The position numbers and the translations under genes were made by a program. The notes under the pieces were generated by a model that saw nothing but the letters and a program-made list of their open reading frames with translations, was not told the DNA's origin and ran no database searches. From contig CACGYL010000006.1 of NCBI GenBank assembly GCA_902577285.1, positions 1 to 50,875 of the forward strand: 50,875 nucleotides of DNA, written 5' to 3'. Positions 1-50,875 of this stretch are shown piece by piece. The stretch comes from an uncultured Pelagibacteraceae bacterium (GTDB lineage: Bacteria; Pseudomonadota; Alphaproteobacteria; Pelagibacterales; Pelagibacteraceae). The stretch's first letter is position 1. Every line of letters begins with the position of its first letter.

Positions 1-120
1 AAAATATGGTCTAAAAATACTAAAGACTCTCTAGCAACTCAAAATACTTTTAATCATAGAGTTAAAATGTGCTCTTTAGCTGCTAAAGGGAAATGGACGA
101 TTAAACTTGAAAATAAATAA
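1..120 (+). CDS. Class I fructose-bisphosphate aldolase, C-terminal end (partial)
   Basis: The window opens inside a reading frame that is open from base 1 and stops at 118-120, giving the last 39 residues of a protein. The tail has the pattern of class I fructose-bisphosphate aldolase C-termini: a W-x-K stretch, then an A-x-Q-x-x-F-x-H-R-x-K-M segment and a final A-x-K-G-K-W-x-x-x-L-E. The enzyme would interconvert fructose 1,6-bisphosphate with the two triose phosphates in the cytoplasm. The Schiff-base lysine lies outside the window. The next gene begins inside its last codons. Only the tail is visible, so the family call is good but not certain. Confidence 0.72.
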   Translation, partial: KIWSKNTKDSLATQNTFNHRVKMCSLAAKGKWTIKLENK

Positions 121-721
121 AAAAAAATTTATTTATCTTATTTCACCAAATAAAATAATTAAAAACTTTTACAAAGATCTCAGGACAGTCTTAAATACGA
201 ATAAAGTCTATTTTTTCCAAATGAGACTTAAAAATTATTCGTTCAAAGAAAAAATTCTGATTGGAGTTAAATTAAAAAAAATATGTAAAGAGTATAATGT
301 AAAATTTATAGTCAATGATGATCCATCGCTTGCAAAAAAAATAAATGCTGATGGTTGTCATTTAGGTCAAAACGACATGAGAATTGAGGAAGCTCGAAGT
401 ATAATTGGAAATAAAATAATTGGTGTTACTTGTCATAATTCTATACGGCTAGCTAAAATTGCTATTAAATCAAAAGCAAATTATCTTGCATTTGGAGCAT
501 TCTATTCAACAAAAACTAAAAAAGTGAGATATCGCGCTAGCACTAAAATTTTAAACAAAGTAAATAAAATAACTAATCTTCCTAAAGTCGCAATTGGTGG
601 AATTAATAATACTAATTATAAAAATCTATTATTGAATAAAGCAAATTTTTTAGCTATTTCAGGCTACGTTTGGAAAAATAAAAAATTTAAACCATTAAAA
701 GCAGTAAGGATGTTAAGATGA
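107..721 (+). CDS. thiE: Thiamine-phosphate synthase-like protein (ThiE family)
   Basis: This 204-residue protein has the ThiE/TenI TIM-barrel signature. A beta strand ends in VNDD (69-72), followed by ADGCHLGQNDM (81-91), IIGVTCHN (104-111), an FGAFYSTKTK phosphate-loop region (129-138) and VAIGGI (161-166). ThiE joins the HMP pyrophosphate and thiazole phosphate halves of thiamine. SAR11 cells are known to lack ThiC and to need an external pyrimidine precursor, so a late-pathway enzyme fits. The start is a TTG at 107 that overlaps the aldolase gene by 14 bases. No clear ribosome-binding site is present, so the exact start is uncertain. The stop overlaps the efp start as ATGA, suggesting translational coupling. 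The protein is divergent, and a TenI-like role is possible. Confidence 0.8.
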   Translation: MKINKKKFIYLISPNKIIKNFYKDLRTVLNTNKVYFFQMRLKNYSFKEKILIGVKLKKICKEYNVKFIVNDDPSLAKKINADGCHLGQNDMRIEEARSIIGNKIIGVTCHNSIRLAKIAIKSKANYLAFGAFYSTKTKKVRYRASTKILNKVNKITNLPKVAIGGINNTNYKNLLLNKANFLAISGYVWKNKKFKPLKAVRMLR

Positions 722-1278
722 AAATTAATGCGGGAGAAATCAGAGTTGGAATGCTTTTGGAGTATAAAAATGATTTATGGCAAGTTCTGAAAACCCAACA
801 TGTAAAACCTGGTAAAGGTGGGGCATTCGCACAAGTAGAAATGAAAAGCGTTGCTAAAAATACGAAATTGAATGAGAGATTTAGATCTAGTGAAACTGTT
901 GAAAAGGCAAATTTAGAAGAAACAAATTTTAATTATCTTTATTCGGATGAAAATAATTATTATTTTATGAATGCAAAGACTTTTGATCAAATTGAATTAA
1001 AAAAAGATATTATTGGAGAAAAAGGTAAATTATTGAGTGAGAATCTTGAAGTCTCAGTTAATTTTTATAATGAGAATCCAATTTCTATAGAGCTTCCTAA
1101 TCAAATAAACTGTAAAATTGCTTCAACTGATGCTGCATTAAAAGGTCAGACAGTCTCTTCATCCTACAAACCCGCAATACTTGATAATGGCATTAAAATT
1201 CAAGTTCCTCCATTTATAGAAGTTGAGGATGAGATAATATTAGATACTAGAACATTTGAATATGTAAAAAAAATTTAA
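718..1278 (+). CDS. efp: Elongation factor P
   Basis: The 186-residue length and three-domain layout match EF-P, which enters the ribosomal E site and relieves stalling at consecutive prolines. The domain I loop carries KPGKGGAF, with the tip lysine at residue 33 corresponding to the residue that EpmA modifies in E. coli (Lys34). The C-terminal region has the conserved GQTVSSSYKPAILDNGIKI pattern near residues 142-160. The ATG overlaps the stop of the upstream thiE-like gene, and the next gene starts two bases after the efp stop, so the three are probably one transcript. I did not see an epmA-like gene in the window, so the modification state cannot be judged. Confidence 0.97.
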   Translation: MKINAGEIRVGMLLEYKNDLWQVLKTQHVKPGKGGAFAQVEMKSVAKNTKLNERFRSSETVEKANLEETNFNYLYSDENNYYFMNAKTFDQIELKKDIIGEKGKLLSENLEVSVNFYNENPISIELPNQINCKIASTDAALKGQTVSSSYKPAILDNGIKIQVPPFIEVEDEIILDTRTFEYVKKI

Positions 1279-1280
1279 AA

Positions 1281-2027
1281 ATGAATTCTATTTCTCCAAA
1301 TTTAAATATTATGATTAAGGCATGTGAGAAGGCATCAAAAGTAATAATTAGGGATTTTGGTGAAATTGAAAATTTACAGGTTTCCAAAAAAGGTCCAAGA
1401 GATTTTGTAACTAAAACTGATAAAAGAGTCGAAGAAATCCTTATAGAAGAGCTGAGCAAAGCAAAAAAAAATTATTCATTTTTAACAGAGGAAACTGGAA
1501 AAATTGAAAATCAAGATAAAGATAAAATTTGGATAATCGATCCAATTGATGGTACAACAAATTTTTTACATGCTATACCACATTTTGCAATTTCAATAGC
1601 TCTTAAAATTAATGAAGACTTACAATCAGCTATAGTATTTGACCCTATTAAGAATGAAATTTATTATGCTGAAAAAGATAATGGTGCTTTCTTTAATAAT
1701 CAAAGAATAAGAGTTTCAAATAAAAATAATTTGGATGATTGTTTATTTTCATCAAATTCAACAGGAATTAAATCAATATATCCAGATTTAAATATGAGAA
1801 ATTCAGGTTGTGCTGCTCTTGATTTGGCATATGTTGGGTCTGGAAGATTAGATGGATACTTTCATAACAAAATAAATTTATGGGATATAGCTGCAGGAAT
1901 TCTTATTGTTAAAGAAGCTGGGGGTATGCTAAATGATATTAGTAAATATAACTATGAAAACATAAACATAAGAGCAGCAAGTAGCAATATTTTTTCAAAA
2001 ATGATGGAAAAATTAGAGAAGTTTTAA
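1281..2027 (+). CDS. suhB: Inositol-monophosphatase family phosphatase (SuhB-like)
   Basis: This 248-residue protein has both motifs of the Mg-dependent inositol monophosphatase family. The metal site is E70-E71 followed by the WIIDPIDGTTNF motif (84-95, ligands D87 and D90), and the second motif is LWDIAAGILIVKEAGG (200-215, D202). The family hydrolyses inositol-1-phosphate and related sugar phosphates. E. coli SuhB also acts in rRNA transcription antitermination with Nus factors, and the sequence alone does not show which role applies. It starts two bases after efp and is the last gene before a promoter-like sequence in front of rpmE. Confidence 0.93.
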   Translation: MNSISPNLNIMIKACEKASKVIIRDFGEIENLQVSKKGPRDFVTKTDKRVEEILIEELSKAKKNYSFLTEETGKIENQDKDKIWIIDPIDGTTNFLHAIPHFAISIALKINEDLQSAIVFDPIKNEIYYAEKDNGAFFNNQRIRVSNKNNLDDCLFSSNSTGIKSIYPDLNMRNSGCAALDLAYVGSGRLDGYFHNKINLWDIAAGILIVKEAGGMLNDISKYNYENINIRAASSNIFSKMMEKLEKF

Positions 2028-2055
2028 TTGTTTTTATTTAACTTTTTGCTATAAA
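2028..2055 (+). promoter_or_regulatory. Putative sigma70-type promoter for rpmE
   Basis: A -35-like TTGTTT (2028-2033) and a -10-like TATAAA (2050-2055) are separated by 16 bases. The expected transcription start would be about 2061-2063, at or next to the rpmE ATG at 2063. No Shine-Dalgarno sequence lies between, so rpmE may be translated from a leaderless or nearly leaderless mRNA. The call rests on matches to consensus in AT-rich DNA, where chance matches are common. Confidence 0.45.
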
Positions 2056-2062
2056 GCCGCCT

Positions 2063-2290
2063 ATGAAAAAAAACATACATCCAAATTACCATAATATAAA
2101 TGTAGAAATGACTGATGGATCACAATTTCAGACAAAGTCCACATGGGGATCCGAAGGTGAAACACTTAAACTTGAGATTGATCCTAAATCTCATTCAGCT
2201 TGGACAGGTGGAAAACAAAAAATATTAGATAAAGGTAGAGTAAGTAAATTTAACAAAAAATTTCAAAACTTTAGATCAGAGAGTAAATAA
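2063..2290 (+). CDS. rpmE: 50S ribosomal protein L31
   Basis: The 75-residue protein begins [10 protein letters not shown] and continues with a W-G-S-E-G segment and the [17 protein letters not shown] stretch typical of bacterial L31 (residues about 44-60). It has no cysteines, so it is a zinc-independent form lacking the CxxC-type metal site. L31 bridges the two ribosomal subunits at the central protuberance. The stop codon overlaps the ATG of the next gene (TAATG), which points to translational coupling. Confidence 0.95.
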
Positions 2291-2853
2291 TGAATAATGC
2301 CCCCTTAATGCCAATGGCTACAGCTGTATGGTTAGTAGAAAACACTTCATTAACCTTCAAACAGATTTCTGAATTCTGTAAATTGCATGAGGTAGAAATT
2401 CAAGGGATTGCAGATGGTGATGTTGCCAAAGGTATTGTTGGTTACAATCCAATTATAGCAGGCCAACTGACAAAAGATGAGTTAGAACTTTCATCAAAAG
2501 ACCCAAATAGACCTCTAGTTTTAAAGGTAAATGAAATAGAAATTGAAAGTGATCAGATTAAGTCTAAAAAATATGTGCCCCTTTCTAAAAGACAAGACAA
2601 ACCAGACTCTGCTTTATGGCTTATTAAACAACACGCTATTTTAAAAGATTCTCAAATTGCAAAACTTATTGGAATTACAAAAAATTCAGTAACAGCAATA
2701 AGAAATAAAAGTTATTGGAACTTTAACAACTTAAACCCTAAAGATCCTGTGGCAATGGGCTTATTCAGTCAAACTGATTTAGTAAAAGCATTGGAAAAAG
2801 CTGAGAGAAGATTAAAAAGAGAAAAAAAACAAAAGTTACAACAATCGAATTAA
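2290..2853 (+). CDS. trcR: DUF1013 / TrcR-type cell-cycle transcriptional regulator
   Basis: The 187-residue protein matches the alphaproteobacterial DUF1013 family: an opening P-L-M-P-x-A-T-A-V-W-L-V-E-N-T segment (5-19), a first helix-turn-helix-like part (LTFKQISEFCKLHEVEIQGIADG, 22-44) and a second near 110-134 (SALWLIKQH through KNSVTAIRNK). A lysine-rich tail follows. Members are annotated as cell-cycle regulators (TrcR) in Caulobacter relatives. Which genes it controls here is not visible. It is coupled to rpmE by a one-base overlap. Confidence 0.85.
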   Translation: MNNAPLMPMATAVWLVENTSLTFKQISEFCKLHEVEIQGIADGDVAKGIVGYNPIIAGQLTKDELELSSKDPNRPLVLKVNEIEIESDQIKSKKYVPLSKRQDKPDSALWLIKQHAILKDSQIAKLIGITKNSVTAIRNKSYWNFNNLNPKDPVAMGLFSQTDLVKALEKAERRLKREKKQKLQQSN

Positions 2854-2907
2854 ACTATGAAATGCAATAGACAATATATAAATAAAGTGCTATTCAATGC
2901 CTTTTTT

Positions 2908-2912
2908 GGAGG
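2908..2912 (+). promoter_or_regulatory. Shine-Dalgarno site deciding the rpsU start
   Basis: GGAGG is placed five bases before ATT 2918 and lies downstream of the only nearby ATG (2897). No comparable site precedes that ATG. This is the clearest Shine-Dalgarno sequence noticed in this part of the window. Confidence 0.6.
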
Positions 2913-2917
2913 TAGTT

Positions 2918-3112
2918 ATTAAAATAGAAGTAAAAGATAATAATATTGAACAAGCTTTAAGAGTTTTAAAAAGAAAGTTACAAAGAGATGGTTTTTTTAA
3001 AATAATAAAATTAAAAAACACGTACGAAAAACCATCTGAAAAGAAAAAAAGAATTCTCCAAGAAAATATTAAAAGAGTAAAGAAACTTAATAAACTTAAA
3101 AATAGAATTTAA
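2918..3112 (+). CDS. rpsU: 30S ribosomal protein S21
   Basis: The protein carries the S21 core DNNIEQALRVLKRKLQRDGF, a later YEKPSEKKKR segment and a basic tail. S21 binds the 30S subunit near the 16S 3' end and helps mRNA docking. An ATG at 2897 would give 71 residues, but a strong GGAGG lies inside that reading frame at 2908-2912. It sits five bases before an in-frame ATT at 2918. Starting there gives about 64 residues, and the product begins with (M)KIEVKDNN as in related S21 proteins. I therefore favour the ATT start, with the ATG at 2897 as the alternative. The initiator tRNA gene begins four bases after the stop. Confidence 0.8.
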   Translation: MKIEVKDNNIEQALRVLKRKLQRDGFFKIIKLKNTYEKPSEKKKRILQENIKRVKKLNKLKNRI

Positions 3113-3116
3113 TTAC

Positions 3117-3193
3117 CGCGGGGTGGAGCAGCCTGGTAGCTCGCAAGGCTCATAACCTTGAGGTCGGCGGTTCAAATCCGTCCCCCGCAACCA
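3117..3193 (+). tRNA. Initiator tRNA-Met (CAT anticodon)
   Basis: A 77-base cloverleaf with an encoded CCA end and a CAT anticodon at 3151-3153. The acceptor stem begins with C opposite A, the unpaired 1:72 position that marks bacterial initiator tRNA and allows formylation, and the rest of the stem pairs fully. The anticodon stem is CAAGG/CCTTG. It therefore has two rather than three consecutive G:C pairs next to the loop, because pair 29:41 is A:T. The gene lies between rpsU (four-base gap) and the convergent transaldolase gene (three-base gap). Confidence 0.97.
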
Positions 3194-3196
3194 ATT

Positions 3197-3889
3197 CTAT
3201 AATCTAAACTTTGATTTTTTTGAGTCTATTAAAAAACCTTTGACTGTATCAGTTGTAAGTTTTTCAAAACTTTTTCCAAACTTTTCTATTTTTTCAATTA
3301 TTGAGGGGGGAACAGTAATTATTTGACACCCTAAACTTTTGGCTTGTAGATAGTTGTATGGCTCTCTGGTGCTTGCCCAAAGTATTTCTACATTTTTAAA
3401 ACTCTTCGATATTTTTATGCTTTCTATAAACTGTGGAATTGGATCTATACCAGTATCAGCCATTCTTCCTGCAAAAATTGAAATAATAACTTTAGTTTTT
3501 TTATCAATTTGTTTTAAAATCTTTTTTGTTTGTTTTGACGTATAAACTGCAGTAATATTTAGTTTAATTTTCTTTTTGTTAAGTTGATTAATTACTTTTC
3601 CCATAAATTTTCCCTTAGAGTTTGTAACTGGGACCTTGACATAAACATTTTTTCCCCATTTGCTGATCCTATTTCCTTGGGATACCATATTTTTCATATT
3701 GTCAGCAAAAACCTCAAAAGAAACAGGTTTTTTGGTTATTTTTAAAATTGCTCTTGAGTATTTAGTATAATCTTTAGCTCCTGCATTTCTCATTAAACTA
3801 GGATTTGTTGTAAACCCCTTTACAATTTTTTTATTATTAAATTTTTTAATAAGACTAATATCAGCAATATCACAAAAAATTTTTGTCAA
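3197..3889 (-). CDS. tal: Transaldolase / fructose-6-phosphate aldolase family (TalC/MipB type)
   Basis: This 230-residue protein has the short transaldolase form. It has an N-terminal FCDIAD (5-10), the GFTTNPSLM motif (25-33), and the Schiff-base lysine K85 in YVKVPVTN (83-90). NITAVYT (111-117) and an IISIFAGRMADTG segment further on complete the barrel. It would move dihydroxyacetone units between sugar phosphates in the non-oxidative pentose phosphate pathway. The short TalC type also includes fructose-6-phosphate aldolases, and sequence reading alone does not separate them. The start directly abuts the pntB stop, so it is probably the last gene of that run. Confidence 0.88.
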   Translation of the reverse strand: MTKIFCDIADISLIKKFNNKKIVKGFTTNPSLMRNAGAKDYTKYSRAILKITKKPVSFEVFADNMKNMVSQGNRISKWGKNVYVKVPVTNSKGKFMGKVINQLNKKKIKLNITAVYTSKQTKKILKQIDKKTKVIISIFAGRMADTGIDPIPQFIESIKISKSFKNVEILWASTREPYNYLQAKSLGCQIITVPPSIIEKIEKFGKSFEKLTTDTVKGFLIDSKKSKFRL

Positions 3890-5284
3890 TTATAAGCTCT
3901 TTACAATTTCCTCAGTCATTTTTTTGGCATCAGCAAATAACATTAAGGTATTATCTCTATAAAAAAGATCATTATCAATTCCAGCATATCCAGGTGATAA
4001 ACTTCTTTTTACAAACAATACCGATTTACTTTTTTCAACATCTAGGACTGGCATTCCATATATAGGGCTTTGAGGGTCTGATTTTGCTACAGGATTTGTA
4101 ACATCATTTGCTCCTATAACATATGCCACATCACAATTTGCGAAATCATTATTGATTTCCTCTAATTCAAAAACTTCATCATATGGCACATTTGCTTCAG
4201 CTAATAAAACGTTCATATGCCCCGGCATTCTTCCTGCCACTGGGTGAATGGCGTACGAGACTTTTACCCCGTTTTTTTTTAGAGCATCTACCATTTCTCT
4301 CAAAGCATGTTGAGCTTGCGCTACCGCCATACCATATCCGGGTACAATTATAACAGAGGATGCATTTTTCATTAAAAACGCAGCATCATCTGCATTTCCG
4401 TTTTTTACAGGTTTTTGCTCCTTACTTTGAGAACCTGACGATTGTTCTGTTGCACCCCAGCCTCCAAGTATTACATTAAAAAACGACCTATTCATTCCTT
4501 TGCACATTATGTATGATAGAATTGCGCCTGATGATCCAACTAAAGCACCTGTAATTATTAAAGCAGTATTTTCCAATGTAAAACCTATCCCTGCTGCAGC
4601 CCAACCTGAATAAGAGTTTAACATAGAAATAACTACAGGCATGTCTGCTCCTCCTATTGGTATTATTAACAATACTCCTACAAGAAAGGATATTACAACA
4701 ATAGACCAAAATATGTTAGAGGCTTGCGATATACATAGATAATAAATTAGAAATATAATTGATATTCCTAACATTAAATTTATTAAATGCTGTCCTTTAA
4801 ACGTAATTGGTGCACCAGACATTAATCCCCTTAATTTTAAGAATGCAATAATTGAACCAGAAAAAGTTATTGCTCCTATAGCTGCACCTAAGGACATTTC
4901 AATCAAGCTTGCCAACTTAATATTTCCAACAAATCCTAAACTAAATGCCTCAGGTTTTAAAAAAGCAGATATAGCAACAAAAACTGCAGCAAGACCTACA
5001 AGACTGTGAAACCCAGCAACAAGTTCTGGCATCGCTGTCATTGGTATTCTAAATGCTATAAATGCTCCAACTGATCCACCGATAACTAAAAAAATTAAAA
5101 CATAAATAAACCCTGTTCCGAAATTACCTATTGATAAAAAAGTGACAATTATCGAAATAGCCATACCCGCTATACCAAAATAATTTCCTCTCCTAGAAGT
5201 TTCTGGAGAAGATAAACCTCTTAAAGCCAATATAAATAGTATTCCTGATATTAGATAGAATATTGCTGAGAGATTTGCTGACAT
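3890..5284 (-). CDS. pntB: Proton-translocating NAD(P) transhydrogenase subunit beta
   Basis: This 464-residue protein has about eight or nine membrane segments (roughly 1-265) followed by a soluble NADP-binding domain. The domain contains GYGMAVAQAQ (316-325), the HPVAGRMPGHMNVLLAEA loop (347-364) and IGANDVTNPVA (390-400). The enzyme uses the proton gradient to make NADPH from NADH in the inner membrane. A short hydrophilic linker rich in Ser, Gln and Lys (281-300) joins the two parts. It follows the small pntAb gene by two bases. The length is normal for the family. Confidence 0.97.
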   Translation of the reverse strand: MSANLSAIFYLISGILFILALRGLSSPETSRRGNYFGIAGMAISIIVTFLSIGNFGTGFIYVLIFLVIGGSVGAFIAFRIPMTAMPELVAGFHSLVGLAAVFVAISAFLKPEAFSLGFVGNIKLASLIEMSLGAAIGAITFSGSIIAFLKLRGLMSGAPITFKGQHLINLMLGISIIFLIYYLCISQASNIFWSIVVISFLVGVLLIIPIGGADMPVVISMLNSYSGWAAAGIGFTLENTALIITGALVGSSGAILSYIMCKGMNRSFFNVILGGWGATEQSSGSQSKEQKPVKNGNADDAAFLMKNASSVIIVPGYGMAVAQAQHALREMVDALKKNGVKVSYAIHPVAGRMPGHMNVLLAEANVPYDEVFELEEINNDFANCDVAYVIGANDVTNPVAKSDPQSPIYGMPVLDVEKSKSVLFVKRSLSPGYAGIDNDLFYRDNTLMLFADAKKMTEEIVKSL

Positions 5285-5286
5285 GA

Positions 5287-5589
5287 TTATTTTTTCTTCT
5301 TTTTATACATTTGCAGCATTCTTTGGGTAACAAGGAAACCGCCGAAAATGTTTACGGCAGCTAAAATTATTGCAAGAAAGCCAAAGATACTTGAAATTTC
5401 AAAAATGCTTTCAGAGGATCCTGCTAATGCAGCAATTATTGCACCAACTATAATAACTGAAGAAATAGCATTTGTTACTGACATCAGTGGAGTATGCAAT
5501 GAAGGTGTAACACTCCAAACAACATAATATCCTACAAAAATAGACAAAATAAAAATGCTTAATCTAAATATAAACGGGTCTATTTCCAT
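5287..5589 (-). CDS. pntAb: NAD(P) transhydrogenase subunit alpha, membrane part (PntAb)
   Basis: A 100-residue protein with three hydrophobic segments and the conserved W-x-V-T-P-x-L-H-T-P-L-M-S-V-T-N-A-I-S pattern (about 25-43) found in the membrane part of the transhydrogenase alpha chain. Here it is a separate gene, as in the three-subunit enzymes of Rhodospirillum and other alphaproteobacteria. Its ATG overlaps the last base of pntAa, and pntB follows two bases later. Confidence 0.96.
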   Translation of the reverse strand: MEIDPFIFRLSIFILSIFVGYYVVWSVTPSLHTPLMSVTNAISSVIIVGAIIAALAGSSESIFEISSIFGFLAIILAAVNIFGGFLVTQRMLQMYKKKKK

Positions 5590-6677
5590 TATTTTACCTT
5601 TGTTCTATTAATTATCTCGTCTTCTAAATTAATTTCAAATGTTTTTTTTTCTTTATCAAATAAATTATCGATGTAGTTAAAAACATTTTTTGAATATAAA
5701 TTCGAAGCTGAGACAGGTAACTTATTCAAAATATTTTCTTCTCCCAAAATTTTTACACCATTGCTATCTATCACTTCATTAACTTTTGTTAATTCTGAAT
5801 TTCCACCCTGCGAAGCAGCTAAATCATAAATTACAGAACCACTTTGCATTACATCAATCATTTCTTTTTTTATAATTATTGGAGCTTTTTTTCCAGGAAT
5901 TAACGCAGTGCATATTACAATGTCAATTTTTTTTAATGTCTCCTTCAATAAATTTTCTTGTTTAATTTTAAATTCTTCTGAGGTTTCCTTAGCATATCCT
6001 CCTTCAGTTTCTAGATTTTCTGAACCCTCGATTGTTAAAAATTTTCCACCTAAACTCTCAACTTGTTCTTTCGATGCTAATCTAACATCTGTTGCAAAAA
6101 CAATTGCTCCCATCCTTTTTGCAGTTGCCACAGCCTGTAATCCTGCAACCCCTGCTCCAACTACCAAAACTTTTGCAGCTGATATAGTGCCAGCAGCAGT
6201 CATCATCATTGGTATTGCTTTTTGAAAATAAGAGAATGAGTCAACTACTGCCTTATATCCAGCTAAATTCGCTTGCGAGGACAAAATATCCATAGATTGT
6301 GCCCTTGTGATTCTTGGTAAAAGTTCAAGCGAAAAGCAATCTATGTTTTTAGATGATATTTCTTTTAATTTCTTTTCATTAGAATATGGATTCAAGATAC
6401 CAACTAAAATTTGTTTTTGTGATAATTTATTTAAGTTCTCATCACTTAAGATATTGATTTGTAGAATTGCATTTGAACTTTTAATTACCTCATCATAATT
6501 TTTAAAAAAAATTGCACCTTCGCGCTCATATTCAATGTCATTAATTCCTAAGTGTGATGCATAATTTTGACTAAGATGCACTTTTAAACCTATTGAATTA
6601 TATTTTTTTATAATATCAGGAGTTAAAGCAACTCTCTTTTCAAAGTTTTTATCCTCTGATACAGAACCTACAATCAT
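5589..6677 (-). CDS. pntAa: NAD(P) transhydrogenase subunit alpha, NAD-binding part (PntAa)
   Basis: This 362-residue protein belongs to the alanine dehydrogenase/PntA family. It has ERR-like RVALTP (15-20), PRITRAQSMDILSSQANLAG (121-140), and the NAD-binding Rossmann motif GAGVAG (174-179). The RMGAIVFATDVR and GYAKE segments follow. It binds NADH in the soluble part of the transhydrogenase. The gene starts 25 bases after the rpmJ stop and runs straight into pntAb and pntB. Confidence 0.97.
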   Translation of the reverse strand: MIVGSVSEDKNFEKRVALTPDIIKKYNSIGLKVHLSQNYASHLGINDIEYEREGAIFFKNYDEVIKSSNAILQINILSDENLNKLSQKQILVGILNPYSNEKKLKEISSKNIDCFSLELLPRITRAQSMDILSSQANLAGYKAVVDSFSYFQKAIPMMMTAAGTISAAKVLVVGAGVAGLQAVATAKRMGAIVFATDVRLASKEQVESLGGKFLTIEGSENLETEGGYAKETSEEFKIKQENLLKETLKKIDIVICTALIPGKKAPIIIKKEMIDVMQSGSVIYDLAASQGGNSELTKVNEVIDSNGVKILGEENILNKLPVSASNLYSKNVFNYIDNLFDKEKKTFEINLEDEIINRTKVK

Positions 6678-6702
6678 ATTATATAATGTAATGATCCAAT
6701 GA

Positions 6703-6828
6703 TCATTTCTGTCTGGCTTTAAATTTGGGATTTTTTTTATTTATTATATAAACTCTTCCTCGTCTTCTGACTAATTTTGAGTTTAGATCTCTTTTTTTCA
6801 ATGATTTTAATGAGCTTGCTATTTTCAT
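6703..6828 (-). CDS. rpmJ: 50S ribosomal protein L36
   Basis: A 41-residue reading frame (ATG at 6826-6828, TGA at 6703-6705) encodes [14 protein letters not shown] followed by [22 protein letters not shown], the proteobacterial C-minus L36 pattern. It lacks the cysteine/histidine zinc ligands. L36 is the smallest large-subunit protein and packs on 23S rRNA. The gene is easily missed because of its size. It starts eight bases after the upstream epimerase gene ends and lies 25 bases before pntAa. Confidence 0.95.
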
Positions 6829-6836
6829 AAATAAAT

Positions 6837-7715
6837 TTATGCTTTAATAAACGAAGTTACATAATCTTTCAAACTTATTTTTCCAAATCTTTTAAAAACT
6901 CTGCTATTTATAGAAATATTAGTTAATGCTGAGGCGTATCTTTCACCCTCCCTTTTAGGTAAATAAATAATTTTTGATCTAAACATTTTTGCCACTTCAA
7001 TAACTGTATAAGATTTTTTGTGAGAAATACTATAATGAGCGCATTTATTTGATTTCCAAGCCTCATAACATACTTTAACCGTATCCGAAATATGAGTAAA
7101 TCTTCGAGATTGGGTTCCTGGTTTTACAATTGTTAAAGGTTTTCTTTTTTTATATTGATCTTCAAAAATTCCAATTACTGTTGCCATTTCTCCAGAACTA
7201 ATATGTCTTTTGCCGTAAACGTTGTAAAAATATATTATTTCAAAATTGAAATTGAACCATTTTTTTAAATTATCCAATAATTCAAGGTTTTTTGATTTTG
7301 TAAATGCATATGGTGAAAGATTTTTGTCATTTCCATCATTTCCTAATGTTGCAGAGGTAGCTGAATAAATTAATTTGATTTTATTATCTAAACAAAATTT
7401 AAAGACCTCTTTTGTTCCCACTGAATTTGAGTGAAAACATTGATTAAAATACTTGAAGCTTTGAAAAATTCTTGCAAATTCCCCAAAATGAAAAATTGAA
7501 TTTATTTTGTTTTTATATTTGTCTAGTATTTTAAATATATTTGAAGTATCACCTTTCAGATATTTTACTCTGCTAGATTTAATGTGATTTTTTTTTGTTC
7601 CACTAGAATAATTATCAAGACTTATAATTTTATAATTTGTTTTCTCAACTAAATATTCAATGAGATTTGAACCAATGAAGCCAGCGCCACCTGTTATAAC
7701 AATATATTTTTTCAT
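6837..7715 (-). CDS. NAD-dependent sugar-nucleotide epimerase (extended SDR, GalE-like)
   Basis: This 292-residue extended short-chain dehydrogenase has GGAGFIG (9-15), an acidic LDNYSSGT loop (33-40) that favours NAD, a catalytic Ser/Thr region around 118-122 and Y136-x3-K140. UDP-glucose 4-epimerase and its relatives have this layout. The substrate is not readable. The ATG at 7715 lies only nine bases after the 5S rRNA end, with no ribosome-binding site in between. An upstream in-frame alternative would run through the 5S gene and is not credible. It probably belongs functionally with the polysaccharide genes on the other side of the 5S. Confidence 0.85.
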
Positions 7716-7724
7716 GTGGGTTAA

Positions 7725-7840
7725 GCCTGGCAACGTCCTACTCTTCCGTGTCTTAAGACAAAGTACCATCGGCGCAGAAAGGCTTGACTTCCGAGTTCGG
7801 GATGGGATCGGGTATTTCCCTTTCGCAATAATTACCAGGC
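7725..7840 (-). rRNA. rrf: 5S ribosomal RNA
   Basis: On the minus strand the sequence starts GCCTGG and ends CCAGGC, forming the terminal helix. It contains the hallmark CCCGAACTCGGAAGT loop and the GATGGTA segment, over about 116 bases. No 16S or 23S sequence is present on either side in the window, so this 5S gene is separated from the main rRNA genes. This is a known peculiarity of SAR11 genomes, where a hypervariable region splits them. The ends could be one or two bases off. Confidence 0.96.
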
Positions 7841-7846
7841 ATGCAG

Positions 7847-7875
7847 CTTATATTCATATAATTAAAAAAAGGCAA
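7847..7875 (-). promoter_or_regulatory. Sigma70-type promoter of the 5S rRNA
   Basis: Read on the minus strand, TTGCCT (7870-7875) and TATAAG (7847-7852) are spaced by exactly 17 bases. The 5S 5' end lies about seven bases downstream of the -10 element. This is a near-consensus promoter placed where a dedicated 5S promoter should be, as expected for a 5S gene that cannot be transcribed with 16S and 23S. Confidence 0.65.
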
Positions 7876-7934
7876 ATTATTTTTTAAAAAGTAATATATT
7901 AATAGATAAACAATAATATAGATAATAAGCGGAG

Positions 7935-9059
7935 ATGAATAAGGTTAAAACAGCATTTGTAGCATTTTTTCCTGTAATCCCAAATAACATGGGTTCTTCT
8001 ACTGTTGTGAATAGTAGATTTAAATATTGGCCATCAGGAAAAAAATTATTTCAATTATCCCATATAAAAAAAATTAATAATAACAAAATTAAAACAATTT
8101 TTTTAAAAAAAGAGAGTCCAATTTTAAAAATTATATTGTTGCCAAAACTAATATTAGAAATATTTTTTTATTTAAAAAATTCTAAAAAAAAAATTATAAT
8201 TATTGAAGGGGCAAGTTGGGTTTTTTATAGCTTTATAGTTTTTATTACATTAAAGCTTATACTTTCAAAAACCAAAATTGTTTATATTTCACATTCAATT
8301 GAATCCGAAATAAGAAAAAAATATTCTAATAGATTTATCTATCTTGTTACATTTCTTTTAGAAAGATTACTTTTGAAGAATGTAGACTTAGTAACTTCTG
8401 TATCTAAACAGGAGAAAAGAAAGATTAAAAAATTGCATAATATAAATAGCATTCTTTATCCAAATTCAGTTACAATTGATAGGAAAGTTAGAAAAAAGTT
8501 AATTCATAATGAATATATATATTATTCTGGATCTTATCTTTACAAACCTAATAAATACGCAATTGATTATCTTAATCAGAAAATCATGCCCATCTTACTT
8601 AAAGAATTTCCAAAATTGAAATTGGTTATAACGGGCGGTGGTTTTAATCTTAATTATCCATGGTTAATTAATAAAGATATTGTTAGTAAAGAAAATTTAT
8701 ACAATATCATATATCATTCTTTATGCTTGTGTGTTCCGTTAAAGTTTGGGTCTGGTACAAGGATAAAAATTATTGAGGCATTATGTTTGGGTACTCCAGT
8801 AATATCTACAAGGAAAGGAATAGAAGGTATTAAAATAAAAAAAAAAAATCCCCCATTTATTTTTGATAAAGAAAAAGAAATAATTAAAACTATAAAATTT
8901 ATTATAAAAAATAAAAGAAAAATAAAAATTAAATCTTTATCTATGAAAAAATATTATCTTGCAGAATTTTCAATGAAAAATGTTACTGAGCGTTTTTTAA
9001 AAAAAAATCTTAATTATTTTTTTAAGTATATGAAATGGAAGAAACGAATAAAATCTTAA
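7935..9059 (+). CDS. Glycosyltransferase family 4-like protein (GT-B)
   Basis: This 374-residue protein has a two-domain GT-B layout. The N-terminal half includes hydrophobic helices (about 95-115) and a VTSVSKQEK segment near 150-160. The C-terminal half has a YYSGSYLYKPNK start and the nucleotide-sugar site LKFGSGTRIKIIEALCLGTPVIS (about 270-292) with the conserved glutamate. It probably adds a sugar to the lipid-linked repeat unit on the cytoplasmic side. A GGAG lies just before the ATG. Its last 63 bases overlap the convergent gene at 8997-9860. It is the first gene of the variable region, next to the 5S. Confidence 0.82.
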   Translation: MNKVKTAFVAFFPVIPNNMGSSTVVNSRFKYWPSGKKLFQLSHIKKINNNKIKTIFLKKESPILKIILLPKLILEIFFYLKNSKKKIIIIEGASWVFYSFIVFITLKLILSKTKIVYISHSIESEIRKKYSNRFIYLVTFLLERLLLKNVDLVTSVSKQEKRKIKKLHNINSILYPNSVTIDRKVRKKLIHNEYIYYSGSYLYKPNKYAIDYLNQKIMPILLKEFPKLKLVITGGGFNLNYPWLINKDIVSKENLYNIIYHSLCLCVPLKFGSGTRIKIIEALCLGTPVISTRKGIEGIKIKKKNPPFIFDKEKEIIKTIKFIIKNKRKIKIKSLSMKKYYLAEFSMKNVTERFLKKNLNYFFKYMKWKKRIKS

Positions 9060-9860
9060 ATATATTAAAAATAATTTTAAATTCATATCTTTAAACTTAA
9101 ATACTTTAAATAAAAGATAATAATAAGAACCAGTTGCATAAAGATTAGGTAAGTTATTTTTTTTTAAAAATTTTCTAAAATAATAGTTATTTTTTTTCCA
9201 ACTATCAATTTGCCATTTTCTATTCTCTTTGAAATCTGAAAACTTATTTTCAATTTTATATAAATTAATTTTTTTAAAAAGATTTTCAGATTTTAGATTT
9301 AATGCATCCCCTATTGAAATATAAAAATTATCTATTACACCCCAATTATACTGCTTATAACTATTTAAGTATTTTAAAAATTGTTTTGCTTTATCTACAG
9401 AGAGTCTAAATGCAATAAAATCTATACCAAAGTGAGGTTTGAATGAGCTTTCTTGTTTTCCATTTTTAATTAAAATATTTGGGTAAATAAAACCCATGTA
9501 GTTATCTTCTTTGACTGATTTTAATATTTTAATTATTTTTTTTGATAATATTACATCAGCATTAGAAAATATAAAATAATCATAGTTATTTTTTAAATAA
9601 TATTTTAAAGAATTTTTCAACATTATGGAGTTGGAATATTTTACATTTTTTGGAAGCTTGCTTTTTGGATAATTAAAATATTTCATTTTAATTTTTTTTT
9701 TCTTCAAAAATTTTTTAACACCATAATCATCGAATTGTGTTACACAAAAAGTAATATCAGTATCGTATTTTCTAATATTATTAATAAATGTATTTTGTAC
9801 TTCATTATTTATTCTTGATTTATTTAAAGGTCTGAAAGATACTTGCCAAAGAATTTTCAT
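8997..9860 (-). CDS. Putative GT-A-like glycosyltransferase
   Basis: A 287-residue protein without clear membrane segments. An N-terminal alpha/beta part carries a FIFSNADVILSKK segment (97-108) resembling the metal-binding DxD region of GT-A glycosyltransferases, with Asn-Ala-Asp in place of DxD. Later there is an aromatic-rich region with GVIDNFYISIGDAL. Recognition is weak, and the call leans on this motif plus the location. It converges on and overlaps the preceding gene, and starts 28 bases from the divergent gene at 9889. Confidence 0.55.
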   Translation of the reverse strand: MKILWQVSFRPLNKSRINNEVQNTFINNIRKYDTDITFCVTQFDDYGVKKFLKKKKIKMKYFNYPKSKLPKNVKYSNSIMLKNSLKYYLKNNYDYFIFSNADVILSKKIIKILKSVKEDNYMGFIYPNILIKNGKQESSFKPHFGIDFIAFRLSVDKAKQFLKYLNSYKQYNWGVIDNFYISIGDALNLKSENLFKKINLYKIENKFSDFKENRKWQIDSWKKNNYYFRKFLKKNNLPNLYATGSYYYLLFKVFKFKDMNLKLFLIYLRFYSFLPFHILKKIIKIFF

Positions 9861-9888
9861 AGGTGTAATTAATATATAACTATTATCA

Positions 9889-11139
9889 ATGATTTTTACA
9901 AATCTTATAAATGAATTTAAGAAAAATAATTTATTATTTAACTTTATCTTATCTTTATTTTTGCTTTACCCAATTTCAATTGTAGCTGGACCAGCATTAA
10001 TCGAAATAACAATTTTCATTTCTACTGTAATCTTCTTTTATTATTTGGTAACTAAAAAATATGACCTATCCGCAAGTTTCAAAGATAAAAATATTAAAAT
10101 TATATTATTATTCATAGCTATTTGTATTGTTTCATCTCTGACTTCTGAAAATATATTTTATTCAATAAAGTCCTCTTTTTTTTCAATAAGATTTTTACTT
10201 TATTTTCTTATAGTATTTTTTTTATTAAAATATTCAGAAAATATTATTTTATTATTTTTTTATTTTACCTCAGCTTTTATATTTCTATGTTTGGTTGATA
10301 GTTATATGCAACTAATACTTGGTTATAATATTTTCTTTTATGAGACAGGTCAAAATAGAGTAACAGGTTTATTTTTTGAAGAAAAAAAATTGGGTAGATA
10401 TTTAATTACAATCTCACCTATTTTAGTTGGTATTTATTTATTAAAAGTTAAAAGAGAAATAAATAATAAAGTCATAATTGTATTTACATTTCTGATATTT
10501 GTTTTTTTTATTTGTCTTTTTACAGCTGAGAGAGTTTCGATGTTTTACTCTGGTTTTTCAATTTTTATTTTAATTTTATCTGCATATAAAATATCAAAAA
10601 AATACTTAATACTAATTTTAATACCAATAATATTGTTGGCATCAATTTATCAAATGAAAATTTATAAATTTGACGATCAGGTAAAAAATACTATTAAGCA
10701 AATAACAAATAACAAAAGTGAATTCTCATATCCCTCCAAAGAACATAGGGCGTTTATGATAACAAGCTATAAACTTTTCAAAGAAAATTTTCTGCTTGGA
10801 GTGGGTCCAAAAAATTATAGAAATAAGTGTGCAGAGATAGAATTTAAAGATGTTAAAAATTGTTCTACTCATCCTCACAATATTTTTTTTCAATTATTAG
10901 TAGAAACAGGAATTTTAGGAATATTAATTTATATTTATATATTTTTTTTAATTTTAAAAAAAATTCTATTCTTTATTTTTTTTGAAAAGACTCTTGATCC
11001 TAAAATTTTCTTTATTTTGCCTGTGTTTTATTTTTTAAACCCCTTTTTACCCTCAGGTAATTTTTTTAATAATTGGTTTATGGCAATTGGAACAATTTCT
11101 TTACCTTTCTATATGTATTTTAATGAAAACAAAAAATAA
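9889..11139 (+). CDS. O-antigen ligase / polymerase-like membrane protein
   Basis: A 416-residue polytopic protein with about ten to twelve membrane segments. It has a large periplasmic loop near 270-335 containing NFLLGVGPKNYRNKC and HPHNIFFQLLVETGILG, the pattern of the Wzy_C/WaaL family. An ERVSM segment near 205-209 is also typical. WaaL joins undecaprenyl-linked polysaccharide to lipid A core, and Wzy polymerises repeat units. The two cannot be told apart by eye. It is followed directly by the flippase gene, whose preferred ATG (11123) overlaps this stop. Confidence 0.82.
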   Translation: MIFTNLINEFKKNNLLFNFILSLFLLYPISIVAGPALIEITIFISTVIFFYYLVTKKYDLSASFKDKNIKIILLFIAICIVSSLTSENIFYSIKSSFFSIRFLLYFLIVFFLLKYSENIILLFFYFTSAFIFLCLVDSYMQLILGYNIFFYETGQNRVTGLFFEEKKLGRYLITISPILVGIYLLKVKREINNKVIIVFTFLIFVFFICLFTAERVSMFYSGFSIFILILSAYKISKKYLILILIPIILLASIYQMKIYKFDDQVKNTIKQITNNKSEFSYPSKEHRAFMITSYKLFKENFLLGVGPKNYRNKCAEIEFKDVKNCSTHPHNIFFQLLVETGILGILIYIYIFFLILKKILFFIFFEKTLDPKIFFILPVFYFLNPFLPSGNFFNNWFMAIGTISLPFYMYFNENKK

Positions 11140-12490
11140 ATTATTAAAGAATTTGTACACAAATTCCCTGATACTATCTCTACCAGGTTTTTTCTCGATA
11201 TTTTTATCTCTATTCGCCATACCAATTCACTTAAAAGGACTGGGTATAGATAATTATGGAAATTATCTGATTTTTCATATTTTTTTGTCTTTATCTTTTC
11301 TTTTAAATTTAGGGATTTCAAAAACAATAGTCATAAGCTCAAATAGATATAGAGATTTAACTAAGGGTATAGCTTATGATGGTATTAAATTTACAATTAT
11401 AATTTTGATTATAATTGCTCTGATTTATTTATTTTGTAATTACTTTTATTTAGTAGATTTAAGCAAATACATTATTTCTAACAAATTATTTTTTTTAGGT
11501 TTGATTATATCAATATTGTATTTAACTCTAGAGGGAATAATGCAGGCTTACAAATTGTTTAAGCATTTAAGTATTTTTAATTTTTTTTTTTATAGTTTTT
11601 CTCTTTCATTGCCATCAATTTCTATTTTAGTTTTTAAAGAAATAGATCTCATTTCACTTATTTTTTTTAGTGTATTAATAAAGTTATTTTTAATTGTTTT
11701 TTTAATTTTATTTTTAATTTCAAAAGGTTTGATCAAAAAAGATAACAAAGGTAAGTTTTACAAGTCATTTTTAAAAAACTCTCCATGGCTAACATTAAAT
11801 AGTTTGTTTGTTCAACTATATGAAATGCTGGACAAATATTTAATTAAGATATTTCTTGGCTCATCTTTTATGGCTGTATATTCAATACCACAACAATTAA
11901 CCGGTAAATTAAGTATTTTGTCCAAAGGTTTTAGCGCATTTCTTCTACCTAACATTTCAAATAAAAAAAAAAATTTAGAATTTTTTTATTCTGTAGATAT
12001 TTTTTTAAAATATATTCCACTAATAATATTTCTAATTTTTCCATTTTATCCATATTTATTAAAATTTTGGCTTGGGAATGAATATTCTATTTTAGTTCAC
12101 GATTTAACAAAAATTTTTAGTCTTATAGCAATCTTTTCTTGCGTATCTCATATATTGCTAACAAAATTTGAAGCCGATCAACTATCAAATGTAAATTTCA
12201 GAATCGAGGTAATGTTCTTGCCATTATTTTTAATAGCGCTTGTTTATATGTCCTACGCTAATTATTCTTTAATAAATATTTCTCTTTTAGTTTTAATTAA
12301 AGAAATCGTTTTAATTTTTTTTAGAATATATTTTTTAAAAATTAATTATAAAAGAGTTCAAATTTATTTCTTTTATTTAGCTTCTTTAATAATTTTGTTA
12401 TTTTTATCTTTTATTAATTTCAAATTGTTTTATTTAATTACCATTATACTATTATTATTTACATTCAAAAATGTTAAGTTCAATTATTAG
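11123..12490 (+). CDS. Oligosaccharide flippase (Wzx-like)
   Basis: This is about 455 residues from the ATG at 11123, with an earlier in-frame ATG at 11087. The protein has around twelve to fourteen membrane helices. The N-terminus (NLYTNSLILSLPGFFSIFLS) and the LGIDNYGNYLIF segment match polysaccharide flippases of the MATE/MOP superfamily. PWLTLNSLFVQLYEMLDKYLIKIFLG, read in two parts near 229-255, is also characteristic. It would move lipid-linked repeat units across the inner membrane. It overlaps the genes on both sides by 17-20 bases, giving a three-gene unit. Confidence 0.85.
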   Translation: MKTKNKLLKNLYTNSLILSLPGFFSIFLSLFAIPIHLKGLGIDNYGNYLIFHIFLSLSFLLNLGISKTIVISSNRYRDLTKGIAYDGIKFTIIILIIIALIYLFCNYFYLVDLSKYIISNKLFFLGLIISILYLTLEGIMQAYKLFKHLSIFNFFFYSFSLSLPSISILVFKEIDLISLIFFSVLIKLFLIVFLILFLISKGLIKKDNKGKFYKSFLKNSPWLTLNSLFVQLYEMLDKYLIKIFLGSSFMAVYSIPQQLTGKLSILSKGFSAFLLPNISNKKKNLEFFYSVDIFLKYIPLIIFLIFPFYPYLLKFWLGNEYSILVHDLTKIFSLIAIFSCVSHILLTKFEADQLSNVNFRIEVMFLPLFLIALVYMSYANYSLINISLLVLIKEIVLIFFRIYFLKINYKRVQIYFFYLASLIILLFLSFINFKLFYLITIILLLFTFKNVKFNY

Positions 12491-13412
12491 AAAACTTTTA
12501 GAAAGCTTAAGTTTCTTTTATTCAAATAATATGAAACAAGTAGAAATAAATGACAGAAAAATTTATGATCAAATCAAAAAAAAAATCGATCCTAAATATG
12601 TTGAAAGTAAAAACCTTAAAATAACGCATAGAATTTTTAACAAACAAATTTTTAAAATTATAAAAAACAGAGACCTTAAAAACTTCTTACGATATTCATT
12701 TATTCAAAAAATGTTTTTTGTTCATAACCGATTTTTTATTTTAAAAGAACTAAATACTTTAAAAAAAGATAAGAAGTGGGCTTTATATAAAAGAATTCTT
12801 GTTGAGGATAGTGTTGGGAATCCTGTAAGATACTTTCTTTATCCAAAATCTTCTGGAAATCAGATTAATCATGTTTACCATTTGAGTATATTAATTAATT
12901 CACTAAATTTAGATTTAAAAAAGGTAAATCATGTTTATGAATTTGGTGGTGGGTATGGTTGTATGGCTCGAATATTTTCAAAAATTAATCAAAATGTAAA
13001 ATATACGATATTTGATACAAAACTAGTAAATCTTCTACAATATTACTATCTCAAACAAAATGGCTTAGATGTTGGATTTAATAAAAATCATAAATTTTTA
13101 TTAACTAATAAATTCAAATTTACAAAAAAAAAACCAGTACCGAATTCATTGTTTATAGCCAATTGGTCAATGTCTGAAACGCCACTAGATTTCAGAAAAA
13201 AGATTATTTTTGAAATGAATAATTATGAGAATATACTAATTTCTTTTCAAGAAAGCTTCGAAAATATAAATAATTTAATATATTTTAAAAATTTGCAATT
13301 AGATCTTCAATCGAATTATAACTTTAAATTAATTCTTAATAATTTTTACAAGGGGAATATTATAAAAAGAGAGAAACATTATTTTTTAATAGGAAAAAAG
13401 TTAAAGATTTAA
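12471..13412 (+). CDS. Putative sugar O-methyltransferase (SAM-dependent)
   Basis: The 313-residue protein has a central class I methyltransferase SAM-binding motif, EFGGGYGCMARIF (about 160-172), followed by a YTIFDTKLVNLLQYYYL segment. This resembles the putative sugar O-methyltransferases of polysaccharide loci. A helical N-terminal extension precedes the fold. It would methylate a sugar before or after transfer. It starts inside the end of the flippase gene and ends in a 12-base tail-to-tail overlap with the next gene. Confidence 0.65.
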   Translation: MLSSIIRKLLESLSFFYSNNMKQVEINDRKIYDQIKKKIDPKYVESKNLKITHRIFNKQIFKIIKNRDLKNFLRYSFIQKMFFVHNRFFILKELNTLKKDKKWALYKRILVEDSVGNPVRYFLYPKSSGNQINHVYHLSILINSLNLDLKKVNHVYEFGGGYGCMARIFSKINQNVKYTIFDTKLVNLLQYYYLKQNGLDVGFNKNHKFLLTNKFKFTKKKPVPNSLFIANWSMSETPLDFRKKIIFEMNNYENILISFQESFENINNLIYFKNLQLDLQSNYNFKLILNNFYKGNIIKREKHYFLIGKKLKI

Positions 13413-14669
13413 GTCAGGAAGATTAAAAAAGTTTAAGTCAATGTAGAAGTAAGCATAGTTTATAAATTTTTTGATTTCACCAAATAAAGAACTTTCAAAT
13501 AAAGTATTACTCTCACCTCTCATAGAGTAACCCGCATATTGATCAAGTTTCCACATGAAAATATAAAAAATCAAAAAAATTAATAATGATATTTTTTCCA
13601 GTACTTTAGTATCATAACTTGCAATAAAATTCTTAAACTTAAGAGTGTTTAATTTTAAAGTTGAATAATAAACAATTAAATTTGTAGAAATTAAACTTAT
13701 ATTTCGCCCATGGTCCACATGAGCTAGTATGAAAATTATAATACATGGTAAAAAAAATAGTAAAGCATACTTTTGATAAATTGAATTGTAAGTAATAATT
13801 TTTTTTTTTAATAATGTTTCAAACAAAACATAATAAATAACAATGCTTAGAACTATACTTATGAATAATTCTACAAATTCATTGTAAGTAAAGTAGTGAA
13901 AATGCCATTTATAAAATCCACCTATTGCAGTATATAAGCCCCCTTTTAATTGTGGATGTAGCGTTACATCATATTTTTTTAACATTTGATTCATAGAATT
14001 AAATTGTTCCTCGTTTCCTATGAATAAAAATAGTAAAACAATTACAGCTATTAAAGGTGAATAAATTTTTAGAATTGAATTTAATTCTTTTCTTTTTTCA
14101 ATAAAACCAATTGAAATTAGAATATGAACACCAATAAAAAAAATTTGATACTCATGGATCAAAGTTACAATTATTAGTAAAGGAATAATAATAAATTTTA
14201 ATGAATTAAGATAATTGTAATAAGTATTCTTTTCCTTAAAATATATGAATATATAAGCATGAAATAAAATGGTTATTTTAATAAATATATCTTTTAGAAA
14301 AAAAGTATTTGGGTCATAAATAGAAAATAATAGGAATACTGGAGAAAATAATATTAAAATAGCTATATAGTTAGAATAAAATATCTTATTAAAGATTAAA
14401 AAAAATAATACGATTTGAATTACGTATAATGAAAATAAAACAAATGTAAAAAATAATTTAGGATCAATATTAAAATAATTATCTAGTAAAATAAAAATTT
14501 GACCCAACAAACCTCTTCTAACAAAACCAAATTCATAATTTATAAAAAGCTCATTATAAGAGTAATTTCGTAAATTAATTGAGTCATTGAATATTAAAAT
14601 ACTGTAAACAATCAAAATTATAAAAAGAAATACAAATATTGTTTTAAGTAAAAATGAATTAAATTTCAT
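13401..14669 (-). CDS. Polytopic membrane protein of unknown function
   Basis: A 422-residue protein with about ten membrane helices. A short loop after the first helix contains NYEFGFVRRGLLGQIF (about 45-60), and a later one contains AHVDHGRN (about 314-321). The conserved-looking charged residues in loops suggest an enzyme or transporter for lipid-linked substrates. I do not recognise the family, and a polymerase-like or GT-C-like role is only a guess from context. It diverges from the next gene across a 103-base gap. Confidence 0.6.
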   Translation of the reverse strand: MKFNSFLLKTIFVFLFIILIVYSILIFNDSINLRNYSYNELFINYEFGFVRRGLLGQIFILLDNYFNIDPKLFFTFVLFSLYVIQIVLFFLIFNKIFYSNYIAILILFSPVFLLFSIYDPNTFFLKDIFIKITILFHAYIFIYFKEKNTYYNYLNSLKFIIIPLLIIVTLIHEYQIFFIGVHILISIGFIEKRKELNSILKIYSPLIAVIVLLFLFIGNEEQFNSMNQMLKKYDVTLHPQLKGGLYTAIGGFYKWHFHYFTYNEFVELFISIVLSIVIYYVLFETLLKKKIITYNSIYQKYALLFFLPCIIIFILAHVDHGRNISLISTNLIVYYSTLKLNTLKFKNFIASYDTKVLEKISLLIFLIFYIFMWKLDQYAGYSMRGESNTLFESSLFGEIKKFINYAYFYIDLNFFNLPDLNL

Positions 14670-14772
14670 ATTTGAAATTATTTATATTAGTATATTTAAT
14701 CTGTTTAAATAAATTTAATAAAATAATAAACAAATAACAAAGTATTTTGAATGATTATTATTTAATGAAATT

Positions 14773-16218
14773 ATGAATATTAAAAACGTTATTTTAAACC
14801 AAAAAGTATTGCTTGGTTTTTTTGTAATATCTTTATGGATATCAGTAGACACAAGTTTTCACAATTTTAAAAGTTTTGAATTAAACTTTAAGACCTTATT
14901 TATTTACTTTAGAATTATAGCTCCTTTTATTATTTGCTCAATATGCCTTTTTTTATTTTTAATAGATAAATATAAATACAAAGAAAAGCTGTCTGTAAAT
15001 TATTTTTTTTATTTTACGTATTTATTTTTATTATCTCAAATAGTTGGACTTATTCTTACAAATAACTCGATCTTAAATATAAGTTTTGTAATTAACTCAG
15101 CTTTTCTAATTTTATTAATTCAAATTTCATACTTTTATAAAATCAATATTAGCAAATATTTTAATCTTTCAATTTTAATTTTATTTTTTGTATTAGTTAT
15201 TTATTCATATGGGATGTTAAAATGGTTTTTTGTAGAAACAGTTAACCTTAATTTGTATGGAGCTTGGCCACATTCATTAAGGAACTACGAATTTTTGAGT
15301 AGTAACCTTCCAAGATCATCTGGACTAGCAAGAAATGCGATGATTTTATTTATCTTTTTCTCATTTCTGTTTTTTATAAAAAACAAAAAAAACTTATTTT
15401 TGTATTCTTTAGTGTTTATTTTTCTCAATTTTATAATACTTTTAACACAGTCAAGAATAATATTAATTTTCTATTTAGGTTTTTCAATTATACTTACGAT
15501 TTCTATTCTAATTTCTAACTTATTTAATTTAAAAAAAAAAATATTTATACTATTTATAATTTTTATTTTACCTTTATTTTTCACTTATTTTTCGGTTAAA
15601 TATAAAAATATCTATGTAATTCATAAATGTTGCAGCATGGATTATTACACATTTGGTGAGTTACCAGACGATACCTCAAATATTAATTTAAAAAATGAGA
15701 ATATTGAAGAAAAAAATATTTTATATGGGAATTCGACAAGTGGAGCAGACATTATAAGAGACAACTTTATAAATAAGGGCAAGGAAATTTGGAGACCAGT
15801 AGACCCAAGATCCTTTTCATCATTCAGACTCGAAGATTGGAGTAAATTAATAAAAACTAACAAAAGTATTTTATATGGGTATGGTGCAATGGGAGATAGA
15901 TTTTTGATTGACCAAACAGCTTCTAATGGATTTATTTATGTTTATTCTAGTTCAGGTATAATTGGACTTATTTTATTTATAATAATATTTGTTAGGTCTG
16001 CATATTTATCAATGTCAATTATTTTTAAAAGTAAATTAAAAATAGAAAAAAAAAATTTTAAATATTTAATCTCAAGTTCATTAATTATTTTTTTTCTATT
16101 CAGAAGTTTTGTAGAGACGTCTTTTGCAAATTTTGGTATAGATTTTTTACTATTTTTTATATCAATGGCATATTTAGAAAATAATAAAAAAGAAATATTA
16201 AATAAAAAACTTAATTAA
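14773..16218 (+). CDS. O-antigen polymerase/ligase-like membrane protein
   Basis: A 481-residue protein with about eleven membrane helices. It has the SRIILIFYLGFS stretch near 225-236 and a large periplasmic loop (about 275-385) followed by ILYGYGAMGD and ASNGFIYVYSSSGIIGLILF, the Wzy/WaaL C-terminal pattern. Together with the protein at 9889-11139 this gives two members of the family, as expected if one polymerises and the other ligates. It overlaps the convergent GT26 gene by 21 bases. Confidence 0.78.
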   Translation: MNIKNVILNQKVLLGFFVISLWISVDTSFHNFKSFELNFKTLFIYFRIIAPFIICSICLFLFLIDKYKYKEKLSVNYFFYFTYLFLLSQIVGLILTNNSILNISFVINSAFLILLIQISYFYKINISKYFNLSILILFFVLVIYSYGMLKWFFVETVNLNLYGAWPHSLRNYEFLSSNLPRSSGLARNAMILFIFFSFLFFIKNKKNLFLYSLVFIFLNFIILLTQSRIILIFYLGFSIILTISILISNLFNLKKKIFILFIIFILPLFFTYFSVKYKNIYVIHKCCSMDYYTFGELPDDTSNINLKNENIEEKNILYGNSTSGADIIRDNFINKGKEIWRPVDPRSFSSFRLEDWSKLIKTNKSILYGYGAMGDRFLIDQTASNGFIYVYSSSGIIGLILFIIIFVRSAYLSMSIIFKSKLKIEKKNFKYLISSSLIIFFLFRSFVETSFANFGIDFLLFFISMAYLENNKKEILNKKLN

Positions 16219-16902
16219 AAATATTGATTTTAATGCTCTTAAAAAATGTTTTCTTGGGCTAAAAATTATTCTAAATATCCAGCCTAAGTAATACCTATCA
16301 ACAAAATCATTAATTGGTGCCTGTCTTTTGGTTAAAAAAGCTATTGCAGCACCAGTACAAATAATACTGGTTTTAAATTTTAAATTTTCTCTAAGATATA
16401 AAGCTAATCTTTCTTGTACTTCTCCACCTAAATTAATTAAAATATATCTTGGTTTACTCTTTTTTATTTCACTAAGTAATTTTAAATCTTTCAAATTTTG
16501 ATTATTATATATTGGGGCTATATATGATTGAACATTTAGTATATTTTTTTTTTTTAAATAATTTTTGTTAAAAACAGTTTCAGTTTTATTTGGATCTATA
16601 AGAAAAAATTTAGTTTTTTTTTTAAATTTTAAATCAAGAAATTTCTTTAAAAATAAATATCCTGAAAATTTAGTTACTTTTTTACTTTTAAAGATTCTTA
16701 ACAATATACAAAAAAAACCACTATCAAGAATTGCAATATCTGATTTAATAAGCGAGTTATAGTAATCTCGATTTTTATCTATATTGGTAAGTGCAGAAGC
16801 TGCTGGTGCTACTAGGTACCCACCCTTATTTAACCTTTTTAATAAAAGGTCAAAAGAATAATCATAAAACTTAATTTTCTTAAATATAATCACACTATTC
16901 AT
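16198..16902 (-). CDS. WecG/TagA/CpsF family glycosyltransferase (GT26)
   Basis: The 234-residue protein follows the GT26 plan. The N-terminal part has a SALTN segment (36-40) and an Asp-containing ILDSG (58-62). The middle strand is ILINLGGEVQERLALY and the C-terminus carries CTGAAIAFLTKRQAPINDFVDRYYLGWIFRI, cited here in parts at about 187-215. GT26 enzymes add the second sugar to the undecaprenyl-linked primer as peripheral membrane proteins. This fits the WecA-like gene at 26180. Confidence 0.82.
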   Translation of the reverse strand: MNSVIIFKKIKFYDYSFDLLLKRLNKGGYLVAPAASALTNIDKNRDYYNSLIKSDIAILDSGFFCILLRIFKSKKVTKFSGYLFLKKFLDLKFKKKTKFFLIDPNKTETVFNKNYLKKKNILNVQSYIAPIYNNQNLKDLKLLSEIKKSKPRYILINLGGEVQERLALYLRENLKFKTSIICTGAAIAFLTKRQAPINDFVDRYYLGWIFRIIFSPRKHFLRALKSIFLIKFFI

Positions 16903-16969
16903 TATGTTTAAAAATATTTGAATTCATTATATTATTTTAAAATAATATATTAATAATCCTTCTACAAAA

Positions 16970-17896
16970 ATGAAAAAAAAAATTTATTTTTGGGCATCAG
17001 ACATATCAAATAGTAGTGGTGAAGGAATACTAGCAAACTCATTTATAAAAAATTATAAAAAAAATAAGAGTATAGAATTTATAAATATTTCAAATAAAGA
17101 CATATATCAAAAAAAAAATAATTTTATGAATTACAAAAATAGATACGACACAATATATCATAAATATATTCATCCATTTAAAGGAGTTTATAGAATATGG
17201 ACATATTATTTTAAGAAAGAAAATATTTGTTATATTAATTATTTACCCCTTTGGAACTGTATGTTATTTTTTTTACTACCAACAAAGACATTATTAGGGC
17301 CTGTAACCGGATCTATTAATAGAAAATACCCATCTATGCTATTTTTTAGCATACTTGAAAGATTAAGTTTATTAATAATAAAAAAAAAAAATTTCAAGAT
17401 TACTTTTTCACATAATTTTTATTTAAAAAAATATAATCTTAGTAAAAAAAAATATAAATCAAATTTTATTTTACAAGATTTTTTTTACAGAAAGAGGAGT
17501 AAAATTAAAAAATTCGATTTCATTATATATTATAGAAAAAATTCAAAACTTAATGAAAGATATATAATTAATCTTATTAAACAATTAATAAAAATTAACT
17601 TAAAAATAGCAGTAATAGGAAATAAGATAAAGCATAAAAATGTTAAAAATTTTGGATATGTTTCAAGAAAAAAATCAATTTCTATTATTTCTAAATCAAA
17701 TTATGCGCTTTCTAATCCAGAGAATTTATATAGTTATTTTGTTCAAGATTGCTTGAGCAATCAATTAACTATATTTTATAACATTTTTTTCAAAAAATAT
17801 AATATTTTAAATAAAAAAAAAATGATACCAATACTGTTTCAATCTTACAGTCAAGATTTTAAAATTATAAAAAATAATATTAAAAAACTAAAGTAA
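16970..17896 (+). CDS. Putative glycosyltransferase (GT4-like)
   Basis: A 308-residue, lysine-rich protein. The N-terminus FWASDISNSSGEGILANSFI resembles the donor-domain start of GT4 enzymes (glycine-containing loop at 16-20). TLLGPVTGSINRKYPS (about 107-122) is also seen in GT4 relatives. The C-terminal half has NFGYVSRKKSISIISKSNYALSNPE, where GT4 proteins have the glycosyl-acceptor region. The canonical E-x7-E region is poorly conserved, so this may be a degenerate or specialised member. It ends in a nine-base tail-to-tail overlap. Confidence 0.58.
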   Translation: MKKKIYFWASDISNSSGEGILANSFIKNYKKNKSIEFINISNKDIYQKKNNFMNYKNRYDTIYHKYIHPFKGVYRIWTYYFKKENICYINYLPLWNCMLFFLLPTKTLLGPVTGSINRKYPSMLFFSILERLSLLIIKKKNFKITFSHNFYLKKYNLSKKKYKSNFILQDFFYRKRSKIKKFDFIIYYRKNSKLNERYIINLIKQLIKINLKIAVIGNKIKHKNVKNFGYVSRKKSISIISKSNYALSNPENLYSYFVQDCLSNQLTIFYNIFFKKYNILNKKKMIPILFQSYSQDFKIIKNNIKKLK

Positions 17897-19183
17897 TTTA
17901 TTTATTTTAATATTTTTTTTTAAAATTAAGTAAATTGGTATTAAATAAATACCTGATGTCTGCACAAGTAATCTATCAGTAGTGGTAGCAAGATAATGTT
18001 TATAAGATGGATCATTTGTAAAAAAATAAATTAAAAAAATAAAAGAGATACTACAAAAAAAATAAACTATATACGGTAATACTAATTTAAAATTATCTTT
18101 AAAATTAAAGACTACAATTACTGCAAGAAATAATAGATAAGTTTTACATTTAATTAAGGCAACTACTATTGCTTTAAAAATATCTGACGTTCGAGCAATG
18201 ATATAATCAACTTTTAATATGTTTTGTACATCAGTGATTTGATAATTGAGCCAACCTGTATTAATAACATTTAAATAATTATAAAAAATATAGTATTTAA
18301 TTATAACAAGTATTGAAAACGTTAAAAAAACTATAAAAAAAATTGGATCAATTTTTTCTTTTTTTAAGAAAGATTTGACAAATGCATATATAAAAAAAAA
18401 TATGACAAAAAATAGTGCTTCATTTTTAAACCATAATGAAGCATTAGCAAATAAAACTATTGGGAATAAATAGAAAATTTTTTTTTGATCAAGATACTGG
18501 TCAAAGAAGTAGAAAATAAAAATTAATGATGAGAAAACTAAAATTTCTTGGTAGCCTGATAAGATATAGTAATCAAGTGTCAAAAACATAAATAAAGTTG
18601 TATAGATGCATTTATTTAAGTTTTTTTTCTCAGAAGACGCGATTAAGAATATTGACAGGCAATAGCAAAATACATAAAAAATTCGTCCAACGTACTCAGT
18701 ATCAATAAAGCTATTTTTCCAAAAAAATGACCAGATGTAAGGGCCTAAATAAGGATAAGATGCATCTCCTGGCATATTGGATAAATTCAAAAAACTTTTA
18801 CTATTATAAAAATTCAATACTTTATATATCCAGACCTCAGCAGCATCCCACTCTAGTATTAAATTTGAACCGATTGATAAACTTATAATTAAGACAAACA
18901 GAAAAAGGATTATTAATTCATTCGGTAATTCTTTTTTTTTTAAATTAAATAAATTTATAAACGGCAACAAAATTAAAATAATAAAGACAATTTTTTGACT
19001 GATGTTTGTAAAGGAGATTAGTAAAAGTAAGTTTACAAATATTCCTAAATTAAGTGTAATTTTTTCTGATCTTGAAATATCAAAATTTTTATTTAGGAAA
19101 GTAAATTGTGTTTTTAATATTGGAAAATGAATTATCCATAAAATTGCAGATATTATAAAAATAATATTTAATATTTCAGTCAT
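17888..19183 (-). CDS. Putative GT-C-type membrane glycosyltransferase
   Basis: A 431-residue protein with about eleven membrane helices. A periplasmic loop after an early helix has LEWDAAEVWIYKVLNF (about 110-125). This acidic W-D-A-A-E pattern is like the catalytic DxD/DxE loop of GT-C enzymes (PMT, ArnT, STT3 type). Such enzymes use polyprenyl-linked sugars in the periplasm. The family assignment rests on topology and this motif only. It overlaps the small upstream gene by eight bases and may act with its product. Confidence 0.55.
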   Translation of the reverse strand: MTEILNIIFIISAILWIIHFPILKTQFTFLNKNFDISRSEKITLNLGIFVNLLLLISFTNISQKIVFIILILLPFINLFNLKKKELPNELIILFLFVLIISLSIGSNLILEWDAAEVWIYKVLNFYNSKSFLNLSNMPGDASYPYLGPYIWSFFWKNSFIDTEYVGRIFYVFCYCLSIFLIASSEKKNLNKCIYTTLFMFLTLDYYILSGYQEILVFSSLIFIFYFFDQYLDQKKIFYLFPIVLFANASLWFKNEALFFVIFFFIYAFVKSFLKKEKIDPIFFIVFLTFSILVIIKYYIFYNYLNVINTGWLNYQITDVQNILKVDYIIARTSDIFKAIVVALIKCKTYLLFLAVIVVFNFKDNFKLVLPYIVYFFCSISFIFLIYFFTNDPSYKHYLATTTDRLLVQTSGIYLIPIYLILKKNIKINKLL

Positions 19184-19601
19184 TTATCCTTTCAATAAAA
19201 TAACAGTTTTCGTATTGCTCAATTATTTTAAAATTTCCTAAAAATTTACCTCTGTGGAAAAATTTTATAGATCCATCATTTAGTGGCCTTATATTATATG
19301 CATTAAGAACAATAATTTTATCCTCATAAAAATTTATATTTGGGTTATAAAAAAACCATTCACTATTAGGTTTTTGAATATAATTTATTGTAGTGATATT
19401 TTTATTTAAATTATATTTTTCATAAATGTTCTTAATAAACCCATATCCACTATGATGACAATTTCCATAATGATAAGTCATTCTTTCGGAAAAATTATTT
19501 TTTACAATATAATAGAAATTATAAAACGTATTATTATAGATCATTACTATAAAAAAGATTAATACTAATAAAAAAATTTTTCTTTTATTTTGGCTAATCA
19601 T
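19176..19601 (-). CDS. Small membrane-anchored protein of unknown function
   Basis: A 141-residue protein with one N-terminal membrane helix (about 8-28) and an extracytoplasmic domain rich in Asn, Tyr and aromatic residues, with three cysteines. I do not recognise it. It overlaps the Gfo/Idh-like gene upstream by eight bases and the GT-C-like gene downstream by eight bases, so it is translated with them. It could be an accessory domain to the GT-C-like protein. The separate 586-residue GT-C-like protein at 22836-24596 has a soluble tail of similar size fused on. Confidence 0.6.
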   Translation of the reverse strand: MISQNKRKIFLLVLIFFIVMIYNNTFYNFYYIVKNNFSERMTYHYGNCHHSGYGFIKNIYEKYNLNKNITTINYIQKPNSEWFFYNPNINFYEDKIIVLNAYNIRPLNDGSIKFFHRGKFLGNFKIIEQYENCYFIERIND

Positions 19602-20472
19602 AAAATTGGATATATTTTTTTAATTTTTTTAGAATTTTGTTTTTCTCTATTAAAATATTTTTATGAAATTCTAATGTCTGGAAATCTAAATGTGTTTTAT
19701 TTTTTAGAGCTGAGTAAAGCATATCAAAACTAGTATATTTACCTTTATAAATAATTTTTTTTTGGTTTGATATTAAATTTTTTTTAAAATCAAAGTTAAT
19801 TATTTTTCCATTGTTTATAGATAAATTTTTATTATTTTTATTTGAATTATTAATTTTTACTTTTAACATAAATTCATCAAAATAATAATCGATAATAATT
19901 TTTTCATAAAAACCTTTATTTTTAATTATTTCAACTTTTTTAATTTCAGACTTTGGAAATTTTTTAAATAAGTATAAAATAATAGATAATGGATGGTCCA
20001 ACCAATCATGAATTGAGTCAAATTTTTTTTTATAAAACCTATCTTTATTTGAAAAATTGATTGTAAGTTTTTTTAAAGACTTGTTATTTATTTCCTTAGA
20101 TATTTTTTTTGTAATAGGACTAAAAAGATAAGTGTAGTTTACTAATAAAAAGTTTTTGTCTGATATTAAATTTTTTATATTTTTAAATTGAGATAAATTA
20201 TTTAAAAAAGGTTTTTCAATAATTATTCTATTAAATTTAATATTTTTTTTTAAAAATCTAAAGTGGGTTTTAGCAGGTGAGCATATGTGTAAAGTTTCTA
20301 TTTTATCGTAAATTTTATTGAATTCTTTTTCACTCAACTTAATATTTTTGCCAAAATCAAAATAGGATTTTCTTAATTTGACGTAGATTTTTGAATAAAT
20401 TTTTTTTTTTTCTAGAAAATTTATAATTTTTTTTGACCATTTTCCAAAACCTATTATAAGGTGATATTTCAT
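19594..20472 (-). CDS. Gfo/Idh/MocA-like oxidoreductase
   Basis: This 292-residue protein starts with a beta strand and GFGKWSKK (8-15) nucleotide-binding loop. It has HICSPAKTHF (62-71) and the catalytic-type E86-K87-P88, the signature of Gfo/Idh/MocA dehydrogenases. These oxidise or reduce sugars and sugar nucleotides with NAD(P). It is shorter than most members (usually 320 residues or more), and the C-terminal sheet looks reduced. Its start codon is separated by only three bases from the divergent start at 20476. Confidence 0.75.
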   Translation of the reverse strand: MKYHLIIGFGKWSKKIINFLEKKKIYSKIYVKLRKSYFDFGKNIKLSEKEFNKIYDKIETLHICSPAKTHFRFLKKNIKFNRIIIEKPFLNNLSQFKNIKNLISDKNFLLVNYTYLFSPITKKISKEINNKSLKKLTINFSNKDRFYKKKFDSIHDWLDHPLSIILYLFKKFPKSEIKKVEIIKNKGFYEKIIIDYYFDEFMLKVKINNSNKNNKNLSINNGKIINFDFKKNLISNQKKIIYKGKYTSFDMLYSALKNKTHLDFQTLEFHKNILIEKNKILKKLKKYIQFYD

Positions 20473-20475
20473 ATT

Positions 20476-21180
20476 ATGAATAAAATGCTTTCTATAATTG
20501 TTCCAGTTTACAACGAAATTGGTACTGTTGAAACAGTTATTAAAAAATTAATAGATTTAAAATTGTATAACAACCTTAATAAAGAAATAATTATAGTGGA
20601 TGATCATTCTACAGATGGATCAAAAGAAATCATTAAAAGTTATGAAAAAAAATATAATTTTATTAAGTGCTTATATAAGGAAGAAAATAAAGGTAAGGGT
20701 GACTCTCAAAAAATAGCAAAGAAATTAGTTTCTGGAGATTATGTTATAATACAAGATGCTGATTTGGAATATGATCCTAATGATATAAACAAGTTGGTTA
20801 AAATTGCAATTGATGAAAATAAAGAATTTGTAATTGGTTACAGAAAAATGAAAACTTCAATAAATCATCCATATTTTTATTTTAGAGAATTAGCAGTGAA
20901 TATGCTGACATTAACTATGAATGTACTATATGGTGTTAAAATAATTGATTGTGCTTGTTGTTATCGTTTATTTTCAACAAATATTTGGAAAAACATACAT
21001 GGACGGGCAAACAAGTTTGAATATGATTTTAGTATAATTTGTCAAGCTATTAAAAAAACGAAGAAAATTGGTCAATGTGAAGTTTATTATAATTCTAGAA
21101 GTTATAAAGATGGAAAAAAATGTACGTGGGATGTTGGTATTTATGCTTTTAAAAGAATTATATTAGACAGATTTTATTAA
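20476..21180 (+). CDS. GT2 family glycosyltransferase (dolichol-phosphate-mannosyltransferase-like)
   Basis: A 234-residue GT-A enzyme with SIIVPVYNE (6-14), VDDHSTDG (41-48) and the metal site QDADLEYDP (93-101), the pattern of DPM1/polyprenyl-phosphate sugar synthases. There is no C-terminal membrane domain. Such enzymes charge polyprenyl phosphate with a sugar, and this would supply GT-C enzymes like those encoded nearby. The ATG at 20476 is preferred, because an earlier in-frame ATG at 20461 lies inside the divergent gene. Confidence 0.88.
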   Translation: MNKMLSIIVPVYNEIGTVETVIKKLIDLKLYNNLNKEIIIVDDHSTDGSKEIIKSYEKKYNFIKCLYKEENKGKGDSQKIAKKLVSGDYVIIQDADLEYDPNDINKLVKIAIDENKEFVIGYRKMKTSINHPYFYFRELAVNMLTLTMNVLYGVKIIDCACCYRLFSTNIWKNIHGRANKFEYDFSIICQAIKKTKKIGQCEVYYNSRSYKDGKKCTWDVGIYAFKRIILDRFY

Positions 21181-22442
21181 ACAATTTTTATTTTTGGAAA
21201 TGGAACAATAATTTTAAATTTTCTTTTCTTAAATCGATTATTCAATTTCTTAATGATTGCTTCTGCAAAATTCCAAGCTAAAATTATAATATAGTCAAAC
21301 TTCAAATTTTCTAAATCATCAAAATTAATAATCTTAATATTTTTTCCAGGAGTATATTTTCCCTGCTTTAAAATATTATCATCGACAATACTTGAAATAT
21401 GTTTTTTTCCAAGTTCAAATGCATGAGAAAACGTTGTTACTTTTGCTGGAGCTCCATATCCAATTAAAGTCAATTTTTTATTTAATATTTTGGATTTAAT
21501 GACTTTATTAATTTTTATTTTATGCAATTTTATTCTTTTAGAATATTTTCTAAAAATACTTGTATTTAAAATACCCATTTTTTTTTCCAAGAGTATTTGT
21601 TTTTTTAATTTTTTTGTTTTTGCCTTTTTATTTGAATGACCTACAAAAACTCTAATTGACCCACCTTGGGCATCAATTAAATCAAAATCTAAAACCTTTA
21701 GATCTATTGATGAAAAAAAACTAATTAAAGGATGTAGGGAATGATAAGACATGTGTTCATGATAAATTGTATCAAATGTCAATTTTTCAATAACATTTTT
21801 CAAATATGATACTTCAAAGATAAATAAACCATCTTTTGATAGAATATTTTTTACACCCTTTGCAAAGTCTTTTAAATCTGGCACATGTGCAAAAACATTA
21901 TTTGCTGTAATGATATCAAATGAATTATATTTTTTTTTTAAAAAAAAACTTTTTTTATAATTAAAAAAAATTGAGTTTATATCAATATTTTTTTTTTTAT
22001 TTAAAGATCTTAAATTTTTAGCTGGTTCTATTCCAACTACATTTTTAAATTTATCTTTTACGAAAAAATTTAGGAATGTTCCATCGTTACATGCGATATC
22101 TAATATTTTATGTTTTTTTTTGTTAAGTTTTTTTTTTTTTAAAATTCGTTGATAATAATTTTCAAAGTGCTTTACTAGAATTGGAGATGTACCACTCACG
22201 TACAAATAATTTTCAAACATTAATTTAGGATTAATTAAATGTTTTAATTGTACATGTTTGCATTGATCACAAAATAAACATACCAATGGAAACGAATTTT
22301 CATATGAATTTTTGTTTGTTACGTATGAATTTGCTAATGGGGTTTTATTAAAGTTTAATACTTCAATTAATTTTGGTGAGCCACATAATACACATTTTTT
22401 TCTAATTATATATTTTTTTTTATTTTTAAAATCTATTGTCAT
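21177..22442 (-). CDS. Sugar C-methyltransferase (TylC3/NovU-like, three-domain)
   Basis: The 421-residue protein has the layout of deoxysugar C-methyltransferases. An N-terminal zinc-binding part carries C17, C20, C58 and C61. A SAM-binding ILDIACNDGTFL (about 116-127) and the hallmark TIYHEHMSYHSL (about 222-233), with active-site Tyr, Glu and His, follow. The C-terminal domain has LIGYGAPAKVTTF. These enzymes methylate carbon 3 of 4-keto-6-deoxy nucleotide sugars. The CDP-glucose 4,6-dehydratase at 36087 could supply such a substrate. It ends in a four-base convergent overlap and follows a cupin gene. Confidence 0.9.
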   Translation of the reverse strand: MTIDFKNKKKYIIRKKCVLCGSPKLIEVLNFNKTPLANSYVTNKNSYENSFPLVCLFCDQCKHVQLKHLINPKLMFENYLYVSGTSPILVKHFENYYQRILKKKKLNKKKHKILDIACNDGTFLNFFVKDKFKNVVGIEPAKNLRSLNKKKNIDINSIFFNYKKSFFLKKKYNSFDIITANNVFAHVPDLKDFAKGVKNILSKDGLFIFEVSYLKNVIEKLTFDTIYHEHMSYHSLHPLISFFSSIDLKVLDFDLIDAQGGSIRVFVGHSNKKAKTKKLKKQILLEKKMGILNTSIFRKYSKRIKLHKIKINKVIKSKILNKKLTLIGYGAPAKVTTFSHAFELGKKHISSIVDDNILKQGKYTPGKNIKIINFDDLENLKFDYIIILAWNFAEAIIKKLNNRFKKRKFKIIVPFPKIKIV

Positions 22443-22839
22443 TGTTCATAAAATCAATCCTTACAGTATCCTCTTCATAAGTTTTTTGATCTCTTGGATT
22501 TTTACTTAGTACGAGTATTTTAGTTTCCTCTGTATAGAACATTGCATGATCAACTAACGGACCAGTAAATAAAAGATCATTTTTATTAACAATTTTTTTT
22601 ATAATCTTGTCCTGAGAGTTTGTATTTTTAAAATAATACTCAAAAGATCCTTTCAGAACATAAATAAAATGCCAATCAGTTTTATGATAATGATTTGCTC
22701 TCCATGTATTTGCCTTAGAAACAATCAATGATGCACTTTTCATATTTAAGTCGCATAATGGTTGAATAATACCTCTTTCATCTTCATAGCCATCTGGTAA
22801 ATTTACTAAATCTTTATTCTTATATTTTTCATCTGTCAT
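22426..22839 (-). CDS. Cupin-domain protein, probably sugar-nucleotide modifying
   Basis: A 137-residue single-domain cupin from the ATG at 22839, which overlaps the upstream stop as ATGA. A GTG at 22848 is an alternative. It has the metal-site pattern A-N-H50-Y-H52-K-T-D-W-H57 followed by a FIYVLKGSFEYYF strand, and a second motif around GPLVDHAMFY. It may be an isomerase or epimerase for the same nucleotide sugar as the adjacent C-methyltransferase, whose start it overlaps by 17 bases. The exact reaction is not readable. Confidence 0.72.
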   Translation of the reverse strand: MTDEKYKNKDLVNLPDGYEDERGIIQPLCDLNMKSASLIVSKANTWRANHYHKTDWHFIYVLKGSFEYYFKNTNSQDKIIKKIVNKNDLLFTGPLVDHAMFYTEETKILVLSKNPRDQKTYEEDTVRIDFMNNDNRF

Positions 22840-24596
22840 GTTCCGCACCTATTGTTATTAATTTTATATACGTTAAATTTATTTTTTTTGTTTTTTATTA
22901 AAAAGTTTCTTATAGACTTTTTTTGATAAATTTCATCAACTTTAAGCGCAGACAAACATTTTGGAATTTTTTGTATATCTCTTATTATTATATATTTTAT
23001 AGAGTTTTCCTTTATATAATTAATTATATTTTTATTTTTATTTTTATTTATCAAATTCATACTATTTATGTACCTAGTTGGATAAAAATTTTCCTCAATA
23101 AAAATTGAATTTCTATCAAGAGAAAAGGCTAGAATATTTTCTGAAATATTTAATTTTTCTAACTCTATAGAGTTGAAATATGAATAGGAAAATCGATTCA
23201 TGTATTTGGATTTGTTCATTAAAACATTTTCATTAATATAAGCAACGAATACAAAACTTATTGATAATGATAAAATTGCAAATAACTGAAGAAATAGAGC
23301 ATATTTTACAAATTTCGTATCTTTAAAGTTATAAAAAAAAATTAATATTAAGAATGCTTCAAAATAATATCTTGGCAAAATTTGACCTGTGGAAAGTACT
23401 AAAATGATTATTATTAAAGGTAAAAAATAAACACTTCTCATAAGTGATATATTGAAAAGTGTTATTAGAAAAATCAAACCTAATGACCCAGATAGGCCAC
23501 TTAATGTTAATGGCACAAACGGCTTTGTAAATATTTTGAAATCTTTAAAATTAAATAGCCAACCCTCAGAGCTTCTTACAGACAATGAGAAAGCATCCAT
23601 AATTGATCTGTCATTAAAATAAGTATCAAAAAAAGGAAGAAATGGATTTCCGAAGTAATAACTTTTCAAAAACAAAATTGGAAATAAAGTAAAAAGGAAA
23701 CTTATAAATGATGTAAATATTATAAATTTATAATTTTGTTTATTTAGTATTAAAAAGTAAATAAAAAGTGGCCCACCTATTAAAATATATGATAGTTTTC
23801 CAGATATATAAAATAAAATTAATAGCGTAAAAAAAAATATTTCAATTTTATTTTTTATTAATTTTTTATGTACTAAAATAAAAAGAAATAAAAATAGAAT
23901 TGAAAAAAAAAGTTGAAGTTTTTGCGTAGAAATAAAAAATATTATAAGTGGACAAGAGACTAAAAATAAAAAAAAATTTTTTTTTTGGGAGAATAAAATA
24001 AAAAAAATTATTAAAGTAAAAAAATTAAGTTGTGATCCAAAATTATCTGATTTAAGCATTGGTGAAAAAAGCAGTAAAATTTCAGAGTTGGTAAATAAAC
24101 TAAACTCAAAATATTTTATAATATCCAGATTAGCTAAACCATTTTCAAATATATAAGTTGCAAAATATTGATGGAGAGCCAAACTATCAGCATCGCTAAT
24201 TGGTAAAATAGTTATTAAATAAAAAATAAATAATACTAAAAGAATAAATTTCGTACTTTTGTCTTTTTCAAAAAAAAATAAATTAATTTTTTTGATATTA
24301 TTTGTGAAATATTTAAAATTTATTAAAGATAGAAAAATTAATAGGCCTAACGTAAAATAAAAAAAAGAAATAATTAACTTATTTGAGTAAAAAATTAATA
24401 AAAGATTAAAAACAAATGAAAAAAAAAGGAAAAATAAGAAGAAAATTACAATTGGAAGATAATCACTAAATAATTTTATATTTTTCTTTTGTATTATTGA
24501 TGATATTAAAAAACTGTTACATAAAATTAATATTAAGAAAAGAGAACTTGTAACGAAATTTGTTGCAAAATTTGGACTATACGAGATTTCGTACAT
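22836..24596 (-). CDS. Large polytopic membrane protein, GT-C-like
   Basis: A 586-residue protein with about eleven to thirteen membrane helices and a C-terminal soluble domain (about 455-586). An acidic loop ISDADSLALHQYFATYIFENG, cited from about 132, follows an early helix, as in GT-C glycosyltransferases. This suggests transfer of a sugar from a polyprenyl carrier on the periplasmic face. The family is not recognised with certainty. It is translationally coupled to the cupin gene and starts 14 bases from a divergent methyltransferase gene. Confidence 0.55.
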   Translation of the reverse strand: MYEISYSPNFATNFVTSSLFLILILCNSFLISSIIQKKNIKLFSDYLPIVIFFLFFLFFSFVFNLLLIFYSNKLIISFFYFTLGLLIFLSLINFKYFTNNIKKINLFFFEKDKSTKFILLVLFIFYLITILPISDADSLALHQYFATYIFENGLANLDIIKYFEFSLFTNSEILLLFSPMLKSDNFGSQLNFFTLIIFFILFSQKKNFFLFLVSCPLIIFFISTQKLQLFFSILFLFLFILVHKKLIKNKIEIFFFTLLILFYISGKLSYILIGGPLFIYFLILNKQNYKFIIFTSFISFLFTLFPILFLKSYYFGNPFLPFFDTYFNDRSIMDAFSLSVRSSEGWLFNFKDFKIFTKPFVPLTLSGLSGSLGLIFLITLFNISLMRSVYFLPLIIIILVLSTGQILPRYYFEAFLILIFFYNFKDTKFVKYALFLQLFAILSLSISFVFVAYINENVLMNKSKYMNRFSYSYFNSIELEKLNISENILAFSLDRNSIFIEENFYPTRYINSMNLINKNKNKNIINYIKENSIKYIIIRDIQKIPKCLSALKVDEIYQKKSIRNFLIKNKKNKFNVYKINNNRCGT

Positions 24597-24610
24597 ATAA
24601 ATATTTAATT

Positions 24611-25183
24611 ATGCATATTAACTCATATAATATACTTGACAAGATAATTGCCTCCTTCAGATCAAAAGAATTAAAAAAAAATTTTTCTTTAAAGGATAAA
24701 ATAATTTTAGATTTTGGTTGCGGATCAAATTTCCCGCAAATAAAAAAAGTATACAATCAATGCCGAGAAGTTACATTAGTTGACAGAGTTACTGATAACT
24801 TTAAAGACGGAAAATATAGTTTTATAAATTACGATAATGACCTTAGCATATTAAAAAATAACATATCTAATTCTCATTATGACATAATTATTTTATCTGC
24901 TGTTATTGAACATTTAGATAATCCTGAATATATTTTAAATATTTTGAAAACTAAATTAAATGGCGATGGTGTTTTTTTTTTAACAGCGCCTGGTAAAAAA
25001 TCTCAACCATTATTAGAGTTTATGGCTTATAAACTAGGAGTAATAAACGCAGATCTTATAAGAGAACATAAAAGATATTATGATAAAAATGAATACATAT
25101 TACTCTCTAAAAAGACAAATATGAAAATCGAAAAATTTTATCATTTTGAATTAGGAATGAATACAGCTTGCATTTTAAAGTAA
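24611..25183 (+). CDS. Class I SAM-dependent methyltransferase
   Basis: A 190-residue protein from the ATG at 24611, chosen because it clears the divergent upstream gene. An in-frame ATG at 24560 would overlap it. It has SAM motif I ILDFGCGSNF (32-41), the acidic VTLVDRV strand, and LSAVIEHLDNP, the motif IV region of Methyltransf_11/23 types. This is followed by GVFFLTAPG. It probably methylates a sugar or a lipid-linked intermediate. It ends in a nine-base tail-to-tail overlap. Confidence 0.85.
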   Translation: MHINSYNILDKIIASFRSKELKKNFSLKDKIILDFGCGSNFPQIKKVYNQCREVTLVDRVTDNFKDGKYSFINYDNDLSILKNNISNSHYDIIILSAVIEHLDNPEYILNILKTKLNGDGVFFLTAPGKKSQPLLEFMAYKLGVINADLIREHKRYYDKNEYILLSKKTNMKIEKFYHFELGMNTACILK

Positions 25184-26152
25184 TTTTTTTTTGTAAAATT
25201 TCATTCTAATAGTTTGATCATTTTTCTTTATTTTAAATTTTTTCATATTCTTTTCCAGAGTTTTTATCTCAGTAGAAAAACTTGCAAATTTAAAATTTCT
25301 TCCAAAATATTTTCTGAATATTTTTGATCCAACTTTATAGTTCCTTTTATCAACTAAGTTATTTTTAAAGTTTATTAACTCTTTATCAACTTTGAGAATT
25401 TTAGAAATTTTTGTGGCAACATCTGTTATGGTATTATTAAACGAAACCAAATTACAAACAAATGATGGTAAGTTATTTTTTTTAATTATATATTTGTAAA
25501 TTTTAACAATATCACTAACAGATATAAATGGTCTAAATTGCTTACCATCACCATCTATAAAAATTTTTTTTTTTCTCATCAAATTATATACAAATATATT
25601 AATTACTAAATCTAATCTCATAGTATTTGAAAATCCAAAAAGTGTCGAATTTCTTAAAGCATTCACTTTAAAATTATTATTTTTTAATTTTAATATTTTA
25701 TTTTCTGCTTTATAATTTGCTTTTGCATATGTACTCAAAGGATTTTTTTTTCCATCTTCATATACTTTATTTTTGTTAAAACCATAAACAGAGCAAGTGG
25801 AATTAAAAATGAATCTTTTTACACCTGCTTTTTTTGCTAATTGCGCGAATTTTAATCTACTTTTATAATTAACATTCCATGTATGGGAAGAATTTAATTC
25901 AGAAGAAGGATCATTTGAAATTCCATTTAAATCACAAACTATATCAATTCCGTTGAAGTCCGTAATTTTAATGTCTGTAATATTTTTTTTAATAAATTTT
26001 ATGTTTTTACTATATTTAAGTTTTCTTCTATTTCTAAATATCCAAGGAAAATATAATTGATCGAAAATTACAATTTTGTAATTTTTTAAAAGTTCCTGAC
26101 TTAATACTGTACCTAAATAACCTGCACCACCTGATATTAGTATTGTTTTCAT
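25175..26152 (-). CDS. NAD-dependent epimerase/dehydratase (extended SDR) with altered YxxxK
   Basis: This 325-residue extended SDR has GGAGYLG (8-14), the acidic IFDQ strand end, FNSTCSVYG (116-124) with the catalytic Ser/Thr, and the active-site tyrosine Y142. The position four residues later is Asn146 instead of the usual lysine (Y-A-K-A-N-Y-K). The later FRPFISVSDIVKIY is typical of nucleotide-sugar SDRs. The role in the polysaccharide pathway is likely, but the substrate is unknown and the activity may be unusual. Confidence 0.8.
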   Translation of the reverse strand: MKTILISGGAGYLGTVLSQELLKNYKIVIFDQLYFPWIFRNRRKLKYSKNIKFIKKNITDIKITDFNGIDIVCDLNGISNDPSSELNSSHTWNVNYKSRLKFAQLAKKAGVKRFIFNSTCSVYGFNKNKVYEDGKKNPLSTYAKANYKAENKILKLKNNNFKVNALRNSTLFGFSNTMRLDLVINIFVYNLMRKKKIFIDGDGKQFRPFISVSDIVKIYKYIIKKNNLPSFVCNLVSFNNTITDVATKISKILKVDKELINFKNNLVDKRNYKVGSKIFRKYFGRNFKFASFSTEIKTLEKNMKKFKIKKNDQTIRMKFYKKKLL

Positions 26153-26179
26153 TTCAAAAAAGTTCTAATTAGAGACATT

Positions 26180-27169
26180 ATGTATGAATATTATTTTTTT
26201 CATATAGTTTTAATTCTTTATTCAATAATTATTTATAAATATAGAGAAAAAATTTCCATTAGTTTAAAATTGATGGATTTTCCAGATAATTTGAGAAAAT
26301 CTCACTTAGAGCCAACTCCTTGTGTGGGTGGAATAATTATATTTCCATATTTTGTAATATCAATATTTTTAATGAACAATTTATCAATTCTTAAAACAAA
26401 ACTTTTGTTGATTTGGTTATTTTTGTTTGCATCTTTCTTTTTTATTGGTTTGTTGGATGATAGGTATAATCTCTCTGCAAAAACAAAAACATTTATTTTA
26501 ACTTTAATTCTTTTTATTACAGTCCCATTAGATAAATCATTGCTAATACAGAGTGTAGATTTAAAGGATATTAAACTTTTTATTTCATTAAATGAAGGAG
26601 CTTTATTTTTTACCATATTCTGTATTTATTTTTTATACAATTCTCTAAACTTTTCAGATGGTTTTAATGGAATAAGTATATCAATTAGTATTTATTTTTT
26701 TATTTTGTTACTAATACTAAATCAAAGTCTACATATAATTTACTTGTCATCTATTTTTTGTTTAATTTTAGTATTAATACCCAATCTGCTTAATAAGATA
26801 TTCATAGGTAATTCAGGAGTAAGTTTATTATCTATAGTATTATCTATTTTATTTATTGAAAATTATAATAATGAAAAAATCTATTTCGATGAAATTATAT
26901 TGGTTTTCTTTTTGCCAACATTAGATGCAGCAAGGATTACAATTGAAAGAATTATAAATGGTAGATCACCTTTTGAAAGTGACAGAAACCATTTTCATCA
27001 TTTATTAACAAAAATAATTGATAAAAAATATATTTTCATAATTTATTTGCTAATTACAATGATGCCTTTTTTATTGTCTAAAATTCTTTTAGCTACCTAC
27101 ATATCTTTTATAATCTGTTTTTTATTATATCTGATATTTTTAATTTATTTAAAAAAATTGAAAAAATAA
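26180..27169 (+). CDS. WecA/MraY-family polyprenyl-phosphate sugar-1-phosphate transferase
   Basis: The 329-residue protein has about ten membrane helices and the family motifs: LMDFPDNLRKSHLEPTPCVGG near 31-51, the D93-D94 pair in LLDDRYNLS, NFSDGFNG (157-164), FIGNSG (208-213) and the C-terminal DRNHFHHLL (268-276). It would start repeat-unit synthesis by moving a sugar phosphate from UDP-sugar to undecaprenyl phosphate. In the loop where MraY and WecA have G-D-x-G-S with a metal-binding Asp, this protein has Asn211. It is the only initiating transferase seen in the window. Confidence 0.88.
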   Translation: MYEYYFFHIVLILYSIIIYKYREKISISLKLMDFPDNLRKSHLEPTPCVGGIIIFPYFVISIFLMNNLSILKTKLLLIWLFLFASFFFIGLLDDRYNLSAKTKTFILTLILFITVPLDKSLLIQSVDLKDIKLFISLNEGALFFTIFCIYFLYNSLNFSDGFNGISISISIYFFILLLILNQSLHIIYLSSIFCLILVLIPNLLNKIFIGNSGVSLLSIVLSILFIENYNNEKIYFDEIILVFFLPTLDAARITIERIINGRSPFESDRNHFHHLLTKIIDKKYIFIIYLLITMMPFLLSKILLATYISFIICFLLYLIFLIYLKKLKK

Positions 27170-27187
27170 TTTCTTTTTGAAATTTAT

Positions 27188-28327
27188 TTAAATTCTTTGA
27201 ATAATTTTAAAAGTGTCTTCAACATTTTTTTTCCAAGAAAATAGTTTTGATCTATTATAACCTTTAATACTCATTATTTTCATCTTCTCTTTATCAAGAA
27301 TTGTTTCACTTATCTTTGACTCAATTTCATCTATATCATCTGGATTAAAATAATCAGCTGCTGAGTTATTTATTTCAGGTAATGCTGAGGTATTAGATAC
27401 TAATACTGGGCATCCTTGTGACATAGCTTCTATTGTTGTAAGTCCGAATACCTCACAATAAGAAGAAAAGATATAAACTTTTGCCTCTTTATATAAATCA
27501 AATAAATAATCTTTATTTAAATTTGATAATATTCTTACATTTTTCTCGAGTGAATTTTTTTTTATAAAATTATTTATTTCTAAAAAATAATCTTCATCTA
27601 AAACTTGCATTACTAAGTATAGATTAATAGATGTAATTTTTTTTTTTAATAATTTGTCGTAAGCTTTGAGAAGGTTAATTATATTGTGATATTTAACACA
27701 TGATAAAACTGATAAAATATAATCCTTTTCATAATTAATACCTTCAATTCGTTTTGGTTTAACTTTATTTTCAATAAAATTTTGATCCAAACCTAAATAG
27801 CAGACATGAATTTCATTTTTATTCAGTTTTAATAATTTAACTATTTCATCTCTTGCATAAAAAGAATTAACAATCAAAATATCGCTCATTAATATTGAGA
27901 TTTCCATAATTATTTTTGTAAAATATCTTCTAATTATATTACCAGGCATCAGCTGAAAGTATTTCCAAGGTAAATTAGAGTGTAAAGTTAAAATAATTTT
28001 AATCTTTAACAATTTGCACATCAAAGATGTAATATTCATCGGTGAATATAGTTTTTTTACGCCATTTAATTTCAAGTCAATAGGTAAAATTAATTGCATC
28101 CAAATGAATCTTATTATGGAAATACTAAAGAAATTTGATTTAATAATAAAATTTATAGACTGATTATTTTTTAAATTTTTATCTATTTCTTTATAGTAAT
28201 TTTTAGTTATATAAATAATTATTTTATTTTTATCATTAATCAAATTTAAGTTATTACAAAAATTAATCAGATAGGTTTTGGTCCCACTGGCAGAATTTGT
28301 GGCGACAAAGTCAAAGGCTATTTTCAT
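27188..28327 (-). CDS. Glycosyltransferase family 4
   Basis: A 379-residue GT-B protein. The N-terminal domain has the acceptor-side glycine-rich start ATNSASGTKTYLINF (9-23). The C-terminal domain has YILSVLSCVKYHN, IFSSYCEVFGLTTIEAM and QGCPVLVSNTSALPEI, with the E-x7-E glutamates near residues 285-295. It is the clearest GT4 member in the window. It adds a sugar using a nucleotide-sugar donor in the cytoplasm. It is divergent from the epimerase gene at 28493 across a 165-base gap. Confidence 0.92.
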   Translation of the reverse strand: MKIAFDFVATNSASGTKTYLINFCNNLNLINDKNKIIIYITKNYYKEIDKNLKNNQSINFIIKSNFFSISIIRFIWMQLILPIDLKLNGVKKLYSPMNITSLMCKLLKIKIILTLHSNLPWKYFQLMPGNIIRRYFTKIIMEISILMSDILIVNSFYARDEIVKLLKLNKNEIHVCYLGLDQNFIENKVKPKRIEGINYEKDYILSVLSCVKYHNIINLLKAYDKLLKKKITSINLYLVMQVLDEDYFLEINNFIKKNSLEKNVRILSNLNKDYLFDLYKEAKVYIFSSYCEVFGLTTIEAMSQGCPVLVSNTSALPEINNSAADYFNPDDIDEIESKISETILDKEKMKIMSIKGYNRSKLFSWKKNVEDTFKIIQRI

Positions 28328-28356
28328 TTGTAGCAGAATTTTAATTACTATATAAT

Positions 28357-28375
28357 ATAGATTAAAATAATCTAT
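28357..28375. repeat. Perfect inverted repeat in a divergent intergenic region
   Basis: Eight-base arms ATAGATTA and TAATCTAT are separated by AAA. The repeat lies 29 bases before the start of the GT4 gene and about 117 bases before the divergent epimerase gene. It could be an operator, but AT-rich DNA produces such palindromes by chance. Confidence 0.4.
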
Positions 28376-28492
28376 TAATATTCTTTATAATAAATTGAAA
28401 TTAATAAGATTAGATTATTTAATCAAACTAATATATTAAAACTTAAAAAATAAATTAATCAAATTAATTATAAAAAATATAGAGAAAAAATT

Positions 28493-29467
28493 ATGCAAAA
28501 AATTTTAGTTACTGGAGCAGGTGGTTTTATAGGTGGACATTTAGTAAAACGTCTTATTGAACAAGGTCATGAAGTCAGAGCTGTTGATATAAAAGATTTT
28601 AATGAATGGTATCAACATTATCCTGAGGTAGATAATTTTTGCCTTGATATGTCTATAAAGGAGAACTGTTTTAAAATGACAGAAGGTACAGATGGTGTAA
28701 TAAATATGGCATGTAATATGGGAGGTATGGGATTTATAGAGAACAATAAAGCATTGTGTATGCTATCTGTATTAGTAAACACACACATGCTTATGGCTTG
28801 TAAAGAATTTAATGTAAAAAAATATTTTTTTTCATCAAGTGCATGTGCTTATAATAAAGATTTACAGGATCAACCAACAATATCGGGTTTAAAAGAAAGT
28901 GATGCATACCCCGCTAATCCAGAAGATGGTTATGGATGGGAAAAATTATTCAGTGAAAGAATGTGTAGACATTTTTTAGAAGATTATGGTTTAGATGTAA
29001 AAGTTGCAAGATATCATAATATTTTTGGTCCTAATGGTACGTATGATGGCGGCAGAGAAAAAGCCCCTGCAGCTTTATGTAGAAAAATTATTGAGTCAAT
29101 TTTAGAAAATAAAAATACTATTGATGTTTGGGGGGATGGTAAACAAACTAGATCATTTTTATATATAGATGATTGTGTGGATGCAACTCTCAAACTTTTT
29201 AATTCTGAATTTCATGGTCCTATTAATATTGGAAGTGAGGAAAAAGTCTCAATAAATGAAATGATAAGTAAAATAGAAAAAATATCTAATCAAAAAGTAA
29301 GTAAGAACTATCAATTAGATAAACCAAAAGGTGTTAGAGGAAGAAATAGCGACAATACTTTAATAAGATCTCAGTTAAATTGGGATCCAAAGTATACATT
29401 ATATCAGGGACTAGAGAAAACTTATGATTGGATATTTCAAGAATTGAAAAAAAAACACAATCAATAA
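28493..29467 (+). CDS. GDP-mannose 3,5-epimerase-like SDR
   Basis: This 324-residue protein closely resembles plant and bacterial GDP-mannose 3,5-epimerase. It has GAGGFIG (8-14), NMGGMGFIENN (75-85), SSSACAY with Cys118 (114-120), Y147-x3-K151, RYHNIFGPNGTYDGG (173-187) and REKAPAALCRK (188-198) with Lys190. Cys118 and Lys190 match the acid/base pair of the plant enzyme. WGDGKQTRSFLYIDD and NIGSEE follow. It would make GDP-L-galactose and/or GDP-L-gulose from GDP-mannose. Its motifs are far better conserved than those of most neighbours. A carbamoyltransferase gene follows three bases after the stop. Confidence 0.9.
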   Translation: MQKILVTGAGGFIGGHLVKRLIEQGHEVRAVDIKDFNEWYQHYPEVDNFCLDMSIKENCFKMTEGTDGVINMACNMGGMGFIENNKALCMLSVLVNTHMLMACKEFNVKKYFFSSSACAYNKDLQDQPTISGLKESDAYPANPEDGYGWEKLFSERMCRHFLEDYGLDVKVARYHNIFGPNGTYDGGREKAPAALCRKIIESILENKNTIDVWGDGKQTRSFLYIDDCVDATLKLFNSEFHGPINIGSEEKVSINEMISKIEKISNQKVSKNYQLDKPKGVRGRNSDNTLIRSQLNWDPKYTLYQGLEKTYDWIFQELKKKHNQ

Positions 29468-29470
29468 TTA

Positions 29471-31207
29471 ATGAGTATAATTCTTGGGTTAAATTGTAAT
29501 CATGCAGACTCTTCCGCATGTATTATCAAAGATGGAAAATTATTATTCGCAATCGAGGAAGAAAGAATAAATCGAGTTAAACATTGGGCGGGTATCCCAA
29601 TTAAATCTATAAAAGAATGTTTAGTTCAATCAAATATTTCGGCTGATGAAATTACAGATATTGCAATAAATACAAATCCTTTATCAAATTTTAAAAAAAA
29701 AACCCTTTTTTTTTTAAAAAATTATTTGTTAGGTGAAAAGAAAAAGGAAATTTCTTCAAGGTTAAGAAATAAAATAAATCTTAAAAATAATATAAATAAA
29801 CTTTTAAGATCAAATAAATTGTCGTCTAATGTAAAAGTTCACTATATCGATCATCATATTTCACATATAGCCTCTGCATTTTATCCTTCAAATTATAGAC
29901 AGGCAATTGGCATTTCTATTGATGGCTTTGGTGATTTTTCCAGTTTATGCATATCTATTTGTAAGAGAAATGAAATAAAAGTTGTTGAAAGAGTCTTCTT
30001 TCCAAATTCTTTAGGATTATTTTATGAAGCATTTACTCAATTTATTGGCTTCAAGGACTATGGAGATGAATATAAAGTTATGGGCCTCTCATCTTATGGA
30101 AAGCCTAAATATTATGACTTAATACTAAATAATATTTTTACTTCAGATAGCAAATTAGGTCTTAATTTAAAATATTTTAATCATACAGATAAGAATTTTA
30201 AATATAAATTTTCAGGCAAACCTAACCAGAATATTTTACTTAGTAAAAAAATAAAAAAATTGATCAATTTGAAAAATTTGACCTCAACAAAATTAGAAAA
30301 AGAAAAAAGAGATATTTCTTCGTCTATCCAAAAAATATTTGAAGAAAAACTTGTAAATATAATATTAGATTCGAAAAAGTTATCAAGTTCGAAAAATTTA
30401 GTCTACTCAGGAGGATGTGCATTAAATTCACTAGGAAACAAAAAAATTTTTGACGGAAAATTTTTTAATAAAATATACATTCCATATGCTCCTGGTGATG
30501 GAGGTGGATCAATAGGTGCAGCATTAATAGCAGCTAAGAAAAAAAATAAAATGATTAAATTTAAAAACCTAAATTCCCCATTCTTAGGTCCAGAATATTC
30601 TAATAGCTATATAAGAGAAAAAATTTTAAAACATAAAAAACTCTCTAAATTTAATATAAAATTTTTTAAAGATAAAAAAAATTTACATAATTTCGTTGCG
30701 AAAAAAATTTTTAAAAATAAAGTTGTAGGTTATTTTAATAGCAAAATGGAATTTGGTCCAAGAGCTTTAGGTAATAGATCAATAATTGCAAATCCTTGTA
30801 ACCCAAAAATTAAGGACATAATTAATTTAAAAATCAAAAGGAGGGAAAATTTTAGACCATTTGCACCATCAATAATTTATGAACATAAAAAAAAATGGTT
30901 TAATAATCATTTTCATAATCCATACATGTCATCTGTAGAGAATATAAATGAAAAATTGAGGCATAAAATCCCAGGTGTTACTCATGTGGATGGGACTGGG
31001 AGAGTTCAAACAGTTTCAAAGAAAATGAATTATGATTTTTATTCATTAATAGAAAGTTTTTATTCAATCTCAAAGGTTCCAATTTTACTTAATACATCAT
31101 TCAACGAAAATGAGCCAATTGTAATGAGCCCAGATCATGCTTTAGAATGTTTTTTAAGAACTAAAATGGATATTCTAGTATTGAACAACTTTGTAATTCT
31201 TCGATAA
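29471..31207 (+). CDS. NodU/CmcH-type O-carbamoyltransferase
   Basis: A 578-residue two-domain enzyme. The Kae1-like N-terminal domain has NCNHADSSACI (8-18), IDHHISHIASAFYPS (about 127-141), SIDGFGDFSS and YSGGCALNSLGNKKI. The C-terminal YrdC-like domain has MEFGPRALGNRSIIANP (about 424-440) and RENFRPFAPSI. These enzymes move a carbamoyl group from carbamoyl phosphate, through a carbamoyl-adenylate, to a sugar hydroxyl. The direct pairing with a GDP-mannose 3,5-epimerase homologue suggests a carbamoylated hexose. Confidence 0.93.
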   Translation: MSIILGLNCNHADSSACIIKDGKLLFAIEEERINRVKHWAGIPIKSIKECLVQSNISADEITDIAINTNPLSNFKKKTLFFLKNYLLGEKKKEISSRLRNKINLKNNINKLLRSNKLSSNVKVHYIDHHISHIASAFYPSNYRQAIGISIDGFGDFSSLCISICKRNEIKVVERVFFPNSLGLFYEAFTQFIGFKDYGDEYKVMGLSSYGKPKYYDLILNNIFTSDSKLGLNLKYFNHTDKNFKYKFSGKPNQNILLSKKIKKLINLKNLTSTKLEKEKRDISSSIQKIFEEKLVNIILDSKKLSSSKNLVYSGGCALNSLGNKKIFDGKFFNKIYIPYAPGDGGGSIGAALIAAKKKNKMIKFKNLNSPFLGPEYSNSYIREKILKHKKLSKFNIKFFKDKKNLHNFVAKKIFKNKVVGYFNSKMEFGPRALGNRSIIANPCNPKIKDIINLKIKRRENFRPFAPSIIYEHKKKWFNNHFHNPYMSSVENINEKLRHKIPGVTHVDGTGRVQTVSKKMNYDFYSLIESFYSISKVPILLNTSFNENEPIVMSPDHALECFLRTKMDILVLNNFVILR

Positions 31208-31208
31208 T

Positions 31209-33617
31209 TTAATAGATTGTTTTATATTTTAAATAGTAAGAAATAAAGGCTAAGAAATAAAGAAACCCAGCCAAATAATATAAAAAAGTTAATCCAAAAT
31301 ACATTGAATTGTATTCAAGAAAACCTCCTAACATAGCTCCTAGAATATTTGCTGATAAGGCCTGTGAAGCTGAATTTAATCTAGAAATTTCTTTAGAAAA
31401 AGCAAGACCAGAAAACAAAAGTGGCAAAGTTAGAACAAATGGTAATAGTATACTGAATATTTTTTGGTTGAAAAAATTAAAACCATATTTTGAAAAAAAA
31501 TAACCAATTATTAATGATAAAAATAAAAGAATATAAATCCCTATAATATTAATTTTTATTTTTTTTATTATTAAATAATTAGCAATAAATGCCATTAATA
31601 AAATAACTGCTATTGTAATACTTGTTACAACCCAGGTACTTCCATATATCTTTGCAATTTCAGTGATGCATTTAGTTTCTACAAGCATAAAACCTGATCC
31701 TAAAAAGAAACATATAAAAGAAAAATTATTTCTTTTAATTTTATTAATCTTAGTAATAAATATAAATGATGAAAAAATTAGCAGGCAAACAATTGATAAA
31801 TAGGTAAAAGGATAAATTTTCTGTGGCATATAAATAAAAGGCCAATCATCTGTTGACAAATCAACTTTATAATCTGATGAATCAAAATTATTTATTTTTT
31901 TAAAGTATTTTAATTTACTAAAATCAAATAATTCATTGTTATTTTTTTTTGAGATAAAAATATACCTGTCATTTGTTTCACTTTTTAATACTATTGGTTT
32001 TTCACCAAAAGTTTTTTCAAGCATTTTAAATAGTTTAAAACCAAGTTCAGGTGTTTGTACAAAAAAACTTAGATAAAGAAATCCATTTTCACTAAGTGAT
32101 TTTTTGGCTTCCTCAAATGCTTCAAGTGTAAATACATAACTGTCTAGCCTAATACCACCTTTTGATGAAAGATTTGTCTGAGAGTCTAATAAACCATAAA
32201 TTATCGTATCATATTTTTCTTGAGTATTTTTAATAAATGATCTGGCATCATCTATTACTAATTTAACGTTCATATTTGTATATGGTGCCTCTGGATGGTA
32301 TTTTTTTCCTATATCTGCAATTACTGGATCTATCTCTACAGCAGTAATTTTTTTTATATTGTATCTATTGGCAGCAGCAACGTCATTACCAGCACCACTA
32401 CCAACTATTAGAATTTTCTCAATTCTTTTTTTTTTTATCTTATATGGGATATCATAAAATTCTCTCTCATGATCAACATCAATGTTGTATCCAAAAATGT
32501 TTCCGGGTGATCGCTCTCTTTGAATAAATGTAAGATCTTCTGATAAGTTTAATAATGCTTGATAAAAAAGGTGGGAAGTTTGCATAATAATTGGGTTTAG
32601 AGGTGTTGTTAAATATTCAATAGATATATTTTGATATGGTGAATAAATTGTTTGCTTATTATCTTTTATTGATGATGATAAAAAAATTGCAATTATGATT
32701 ACACAAAAAGCAGAAAATAAATTTTTTTGCTTATTTTTGTAGTTTATTACTAAAAAAATTAAAAAACTTATTAATATCCATACTGAGGGTGGCGTCCAAA
32801 AAAATGAGAATAAAATAAACAAAATAATGCCAAGTAAACTTCCAATTAAATTATAGCCATATGCTTTTAAACCCGATACAGGCCTCATAGTAACTGCAAT
32901 TAAATGACCGATAGGCACAAAACATAAGGCATTAAACAAATAGATAAATATTAAAAAGGTATAAATTATTATTAAATGTGAGAAACCTCTCGCCGTGTCT
33001 TGACCCATAGCAAGTTGTTCAGCAATTGGATTTATCAATATTGTTGAAATTGGAGTCTGACTTAATAAAAAAAGAATTATTATTTGAATAGTTAATAGTG
33101 GAAAAATCCAATTGATAGAAAAAATTTTATAATTTCTTAAAGAATAACCTATTCCTAGTCCTAAAAAACATGAAATTAGACTTATATTTTTAAGAAAGCT
33201 AAAGAAATGTAAAAAAGAGGAATGTATTCTTATGATTGATAATTCTAAAAAAAGACTTAATCCCGCTGCTAAAATTATATTAAAATATATCTCTTTTTTA
33301 TTTAATTTATCAAATACTTTTGTAGGTGAGCTTAAGAAAAAACTTTTGGTGAAAATTAGTTTTTTTTGATTAAATAAAAGATAAATTCCAATTATTATAA
33401 AGTACAATGCAAAATATAAAAAAAAGAAATTTTCATCTGCCTTCTTAACATGTACAAGAAGACCATGTTCATTGCCGATGAAAATAAATTTAAGTAAATT
33501 TTCTAAACCAGAATTATAAAAAAATAAGAAAAAATTTCCATTAAATATAAAAAATATCAAAAAACCAATAATTGAATAAACAAAAAAAGAATAATAAAAT
33601 TTTTTAAGTCGGTACAT
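31209..33617 (-). CDS. Large membrane protein with spermidine-synthase-like domain
   Basis: An 802-residue protein: N-terminal helices (about ten, to residue 320), a soluble class I methyltransferase/spermidine-synthase-type domain and further C-terminal helices (from about 610). The soluble part has LIVGSGAGNDVAAA (about 402-415), AVEIDPVIADIGKKYHPE and DDARSFI, followed by YDTIIYGLLDSQ. Similar fused proteins are common and mostly uncharacterised. Some bind a propylamine donor, while others may methylate. The role in this polysaccharide operon is unknown. It is the last gene of the 41241-31209 run. Confidence 0.78.
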   Translation of the reverse strand: MYRLKKFYYSFFVYSIIGFLIFFIFNGNFFLFFYNSGLENLLKFIFIGNEHGLLVHVKKADENFFFLYFALYFIIIGIYLLFNQKKLIFTKSFFLSSPTKVFDKLNKKEIYFNIILAAGLSLFLELSIIRIHSSFLHFFSFLKNISLISCFLGLGIGYSLRNYKIFSINWIFPLLTIQIIILFLLSQTPISTILINPIAEQLAMGQDTARGFSHLIIIYTFLIFIYLFNALCFVPIGHLIAVTMRPVSGLKAYGYNLIGSLLGIILFILFSFFWTPPSVWILISFLIFLVINYKNKQKNLFSAFCVIIIAIFLSSSIKDNKQTIYSPYQNISIEYLTTPLNPIIMQTSHLFYQALLNLSEDLTFIQRERSPGNIFGYNIDVDHEREFYDIPYKIKKKRIEKILIVGSGAGNDVAAANRYNIKKITAVEIDPVIADIGKKYHPEAPYTNMNVKLVIDDARSFIKNTQEKYDTIIYGLLDSQTNLSSKGGIRLDSYVFTLEAFEEAKKSLSENGFLYLSFFVQTPELGFKLFKMLEKTFGEKPIVLKSETNDRYIFISKKNNNELFDFSKLKYFKKINNFDSSDYKVDLSTDDWPFIYMPQKIYPFTYLSIVCLLIFSSFIFITKINKIKRNNFSFICFFLGSGFMLVETKCITEIAKIYGSTWVVTSITIAVILLMAFIANYLIIKKIKINIIGIYILLFLSLIIGYFFSKYGFNFFNQKIFSILLPFVLTLPLLFSGLAFSKEISRLNSASQALSANILGAMLGGFLEYNSMYFGLTFLYYLAGFLYFLAFISYYLKYKTIY

Positions 33618-33646
33618 AATATTCCTAGAGATTTAATATAACTAAG

Positions 33647-34513
33647 TTAAACATTACTCAAGCTAAGTTTTTTGGAAAAAAAAATTATAATAATTTTCAT
33701 TTTTTTGCTTAAAGACATCTTTTTAAATAGGTAAGAAAAGCTCCTGTATTTTTTTTCTTTTAAACATAATTTAGACATTTCATAATAAATATTAGATCTA
33801 AATATTTTGATATTTTCAAAATTTAAAAATTTATTTTTTGTTTTTTTATACCATTTTATAAGTTCTAGAGTATATAACTTAAATTTTTTTTGAGTCTCGT
33901 TATTATCATGAATTAGAACAGTTATTAAAGGTTGCTGAATTCCAAAAATATTATGTTTTAATATTGTTCTCATCACAAAATCAAAATCACCTATACAATG
34001 GTAATTTTCATCAAAATATATGTCAGAAATTAATTTCTTATCAAACATTACTGAGGAAATACTAACAGGATATTTTTTTAAAAAGTTATTAATGACATTT
34101 AAATTATTTATTGATTTTTCAGCCAGTTTAACTTTATTATTTTTGAAATTTTTAAATAAAAAATTGCTATAAACTAATGCAAATTGTTCCTTTTTAATTA
34201 TTTTTAGTTGTTGATTTAACTTTGTTGGTTCCCAAAAATCATCTGTATCTAAAAAACATACATACCTTCCATTACTTTCTTTAATAGCTAAATTTCTAGC
34301 AGTTGAGAGATTAGTTAAGTTATTTGATTTGAAATACTTAAATCTTTTGTCATTAAAATCATTATAAATATTCTCACTACGATCTGTTGAACAATTGTCC
34401 CAAAAAATTACTTCCCAATTTTTATAGGTCTGTTGGATAATACTATTTAAACATTTTTTCAAAAACTTTTCTCCATTATGGCAATTGATAATAATACTTA
34501 TTAGTTCATCCAT
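33647..34513 (-). CDS. GT2 family glycosyltransferase
   Basis: A 288-residue GT-A enzyme: SIIINCHNGEKFL (6-18), the nucleotide-binding D39 in WDNCSTDRS (38-46), the NLSTARNLAI acceptor-side stretch (68-77) and FLDTDDFWEP (87-96) with the DxD metal site. It adds a sugar from a nucleotide donor on the cytoplasmic side. There is no membrane segment. It overlaps the upstream SDR gene by 13 bases. Confidence 0.93.
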   Translation of the reverse strand: MDELISIIINCHNGEKFLKKCLNSIIQQTYKNWEVIFWDNCSTDRSENIYNDFNDKRFKYFKSNNLTNLSTARNLAIKESNGRYVCFLDTDDFWEPTKLNQQLKIIKKEQFALVYSNFLFKNFKNNKVKLAEKSINNLNVINNFLKKYPVSISSVMFDKKLISDIYFDENYHCIGDFDFVMRTILKHNIFGIQQPLITVLIHDNNETQKKFKLYTLELIKWYKKTKNKFLNFENIKIFRSNIYYEMSKLCLKEKKYRSFSYLFKKMSLSKKMKIIIIFFSKKLSLSNV

Positions 34514-35412
34514 ATTTTTTTGTAATATTTAATCGTTTTATTTAAACCTTTATCAAAATTAATTTTAGGTTTCCATTTCAAAATTTTTTTTGCTTTTAAA
34601 ATAGATGGATATAAAACTAAAGGTTCATCTTTTCTCAATTTTAATTTTCCGTAATCTGGCTTACCACCTTTCGTAGATTTACGAATTTTTTCTATTATTT
34701 TTTTTATATTATATTTTTTACCGGATCCGGCATTTATAATCTCGCCCACTGCCCTTCTATTTTCAAGTGCATTAATAATTAAATCTATTAAATCATCAAT
34801 GTATATAAAATCTCGATATTGTCTCCCGTTTGAGCAATCAAATTTTTTATTTTTTAAGCAGGAAACTATTACAATTGGTAACAGCCTGTTAATATCCTGA
34901 TCTGGACCATAAGTTAAATATAATCTTAAGATTGTTACTGGAAGTTTAAATTTCTTGTAAGAATTCATTAGATAATTTGATGCTAAAAATTTTGAAAGAG
35001 AATAAATACTTTTAATTTTAGATTTTGATATAAATGCATCTTCTTTTTGGGGGGATATTGTATCTCCATACTCTAATGAACTACCCATCTGTAAAAATTT
35101 TTTAATTTTACTTTTGAGAAAATGATTTGAAATATTTTTTACCCCTAGGTAATGACTTTGATAAGTTTTCTTTTTTTTAGAATGATCAACATAACCAGCT
35201 AAATTAACTACATATGTATAATTTTTATCAATTCTTGAAATGATTTGATATTTTTTTGATATATCACAATATATATACTTAACTTTTTTTAATCTTTTTT
35301 TTGGTTTAGATGTCGATACAGATGTAACATTCCATTTTAAAGATAAACATTTTTTTGCAAGATTTCTTCCAATAAAGCCTGTTCCTCCAAATATTAATAT
35401 TCTTGTCTTCAA
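34501..35412 (-). CDS. Nucleotide-sugar epimerase/reductase (extended SDR)
   Basis: A 303-residue SDR with GGTGFIG (9-15), VNLAGYVDHSK (69-79), QMGSSLEYGD (108-117), Y137-x3-K141 and YRDFIYIDDLIDLI (about 197-210). It directly follows the genes for glucose-1-phosphate cytidylyltransferase and CDP-glucose 4,6-dehydratase, so it most likely acts on CDP-4-keto-6-deoxyglucose or a product of it, as CDP-abequose or CDP-paratose synthases do. The specific reduction or epimerisation is not readable. Confidence 0.85.
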   Translation of the reverse strand: MKTRILIFGGTGFIGRNLAKKCLSLKWNVTSVSTSKPKKRLKKVKYIYCDISKKYQIISRIDKNYTYVVNLAGYVDHSKKKKTYQSHYLGVKNISNHFLKSKIKKFLQMGSSLEYGDTISPQKEDAFISKSKIKSIYSLSKFLASNYLMNSYKKFKLPVTILRLYLTYGPDQDINRLLPIVIVSCLKNKKFDCSNGRQYRDFIYIDDLIDLIINALENRRAVGEIINAGSGKKYNIKKIIEKIRKSTKGGKPDYGKLKLRKDEPLVLYPSILKAKKILKWKPKINFDKGLNKTIKYYKKIWMN

Positions 35413-36090
35413 TTATTTATCTAGGATTTTTTCGATTAATTGTTTATCACGCTTTGTATCCATGCATTGCCAAAAACCATAGTGCTTAAATGCCATTAAT
35501 TGCTTCTTTTTTGAAAAAATTTCTAGTGGTTCTCTTTCTAAGTATGTTTGATCATTTTTGATATATTTGAATATATCAGGTTCAAAAACAAAAAATCCAC
35601 CGTTTATCCAACCTTCATCTAATTTCGATTTTTCTTTAAAAATTTTTACTTTATTGTGCTTTAATTTTATTGATCCAAACCTTGCTGGTGGTCTGACAGC
35701 TGTCAGTGTAGCAGATTTTTTATGTTTTTTATGAAATTTTAACAATTTTTTAATATTTATATTAGATATTCCATCACCATAAGTTAAAAAAAATCTTTCA
35801 TTTTTTAAATACTTTTTTAATCTTTTTACCCTCCCGCCAGTCATGGTATTTTTTCCTGTATCTATTAAATGGACTTTCCAATTAAAATTTTTTTTTTTAA
35901 AAAATTTTTTAATTACATGTCCTTTATATCCTAATGCAATAAAAAATTCATCAAAACCCATACTACTATAATGCTCCATTATATGAATGAGAATAGGTTT
36001 TTTTTTTATTTTTACCATTGGTTTAGGAATTGTTTTAGTCAATTCTGACATTCTAGTTCCCATACCACCAGCAAGAATTACAACTTTCAT
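35413..36090 (-). CDS. rfbF: Glucose-1-phosphate cytidylyltransferase
   Basis: The 225-residue nucleotidyltransferase has AGGMGTRMSE (7-16), KPMVKI (23-28), GYKGHVIK (54-61), DTGKNTMTGGRVKR (77-90), TYGDGIS (103-109), INGGFFVFEPD and the C-terminal HYGFWQCMDTKRDK. These are the RfbF-specific motifs that distinguish it from UDP- and dTDP-glucose pyrophosphorylases. It makes CDP-glucose from CTP and glucose-1-phosphate. It is about 30 residues shorter than the usual 255 or so, with internal loops trimmed. Its start overlaps the rfbG stop by four bases. Confidence 0.95.
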   Translation of the reverse strand: MKVVILAGGMGTRMSELTKTIPKPMVKIKKKPILIHIMEHYSSMGFDEFFIALGYKGHVIKKFFKKKNFNWKVHLIDTGKNTMTGGRVKRLKKYLKNERFFLTYGDGISNINIKKLLKFHKKHKKSATLTAVRPPARFGSIKLKHNKVKIFKEKSKLDEGWINGGFFVFEPDIFKYIKNDQTYLEREPLEIFSKKKQLMAFKHYGFWQCMDTKRDKQLIEKILDK

Positions 36091-37163
36091 TTTTGTTCTA
36101 CTTTTTTTATATAATCGTTTATTTGTTTAATTGAAAATAAATACATATTTTTTTCTTTTTTATTATATATTTTATACCAATCAGCTACTAATTTTGCACT
36201 TTCATCAATATTTAAAATTGATTTCCATCTTATTTTTTTCTTTGCCTTCGATGAATTTAATTTAAGTAATTTTGACTCAAAAAATTTTCCTTTTTTATTT
36301 ATAATTTTCCATCTAAGCTCAGGAAGATATTTTTTTATTTTATTTAAAAGAAATTCAACATTGTAATTAGAACTCATACTCGGTCCAAAATTAAAAGATT
36401 CACCATGCAATTTATTTTTATAAAGTTTGGATGATAATAATAAGTAACCATAAATAACTTCGATTACATGTTGCCATGGTCTTGTTGATTTTGGGTTCCT
36501 GATAATCAAAGTTCTATTATTTAGATAAGATTTCATAGAATCTGGTACAATTCTATTCGGTGACCAGTCTCCTCCACCAATTACATTTCCAGCTCTGGCA
36601 ATTGCAATATTAATTTTGTTATTACTTTTTAAAAAAAATGATTTTAAATATGACTGAATAACAAATTCTGCTGCTCCTTTCGAAGCACTGTAAGGATCGC
36701 TACCACCAAATATATCTGTTTCTTTATATCCCCTAGAAATCTCTATATTTTTATAACTTTTATCGCTAGTTATAATTACTACAGAAATTTTTTTTTTAAG
36801 ATTTCTTAAAGATTCAAGAATATTCAATGTTCCAATTGTATTTGTGTTCCATGTCTCTAATGGATTTTCAAAAGATTTTTTAACAATAGATTGGGCCGCT
36901 AAATGAAAAATAAAATCTGGTTTAAAGGTTTTAATAATTTTTGAAACTTTTTTATAGTCGCAGATATCAATATATTTTTGTGAAATTTTACTTTTTAGAT
37001 TTAAAATTTCATAGTTTGAAGGATTTGTTGGAACATTTTTTGAAATGCCTAATACTTTTGCACCATTTATTGTAAGCCATAAACAAAGCCAGGATCCCTT
37101 AAAGCCAGTGTTTCCAGTCACTAAAACTTTTCTATTTTTAAAAACTTGAAAATTATTAATCAT
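36087..37163 (-). CDS. rfbG: CDP-glucose 4,6-dehydratase
   Basis: This 358-residue extended SDR has GNTGFKGSWL (17-26), FHLAAQSIV (86-94), ITSDKSYKN (131-139), FGGSDPYSASKGAAE (152-166) with Y158 and K162, and RAGNVIGGGDWS. The KGSWL and GGGDW elements identify RfbG rather than RmlB. It converts CDP-glucose to CDP-4-keto-6-deoxyglucose, the entry to CDP-linked 6-deoxy and 3,6-dideoxy sugars. It sits immediately before rfbF in the operon. No RfbH (3-dehydratase) gene lies in the window. Confidence 0.95.
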   Translation of the reverse strand: MINNFQVFKNRKVLVTGNTGFKGSWLCLWLTINGAKVLGISKNVPTNPSNYEILNLKSKISQKYIDICDYKKVSKIIKTFKPDFIFHLAAQSIVKKSFENPLETWNTNTIGTLNILESLRNLKKKISVVIITSDKSYKNIEISRGYKETDIFGGSDPYSASKGAAEFVIQSYLKSFFLKSNNKINIAIARAGNVIGGGDWSPNRIVPDSMKSYLNNRTLIIRNPKSTRPWQHVIEVIYGYLLLSSKLYKNKLHGESFNFGPSMSSNYNVEFLLNKIKKYLPELRWKIINKKGKFFESKLLKLNSSKAKKKIRWKSILNIDESAKLVADWYKIYNKKEKNMYLFSIKQINDYIKKVEQK

Positions 37164-38082
37164 CTATCGCTTTTAAAATTTGTTCTTTAGTGAATTTTCT
37201 TCTTGGACTACCTATTATTCCTAGATCCTCAATTTTTTCGTTTGAAATTAATTTTTCACATACTTCATGAGACTCTTTTGGTATTGAATTTTTTAGAGAA
37301 TGGAAAAAATCCATATCTTTAAATTCTATATCTTGAAAAAATTTAAACATGCAGTGGGTGATTTCTTTCCTTTCACCATCTATTGGTTTGGAATAATTTT
37401 TGGTTACAACTATTTTGCCATTTTCAGGATGAAAGTAAACACCATCTTTTTTATTTAACCCAAAAAAATTATTTAAGTTTAGCCTATGAATTGTATTTGA
37501 TATAAATTTATTTACACTCGGAAAATTTGAAAATAGTTTTTTTAATTTTTGATTTTTTAGTGGTCTATCAGAACTCCAAATAGCTAAAGTCGCCGAAGTA
37601 GATTGTGGTTGAAAAACAACATGCGCTTGTTCAGAGTCTATAAATTTTACATCTCCTGAAACGTGTTTAAATGAATCCTCAATTTTTAATTTTACAACAT
37701 TATTTTGAATATTTTCATGAGACTTTCTCTTGAAATTAATAGTTTCATATCCTTCACCTAGAATTAAAGCAGTAGATAATAATCTCCATCCATGATGATG
37801 GATGTTATCATGAGTAATATTTATTTCCTTACTCTTTATTGGAGGAAATAAATTTATGGCCACAATAACATCACCTTCTATCAATAAATAAAAAAATAAA
37901 TTTTGAGCATCATTTAGAAAGAAATTCCTTCTTGATATACAATTCTTTAAACAATTAGTAAGAAATTTTTTATCTGAACTCAGATTAAGTATGTAATTAT
38001 TTAATTTATTATGAATTTTGTATTTATTATCATTATTATGAAATTCACTGGCAATATCTTTTAATATAATTGATGACTCCAT
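37156..38082 (-). CDS. Cupin-like protein of unknown function
   Basis: A 308-residue protein from the ATG at 38082, chosen because an earlier in-frame ATG (38148) lies inside the upstream gene. It has a histidine-rich motif ITHDNIHHHGWR (89-100) followed by a beta-rich segment and SEQAHVVFQPQSTSATLAIWSSDR (in parts, about 150-173). This looks like a double-stranded beta-helix with a possible metal site of His91 and His95-97. I cannot name the family. An iron-dependent oxygenase or isomerase role is conceivable. It overlaps the CDP-glucose dehydratase start by eight bases. Confidence 0.62.
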   Translation of the reverse strand: MESSIILKDIASEFHNNDNKYKIHNKLNNYILNLSSDKKFLTNCLKNCISRRNFFLNDAQNLFFYLLIEGDVIVAINLFPPIKSKEINITHDNIHHHGWRLLSTALILGEGYETINFKRKSHENIQNNVVKLKIEDSFKHVSGDVKFIDSEQAHVVFQPQSTSATLAIWSSDRPLKNQKLKKLFSNFPSVNKFISNTIHRLNLNNFFGLNKKDGVYFHPENGKIVVTKNYSKPIDGERKEITHCMFKFFQDIEFKDMDFFHSLKNSIPKESHEVCEKLISNEKIEDLGIIGSPRRKFTKEQILKAIDD

Positions 38083-38095
38083 TATTATTAATTTT

Positions 38096-38863
38096 TTAAA
38101 GTTTAAATTTATTTTTGTTAAAATATAAAATATCTGCAAAAAATACAATTCCTGAGAATAAATTATTGTTAACTGTGTTTAGTCCGACTAATCTAAAATT
38201 ATTTGGAATCAAATATTTCTCTAAATCAGAAAAATTTAAATATTTATCGTATACATTATCTAGCATAATTTCACTTTCTATGGCAGATATAATATTATTT
38301 TTTAATATTTGATTACACCCAGCTAAGACTTTATCCTCAAAACCTTGAGTATCTATTTTTAACAAATCTATTCCATTAATATTTTTTTCTCTGCAATAAT
38401 TGTCTAATGTTATTACTTTTACCTTTTCCTGAGCTTTTGTATAATTTTCCATAGTAGTATTTGCCTGAGAACTTCTTGTTTTAAGCCATTTGGTATTTGT
38501 ATTTAGCTTATTAAATGATGAATTACCTGTTAAAGCAGTAACAAATAGGTTTTGCTCCCCAATGGTTTCGCCGATAGCATAATTATTTAATATAATATTT
38601 TGCTGATTTGAATATTTTTTAAGTAATTTATCATACTCATCTTTAATTGGTTCAAATGCGTGAATTGTTGGCTCTGCAAAAATTTTTTTGAATCTTTCAA
38701 TAGACTGTCCTTGATTTGCACCAACGTCAAATATGACAGGATTTTGCTTAATTTTTATTTTGTAAATTTCATCAAAACTTAAATTTACAATTTCTTTATC
38801 TTTTTTTTTTATTTCTAATCCAAAGAAATTAAATAGATTTTTAATTTTTTTTTTAGCGCTCAT
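38096..38863 (-). CDS. FkbM family methyltransferase
   Basis: This 255-residue SAM-dependent O-methyltransferase has VIFDVGANQGQSIERF (43-58), IHAFEPIKDEYD and, later, LLKIDTQGFEDKVLAG (about 163-178), which are FkbM hallmarks. It probably methylates a sugar hydroxyl. It starts inside the upstream GT-B-like gene by 11 bases. It is one of two FkbM members in the window (see 41994-42854), and they are not near-identical copies. Confidence 0.9.
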   Translation of the reverse strand: MSAKKKIKNLFNFFGLEIKKKDKEIVNLSFDEIYKIKIKQNPVIFDVGANQGQSIERFKKIFAEPTIHAFEPIKDEYDKLLKKYSNQQNIILNNYAIGETIGEQNLFVTALTGNSSFNKLNTNTKWLKTRSSQANTTMENYTKAQEKVKVITLDNYCREKNINGIDLLKIDTQGFEDKVLAGCNQILKNNIISAIESEIMLDNVYDKYLNFSDLEKYLIPNNFRLVGLNTVNNNLFSGIVFFADILYFNKNKFKL

Positions 38864-40235
38864 TCAAAATTTTTTTGATTGGATTATAATTTGGTTTATT
38901 ATAATAAGATTTAGTAAATTTTTGAATTTTATTTAAATAAAATTTATTTTCATTATTTTTAATATGATTTTCTAAATAATGAATTAATTTATCGTCAAAA
39001 TTTATAATGTTTTTTTTATTTATTTCATAAATTGGATCAACTGTTATCTCATTTTTGATACTTAAATAAATTGGAATTAACCCATTATTTATTGCATCTA
39101 TAACTCCTGCCGTCCCTCTATAAAGAATTATATCATTTTTTTTAAAATCATTGAAAATATCATCTTTACTGACTTTTAAATTTTTTATATTTTTTAAGCT
39201 TATATCCAAGAATTTTTCTTGATATAATATTGGATGTAGCCTCAAATTAAATAAAATATTTTTATTATAATTATTTTTGCAAAACTTTAAAAAAATTGAT
39301 AACTCATCGGGTATACCTTCTGGCATAACCAAAATCCTAAATTTATTTTTTTCATCAAAATTGAAATTATTTTTTAAAAAATAATTTTTCTTTTTAATTG
39401 TTCCAATTTGAGATACATGAACCTTTTTTTTAAACTTTTCTTGAAGTTTTTTCTTGTTGTAATTACTAACAGTTAGTATGTGATCAGGTATATAATTGTT
39501 TCCAATTTTTTGAAAAATAGAATTTTGAAATTTTCTGATCACACTGAATTGATAACCTATCAACTTTGTTTTTCGATTGATTTTTTTTATTTCATTACAA
39601 ACTAGTTTTTCATAAGGATTTCCTTCAAATGTAAAAAAAAAATTTTTAGTGTTATTAAATTTTAGAATATTTTTGACTTGACATGCTATTCTTTGGTTAT
39701 CTATTGATGAAATAATATTTCTTAAACTTATTATCTTTAATTTTGTGTGAAATAAGCCTGAATAAATAACTTGAACTAATGTACTTAAATGAAGCCATAA
39801 TTCTTGAAAAAAACCAATATTTTTTGAAAGAATTATATAATTATCAATTTTTTTATTTTTTAACTTTTTTATATCAAAATTAATATGATCGATTAAAATG
39901 ACAAGAACATTCTGATTTCCGATAAAACTAGGTATATCATTAAAATAGAAATCATTTTTAAAATCTAAATTTTCATATGAAACAAGATGAGATAAAATTA
40001 CATTATTAAACGTTTTATTTCTCTTGCCAATCATCTTTTTTTTTGAAAAAAAAATTCTTCTTAAATATTTAAATACAGTAAATTTCCTTTTTAATTTCAA
40101 AGAATAATTTGATTTCATAAAAGATCTTGGAAAATGAGGGCTTAGATATGGTATACCTATAAGTTGAGAATAATTTCTCTGTTTAAGTAAATTCTCAGTA
40201 AATTTATAGAATTTTTTTATCTCGTTTGATTTCAA
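38853..40235 (-). CDS. GT-B-like protein of a surface-polysaccharide family
   Basis: A 460-residue protein with no membrane segment. A FFFTFEGNPYEKLVCNEIKK segment (about 194-213) and YIPDHILTVSNYNKKKL (about 244-260) sit in the middle. The C-terminal domain has LFNLRLHPILY and IILYRGTAGVIDAINNGLIPIYL (in parts, about 355-390), the nucleotide-binding half of GT-B enzymes. Similar architecture recurs at 42865-44577 and 49780-50875. A glycosyl or polyalcohol-phosphate transferase is likely, but the substrate is unknown. It follows the radical SAM gene by four bases. Confidence 0.6.
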   Translation of the reverse strand: MKSNEIKKFYKFTENLLKQRNYSQLIGIPYLSPHFPRSFMKSNYSLKLKRKFTVFKYLRRIFFSKKKMIGKRNKTFNNVILSHLVSYENLDFKNDFYFNDIPSFIGNQNVLVILIDHINFDIKKLKNKKIDNYIILSKNIGFFQELWLHLSTLVQVIYSGLFHTKLKIISLRNIISSIDNQRIACQVKNILKFNNTKNFFFTFEGNPYEKLVCNEIKKINRKTKLIGYQFSVIRKFQNSIFQKIGNNYIPDHILTVSNYNKKKLQEKFKKKVHVSQIGTIKKKNYFLKNNFNFDEKNKFRILVMPEGIPDELSIFLKFCKNNYNKNILFNLRLHPILYQEKFLDISLKNIKNLKVSKDDIFNDFKKNDIILYRGTAGVIDAINNGLIPIYLSIKNEITVDPIYEINKKNIINFDDKLIHYLENHIKNNENKFYLNKIQKFTKSYYNKPNYNPIKKILNER

Positions 40236-40239
40236 GATG

Positions 40240-41241
40240 TTATACTTGTTCTCTATTATTATACTCTGTTAGTATAAAATCCTCACCTGTTCCTAACATA
40301 TTATATAACTTATGATTTTTATCATTAGTCCATACTACGGCTTCGGGATCGTCATACAAAAAATCACAATCTTTACAGTAATCAATTTTATCAAAATCTT
40401 TATTTTCATGTGCTTTTCTCAATTTCTCATACTCTTCACCAAAATAAATATCTTCAAATGAATTCTTATCTAGGTGACCCAAAATACTTTTTTCTTCATT
40501 TGGTGGACCTAATGTTTGACAACATGGGACAATAGCACCAGTTCTACCAAGAGAACCTCCTGCTCTTACTGTTAGCTCAGGTGCAAATGGTCTACCACAA
40601 CTTCTTCGTGCAGTTTTTTCTCTTGGATTAATATTATCATGATTACCACTCCAATTATGCATTTTCCAAATATAAGCAATACTCTCTACCACATTAATTA
40701 CATTTTTTTTATAACTTTCAATTTCTTGATTTATTTTAGAGTTATCTGTAATTAAATGATAAGTACTTATTTGTGTTTTTGCGCTAGTGCTTTTAACGTA
40801 CGATTGAATTTCAGTTAAGTTCGAAAGAATTAAATTAAAATTATCAATATTCATCCATTTTTTGTACAACTCTCTATTATATCCAATAACGCTAAACCTA
40901 ATAAAATCTATACCAGCATTTACGACATCCTTCATAAACTGACCATTTAATCTAGCACCATTACAGTACATAAAACATTTTAAATTTCTTTTTTTTACAG
41001 CTTCGATATACTTTGGAAGATCTTTTGCCATAGTTGGTTCTCCACTACCCTCCAAGTTTATTTGTGGCATCCCATATTTAGGTACAATTTGATCTAAAAT
41101 TCTCTCAAATTCAGAAATTGGCATTTTTCTTGTAAAGCTTTTTCCTCTTCCTGGATTCGTTTGGGGGCACATTTGACAAGTGTAATTACAACCTCCAAAT
41201 ACTTCCATAACTATTCTTTTTAATTCAATTTTATTTTCCAT
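40240..41241 (-). CDS. Radical SAM protein with SPASM-like C-terminus
   Basis: A 333-residue protein with the cluster motif C18-x3-C22-x2-C25 (GCNYTCQMCP), INLEGSGEPTMA (51-62) as the SAM-binding GGE-like region, and a cysteine-rich C-terminal part. That part comprises RRSCGRPF, a CC pair around 240 and YCKDCDF, suggesting auxiliary iron-sulfur clusters. Such enzymes carry out radical-based changes such as epimerisation, dehydrogenation or thioether formation. It is first in the - strand operon and preceded by a possible promoter. Motif conservation is markedly better than in its neighbours. Confidence 0.9.
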   Translation of the reverse strand: MENKIELKRIVMEVFGGCNYTCQMCPQTNPGRGKSFTRKMPISEFERILDQIVPKYGMPQINLEGSGEPTMAKDLPKYIEAVKKRNLKCFMYCNGARLNGQFMKDVVNAGIDFIRFSVIGYNRELYKKWMNIDNFNLILSNLTEIQSYVKSTSAKTQISTYHLITDNSKINQEIESYKKNVINVVESIAYIWKMHNWSGNHDNINPREKTARRSCGRPFAPELTVRAGGSLGRTGAIVPCCQTLGPPNEEKSILGHLDKNSFEDIYFGEEYEKLRKAHENKDFDKIDYCKDCDFLYDDPEAVVWTNDKNHKLYNMLGTGEDFILTEYNNREQV

Positions 41242-41315
41242 GTTTATTTAATTCAGGTATGCAGTTTTGTTATTATGTACTAAAAAAAAAGTAAATTAAG
41301 TTTAATTAATAACAT

Positions 41316-41321
41316 ATTATA
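41316..41321 (-). promoter_or_regulatory. Possible -10 element for the radical SAM operon
   Basis: A perfect TATAAT on the minus strand lies 75 bases before the ATG at 41241 in the 125-base divergent gap. No convincing -35 element stands 16-18 bases upstream, so the call is weak. Confidence 0.3.
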
Positions 41322-41366
41322 GTCAATTTTTATTGTTTTTTAAGATAAAAAGTACAAAATATTAGT

Positions 41367-41993
41367 ATGCATCATAGAATTATCGATAATTTTTTAAGTG
41401 ATGACTTATTTGATTACTTGTGTACATTAAAATTAAATAAAGTAGAAAATAATCAAATCTTTAATCATCATAACAAAATTTCAAAAGATGGTTCTACTGA
41501 AACATCCTGTATATCTGTGGAAAAACTAAAAAAACTAAATTTGGAGTGTCACGATAAAACTATAAATTTACTTAAAGAACTTAGTCCAGAAAAGGCTAAA
41601 CTTTATGATTATTCAGATTTTAACATAATCGAGACTGGTAAAGATTATACTTTTCCGATTCACCGTGATCATATCAATAAATTACTAAGTGGAGTAATTT
41701 ATTTATATCCTGAGAAAAATTTAGGAACAATTCTTTACGATAATAAGAATGGTGAAAATCCAATTGAAATAGATTGGAAACAAAATAGAGGTTTTTTTTT
41801 TAGTAGGAATGAAAATTCCACTTGGCACAGCTATAAAGGTAATGGAAAACAAAATAGGATAGTTTTAGTCTATAATCTTATGACTAATAATACTAAGCTT
41901 GCATGTAAAATAGAGGGTTTAAATTATAATTTTGTTAAGATTAGAGAAGCAGTCAATCCATATTTATATAGATTTTTCAAAAAGTATATATAG
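41367..41993 (+). CDS. 2-oxoglutarate/Fe(II)-dependent oxygenase-like protein
   Basis: This 208-residue protein has the facial-triad pattern of 2OG-Fe(II) oxygenases: H99-R-D101 in PIHRDHINK and H154 in TWHSYKG. Arg164 ten residues later, in NRIVLVYN, is a probable 2-oxoglutarate anchor. The LSGVIYLYP and GTILYD strands fit the jelly-roll fold (prolyl-4-hydroxylase-like). It may hydroxylate a sugar, lipid or protein side chain. The gene diverges from the radical SAM gene and is coupled with no gap to the FkbM gene that follows. Confidence 0.82.
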   Translation: MHHRIIDNFLSDDLFDYLCTLKLNKVENNQIFNHHNKISKDGSTETSCISVEKLKKLNLECHDKTINLLKELSPEKAKLYDYSDFNIIETGKDYTFPIHRDHINKLLSGVIYLYPEKNLGTILYDNKNGENPIEIDWKQNRGFFFSRNENSTWHSYKGNGKQNRIVLVYNLMTNNTKLACKIEGLNYNFVKIREAVNPYLYRFFKKYI

Positions 41994-42854
41994 ATGTTTA
42001 AACATTTTTCCTACTTTTTATATAAAATTTTGAAAATACTAGACTTCATTTTTGAAAAATTATTAAAAAAAAGTTTTTTTTTTTGGTTTATAGAATTTTC
42101 TAATAATGAATCATATAAAATTATTGATATAGAAAGAAAGAAAGTTAAATTTTTTGTACCAAATCAATTGGTTAACTATAGGGTAAATACTTTTTTCACA
42201 AAAGAACCAGAAACCTTAGAATGGATTAAAAATTTTAATGATGATGAAGAAATTATATTTTGGGATATTGGTGCAAATATTGGATTATATTCAATTTATG
42301 CTTCCTTAATTCATAAAAATATAAAAGTATATTCCTTTGAACCATCTACAAGTAATTTAAGAATACTAAGTAGGAATATAAGTATTAATAATTTGGAAAA
42401 TAAAATTTTAATAAATCAGTTTCCATTATCTAAATCTGAAAAGGGCTTTAATTTAATGATGGAAAATGAATTTATGGAAGGTGGAGCACTTCATTCATTT
42501 GGTCTTAAGAAAAATTTTGAAGGCAATATACTAAATCCTAAAAATAATTATATGATTTATGGTTTTAACATTGATTATATTATTAATAATCTTAATTTTG
42601 AAATTCCAAATTATTTAAAAATAGATGTAGATGGTTTAGAACATCAAATTTTAGAAGGTGGTATTAATACATTATCACATAAAAATATAAAAAGTATACT
42701 AATTGAAATAAACGAAAATTATGATGAACAAGAAAAAAAGATAAAATCAATAATGTATGATTTAAATTTTTCGCTTTTAAAAAAAGAACAGTCCAAGTAT
42801 ATTAAACTTTCTAAAGAATTTGAAAAATCATTTAATTATATATATGTAAAATAA
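41994..42854 (+). CDS. FkbM family methyltransferase
   Basis: The 286-residue protein has IIFWDIGANIGLYSIYA (about 88-104), VYSFEPSTSNLRIL and YLKIDVDGLEHQILEGG (about 206-222), the FkbM signature. An N-terminal hydrophobic, aromatic-rich stretch (about 1-35) could bind the membrane. It begins at the base following the oxygenase stop, so the two are probably translated together and may act in sequence (hydroxylation, then O-methylation). Confidence 0.9.
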   Translation: MFKHFSYFLYKILKILDFIFEKLLKKSFFFWFIEFSNNESYKIIDIERKKVKFFVPNQLVNYRVNTFFTKEPETLEWIKNFNDDEEIIFWDIGANIGLYSIYASLIHKNIKVYSFEPSTSNLRILSRNISINNLENKILINQFPLSKSEKGFNLMMENEFMEGGALHSFGLKKNFEGNILNPKNNYMIYGFNIDYIINNLNFEIPNYLKIDVDGLEHQILEGGINTLSHKNIKSILIEINENYDEQEKKIKSIMYDLNFSLLKKEQSKYIKLSKEFEKSFNYIYVK

Positions 42855-42864
42855 AAATGTATTA

Positions 42865-44577
42865 TTAGCTAAATATATTGTTGTTCAGATTTTCTTGATC
42901 CCACAAGATATTATTATTTATAATTATTTTATTTTTTAAGATTTTTTTTAATTCTGAAGCCAAATTATCCTTATTTGCATAAATTATACTCATTTGATCT
43001 AATGGAAAATTAATGTGCTTATAGTTTTTATATTTTGAAAAAATCATGACCTGTTTATTTAAACATAAAGTTTCTTCTATTGATGTAGAGGAAAAACTTA
43101 TTAAACACTTAGCAAGCTTTAGATCATCAAAAAAACTTTTATTATTTGATATATGCACATGCTTATTTTTTTTAAGTTCAATCAATTTAATGAAAGTTTT
43201 TAAATCACATTCAGGGCCTTCACGAAATCTAATTATAAGTTTTATTTTTTTAAATTTAGCAGTTTCATAAATAATAGTTTTTAAATTTTCTACATATTCA
43301 GAATAGTTTTCGTATATCCATGGCCATTTATTAAGTGATTTTGGAGTGCTCGCATGTAGAAAAGTAAATTCGTCCTTTGGATATTTACTTATTAGTTTAT
43401 TTTTACCGTACAAAATTGGTGAGGATTTATAAATTTTTGTGTCATTTTGGAAGTATTTAATTGCGTTAAATGAAATTTTAGACTGAGATACTACATGACT
43501 TGCTAAGTTTGAAAATATTAATCCTCTTCCACAAATCTTTAATACAAAATCAGAGATTTCACTATCAGGCTCAGATACCGAGCCATGCGGCACAAGAATT
43601 ACATCAATATTTTTTTGTTTACATAAATTTGCTAAAACTGTTGCAACACCAAAGCGTAATTGGTCGACGAAAACTTTATCTAATGAGCTCTTGTTAATTA
43701 ATTTTTCAATTGAATTTTTTATTTTTGTTTGTCTAACGCAATAATCTTTGAGAATTTTAAATATAATATCTTTAAAAATATCAATATTATTATCTTTAAA
43801 ACTGAAAACAAAATTCTTTAGTTTATCATTAATTATGTTGCTTGTTAAATAATTTTCTTCAGGAAAAAAAATAAATTTTTTGTTTTTTTTTAAAATATTA
43901 AAATACGTGAAAAAATTTGAAATTATATGATAAAATTTAAAATCATTTATCACCTTTATTTCAAATATACTTTTGCCTTTAGAGAAAAGTTTTACTTTTT
44001 TTGATAACAATGATCCAACAACAATAATTTTTTTTTTTGAATTAGAATAACAAAATAAATTATTTAATTTTATTAAATAACTTTTAATTAAAGAAATTGA
44101 CTTTGGTTTTACATACTGAAAAAAACCTTGATTTTTTTTTTCTATTATTTTTTGGATAAGTTGGTAAGAAAAATCGTTTAAATTATCAAATTTTTTAATC
44201 TTATTATTTTTTATTAAGCAAAAGTTCTTAAATTTTTTAATATTTTCAACTAAATATATAAAAGAAAAAATAGATACAAAAAAAATATTATGAATATTCT
44301 CAATGAGACCTTCATCAATACCATTTAGTTTATTTTCATTATTTTCAAATTCTTTATAAATTTTTTTTGCTGATATAATTATTTCTTGCTGTATTTTTAA
44401 ATTCTCAATTTCATCAAAACCGTAAATTTGATACTTATCTTTATTAATTAAAATTTTTTCTAGACCAGGTGAAAATAAGTATATTTTTTTGACCTGATTT
44501 TTTTCTATTTTATTAAGTTCTTCAACATCATCTTTATCATAAAGAACCAAAATGTATTCTTTCTCTGATATATTCAT
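42865..44577 (-). CDS. GT-B-like protein, putative surface carbohydrate transferase
   Basis: A 570-residue protein of two soluble domains. The N-terminal half is not recognised. The C-terminal half has DVILVPHGSVSEPDSE (about 325-340), EFTFLHASTPKS, LIIRFREGPECD and CLISFSSTSIEETL (about 500-513). This is the layout of GT-B transferases of the capsule/polysialyltransferase kind, where a P-H-G-S loop and a final S-S-T/S-E site bind the nucleotide. It is the last gene of the 50875-42865 run, six bases after the formyltransferase gene. Confidence 0.6.
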   Translation of the reverse strand: MNISEKEYILVLYDKDDVEELNKIEKNQVKKIYLFSPGLEKILINKDKYQIYGFDEIENLKIQQEIIISAKKIYKEFENNENKLNGIDEGLIENIHNIFFVSIFSFIYLVENIKKFKNFCLIKNNKIKKFDNLNDFSYQLIQKIIEKKNQGFFQYVKPKSISLIKSYLIKLNNLFCYSNSKKKIIVVGSLLSKKVKLFSKGKSIFEIKVINDFKFYHIISNFFTYFNILKKNKKFIFFPEENYLTSNIINDKLKNFVFSFKDNNIDIFKDIIFKILKDYCVRQTKIKNSIEKLINKSSLDKVFVDQLRFGVATVLANLCKQKNIDVILVPHGSVSEPDSEISDFVLKICGRGLIFSNLASHVVSQSKISFNAIKYFQNDTKIYKSSPILYGKNKLISKYPKDEFTFLHASTPKSLNKWPWIYENYSEYVENLKTIIYETAKFKKIKLIIRFREGPECDLKTFIKLIELKKNKHVHISNNKSFFDDLKLAKCLISFSSTSIEETLCLNKQVMIFSKYKNYKHINFPLDQMSIIYANKDNLASELKKILKNKIIINNNILWDQENLNNNIFS

Positions 44578-44583
44578 AATAAT

Positions 44584-45390
44584 TTACTTAAGTGTTATTA
44601 TTTTAATTTTTTTTTTATTTTTACAATATTTTCTTATTATTCCATCTTTAATCAAATTATTTACTTTTAAGACTGTATCTTTCGAAAAATCTTTATTAAA
44701 AAATATTTTTTTATTTTTTGTTTTAATGATCTTTCCTTTATAATTTGGATTTTTTATTAAAAATTTTATAGATTTAATTGCTAATTTAGCTCCTAAAATT
44801 GCATTTTTACAACCTATAGAATGTGTATTGTCATCTTTAATAAATAATGATTGTTTTTGGGTAATTATATTACCGTCATCAATTTTTTTGTTAACAAAAT
44901 GAATAGAGACACCCGTGTACTCTAATTCCTGATTATAAAAAGTCCATACGTTGCAACCTGTTCCCTTATAATAAGGTAATAATCCAGCGTGAATATTTAT
45001 TATTTTATTTTTAAAATTATGTAGAAAGTTTTCCTTTAATATGGATGTTGCATTAACAATTATCAATTTAGGATCATATTCTTTTATTTTTTCTATCGTT
45101 TTAAGAGAATTAATATTTCTTTTCGTGAGTTGAAATAAAGTTTTTTTTTTTAATAAATAATTATTATTTCTACAATAATTTTTAAAATATTTTTTTTCAT
45201 GTTTTATTACATTATTAAAATGATTCCTTAATATTATTGAATTTTTTTTACTATACTTTTTTAAAATGTTTCTGGGATATTTCTCAAAAATAATATTTGA
45301 ATTTTCAAATTCTTTGAGAATTCTAATAGCAACATACTTATGCTTTAACAAATCCCCACTGATTATTAATACTTTATTTTTTTTTTTCAA
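44584..45390 (-). CDS. Formyltransferase (methionyl-tRNA-formyltransferase-like, sugar N-formyltransferase candidate)
   Basis: This 268-residue protein has the formyltransferase core INIHAGLLPYYKG (131-143), with catalytic N132 and H134, and the loop VNKKIDDGNII (166-176), with D171 as the third catalytic residue. It lacks the C-terminal domain of tRNA formyltransferases, so it is more like the enzymes that N-formylate amino sugars using formyl-tetrahydrofolate. It sits beside an aminotransferase gene that could provide the amino group. Confidence 0.88.
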   Translation of the reverse strand: MKKKNKVLIISGDLLKHKYVAIRILKEFENSNIIFEKYPRNILKKYSKKNSIILRNHFNNVIKHEKKYFKNYCRNNNYLLKKKTLFQLTKRNINSLKTIEKIKEYDPKLIIVNATSILKENFLHNFKNKIINIHAGLLPYYKGTGCNVWTFYNQELEYTGVSIHFVNKKIDDGNIITQKQSLFIKDDNTHSIGCKNAILGAKLAIKSIKFLIKNPNYKGKIIKTKNKKIFFNKDFSKDTVLKVNNLIKDGIIRKYCKNKKKIKIITLK

Positions 45391-45413
45391 ATCTTTATAA
45401 TTAATTTTTATTA

Positions 45414-46445
45414 CTAGAATTTTATATTAAAATTTTTCGAAATTATTAGAAATTCTTTCATTAATTCTTTGTCAATCGGTATTCCTTCTTTTTTTCTTTG
45501 TTTTGAAACAATTACTTCTTTATCATTTGGTAATAAAATTTTATCATTTTTGTTTTTTTTTGTTTCTTTCAGCTGCTTATATATTTTTTCAAAATTCTCA
45601 AAAAAATATTTCTTAGAAACAAAAGTATCAGTTTTTATTATAATATATAATTGCCCAAGTTTTCTAGGTTTTCTCATTGAGGTGGTAAACATAGAAGGTA
45701 TGTTTGTTCCAAATTTCATACCTAAAAAAACTGAACACATTATTTCTATCATTGCAGCCAATCCAAAACCTTTATAACTTCCAATTGGAAACAAACTTTT
45801 AGCTTTATGTGGATTTTCGGTTGGATTTCCAAATTTATCTGCAGCATAAAATTCTGGTAATTTTTTTTTAAATTTTCTATGATTTAAGAGTTTGTTCCAA
45901 GAAATATTTGTAGTTGCCATGTCTAAACAAAATGGTTCTTTTTTTAATCTTGGCGCAACGAAACAAATTGGATTGGTTCCGAAAAAGGGTTTACGTCCTT
46001 TATGTGTTAACATTAAAGAGTCGGCGTGCGCGAATCCAAGACCTATATAACCTTTTTGTGCAGCTTTTAACATAATGCTTGCTATCGATCCTGGATGACT
46101 TGAGTTCTTAACTCCAATCATGCATATACCATTTTTTTTTGCAAATTTAATAGCCTTATCAATTGCTAAACAACCTGCAGCAATACCATACCCATTATCA
46201 GCGTCTAATAAAAATGAACTTATATTTTTTTTGTAAAATTTAAATTTCGGCTTTATGTTCTTTCTACCTAAAAGACCTGAATTTACATAATGAGGCAATA
46301 ATTTTATACCATGAGAATCTACTCCTCTAAGAGAAGCTAAGCAAAGACCTTTGCTCACAGTTTTTGCGCTGTAAGTATCAAGTTTAATTTTTTTAAATAC
46401 TTTGAAAGAGAAATCTAATAATTTTTTGTATTTTATTTTTTTCAT
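45414..46445 (-). CDS. Ldh-type NAD(P)-dependent 2-hydroxyacid dehydrogenase (malate/sulfolactate dehydrogenase family)
   Basis: The 343-residue protein belongs to the YlbC/ComC/MDH2 family, unrelated to classical lactate dehydrogenase. It has RGVDSHGI (40-47), VKNSSHPGS (112-120) with the conserved His, FGTNPI (155-160), LDMATTNISW and GSYKGFGLAAMIEIMC. Family members interconvert a 2-hydroxyacid and a 2-oxoacid (malate, sulfolactate, ureidoglycolate and others). The ATG overlaps the upstream stop as ATGA. Such a gene is unusual within a polysaccharide locus. Confidence 0.9.
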   Translation of the reverse strand: MKKIKYKKLLDFSFKVFKKIKLDTYSAKTVSKGLCLASLRGVDSHGIKLLPHYVNSGLLGRKNIKPKFKFYKKNISSFLLDADNGYGIAAGCLAIDKAIKFAKKNGICMIGVKNSSHPGSIASIMLKAAQKGYIGLGFAHADSLMLTHKGRKPFFGTNPICFVAPRLKKEPFCLDMATTNISWNKLLNHRKFKKKLPEFYAADKFGNPTENPHKAKSLFPIGSYKGFGLAAMIEIMCSVFLGMKFGTNIPSMFTTSMRKPRKLGQLYIIIKTDTFVSKKYFFENFEKIYKQLKETKKNKNDKILLPNDKEVIVSKQRKKEGIPIDKELMKEFLIISKNFNIKF

Positions 46446-47512
46446 GTTTTAACTAATTTTTTTACAAATTTTGCGATAGATAAACAAGAAGTCAAACCAG
46501 GTGACTCTATTCCAAATAGATTGATCCAATTATATTTAGGCATTTTTTTTATATAAAAATCCTCATTTTTGTTTTTAATACTATTAAAAATTTTTGGTCT
46601 GTATCCAACCTTATAATAATATATTTCATTAAATTTTAAATTAGGGAGATATTTTATTATTTCGTTAAAAAAAACAATTTTAAGTTTTTTTTTATTAATC
46701 TTTTTGCTAATTTGAACGTTTGGTCCAAATATATAATTTCCATCAATAGTTGGGGTTATATCTATTCTCTCTTTAACTATCCCTGGAATCATAGATTTAT
46801 AAATTATTTTATTAAGTCCAAGTTTTTGTTTAGTTTTAAAATAAACTCCTTTTACAAAATTATCTTTAGGGAAAAAACTATTAGGAAATGTTTTTTTTGC
46901 TATTGATATTGAGTTCATTCCTGCACAATTTATGATAAAATCGATATTCAAATTATTTATATTAATTTCAAATTTATTTTTTTTTTTTTTAAATTTCACA
47001 TTTTTTACATTAAATATAAATTTTACTCTATTTTTTATGCACAGCTGATACAAAGTTTTTATAAATTTACTACTATCAAAAATTCCAGAAGATGGTGAGA
47101 ATAGTCCCTTTGAGCAAATTAAATTAGGTTCAATTCTTCTTACATCTTTTTTATTTAAAATTTTAACATCTCTTACTTTGTTAAAAATAGCATTAGATTT
47201 AATTTTTTTTAAATAATTTTCTTCATCTTTATTTTGAGCAACAAATATTTTTCCAATTTTTTTGTGTTTTATTTTATATTTCTTGCAAAATTTATAAATT
47301 AATTTTTTACCCTCAATACAGAGTTTATTTTTGAGAGAATTTCTTTTGTAATAAACGCCAGAGTGAATTACTTCAGAGTTTTTTGAAGAATTTTCTAGTC
47401 CAATATTTTTATTTTTTTCAATAATATAAATATTATTTTTCTTTATTTTTGAAAGCTCATAAGCAGTAGAAATTCCAACTACACCTGCACCAATAATTAA
47501 AATATTAGTCAT
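46442..47512 (-). CDS. FAD-dependent 2-hydroxyacid oxidase (LhgO/L2HGDH-like)
   Basis: A 356-residue DAO-fold protein with GAGVVG (8-13), then EVIHSGVYYKRNSLKNKLCIEG, in parts at about 47-68, and CKKYKIKHKKIGKIFVA. RRIEPNL and SPSSGIFDSSKF are characteristic of L-2-hydroxyglutarate oxidase-like flavoenzymes. A C-terminal GIESPGLTSCLSIAKFV follows. It would oxidise a 2-hydroxyacid to the 2-oxoacid. Its start overlaps the aminotransferase stop by one base (TAATG). Co-occurrence with an Ldh-type dehydrogenase suggests both act on one hydroxy/oxo-acid couple. Confidence 0.88.
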   Translation of the reverse strand: MTNILIIGAGVVGISTAYELSKIKKNNIYIIEKNKNIGLENSSKNSEVIHSGVYYKRNSLKNKLCIEGKKLIYKFCKKYKIKHKKIGKIFVAQNKDEENYLKKIKSNAIFNKVRDVKILNKKDVRRIEPNLICSKGLFSPSSGIFDSSKFIKTLYQLCIKNRVKFIFNVKNVKFKKKKNKFEININNLNIDFIINCAGMNSISIAKKTFPNSFFPKDNFVKGVYFKTKQKLGLNKIIYKSMIPGIVKERIDITPTIDGNYIFGPNVQISKKINKKKLKIVFFNEIIKYLPNLKFNEIYYYKVGYRPKIFNSIKNKNEDFYIKKMPKYNWINLFGIESPGLTSCLSIAKFVKKLVKT

Positions 47513-48576
47513 TAGATTAATTTGATAAATATTTTTACAAATTTTTTCATTTCAGGTTTTGGACAGCCAGTTACCAAAATTCCATTTCTAAATTGTCCAT
47601 TAAAACTATATCTTGTTGCAATTTTATTATCCTTTAAACCCTTGTAAACTTTGTAAGCTTTTTTTGGATTTTTAAAATTTATAAATATAAAATTCCCGTT
47701 TTCACCTCCAAAATATCCTAATTTAAGAAGATCCAATTTATATTTTAAATAATCCATCCCAGACTTAGTATCTTTAATATATTTTTTATTAATATTATTA
47801 TTTTCAATTACAAACTCTAACATTTTAGCTGATAAAATATTAGTTTCATAACCACCTTTTGTGTTTTTTAAAATATTTATATTTTTTTTATTTGATATTA
47901 AACACCCTATTCTCGCACCTGCTAGTCCATAAGATTTTGAGAAGGATCTCATTATCACAACATTATTAAAAATATTTACTAATTTTTTAAATGTTATATT
48001 TCCAAAAGGAAAATAAACCTCATCGATTGCAAACAAAATTTTTTTTAAATAAAGCTTTTTAGCAATATTTCGTACTATATTATAATCAACAGTACCTTCT
48101 ACAGGTATATTTGGAACTGGAAGGAACACAACCTTAGTTTTTTTATTTATAAGCTTTAAAATTTGAAAGTGATCAAGTTCAAAATTTTTTGAATAATTAA
48201 AAGTTTTAATTTTAATACCATATAGTTTTGAGTAAATTTCATATAAGGCAAAAGTAGGTTTAGGTATTATTATTTCAGAGTTTTTGTCTAAATCTAATGA
48301 ATCTAATATATTTTTAATTCCTCCAGATACTCCCTCTGTTAGTAATAATTTATCAGATTTTATACCCAGAAATTTTGATAATTTTTCATAAGTGTTTTTT
48401 AAATTTGGATAAAAATTAATATTTATTTTGTTTAACTTATTAATAAGCTTTTTTTTTTGTAAAATATTAAATCCTCTAATATTTTCATTTCTATCTAAGT
48501 TTAGAATAAACTGAGATCTACTTTCGTAATTATCTTTTCTTTTGAATGCAGAAAGTGTTTTTTTAAATTTAATCAA
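47512..48576 (-). CDS. Class I/II PLP aminotransferase (HisC-like)
   Basis: The 354-residue protein follows the histidinol-phosphate aminotransferase fold: NLDRNEN (26-32), P-N-I-P (155-158, a variant of the usual N-P-N-N-P), IDEVYFPFG (184-192), the PLP lysine K214 in SFSKSYGLAGARIG (211-224) with R222. It would transfer an amino group to a 2-oxoacid or keto group. A second copy of the histidine-pathway enzyme is not expected here, so a specialised role in the surrounding operon is more likely. Confidence 0.9.
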   Translation of the reverse strand: MIKFKKTLSAFKRKDNYESRSQFILNLDRNENIRGFNILQKKKLINKLNKININFYPNLKNTYEKLSKFLGIKSDKLLLTEGVSGGIKNILDSLDLDKNSEIIIPKPTFALYEIYSKLYGIKIKTFNYSKNFELDHFQILKLINKKTKVVFLPVPNIPVEGTVDYNIVRNIAKKLYLKKILFAIDEVYFPFGNITFKKLVNIFNNVVIMRSFSKSYGLAGARIGCLISNKKNINILKNTKGGYETNILSAKMLEFVIENNNINKKYIKDTKSGMDYLKYKLDLLKLGYFGGENGNFIFINFKNPKKAYKVYKGLKDNKIATRYSFNGQFRNGILVTGCPKPEMKKFVKIFIKLI

Positions 48577-48577
48577 A

Positions 48578-49264
48578 TTATTTAAAATATTTTATTTTAT
48601 CTTTTCGTTTATTTATAATTGCAGACACAATATGAAGGTCTAATTTATTTTTAACTATTAAGCCAGATAGCCTACTAACATTGTAAAATCCGACTTTGCC
48701 ATGAAGAATTGTTCCTTTTTTTTCCTTGTAAGCTTTTATAAAGCTTTTCGATTTCCACATCATTAAAGAGTAAACCATTAAGTCTATAGGCGTTAAATCT
48801 TGAGTTTTAGAAAATTTATCTCCTTTTTTGAAGTTTATCGGTTTGTTATTTATAATACCGTGATACTTAAATTCATTAGCAGTAATCAAACTATTGTAAT
48901 CTCTTTTTTTAAAAAAATTTACAACTTTTTGAATTTCAATTGCTGTTTGCAGTGGTGCAATTGAATTCACCCAAACTAGAATATCACAATCAAAATTATT
49001 CAAAAAATTAAAGACTATATCATCAGATTTTGTATTAGAAGATCCAAGGTGCTTGGGTCTTAAATAAAATTCAACTTTATATTTTTTTGCAACTTTGCCA
49101 AATATTTTGTCATCTGAATTTATATATATTTTGTCAAAAATTTTTGATTTTTTTGCAGCGTTAATAGCATAATAAACTAATGGTTTATTATTAATCAATG
49201 CTAAATTTTTTTTTTTTAATCTTTGACTACCAATTCTTGCTGGTATCATAGCTATAATTTTCAT
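48578..49264 (-). CDS. CMP-sugar synthetase-like cytidylyltransferase (NeuA family)
   Basis: This 228-residue protein begins IAMIPARIGSQRLKKKNL (4-21), the R-x-G-S-x-R-x-x-x-K nucleotide loop of CMP-sialic acid, CMP-KDO and related cytidylyltransferases. VNSIAPLQTA (98-107) replaces the family's L-x-P-T-S-P-L, and IDLMVYSLMMW follows. It activates an acid or sugar as the CMP derivative. No NeuB or NeuC gene for nonulosonic acid synthesis is in the window, so the substrate is open. It abuts the acyltransferase and aminotransferase genes. Confidence 0.85.
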   Translation of the reverse strand: MKIIAMIPARIGSQRLKKKNLALINNKPLVYYAINAAKKSKIFDKIYINSDDKIFGKVAKKYKVEFYLRPKHLGSSNTKSDDIVFNFLNNFDCDILVWVNSIAPLQTAIEIQKVVNFFKKRDYNSLITANEFKYHGIINNKPINFKKGDKFSKTQDLTPIDLMVYSLMMWKSKSFIKAYKEKKGTILHGKVGFYNVSRLSGLIVKNKLDLHIVSAIINKRKDKIKYFK

Positions 49265-49776
49265 TATTGTCTTTCCTTTACTACTTTACAAGGAACGCCT
49301 GCTGCTATTACATTTGGAGGTATATTTTTATTTACAAGAGATTGTGCGCCTATTATGGAATTTTCTCCAATCACAACCCCTTTCAAAATAGTTGCACCAG
49401 CTCCTATCCATACATTATCTTTAATGGTAATTTTATCAATTTCAATACCTTGGTCTTTTATTGCAACATCATTATTCTTAAAGACATGATCACTAGTTAA
49501 TATTTTAACGTGGTTAGCAATTGCAACATCATTTCCTATTTCTATCTCTCCTTGACCATCTAAGTAACAAAATTGATGAATGGAAACTCTTTTACCTAAG
49601 CTAACCTTATCGGGATTTGAAATCACTACACTTTCAAGAATATTGCATTTTTCTCCAATACCTTTCATTAGTGATTTGTATAGAATATATCTCAATTTAA
49701 TAGATATATTAAAAGGAGAGTATCTTATTATTAAAATAATTTTTCTTAATATCTTGAGATAAAAGTTTGCTACCAT
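49264..49776 (-). CDS. Hexapeptide-repeat acyltransferase
   Basis: A 170-residue left-handed beta-helix protein. Hexapeptide turns run from about residue 50 to 155, including KVSLGKRVSIHQF, IEIGNDVAIANHVKIL, DHVF with the catalytic-type His near 96, ITIKDNVWIGAGATIL and GVPCKVVKE at the end. It matches maltose/galactoside acetyltransferase-like enzymes that use acetyl-CoA. It could O- or N-acylate the product of this operon. The start lies three bases after the preceding gene. Confidence 0.92.
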   Translation of the reverse strand: MVANFYLKILRKIILIIRYSPFNISIKLRYILYKSLMKGIGEKCNILESVVISNPDKVSLGKRVSIHQFCYLDGQGEIEIGNDVAIANHVKILTSDHVFKNNDVAIKDQGIEIDKITIKDNVWIGAGATILKGVVIGENSIIGAQSLVNKNIPPNVIAAGVPCKVVKERQ

Positions 49777-49779
49777 ATT

Positions 49780-50875
49780 CTATAAATTATTTAAAAAATT
49801 CATTACTCTTTGATTTGTTTTGCCATCTCTATATTTATCAAAATTACCAATAATATTTGTCCAGCTTCCTAAATTATTTTTTTTGTTTTTGAAGTCATTT
49901 TCTATGCTTTTCCATAAGTTATTCCAATCTCTAAAAACAATATTTAGTCCATCTCTTTCAAATTGGTTTTTTTTTGAATTATAATAATCAAAGTAAACAG
50001 ATTTAGTTCCATTTAATGCAGACTCTACACCTGCTGTACCCGCTAACAACATATCATGAATAGTAATATCACATATCATGGCAATTTTTGCAGGTATATC
50101 TTTGAAATTTTTTACATGATCCTTATCATTCTCATCAAAAATTAAAAATCTACCAGTTTGCTTTGCTTTTTCAATTAAATGATAATCATCTCCAAGTTTT
50201 TGTTTTAAAAGCTTAGGTTTTTTTGGCTTTATAATTAGTGCATAATTTTGATTATTTAAAATTTTTTCAATAAGAAAAATATAACTTTTTTTTGAAATAC
50301 CATGGTTTAAATAGTTAAATAAATCATTATCATTTGATCCTTGATCAAACAAACCAATTATGTATTTAGCCTCTGTTTTAAGTATTTTATCTCTTAAAAG
50401 TTGTGATTCTAGTTTAAAATTTTTAAATTTATAATCTAACATATAGCCAAGATGTTTTATTTGTTTAAGGTTAGAATATTTTTTGGATTTATAATTAGAA
50501 TTATTGAAACTAATAAAATAATCAAAAGCGTCAATATTTTGAAATGCACTGTAATTCTCTGAATAAGAGTAAGTTACACCAATAGAAGATCCTCCAAGAT
50601 CATGAATTGCTCCAATAGCGCTAGAGGTAAAATCTTGGGCAATATGGCATGAGTAAAATTTTTCAACTTTATATTTTTCAAAAAAATTTTTATAAACTTC
50701 CTTTTCAAAAGAAAATTTAACATACAACATTTTTAAAATATTATAATTATTGAATTTATTTTTTTTTAAAATATTAATTAACAATGACTTAATTGACTCA
50801 AAATTAACAAAATTATAAATATAAAATATATTTTCTTTGTTAATTTTTTCGTTACTTATAAAAACTGCATTCTCA
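49780..50875 (-). CDS. GT-B-like protein (5' end beyond the window)
   Basis: The frame ending at 49780 stays open up to the right edge at 50875, so the gene continues outside. An internal TTG at 50784 is therefore probably not the start. The visible part of about 365 residues has FYSCHIAQDFTSSAIGAI, GSSIGVTYSYSENYSAF, ALIIKPKKPKLL and DITIHDMLLAGTAGVESALNGTKSVYFDYY near the end. This is the C-terminal nucleotide-binding half of a GT-B protein, of the same broad type as 38853-40235 and 42865-44577. The function is likely glycosyl or related transfer, with the substrate unknown. Confidence 0.6.
   Translation of the reverse strand, partial: ENAVFISNEKINKENIFYIYNFVNFESIKSLLINILKKNKFNNYNILKMLYVKFSFEKEVYKNFFEKYKVEKFYSCHIAQDFTSSAIGAIHDLGGSSIGVTYSYSENYSAFQNIDAFDYFISFNNSNYKSKKYSNLKQIKHLGYMLDYKFKNFKLESQLLRDKILKTEAKYIIGLFDQGSNDNDLFNYLNHGISKKSYIFLIEKILNNQNYALIIKPKKPKLLKQKLGDDYHLIEKAKQTGRFLIFDENDKDHVKNFKDIPAKIAMICDITIHDMLLAGTAGVESALNGTKSVYFDYYNSKKNQFERDGLNIVFRDWNNLWKSIENDFKNKKNNLGSWTNIIGNFDKYRDGKTNQRVMNFLNNL

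Follow-up and report, generated by a model that had tools for sequence, protein, structure and literature searches.

The operon in the window

The window, i.e. the whole stretch of 50,875 nucleotides analysed here, is contig C6 of SAR11 (Pelagibacterales) genome G000, which is 58% complete. Eight genes, all on the minus strand, occupy positions 42865-50874. Read from the 50874 end leftward, they are separated by 3, -1, 1, -1, -4, 23 and 6 nt, so that the tight operon (gaps of -4 to +23 nt) described in a sequence-only reading of this DNA is real. The enzyme families are also much as that reading claimed, with Pfam matches over cut-off for six of the eight products.

The operon opens with the 3' part of a gene for a glycosyltransferase-like protein (49780..50874), open at the contig end. 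Its product shares 54% identity with residues 233-575 of a protein of 584 aa encoded at the same place in genome G212; the 5' part of the gene is probably to be found on contig C5, at the right end (C5:59374-59730). The last gene (42865..44577) codes for a putative GT-B-like transferase of 570 aa, whose 48-49% identical orthologue ends the operon in G212; the predicted fold of the window copy has pLDDT of 37. No Pfam or NCBIfam family matches either of these operon-end proteins at E 0.001, and the "GT-B-like" label derives solely from a weak, below-cut-off Epimerase_2 match of the G212 copy (24.5 bits).

Between them lies the biosynthetic part. A WbbJ/WcaF-type hexapeptide O-acyltransferase (49264..49776) matches Pfam Hexapep over cut-off (51.2 bits) and NCBIfam WcaF below it (88 of 192 bits). 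It is followed by the cytidylyltransferase, here termed NeuA2 (48578..49264; PF02348), and a HisC-like PLP aminotransferase (47512..48576; Aminotran_1_2 96.1 bits, over cut-off) that stays below the NCBIfam hisC cut-off (169.8 against 276.55 bits). In the profile alignment, its Leu334 takes the place of an Arg common to three HisC structures; we take the Arg of this C-terminal R-I-(S/T) motif to be a functional residue of HisC. The PLP lysine of the SFSK motif is kept. The next product, an LhgO/GlpO-like FAD-dependent hydroxyacid oxidase (46442..47512; DAO 160.3 bits, over cut-off), resembles LhgO and type-2 glycerol-3-phosphate oxidase over its whole length, but misses both curated cut-offs widely (190.8 against 299 bits and 179.9 against 460 bits, respectively); it also matches a solved glycerophosphate oxidase structure. 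The Ldh_2-type NAD(P)-dependent 2-hydroxyacid dehydrogenase of malate/ureidoglycolate/sulfolactate type (45414..46445) matches PF02615 with 305.9 bits (cut-off 38.8) and reaches no specific equivalog cut-off. The same holds for the N-formyltransferase (44584..45390; PF00551 66.2 bits, cut-off 26.1), which shares the Formyl_trans_N domain with sugar N-formyltransferases such as PseJ, TDP-3-aminoquinovose formyltransferase, ArnA and WlaRD. Solved structures that match it include sugar N-formyltransferases, and PseJ structures 6ci2 and 6ci4 rank among the best.

Two genes to the left have copies adjoining the G212 operon: that for a 208-aa protein without family match (41367..41993, plus strand; copy 64% identical), possibly outside the operon, and that for a radical SAM/SPASM protein (40240..41241, minus strand; copy 85% identical).

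NeuA2 is a separate branch of NeuA-like enzymes

The window cytidylyltransferase matches CTP_transf_3 with 78.4 bits (Pfam cut-off 22.6). Its best NCBIfam match, PseF, stays below cut-off (79.8 against 205.7 bits), which says little because the canonical NeuA encoded beside NeuB in G000 misses it too (83.4 bits). NeuA2 forms one side of a branch with 44 rows (SH-aLRT 97). The first motif count and tree were made without eight rows, namely seven that have no NeuB close by and L146, whose frame is broken; repetition with the seven restored gave the same result (SH-aLRT 98). No description of the branch or of its gene set was found in literature titles or abstract openings, a coverage outside which most subscription journals lie.

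Residues R10, K19, N20 and R69, assigned to CTP binding, are present in 44/44 NeuA2 rows; the CTP-binding residues of CSS are given as R12, K21, N22 and R71 in PMC6580227. PMC2901514 reports, from docking and mutation, that R165 of CSS binds the sialate carboxylate. As Arg occupies the exact R165 column in only 12/34 other rows, most of which read R-S-Q, Arg was scored instead at either of the two positions preceding the Q166 column. Such Arg occurs in 0/44 NeuA2 rows and in 40/41 other NeuA-like rows; in the window member, neither of the two residues ahead of Q155 is Arg. All 44 NeuA2 rows carry Trp170, part of a different acceptor motif. Judged by these residues, NeuA2 has kept the CTP site while the sialate-binding motif is replaced. 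With Arg gone from the whole branch, either an acid acceptor must be bound differently or the acceptor is something other than an acid.

The metal site differs as well. Asp209 and Asp211, needed in the meningococcal enzyme (PMC2901514), are replaced in the window member by I203 and K205; catalysis by the window branch itself is therefore unproven. Among NeuA2 rows, D-x-D is kept in 19/44 and Lys stands for D211 in 23/44, including the window and Roseobacter members. An IspD-like reading of the K205 site was rejected, as the spacing does not fit the IspD motif as generally known.

The AlphaFold model of the window NeuA2 (pLDDT 95.6) is nearest to CMP-NulO synthetase folds (Z 27.2 for 6ifd, 27.0 for 9t4z, 26.6 for 1eyr), and its matches at Z ~27 include CMP-NeuAc/CMP-Kdn synthetases. 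NeuA folds score ~23-27 and most KdsB folds 19-23. KdsB/KpsU (CMP-Kdo synthetase) thus share superfamily and fold with NeuA2, but NeuA is closer. With CMP-nonulosonate synthetases (NeuA/CSS, PseF, CMP-Kdn synthetase) NeuA2 has in common the fold, the CTP P-loop, the cytosine-binding residues, PF02348 and the glycan-island setting; it differs from them in the acceptor and metal residues described above and in gene neighbourhood (see below).

Sister operons and the surface-glycan island in SAR11

The core NeuA2-HisC-LhgO-Ldh_2 was found in the same order in three genomes of one genus, i.e. the window, G212 and G572, so that the conservation survey proposed by the sequence-only reading adds two genomes to the first. 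Between window and G212 the four proteins are 52-65% identical (LhgO 59-60%, Ldh_2 65%). Adjoining HisC and LhgO were seen beside NeuA2 in these three genomes only. At order level, 43/46 genomes with an LhgO match fall far short of the three orthologues in score, and by score alone their matches were classed as ordinary LhgO. LhgO of alphaproteobacteria G854 and G880 was rejected as ordinary too, with no such HisC, Ldh_2 or NeuA2 seen adjoining by eye.

The acyltransferases and the Gfo/Idh dehydrogenase vary among the three operons. Both sisters carry Gfo/Idh; the window operon contains neither Gfo/Idh nor a phosphatase, and the best matches to sister Gfo/Idh elsewhere in G000, at 58% completeness, are 27-28% identical. 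The N-acyl enzyme is swapped as well: the formyltransferase of the window is replaced in G212 and G572 by a NeuD-like acyltransferase and a GT2 fusion, the NeuD-like product scoring in G212 134.8 bits, below the family cut-off of 160.8. The scheme first put forward for this DNA, in which a 2-hydroxyacid is oxidised, aminated, N-formylated, activated with CTP and attached to the surface, thus lacked the Gfo/Idh of the sisters, and its formyltransferase is peculiar to the window among the three operons.

NeuB (PF03102) has no match in the window. The sole match of the G000 assembly lies on contig C5 (TIGR03569 443.8 bits, over cut-off), probably ~12 kb upstream of the NeuA2 operon. Absence of a neighbouring neuB, as originally claimed, therefore holds for the window but not for the island: in both G000 (distance by synteny) and G212, NeuB lies ~10-12 kb from NeuA2, accompanied by a canonical NeuA of its own. 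This speaks against the sequence-only reading, which had named a neuB/neuC pair next to the operon as a refuting finding.

NeuA2 neighbourhoods beyond SAR11

Gene neighbourhoods were compared at the best 80 of 553 confirmed matches of one genome scan, and frequencies describe that sample. L124 and L125, low-scoring and with canonical motif, were grouped with the others, which gives 41 NeuA2 loci and 39 others (initially 43 and 37).

With a 28-row NeuB profile, NeuB was found within 5 kb of 1/41 NeuA2 and 29/39 other genes (best 80 of 553). The single case, in L107, is a NeuB-like frame of divergent sequence at 4.8 kb from NeuA2; a weaker two-protein search at 50 bits gave 0/41 (best 80 of 553).

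Queries for the remaining neighbours (dehydrogenase, SIS, IMPase) were drawn from NeuA2 loci, so that the following contrasts are biased towards NeuA2. Gfo/Idh lies within 10 kb of 29/41 NeuA2 genes and of 1/39 others (best 80 of 553). A 2-hydroxyacid dehydrogenase accompanies 27/41 NeuA2 loci, also well outside SAR11 and in support of the initial interpretation, and 1/39 others; 14/41 NeuA2 loci have none (best 80 of 553). Ldh_2 occurs at 5 loci and D-2-hydroxyacid dehydrogenase at 22, never both (best 80 of 553), which fits mutual substitution. An inositol-monophosphatase-type phosphatase is present at 19/41 NeuA2 loci, including Roseobacter members, and at 0/39 others (best 80 of 553), in keeping with NeuA2 acting on a free acid.

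A compact version occurs in Roseobacter-type genomes without NeuB match; on a Leisingera plasmid it consists of six independently annotated genes. Among 72,556 plasmid records, 3 match the window NeuA2 at 1e-10, and 6 records match a Roseobacter member at 1e-15. Phages gave no NeuA2 match; in viral contigs, scanned with a single NeuA2 protein, none of six pattern matches was confirmed.

Proposed pathway and alternatives

We consider there to be about an even chance that the operon belongs to a SAR11 surface-glycan island and serves to produce an N-acylated amino sugar acid (or short hydroxy/amino acid), to activate it and to attach it. Dehydrogenases (Gfo/Idh and Ldh_2, the latter replaced in other lineages by D-2-hydroxyacid dehydrogenase) would bring the carbon skeleton to the level of a 2-keto/2-hydroxy acid, in place of PEP condensation of NeuB type. 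In the window, G212 and G572, LhgO may oxidise a hydroxyl and the HisC-like enzyme aminate the resulting ketone; the amine would receive a formyl group in the window and, through the NeuD-like enzyme, an acetyl group in G212 and G572. NeuA2 would join the acid to CTP, yielding a CMP-acid for attachment by the GT-like proteins, with O-acetylation by the WbbJ-like enzyme. Product identity and step order are inferred. Weighing against this scheme are the lost Arg and metal Asp residues, the lack of Gfo/Idh and phosphatase in the window operon, the occurrence of HisC-LhgO beside NeuA2 in three genomes only, the 14/41 NeuA2 loci with no 2-hydroxyacid dehydrogenase (best 80 of 553), the below-cut-off score of the NeuD-like product of G212, and NeuB, which lies in the SAR11 islands and in 31/41 NeuA2 genomes (best 80 of 553). 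The initial interpretation is partly supported: besides its enzyme families and tight operon, its proposal of a hydroxy/keto-acid unit that is N-acylated and activated with CTP, with no dedicated nonulosonic-acid synthase among the operon genes, agrees with the data.

More tentatively, the SAR11 operon can be viewed as the amino, N-formylated variant of a possible NeuB-independent route to CMP-activated sugar acids across many phyla. From an ordinary sugar phosphate, isomerase, Gfo/Idh and 2-hydroxyacid dehydrogenase would produce a 2-keto-aldonic acid, and NeuA2 would couple this to CMP, as a donor for glycosylation of flagellin or the cell surface.

If NeuA2 instead worked like IspD or TarI, joining CTP to a phosphate monoester, the unit would be CDP-linked. 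Oxidation of a glycerol-3-phosphate-like compound and amination would then give a serinol-phosphate-like acceptor, N-formylated and transferred as phospho-substituent. HisC-like enzymes act on acetol phosphates, the curated models nearest to LhgO include type-2 glycerol-3-phosphate oxidase (a solved glycerophosphate oxidase structure matches too), the SAR11 operons have no phosphatase, both metal Asp residues are lost in the window branch, and IspD/TarI folds score Z ~20. NeuA and most KdsB folds, however, score higher; the phosphatase adjoins 19/41 NeuA2 genes (best 80 of 553), Lys-bearing Roseobacter members included; the HisC-like enzyme has lost the conserved Arg; and Ldh_2 would have no obvious role. 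We regard this reading as unlikely.

It is also rather improbable that NeuA2 activates the neuraminic- or legionaminic-type product of the island NeuB after its oxidation, amination and formylation by the operon. This would agree with NeuB in the same island (G000, by synteny, and G212), with the PseJ-like formyltransferase and with some NeuB in 31/41 NeuA2 genomes; yet a canonical NeuA lies near NeuB in both islands, 10/41 NeuA2 genomes have no NeuB match (both counts from the best 80 of 553), and sialate-recognition positions are replaced in 44/44 NeuA2 rows.

Chance adjacency of unrelated surface-glycan genes, with no single product, is very improbable. Surface-glycan islands are often mosaic, and the differing acyltransferases and Gfo/Idh could reflect this, but start/stop overlaps of 1-4 nt and a core order kept in three genomes at 52-65% identity (window against G212) argue otherwise.

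Hardly any weight is left for a phosphonate coat, in which operon enzymes would process 3-phosphonopyruvate/phosphonolactate, activated as CMP-phosphonate: TIGR02320, the PEP mutase model, has matches above cut-off in 0/3 SAR11 genomes with NeuA2 (G000, 58% complete, G212 and G073) and in 4/41 NeuA2 genomes (best 80 of 553), and this version of the original proposal is not borne out. CMP activation is common among phosphonate pathways (PMC8976061), and this logic is shared by the cytidylyltransferases Fom1 CyTase, PhpF and FrbH; the Ldh_2 family includes sulfolactate dehydrogenase, an isostere case. Nevertheless, G212, ~90% complete, is without any PEP mutase match. Those of G000 (100 bits) and G073 (116 bits) are far below the cut-off of 319.6, as in several control genomes, and the sole G000 match lies on contig C7, away from C5/C6. 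In the four genomes over cut-off (L101, L107, L111, L120), PEP mutase is on another contig in L101 and L120 and ~47 kb from NeuA2 in L107.

Significance

To our knowledge, the known CMP-donor sugar acids (sialic, legionaminic, pseudaminic, Kdo) are all built by condensation of PEP with a sugar. If the proposed route is true, a broad NeuA2 branch, mostly without NeuB and with dehydrogenases, would represent a second way to make CMP donors, and NeuA matches in genomes would have to be read differently as signs of sialic-acid-like sugars. A direct test is possible in Roseobacter-type genomes, where the version is compact and NeuB has no match. For SAR11, among the most abundant marine bacteria, the genes would be candidates for strain-variable surface chemistry, which may bear on recognition by phages and predators.

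Organization and conservation of the operon

The operon (42865-50874, minus strand) ends the window, which comprises all 50,875 bases of contig C6 from a SAR11 genome (G000; 933 kb in 44 contigs, completeness rated 58%). Leftwards from the contig end it encodes a cut glycosyltransferase-like protein, a WbbJ-like acyltransferase, a NeuA-like cytidylyltransferase (48578-49264), HisC-like and LhgO-like proteins, Ldh_2, a formyltransferase and a 570-aa GT-B-like protein. Intergenic gaps along these eight genes are 3, -1, 1, -1, -4, 23 and 6 nt. Family assignments bear out the enzyme families named in the sequence-only reading, and the operon finding is real. All eight proteins fall short of every specific NCBIfam equivalog cut-off; each is thus a distant or new family member, or belongs to no family.

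Co-conservation of the gene set, proposed earlier as a check, was confirmed by a survey of SAR11 genomes. Genes for the cytidylyltransferase, HisC, LhgO and Ldh_2 occur in identical order in all three genomes concerned, G000, G212 and G572. The LhgO-like gene was found in 2 of 399 genomes of the genus sample (G000 itself and G212), and the order sample (n=297) adds G572. Core proteins of the window and G212 are 52-65% identical. Both sister operons contain a Gfo/Idh gene between LhgO and Ldh_2, as well as a NeuD-like acyltransferase gene and a fusion that joins a family-2 glycosyltransferase to a degenerate cytidylyltransferase domain; families of these extra genes were assigned from the G212 copies. 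The window formyltransferase occupies the place of the fusion and the NeuD-like gene, a difference that may represent a swap of the N-acyl group on an amine that the HisC-like enzyme would make.

Two further genes stand beside the operon in both the window genome and G212, encoding a radical SAM/SPASM protein (40240-41241; 85% identical) and a 208-aa protein without a family assignment (41367-41993). The rest of the surface-glycan region (26180-37163) contains glycosyltransferases, epimerase/dehydratases, a carbamoyltransferase (29471-31207), an 802-aa protein with a spermine-synthase-like domain (31209-33617) and a nucleotidyltransferase (35413-36090).

A branch of NeuA-like cytidylyltransferases

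An alignment of four sequences was used to scan one genome each of 84,980 species for NeuA-like loci. The best 80 of 553 loci fall into two groups, 41 termed NeuA2 (L084-L123 and L126) and 39 others. The 41 loci, together with the window, G572 and G073 proteins, fall together on one side of a branch (44 rows), designated the CYTIDYLYLTRANSFERASE branch (NeuA2). With these best 80 loci its SH-aLRT support is 97, or 98 when all usable rows are included; the groups had originally been separated by score against the window protein, so the tree tests that split and is no independent discovery of it. The finding is stronger than first stated in that it covers a whole cytidylyltransferase branch, of which no description was found in the literature searched. 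At 1e-40, the NeuA2 profile matches 4 of 399 genus genomes, strongly in G000, G212 and G073 and weakly in G225. The module is rare in SAR11.

With NeuA2 rows taken from the best 80 of 553 loci plus the window, G572 and G073, CTP-binding residues R10, K19, N20 and R69 are intact in all 44. In the meningococcal enzyme, docking places R165 in a salt bridge to the sialate carboxylate and activity requires this residue (PMC2901514). Arginine at most two residues before the Q166 column was found in 0/44 NeuA2 rows versus 40/41 others (the exact R165 column holds Arg in 12/34 of the others, mostly as R-S-Q). Tyr179 is replaced by Met or Thr in NeuA2, and every row has Trp at window position 170. The Asp211 column keeps Asp in 19 of the 44 rows and has Lys in 23, including the window, and Ser in two. 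PMC2901514 also gives meningococcal D209A as inactive and a 15,000-fold lower kcat for D211A, so the mechanism of the window protein must differ at least in part. The best structural matches of its confidently predicted fold (pLDDT 95.6) are CMP-NeuAc and CMP-Kdn synthetases (Z up to 27), ahead of KdsB (about 19-23) and IspD/TarI (about 20). In L116 (9965-11131), NeuA2 is fused to a cupin domain; NeuA2 frames of L104, L106, L107 and L110 are similar in length to this fusion and longer than NeuA2 alone.

Gene neighbourhoods of NeuA2

All counts here refer to the best 80 of 553 loci. NeuB lies within 5 kb of 1/41 NeuA2 loci versus 29/39 others, and within 10 kb of 6/41 versus 31/39. The single closer case is L107, where a divergent NeuB-like protein (4182-5231), 4.8 kb from NeuA2, adjoins a second, ordinary NeuB. 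Anywhere in the genome, NeuB (PF03102) is present in 31 of the 41 NeuA2 genomes; no match was found in the searched contigs of ten, which include strain-named Phaeobacter, Tritonibacter and Ciceribacter.

Other genes within 10 kb separate the groups in the opposite direction. This is true for Gfo/Idh (29/41 NeuA2 loci versus 1/39 others), 2-hydroxyacid dehydrogenases (27/41 versus 1/39), SIS-type proteins (25/41 versus 1/39), inositol-monophosphatase-type phosphatases (19/41 versus 0/39), DHQ-synthase-like proteins (9/41 versus 0/39) and HMGL-type aldolase-like proteins (3/41 versus 0/39). The dehydrogenase is D-type at 22 loci and Ldh_2 at five, never both. Of the 14 NeuA2 loci where none was found, some are on short contigs and some have a DHQ-synthase-like or aldolase-like protein instead. 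The glycosyltransferase fusion, possibly a CMP-donor-binding transferase, is present at 5/41 NeuA2 loci, one being G212.

On an independently annotated 93-kb plasmid of Leisingera aquaemixtae, genes for Gfo/Idh, methyltransferase, SIS, inositol monophosphatase, NeuA2 and "phosphoglycerate dehydrogenase" are consecutive. Such a compact set on a plasmid suggests that the module may move between strains.

Several further proteins were observed near NeuA2. Those resembling 4-hydroxy-2-oxovalerate aldolase (HMGL) occur in L089 (6393-8171, fused to a weak MptE/DUF115-type domain), L117 and L118, and possibly represent a NeuB-free aldolase route to a 3-deoxy-2-keto acid. The glycosyltransferase fusion adjoins NeuA2 at L044:12186-13535 and L078:820-2172. 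A protein of about 350 aa whose N-terminus by eye resembles a P-loop (GxxGxGKT) is encoded upstream of NeuA2 at L101:6012-7073, L102:8170-9216 and L107:8866-9906.

Genes to the right of the operon

Another G000 contig, C5, probably continues the window. Its right end (C5:59374-59730) encodes an N-terminus matching residues 3-111 of a 584-aa G212 orthologue (32%, E 1e-12; BLAST, 39-protein set), and the window right end (49780-50874) aligns with residues 233-575 of that orthologue (54%). The short piece gave no phmmer match and the contig ends do not overlap, so the link draws on BLAST and gene order. With G212 gene order in support, the junction of C5 and C6 probably falls within a single glycosyltransferase-like gene.

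Outward from the gap, C5 first carries WbuZ/AglZ-, HisH- and WbuX-type genes, an acetamidino/amidation module (C5:56870-59380); genes that look similar, judged by cluster and by eye, are close to NeuA2 in L088, L101 and L102. Next come two proteins that match no NCBIfam family at 1e-10, then a PseC-like aminotransferase, a pair of NeuD-like or similar genes and NeuB (TIGR03569 over cut-off). Beyond NeuB are, among others, an SDR-like gene, canonical NeuA and a Gfo/Idh-like gene, the SDR-like and Gfo/Idh-like genes being named by eye and similarity to G212. In G212, NeuB, NeuA and NeuA2 lie at 152.1, 156.3 and 162.6 kb.

The sequence-only reading had proposed checking the genes beyond 50875 for PEP mutase, NeuB or similar. 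On this probable continuation NeuB is present. PEP mutase was not found there, which leaves the suggested phosphonate product weaker than first stated.

Proposed route

That an isomerase-type protein, Gfo/Idh, a 2-hydroxyacid dehydrogenase, a phosphatase and a CMP-synthetase-like enzyme keep recurring together suggests a route in which dehydrogenases make a CMP-sugar acid. Oxidation of a sugar phosphate at both C1 and C2 would give a 2-keto-aldonic acid; after dephosphorylation and coupling to CMP, the product would be a CMP-sugar acid formed without PEP condensation. Within the lineage of the window, Ldh_2 would take the dehydrogenase role, LhgO and the HisC-like enzyme would form an oxidise-then-aminate pair, and N-formylation would follow amination.

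The main rival is a CDP-type product. Room for it is left by the missing carboxylate arginine of NeuA2, Lys at Asp211 in the window protein, the lost Arg of the HisC-like enzyme (Leu334 in its place), the absence of a phosphatase from the window operon and that of Gfo/Idh from G000 (best match 27-28%). For these reasons it is retained, though we consider it unlikely. Taken more boldly, the dehydrogenase-based scheme would make NeuA2 part of a NeuB-independent route to CMP-sugar acids, a reading that we put forward tentatively.
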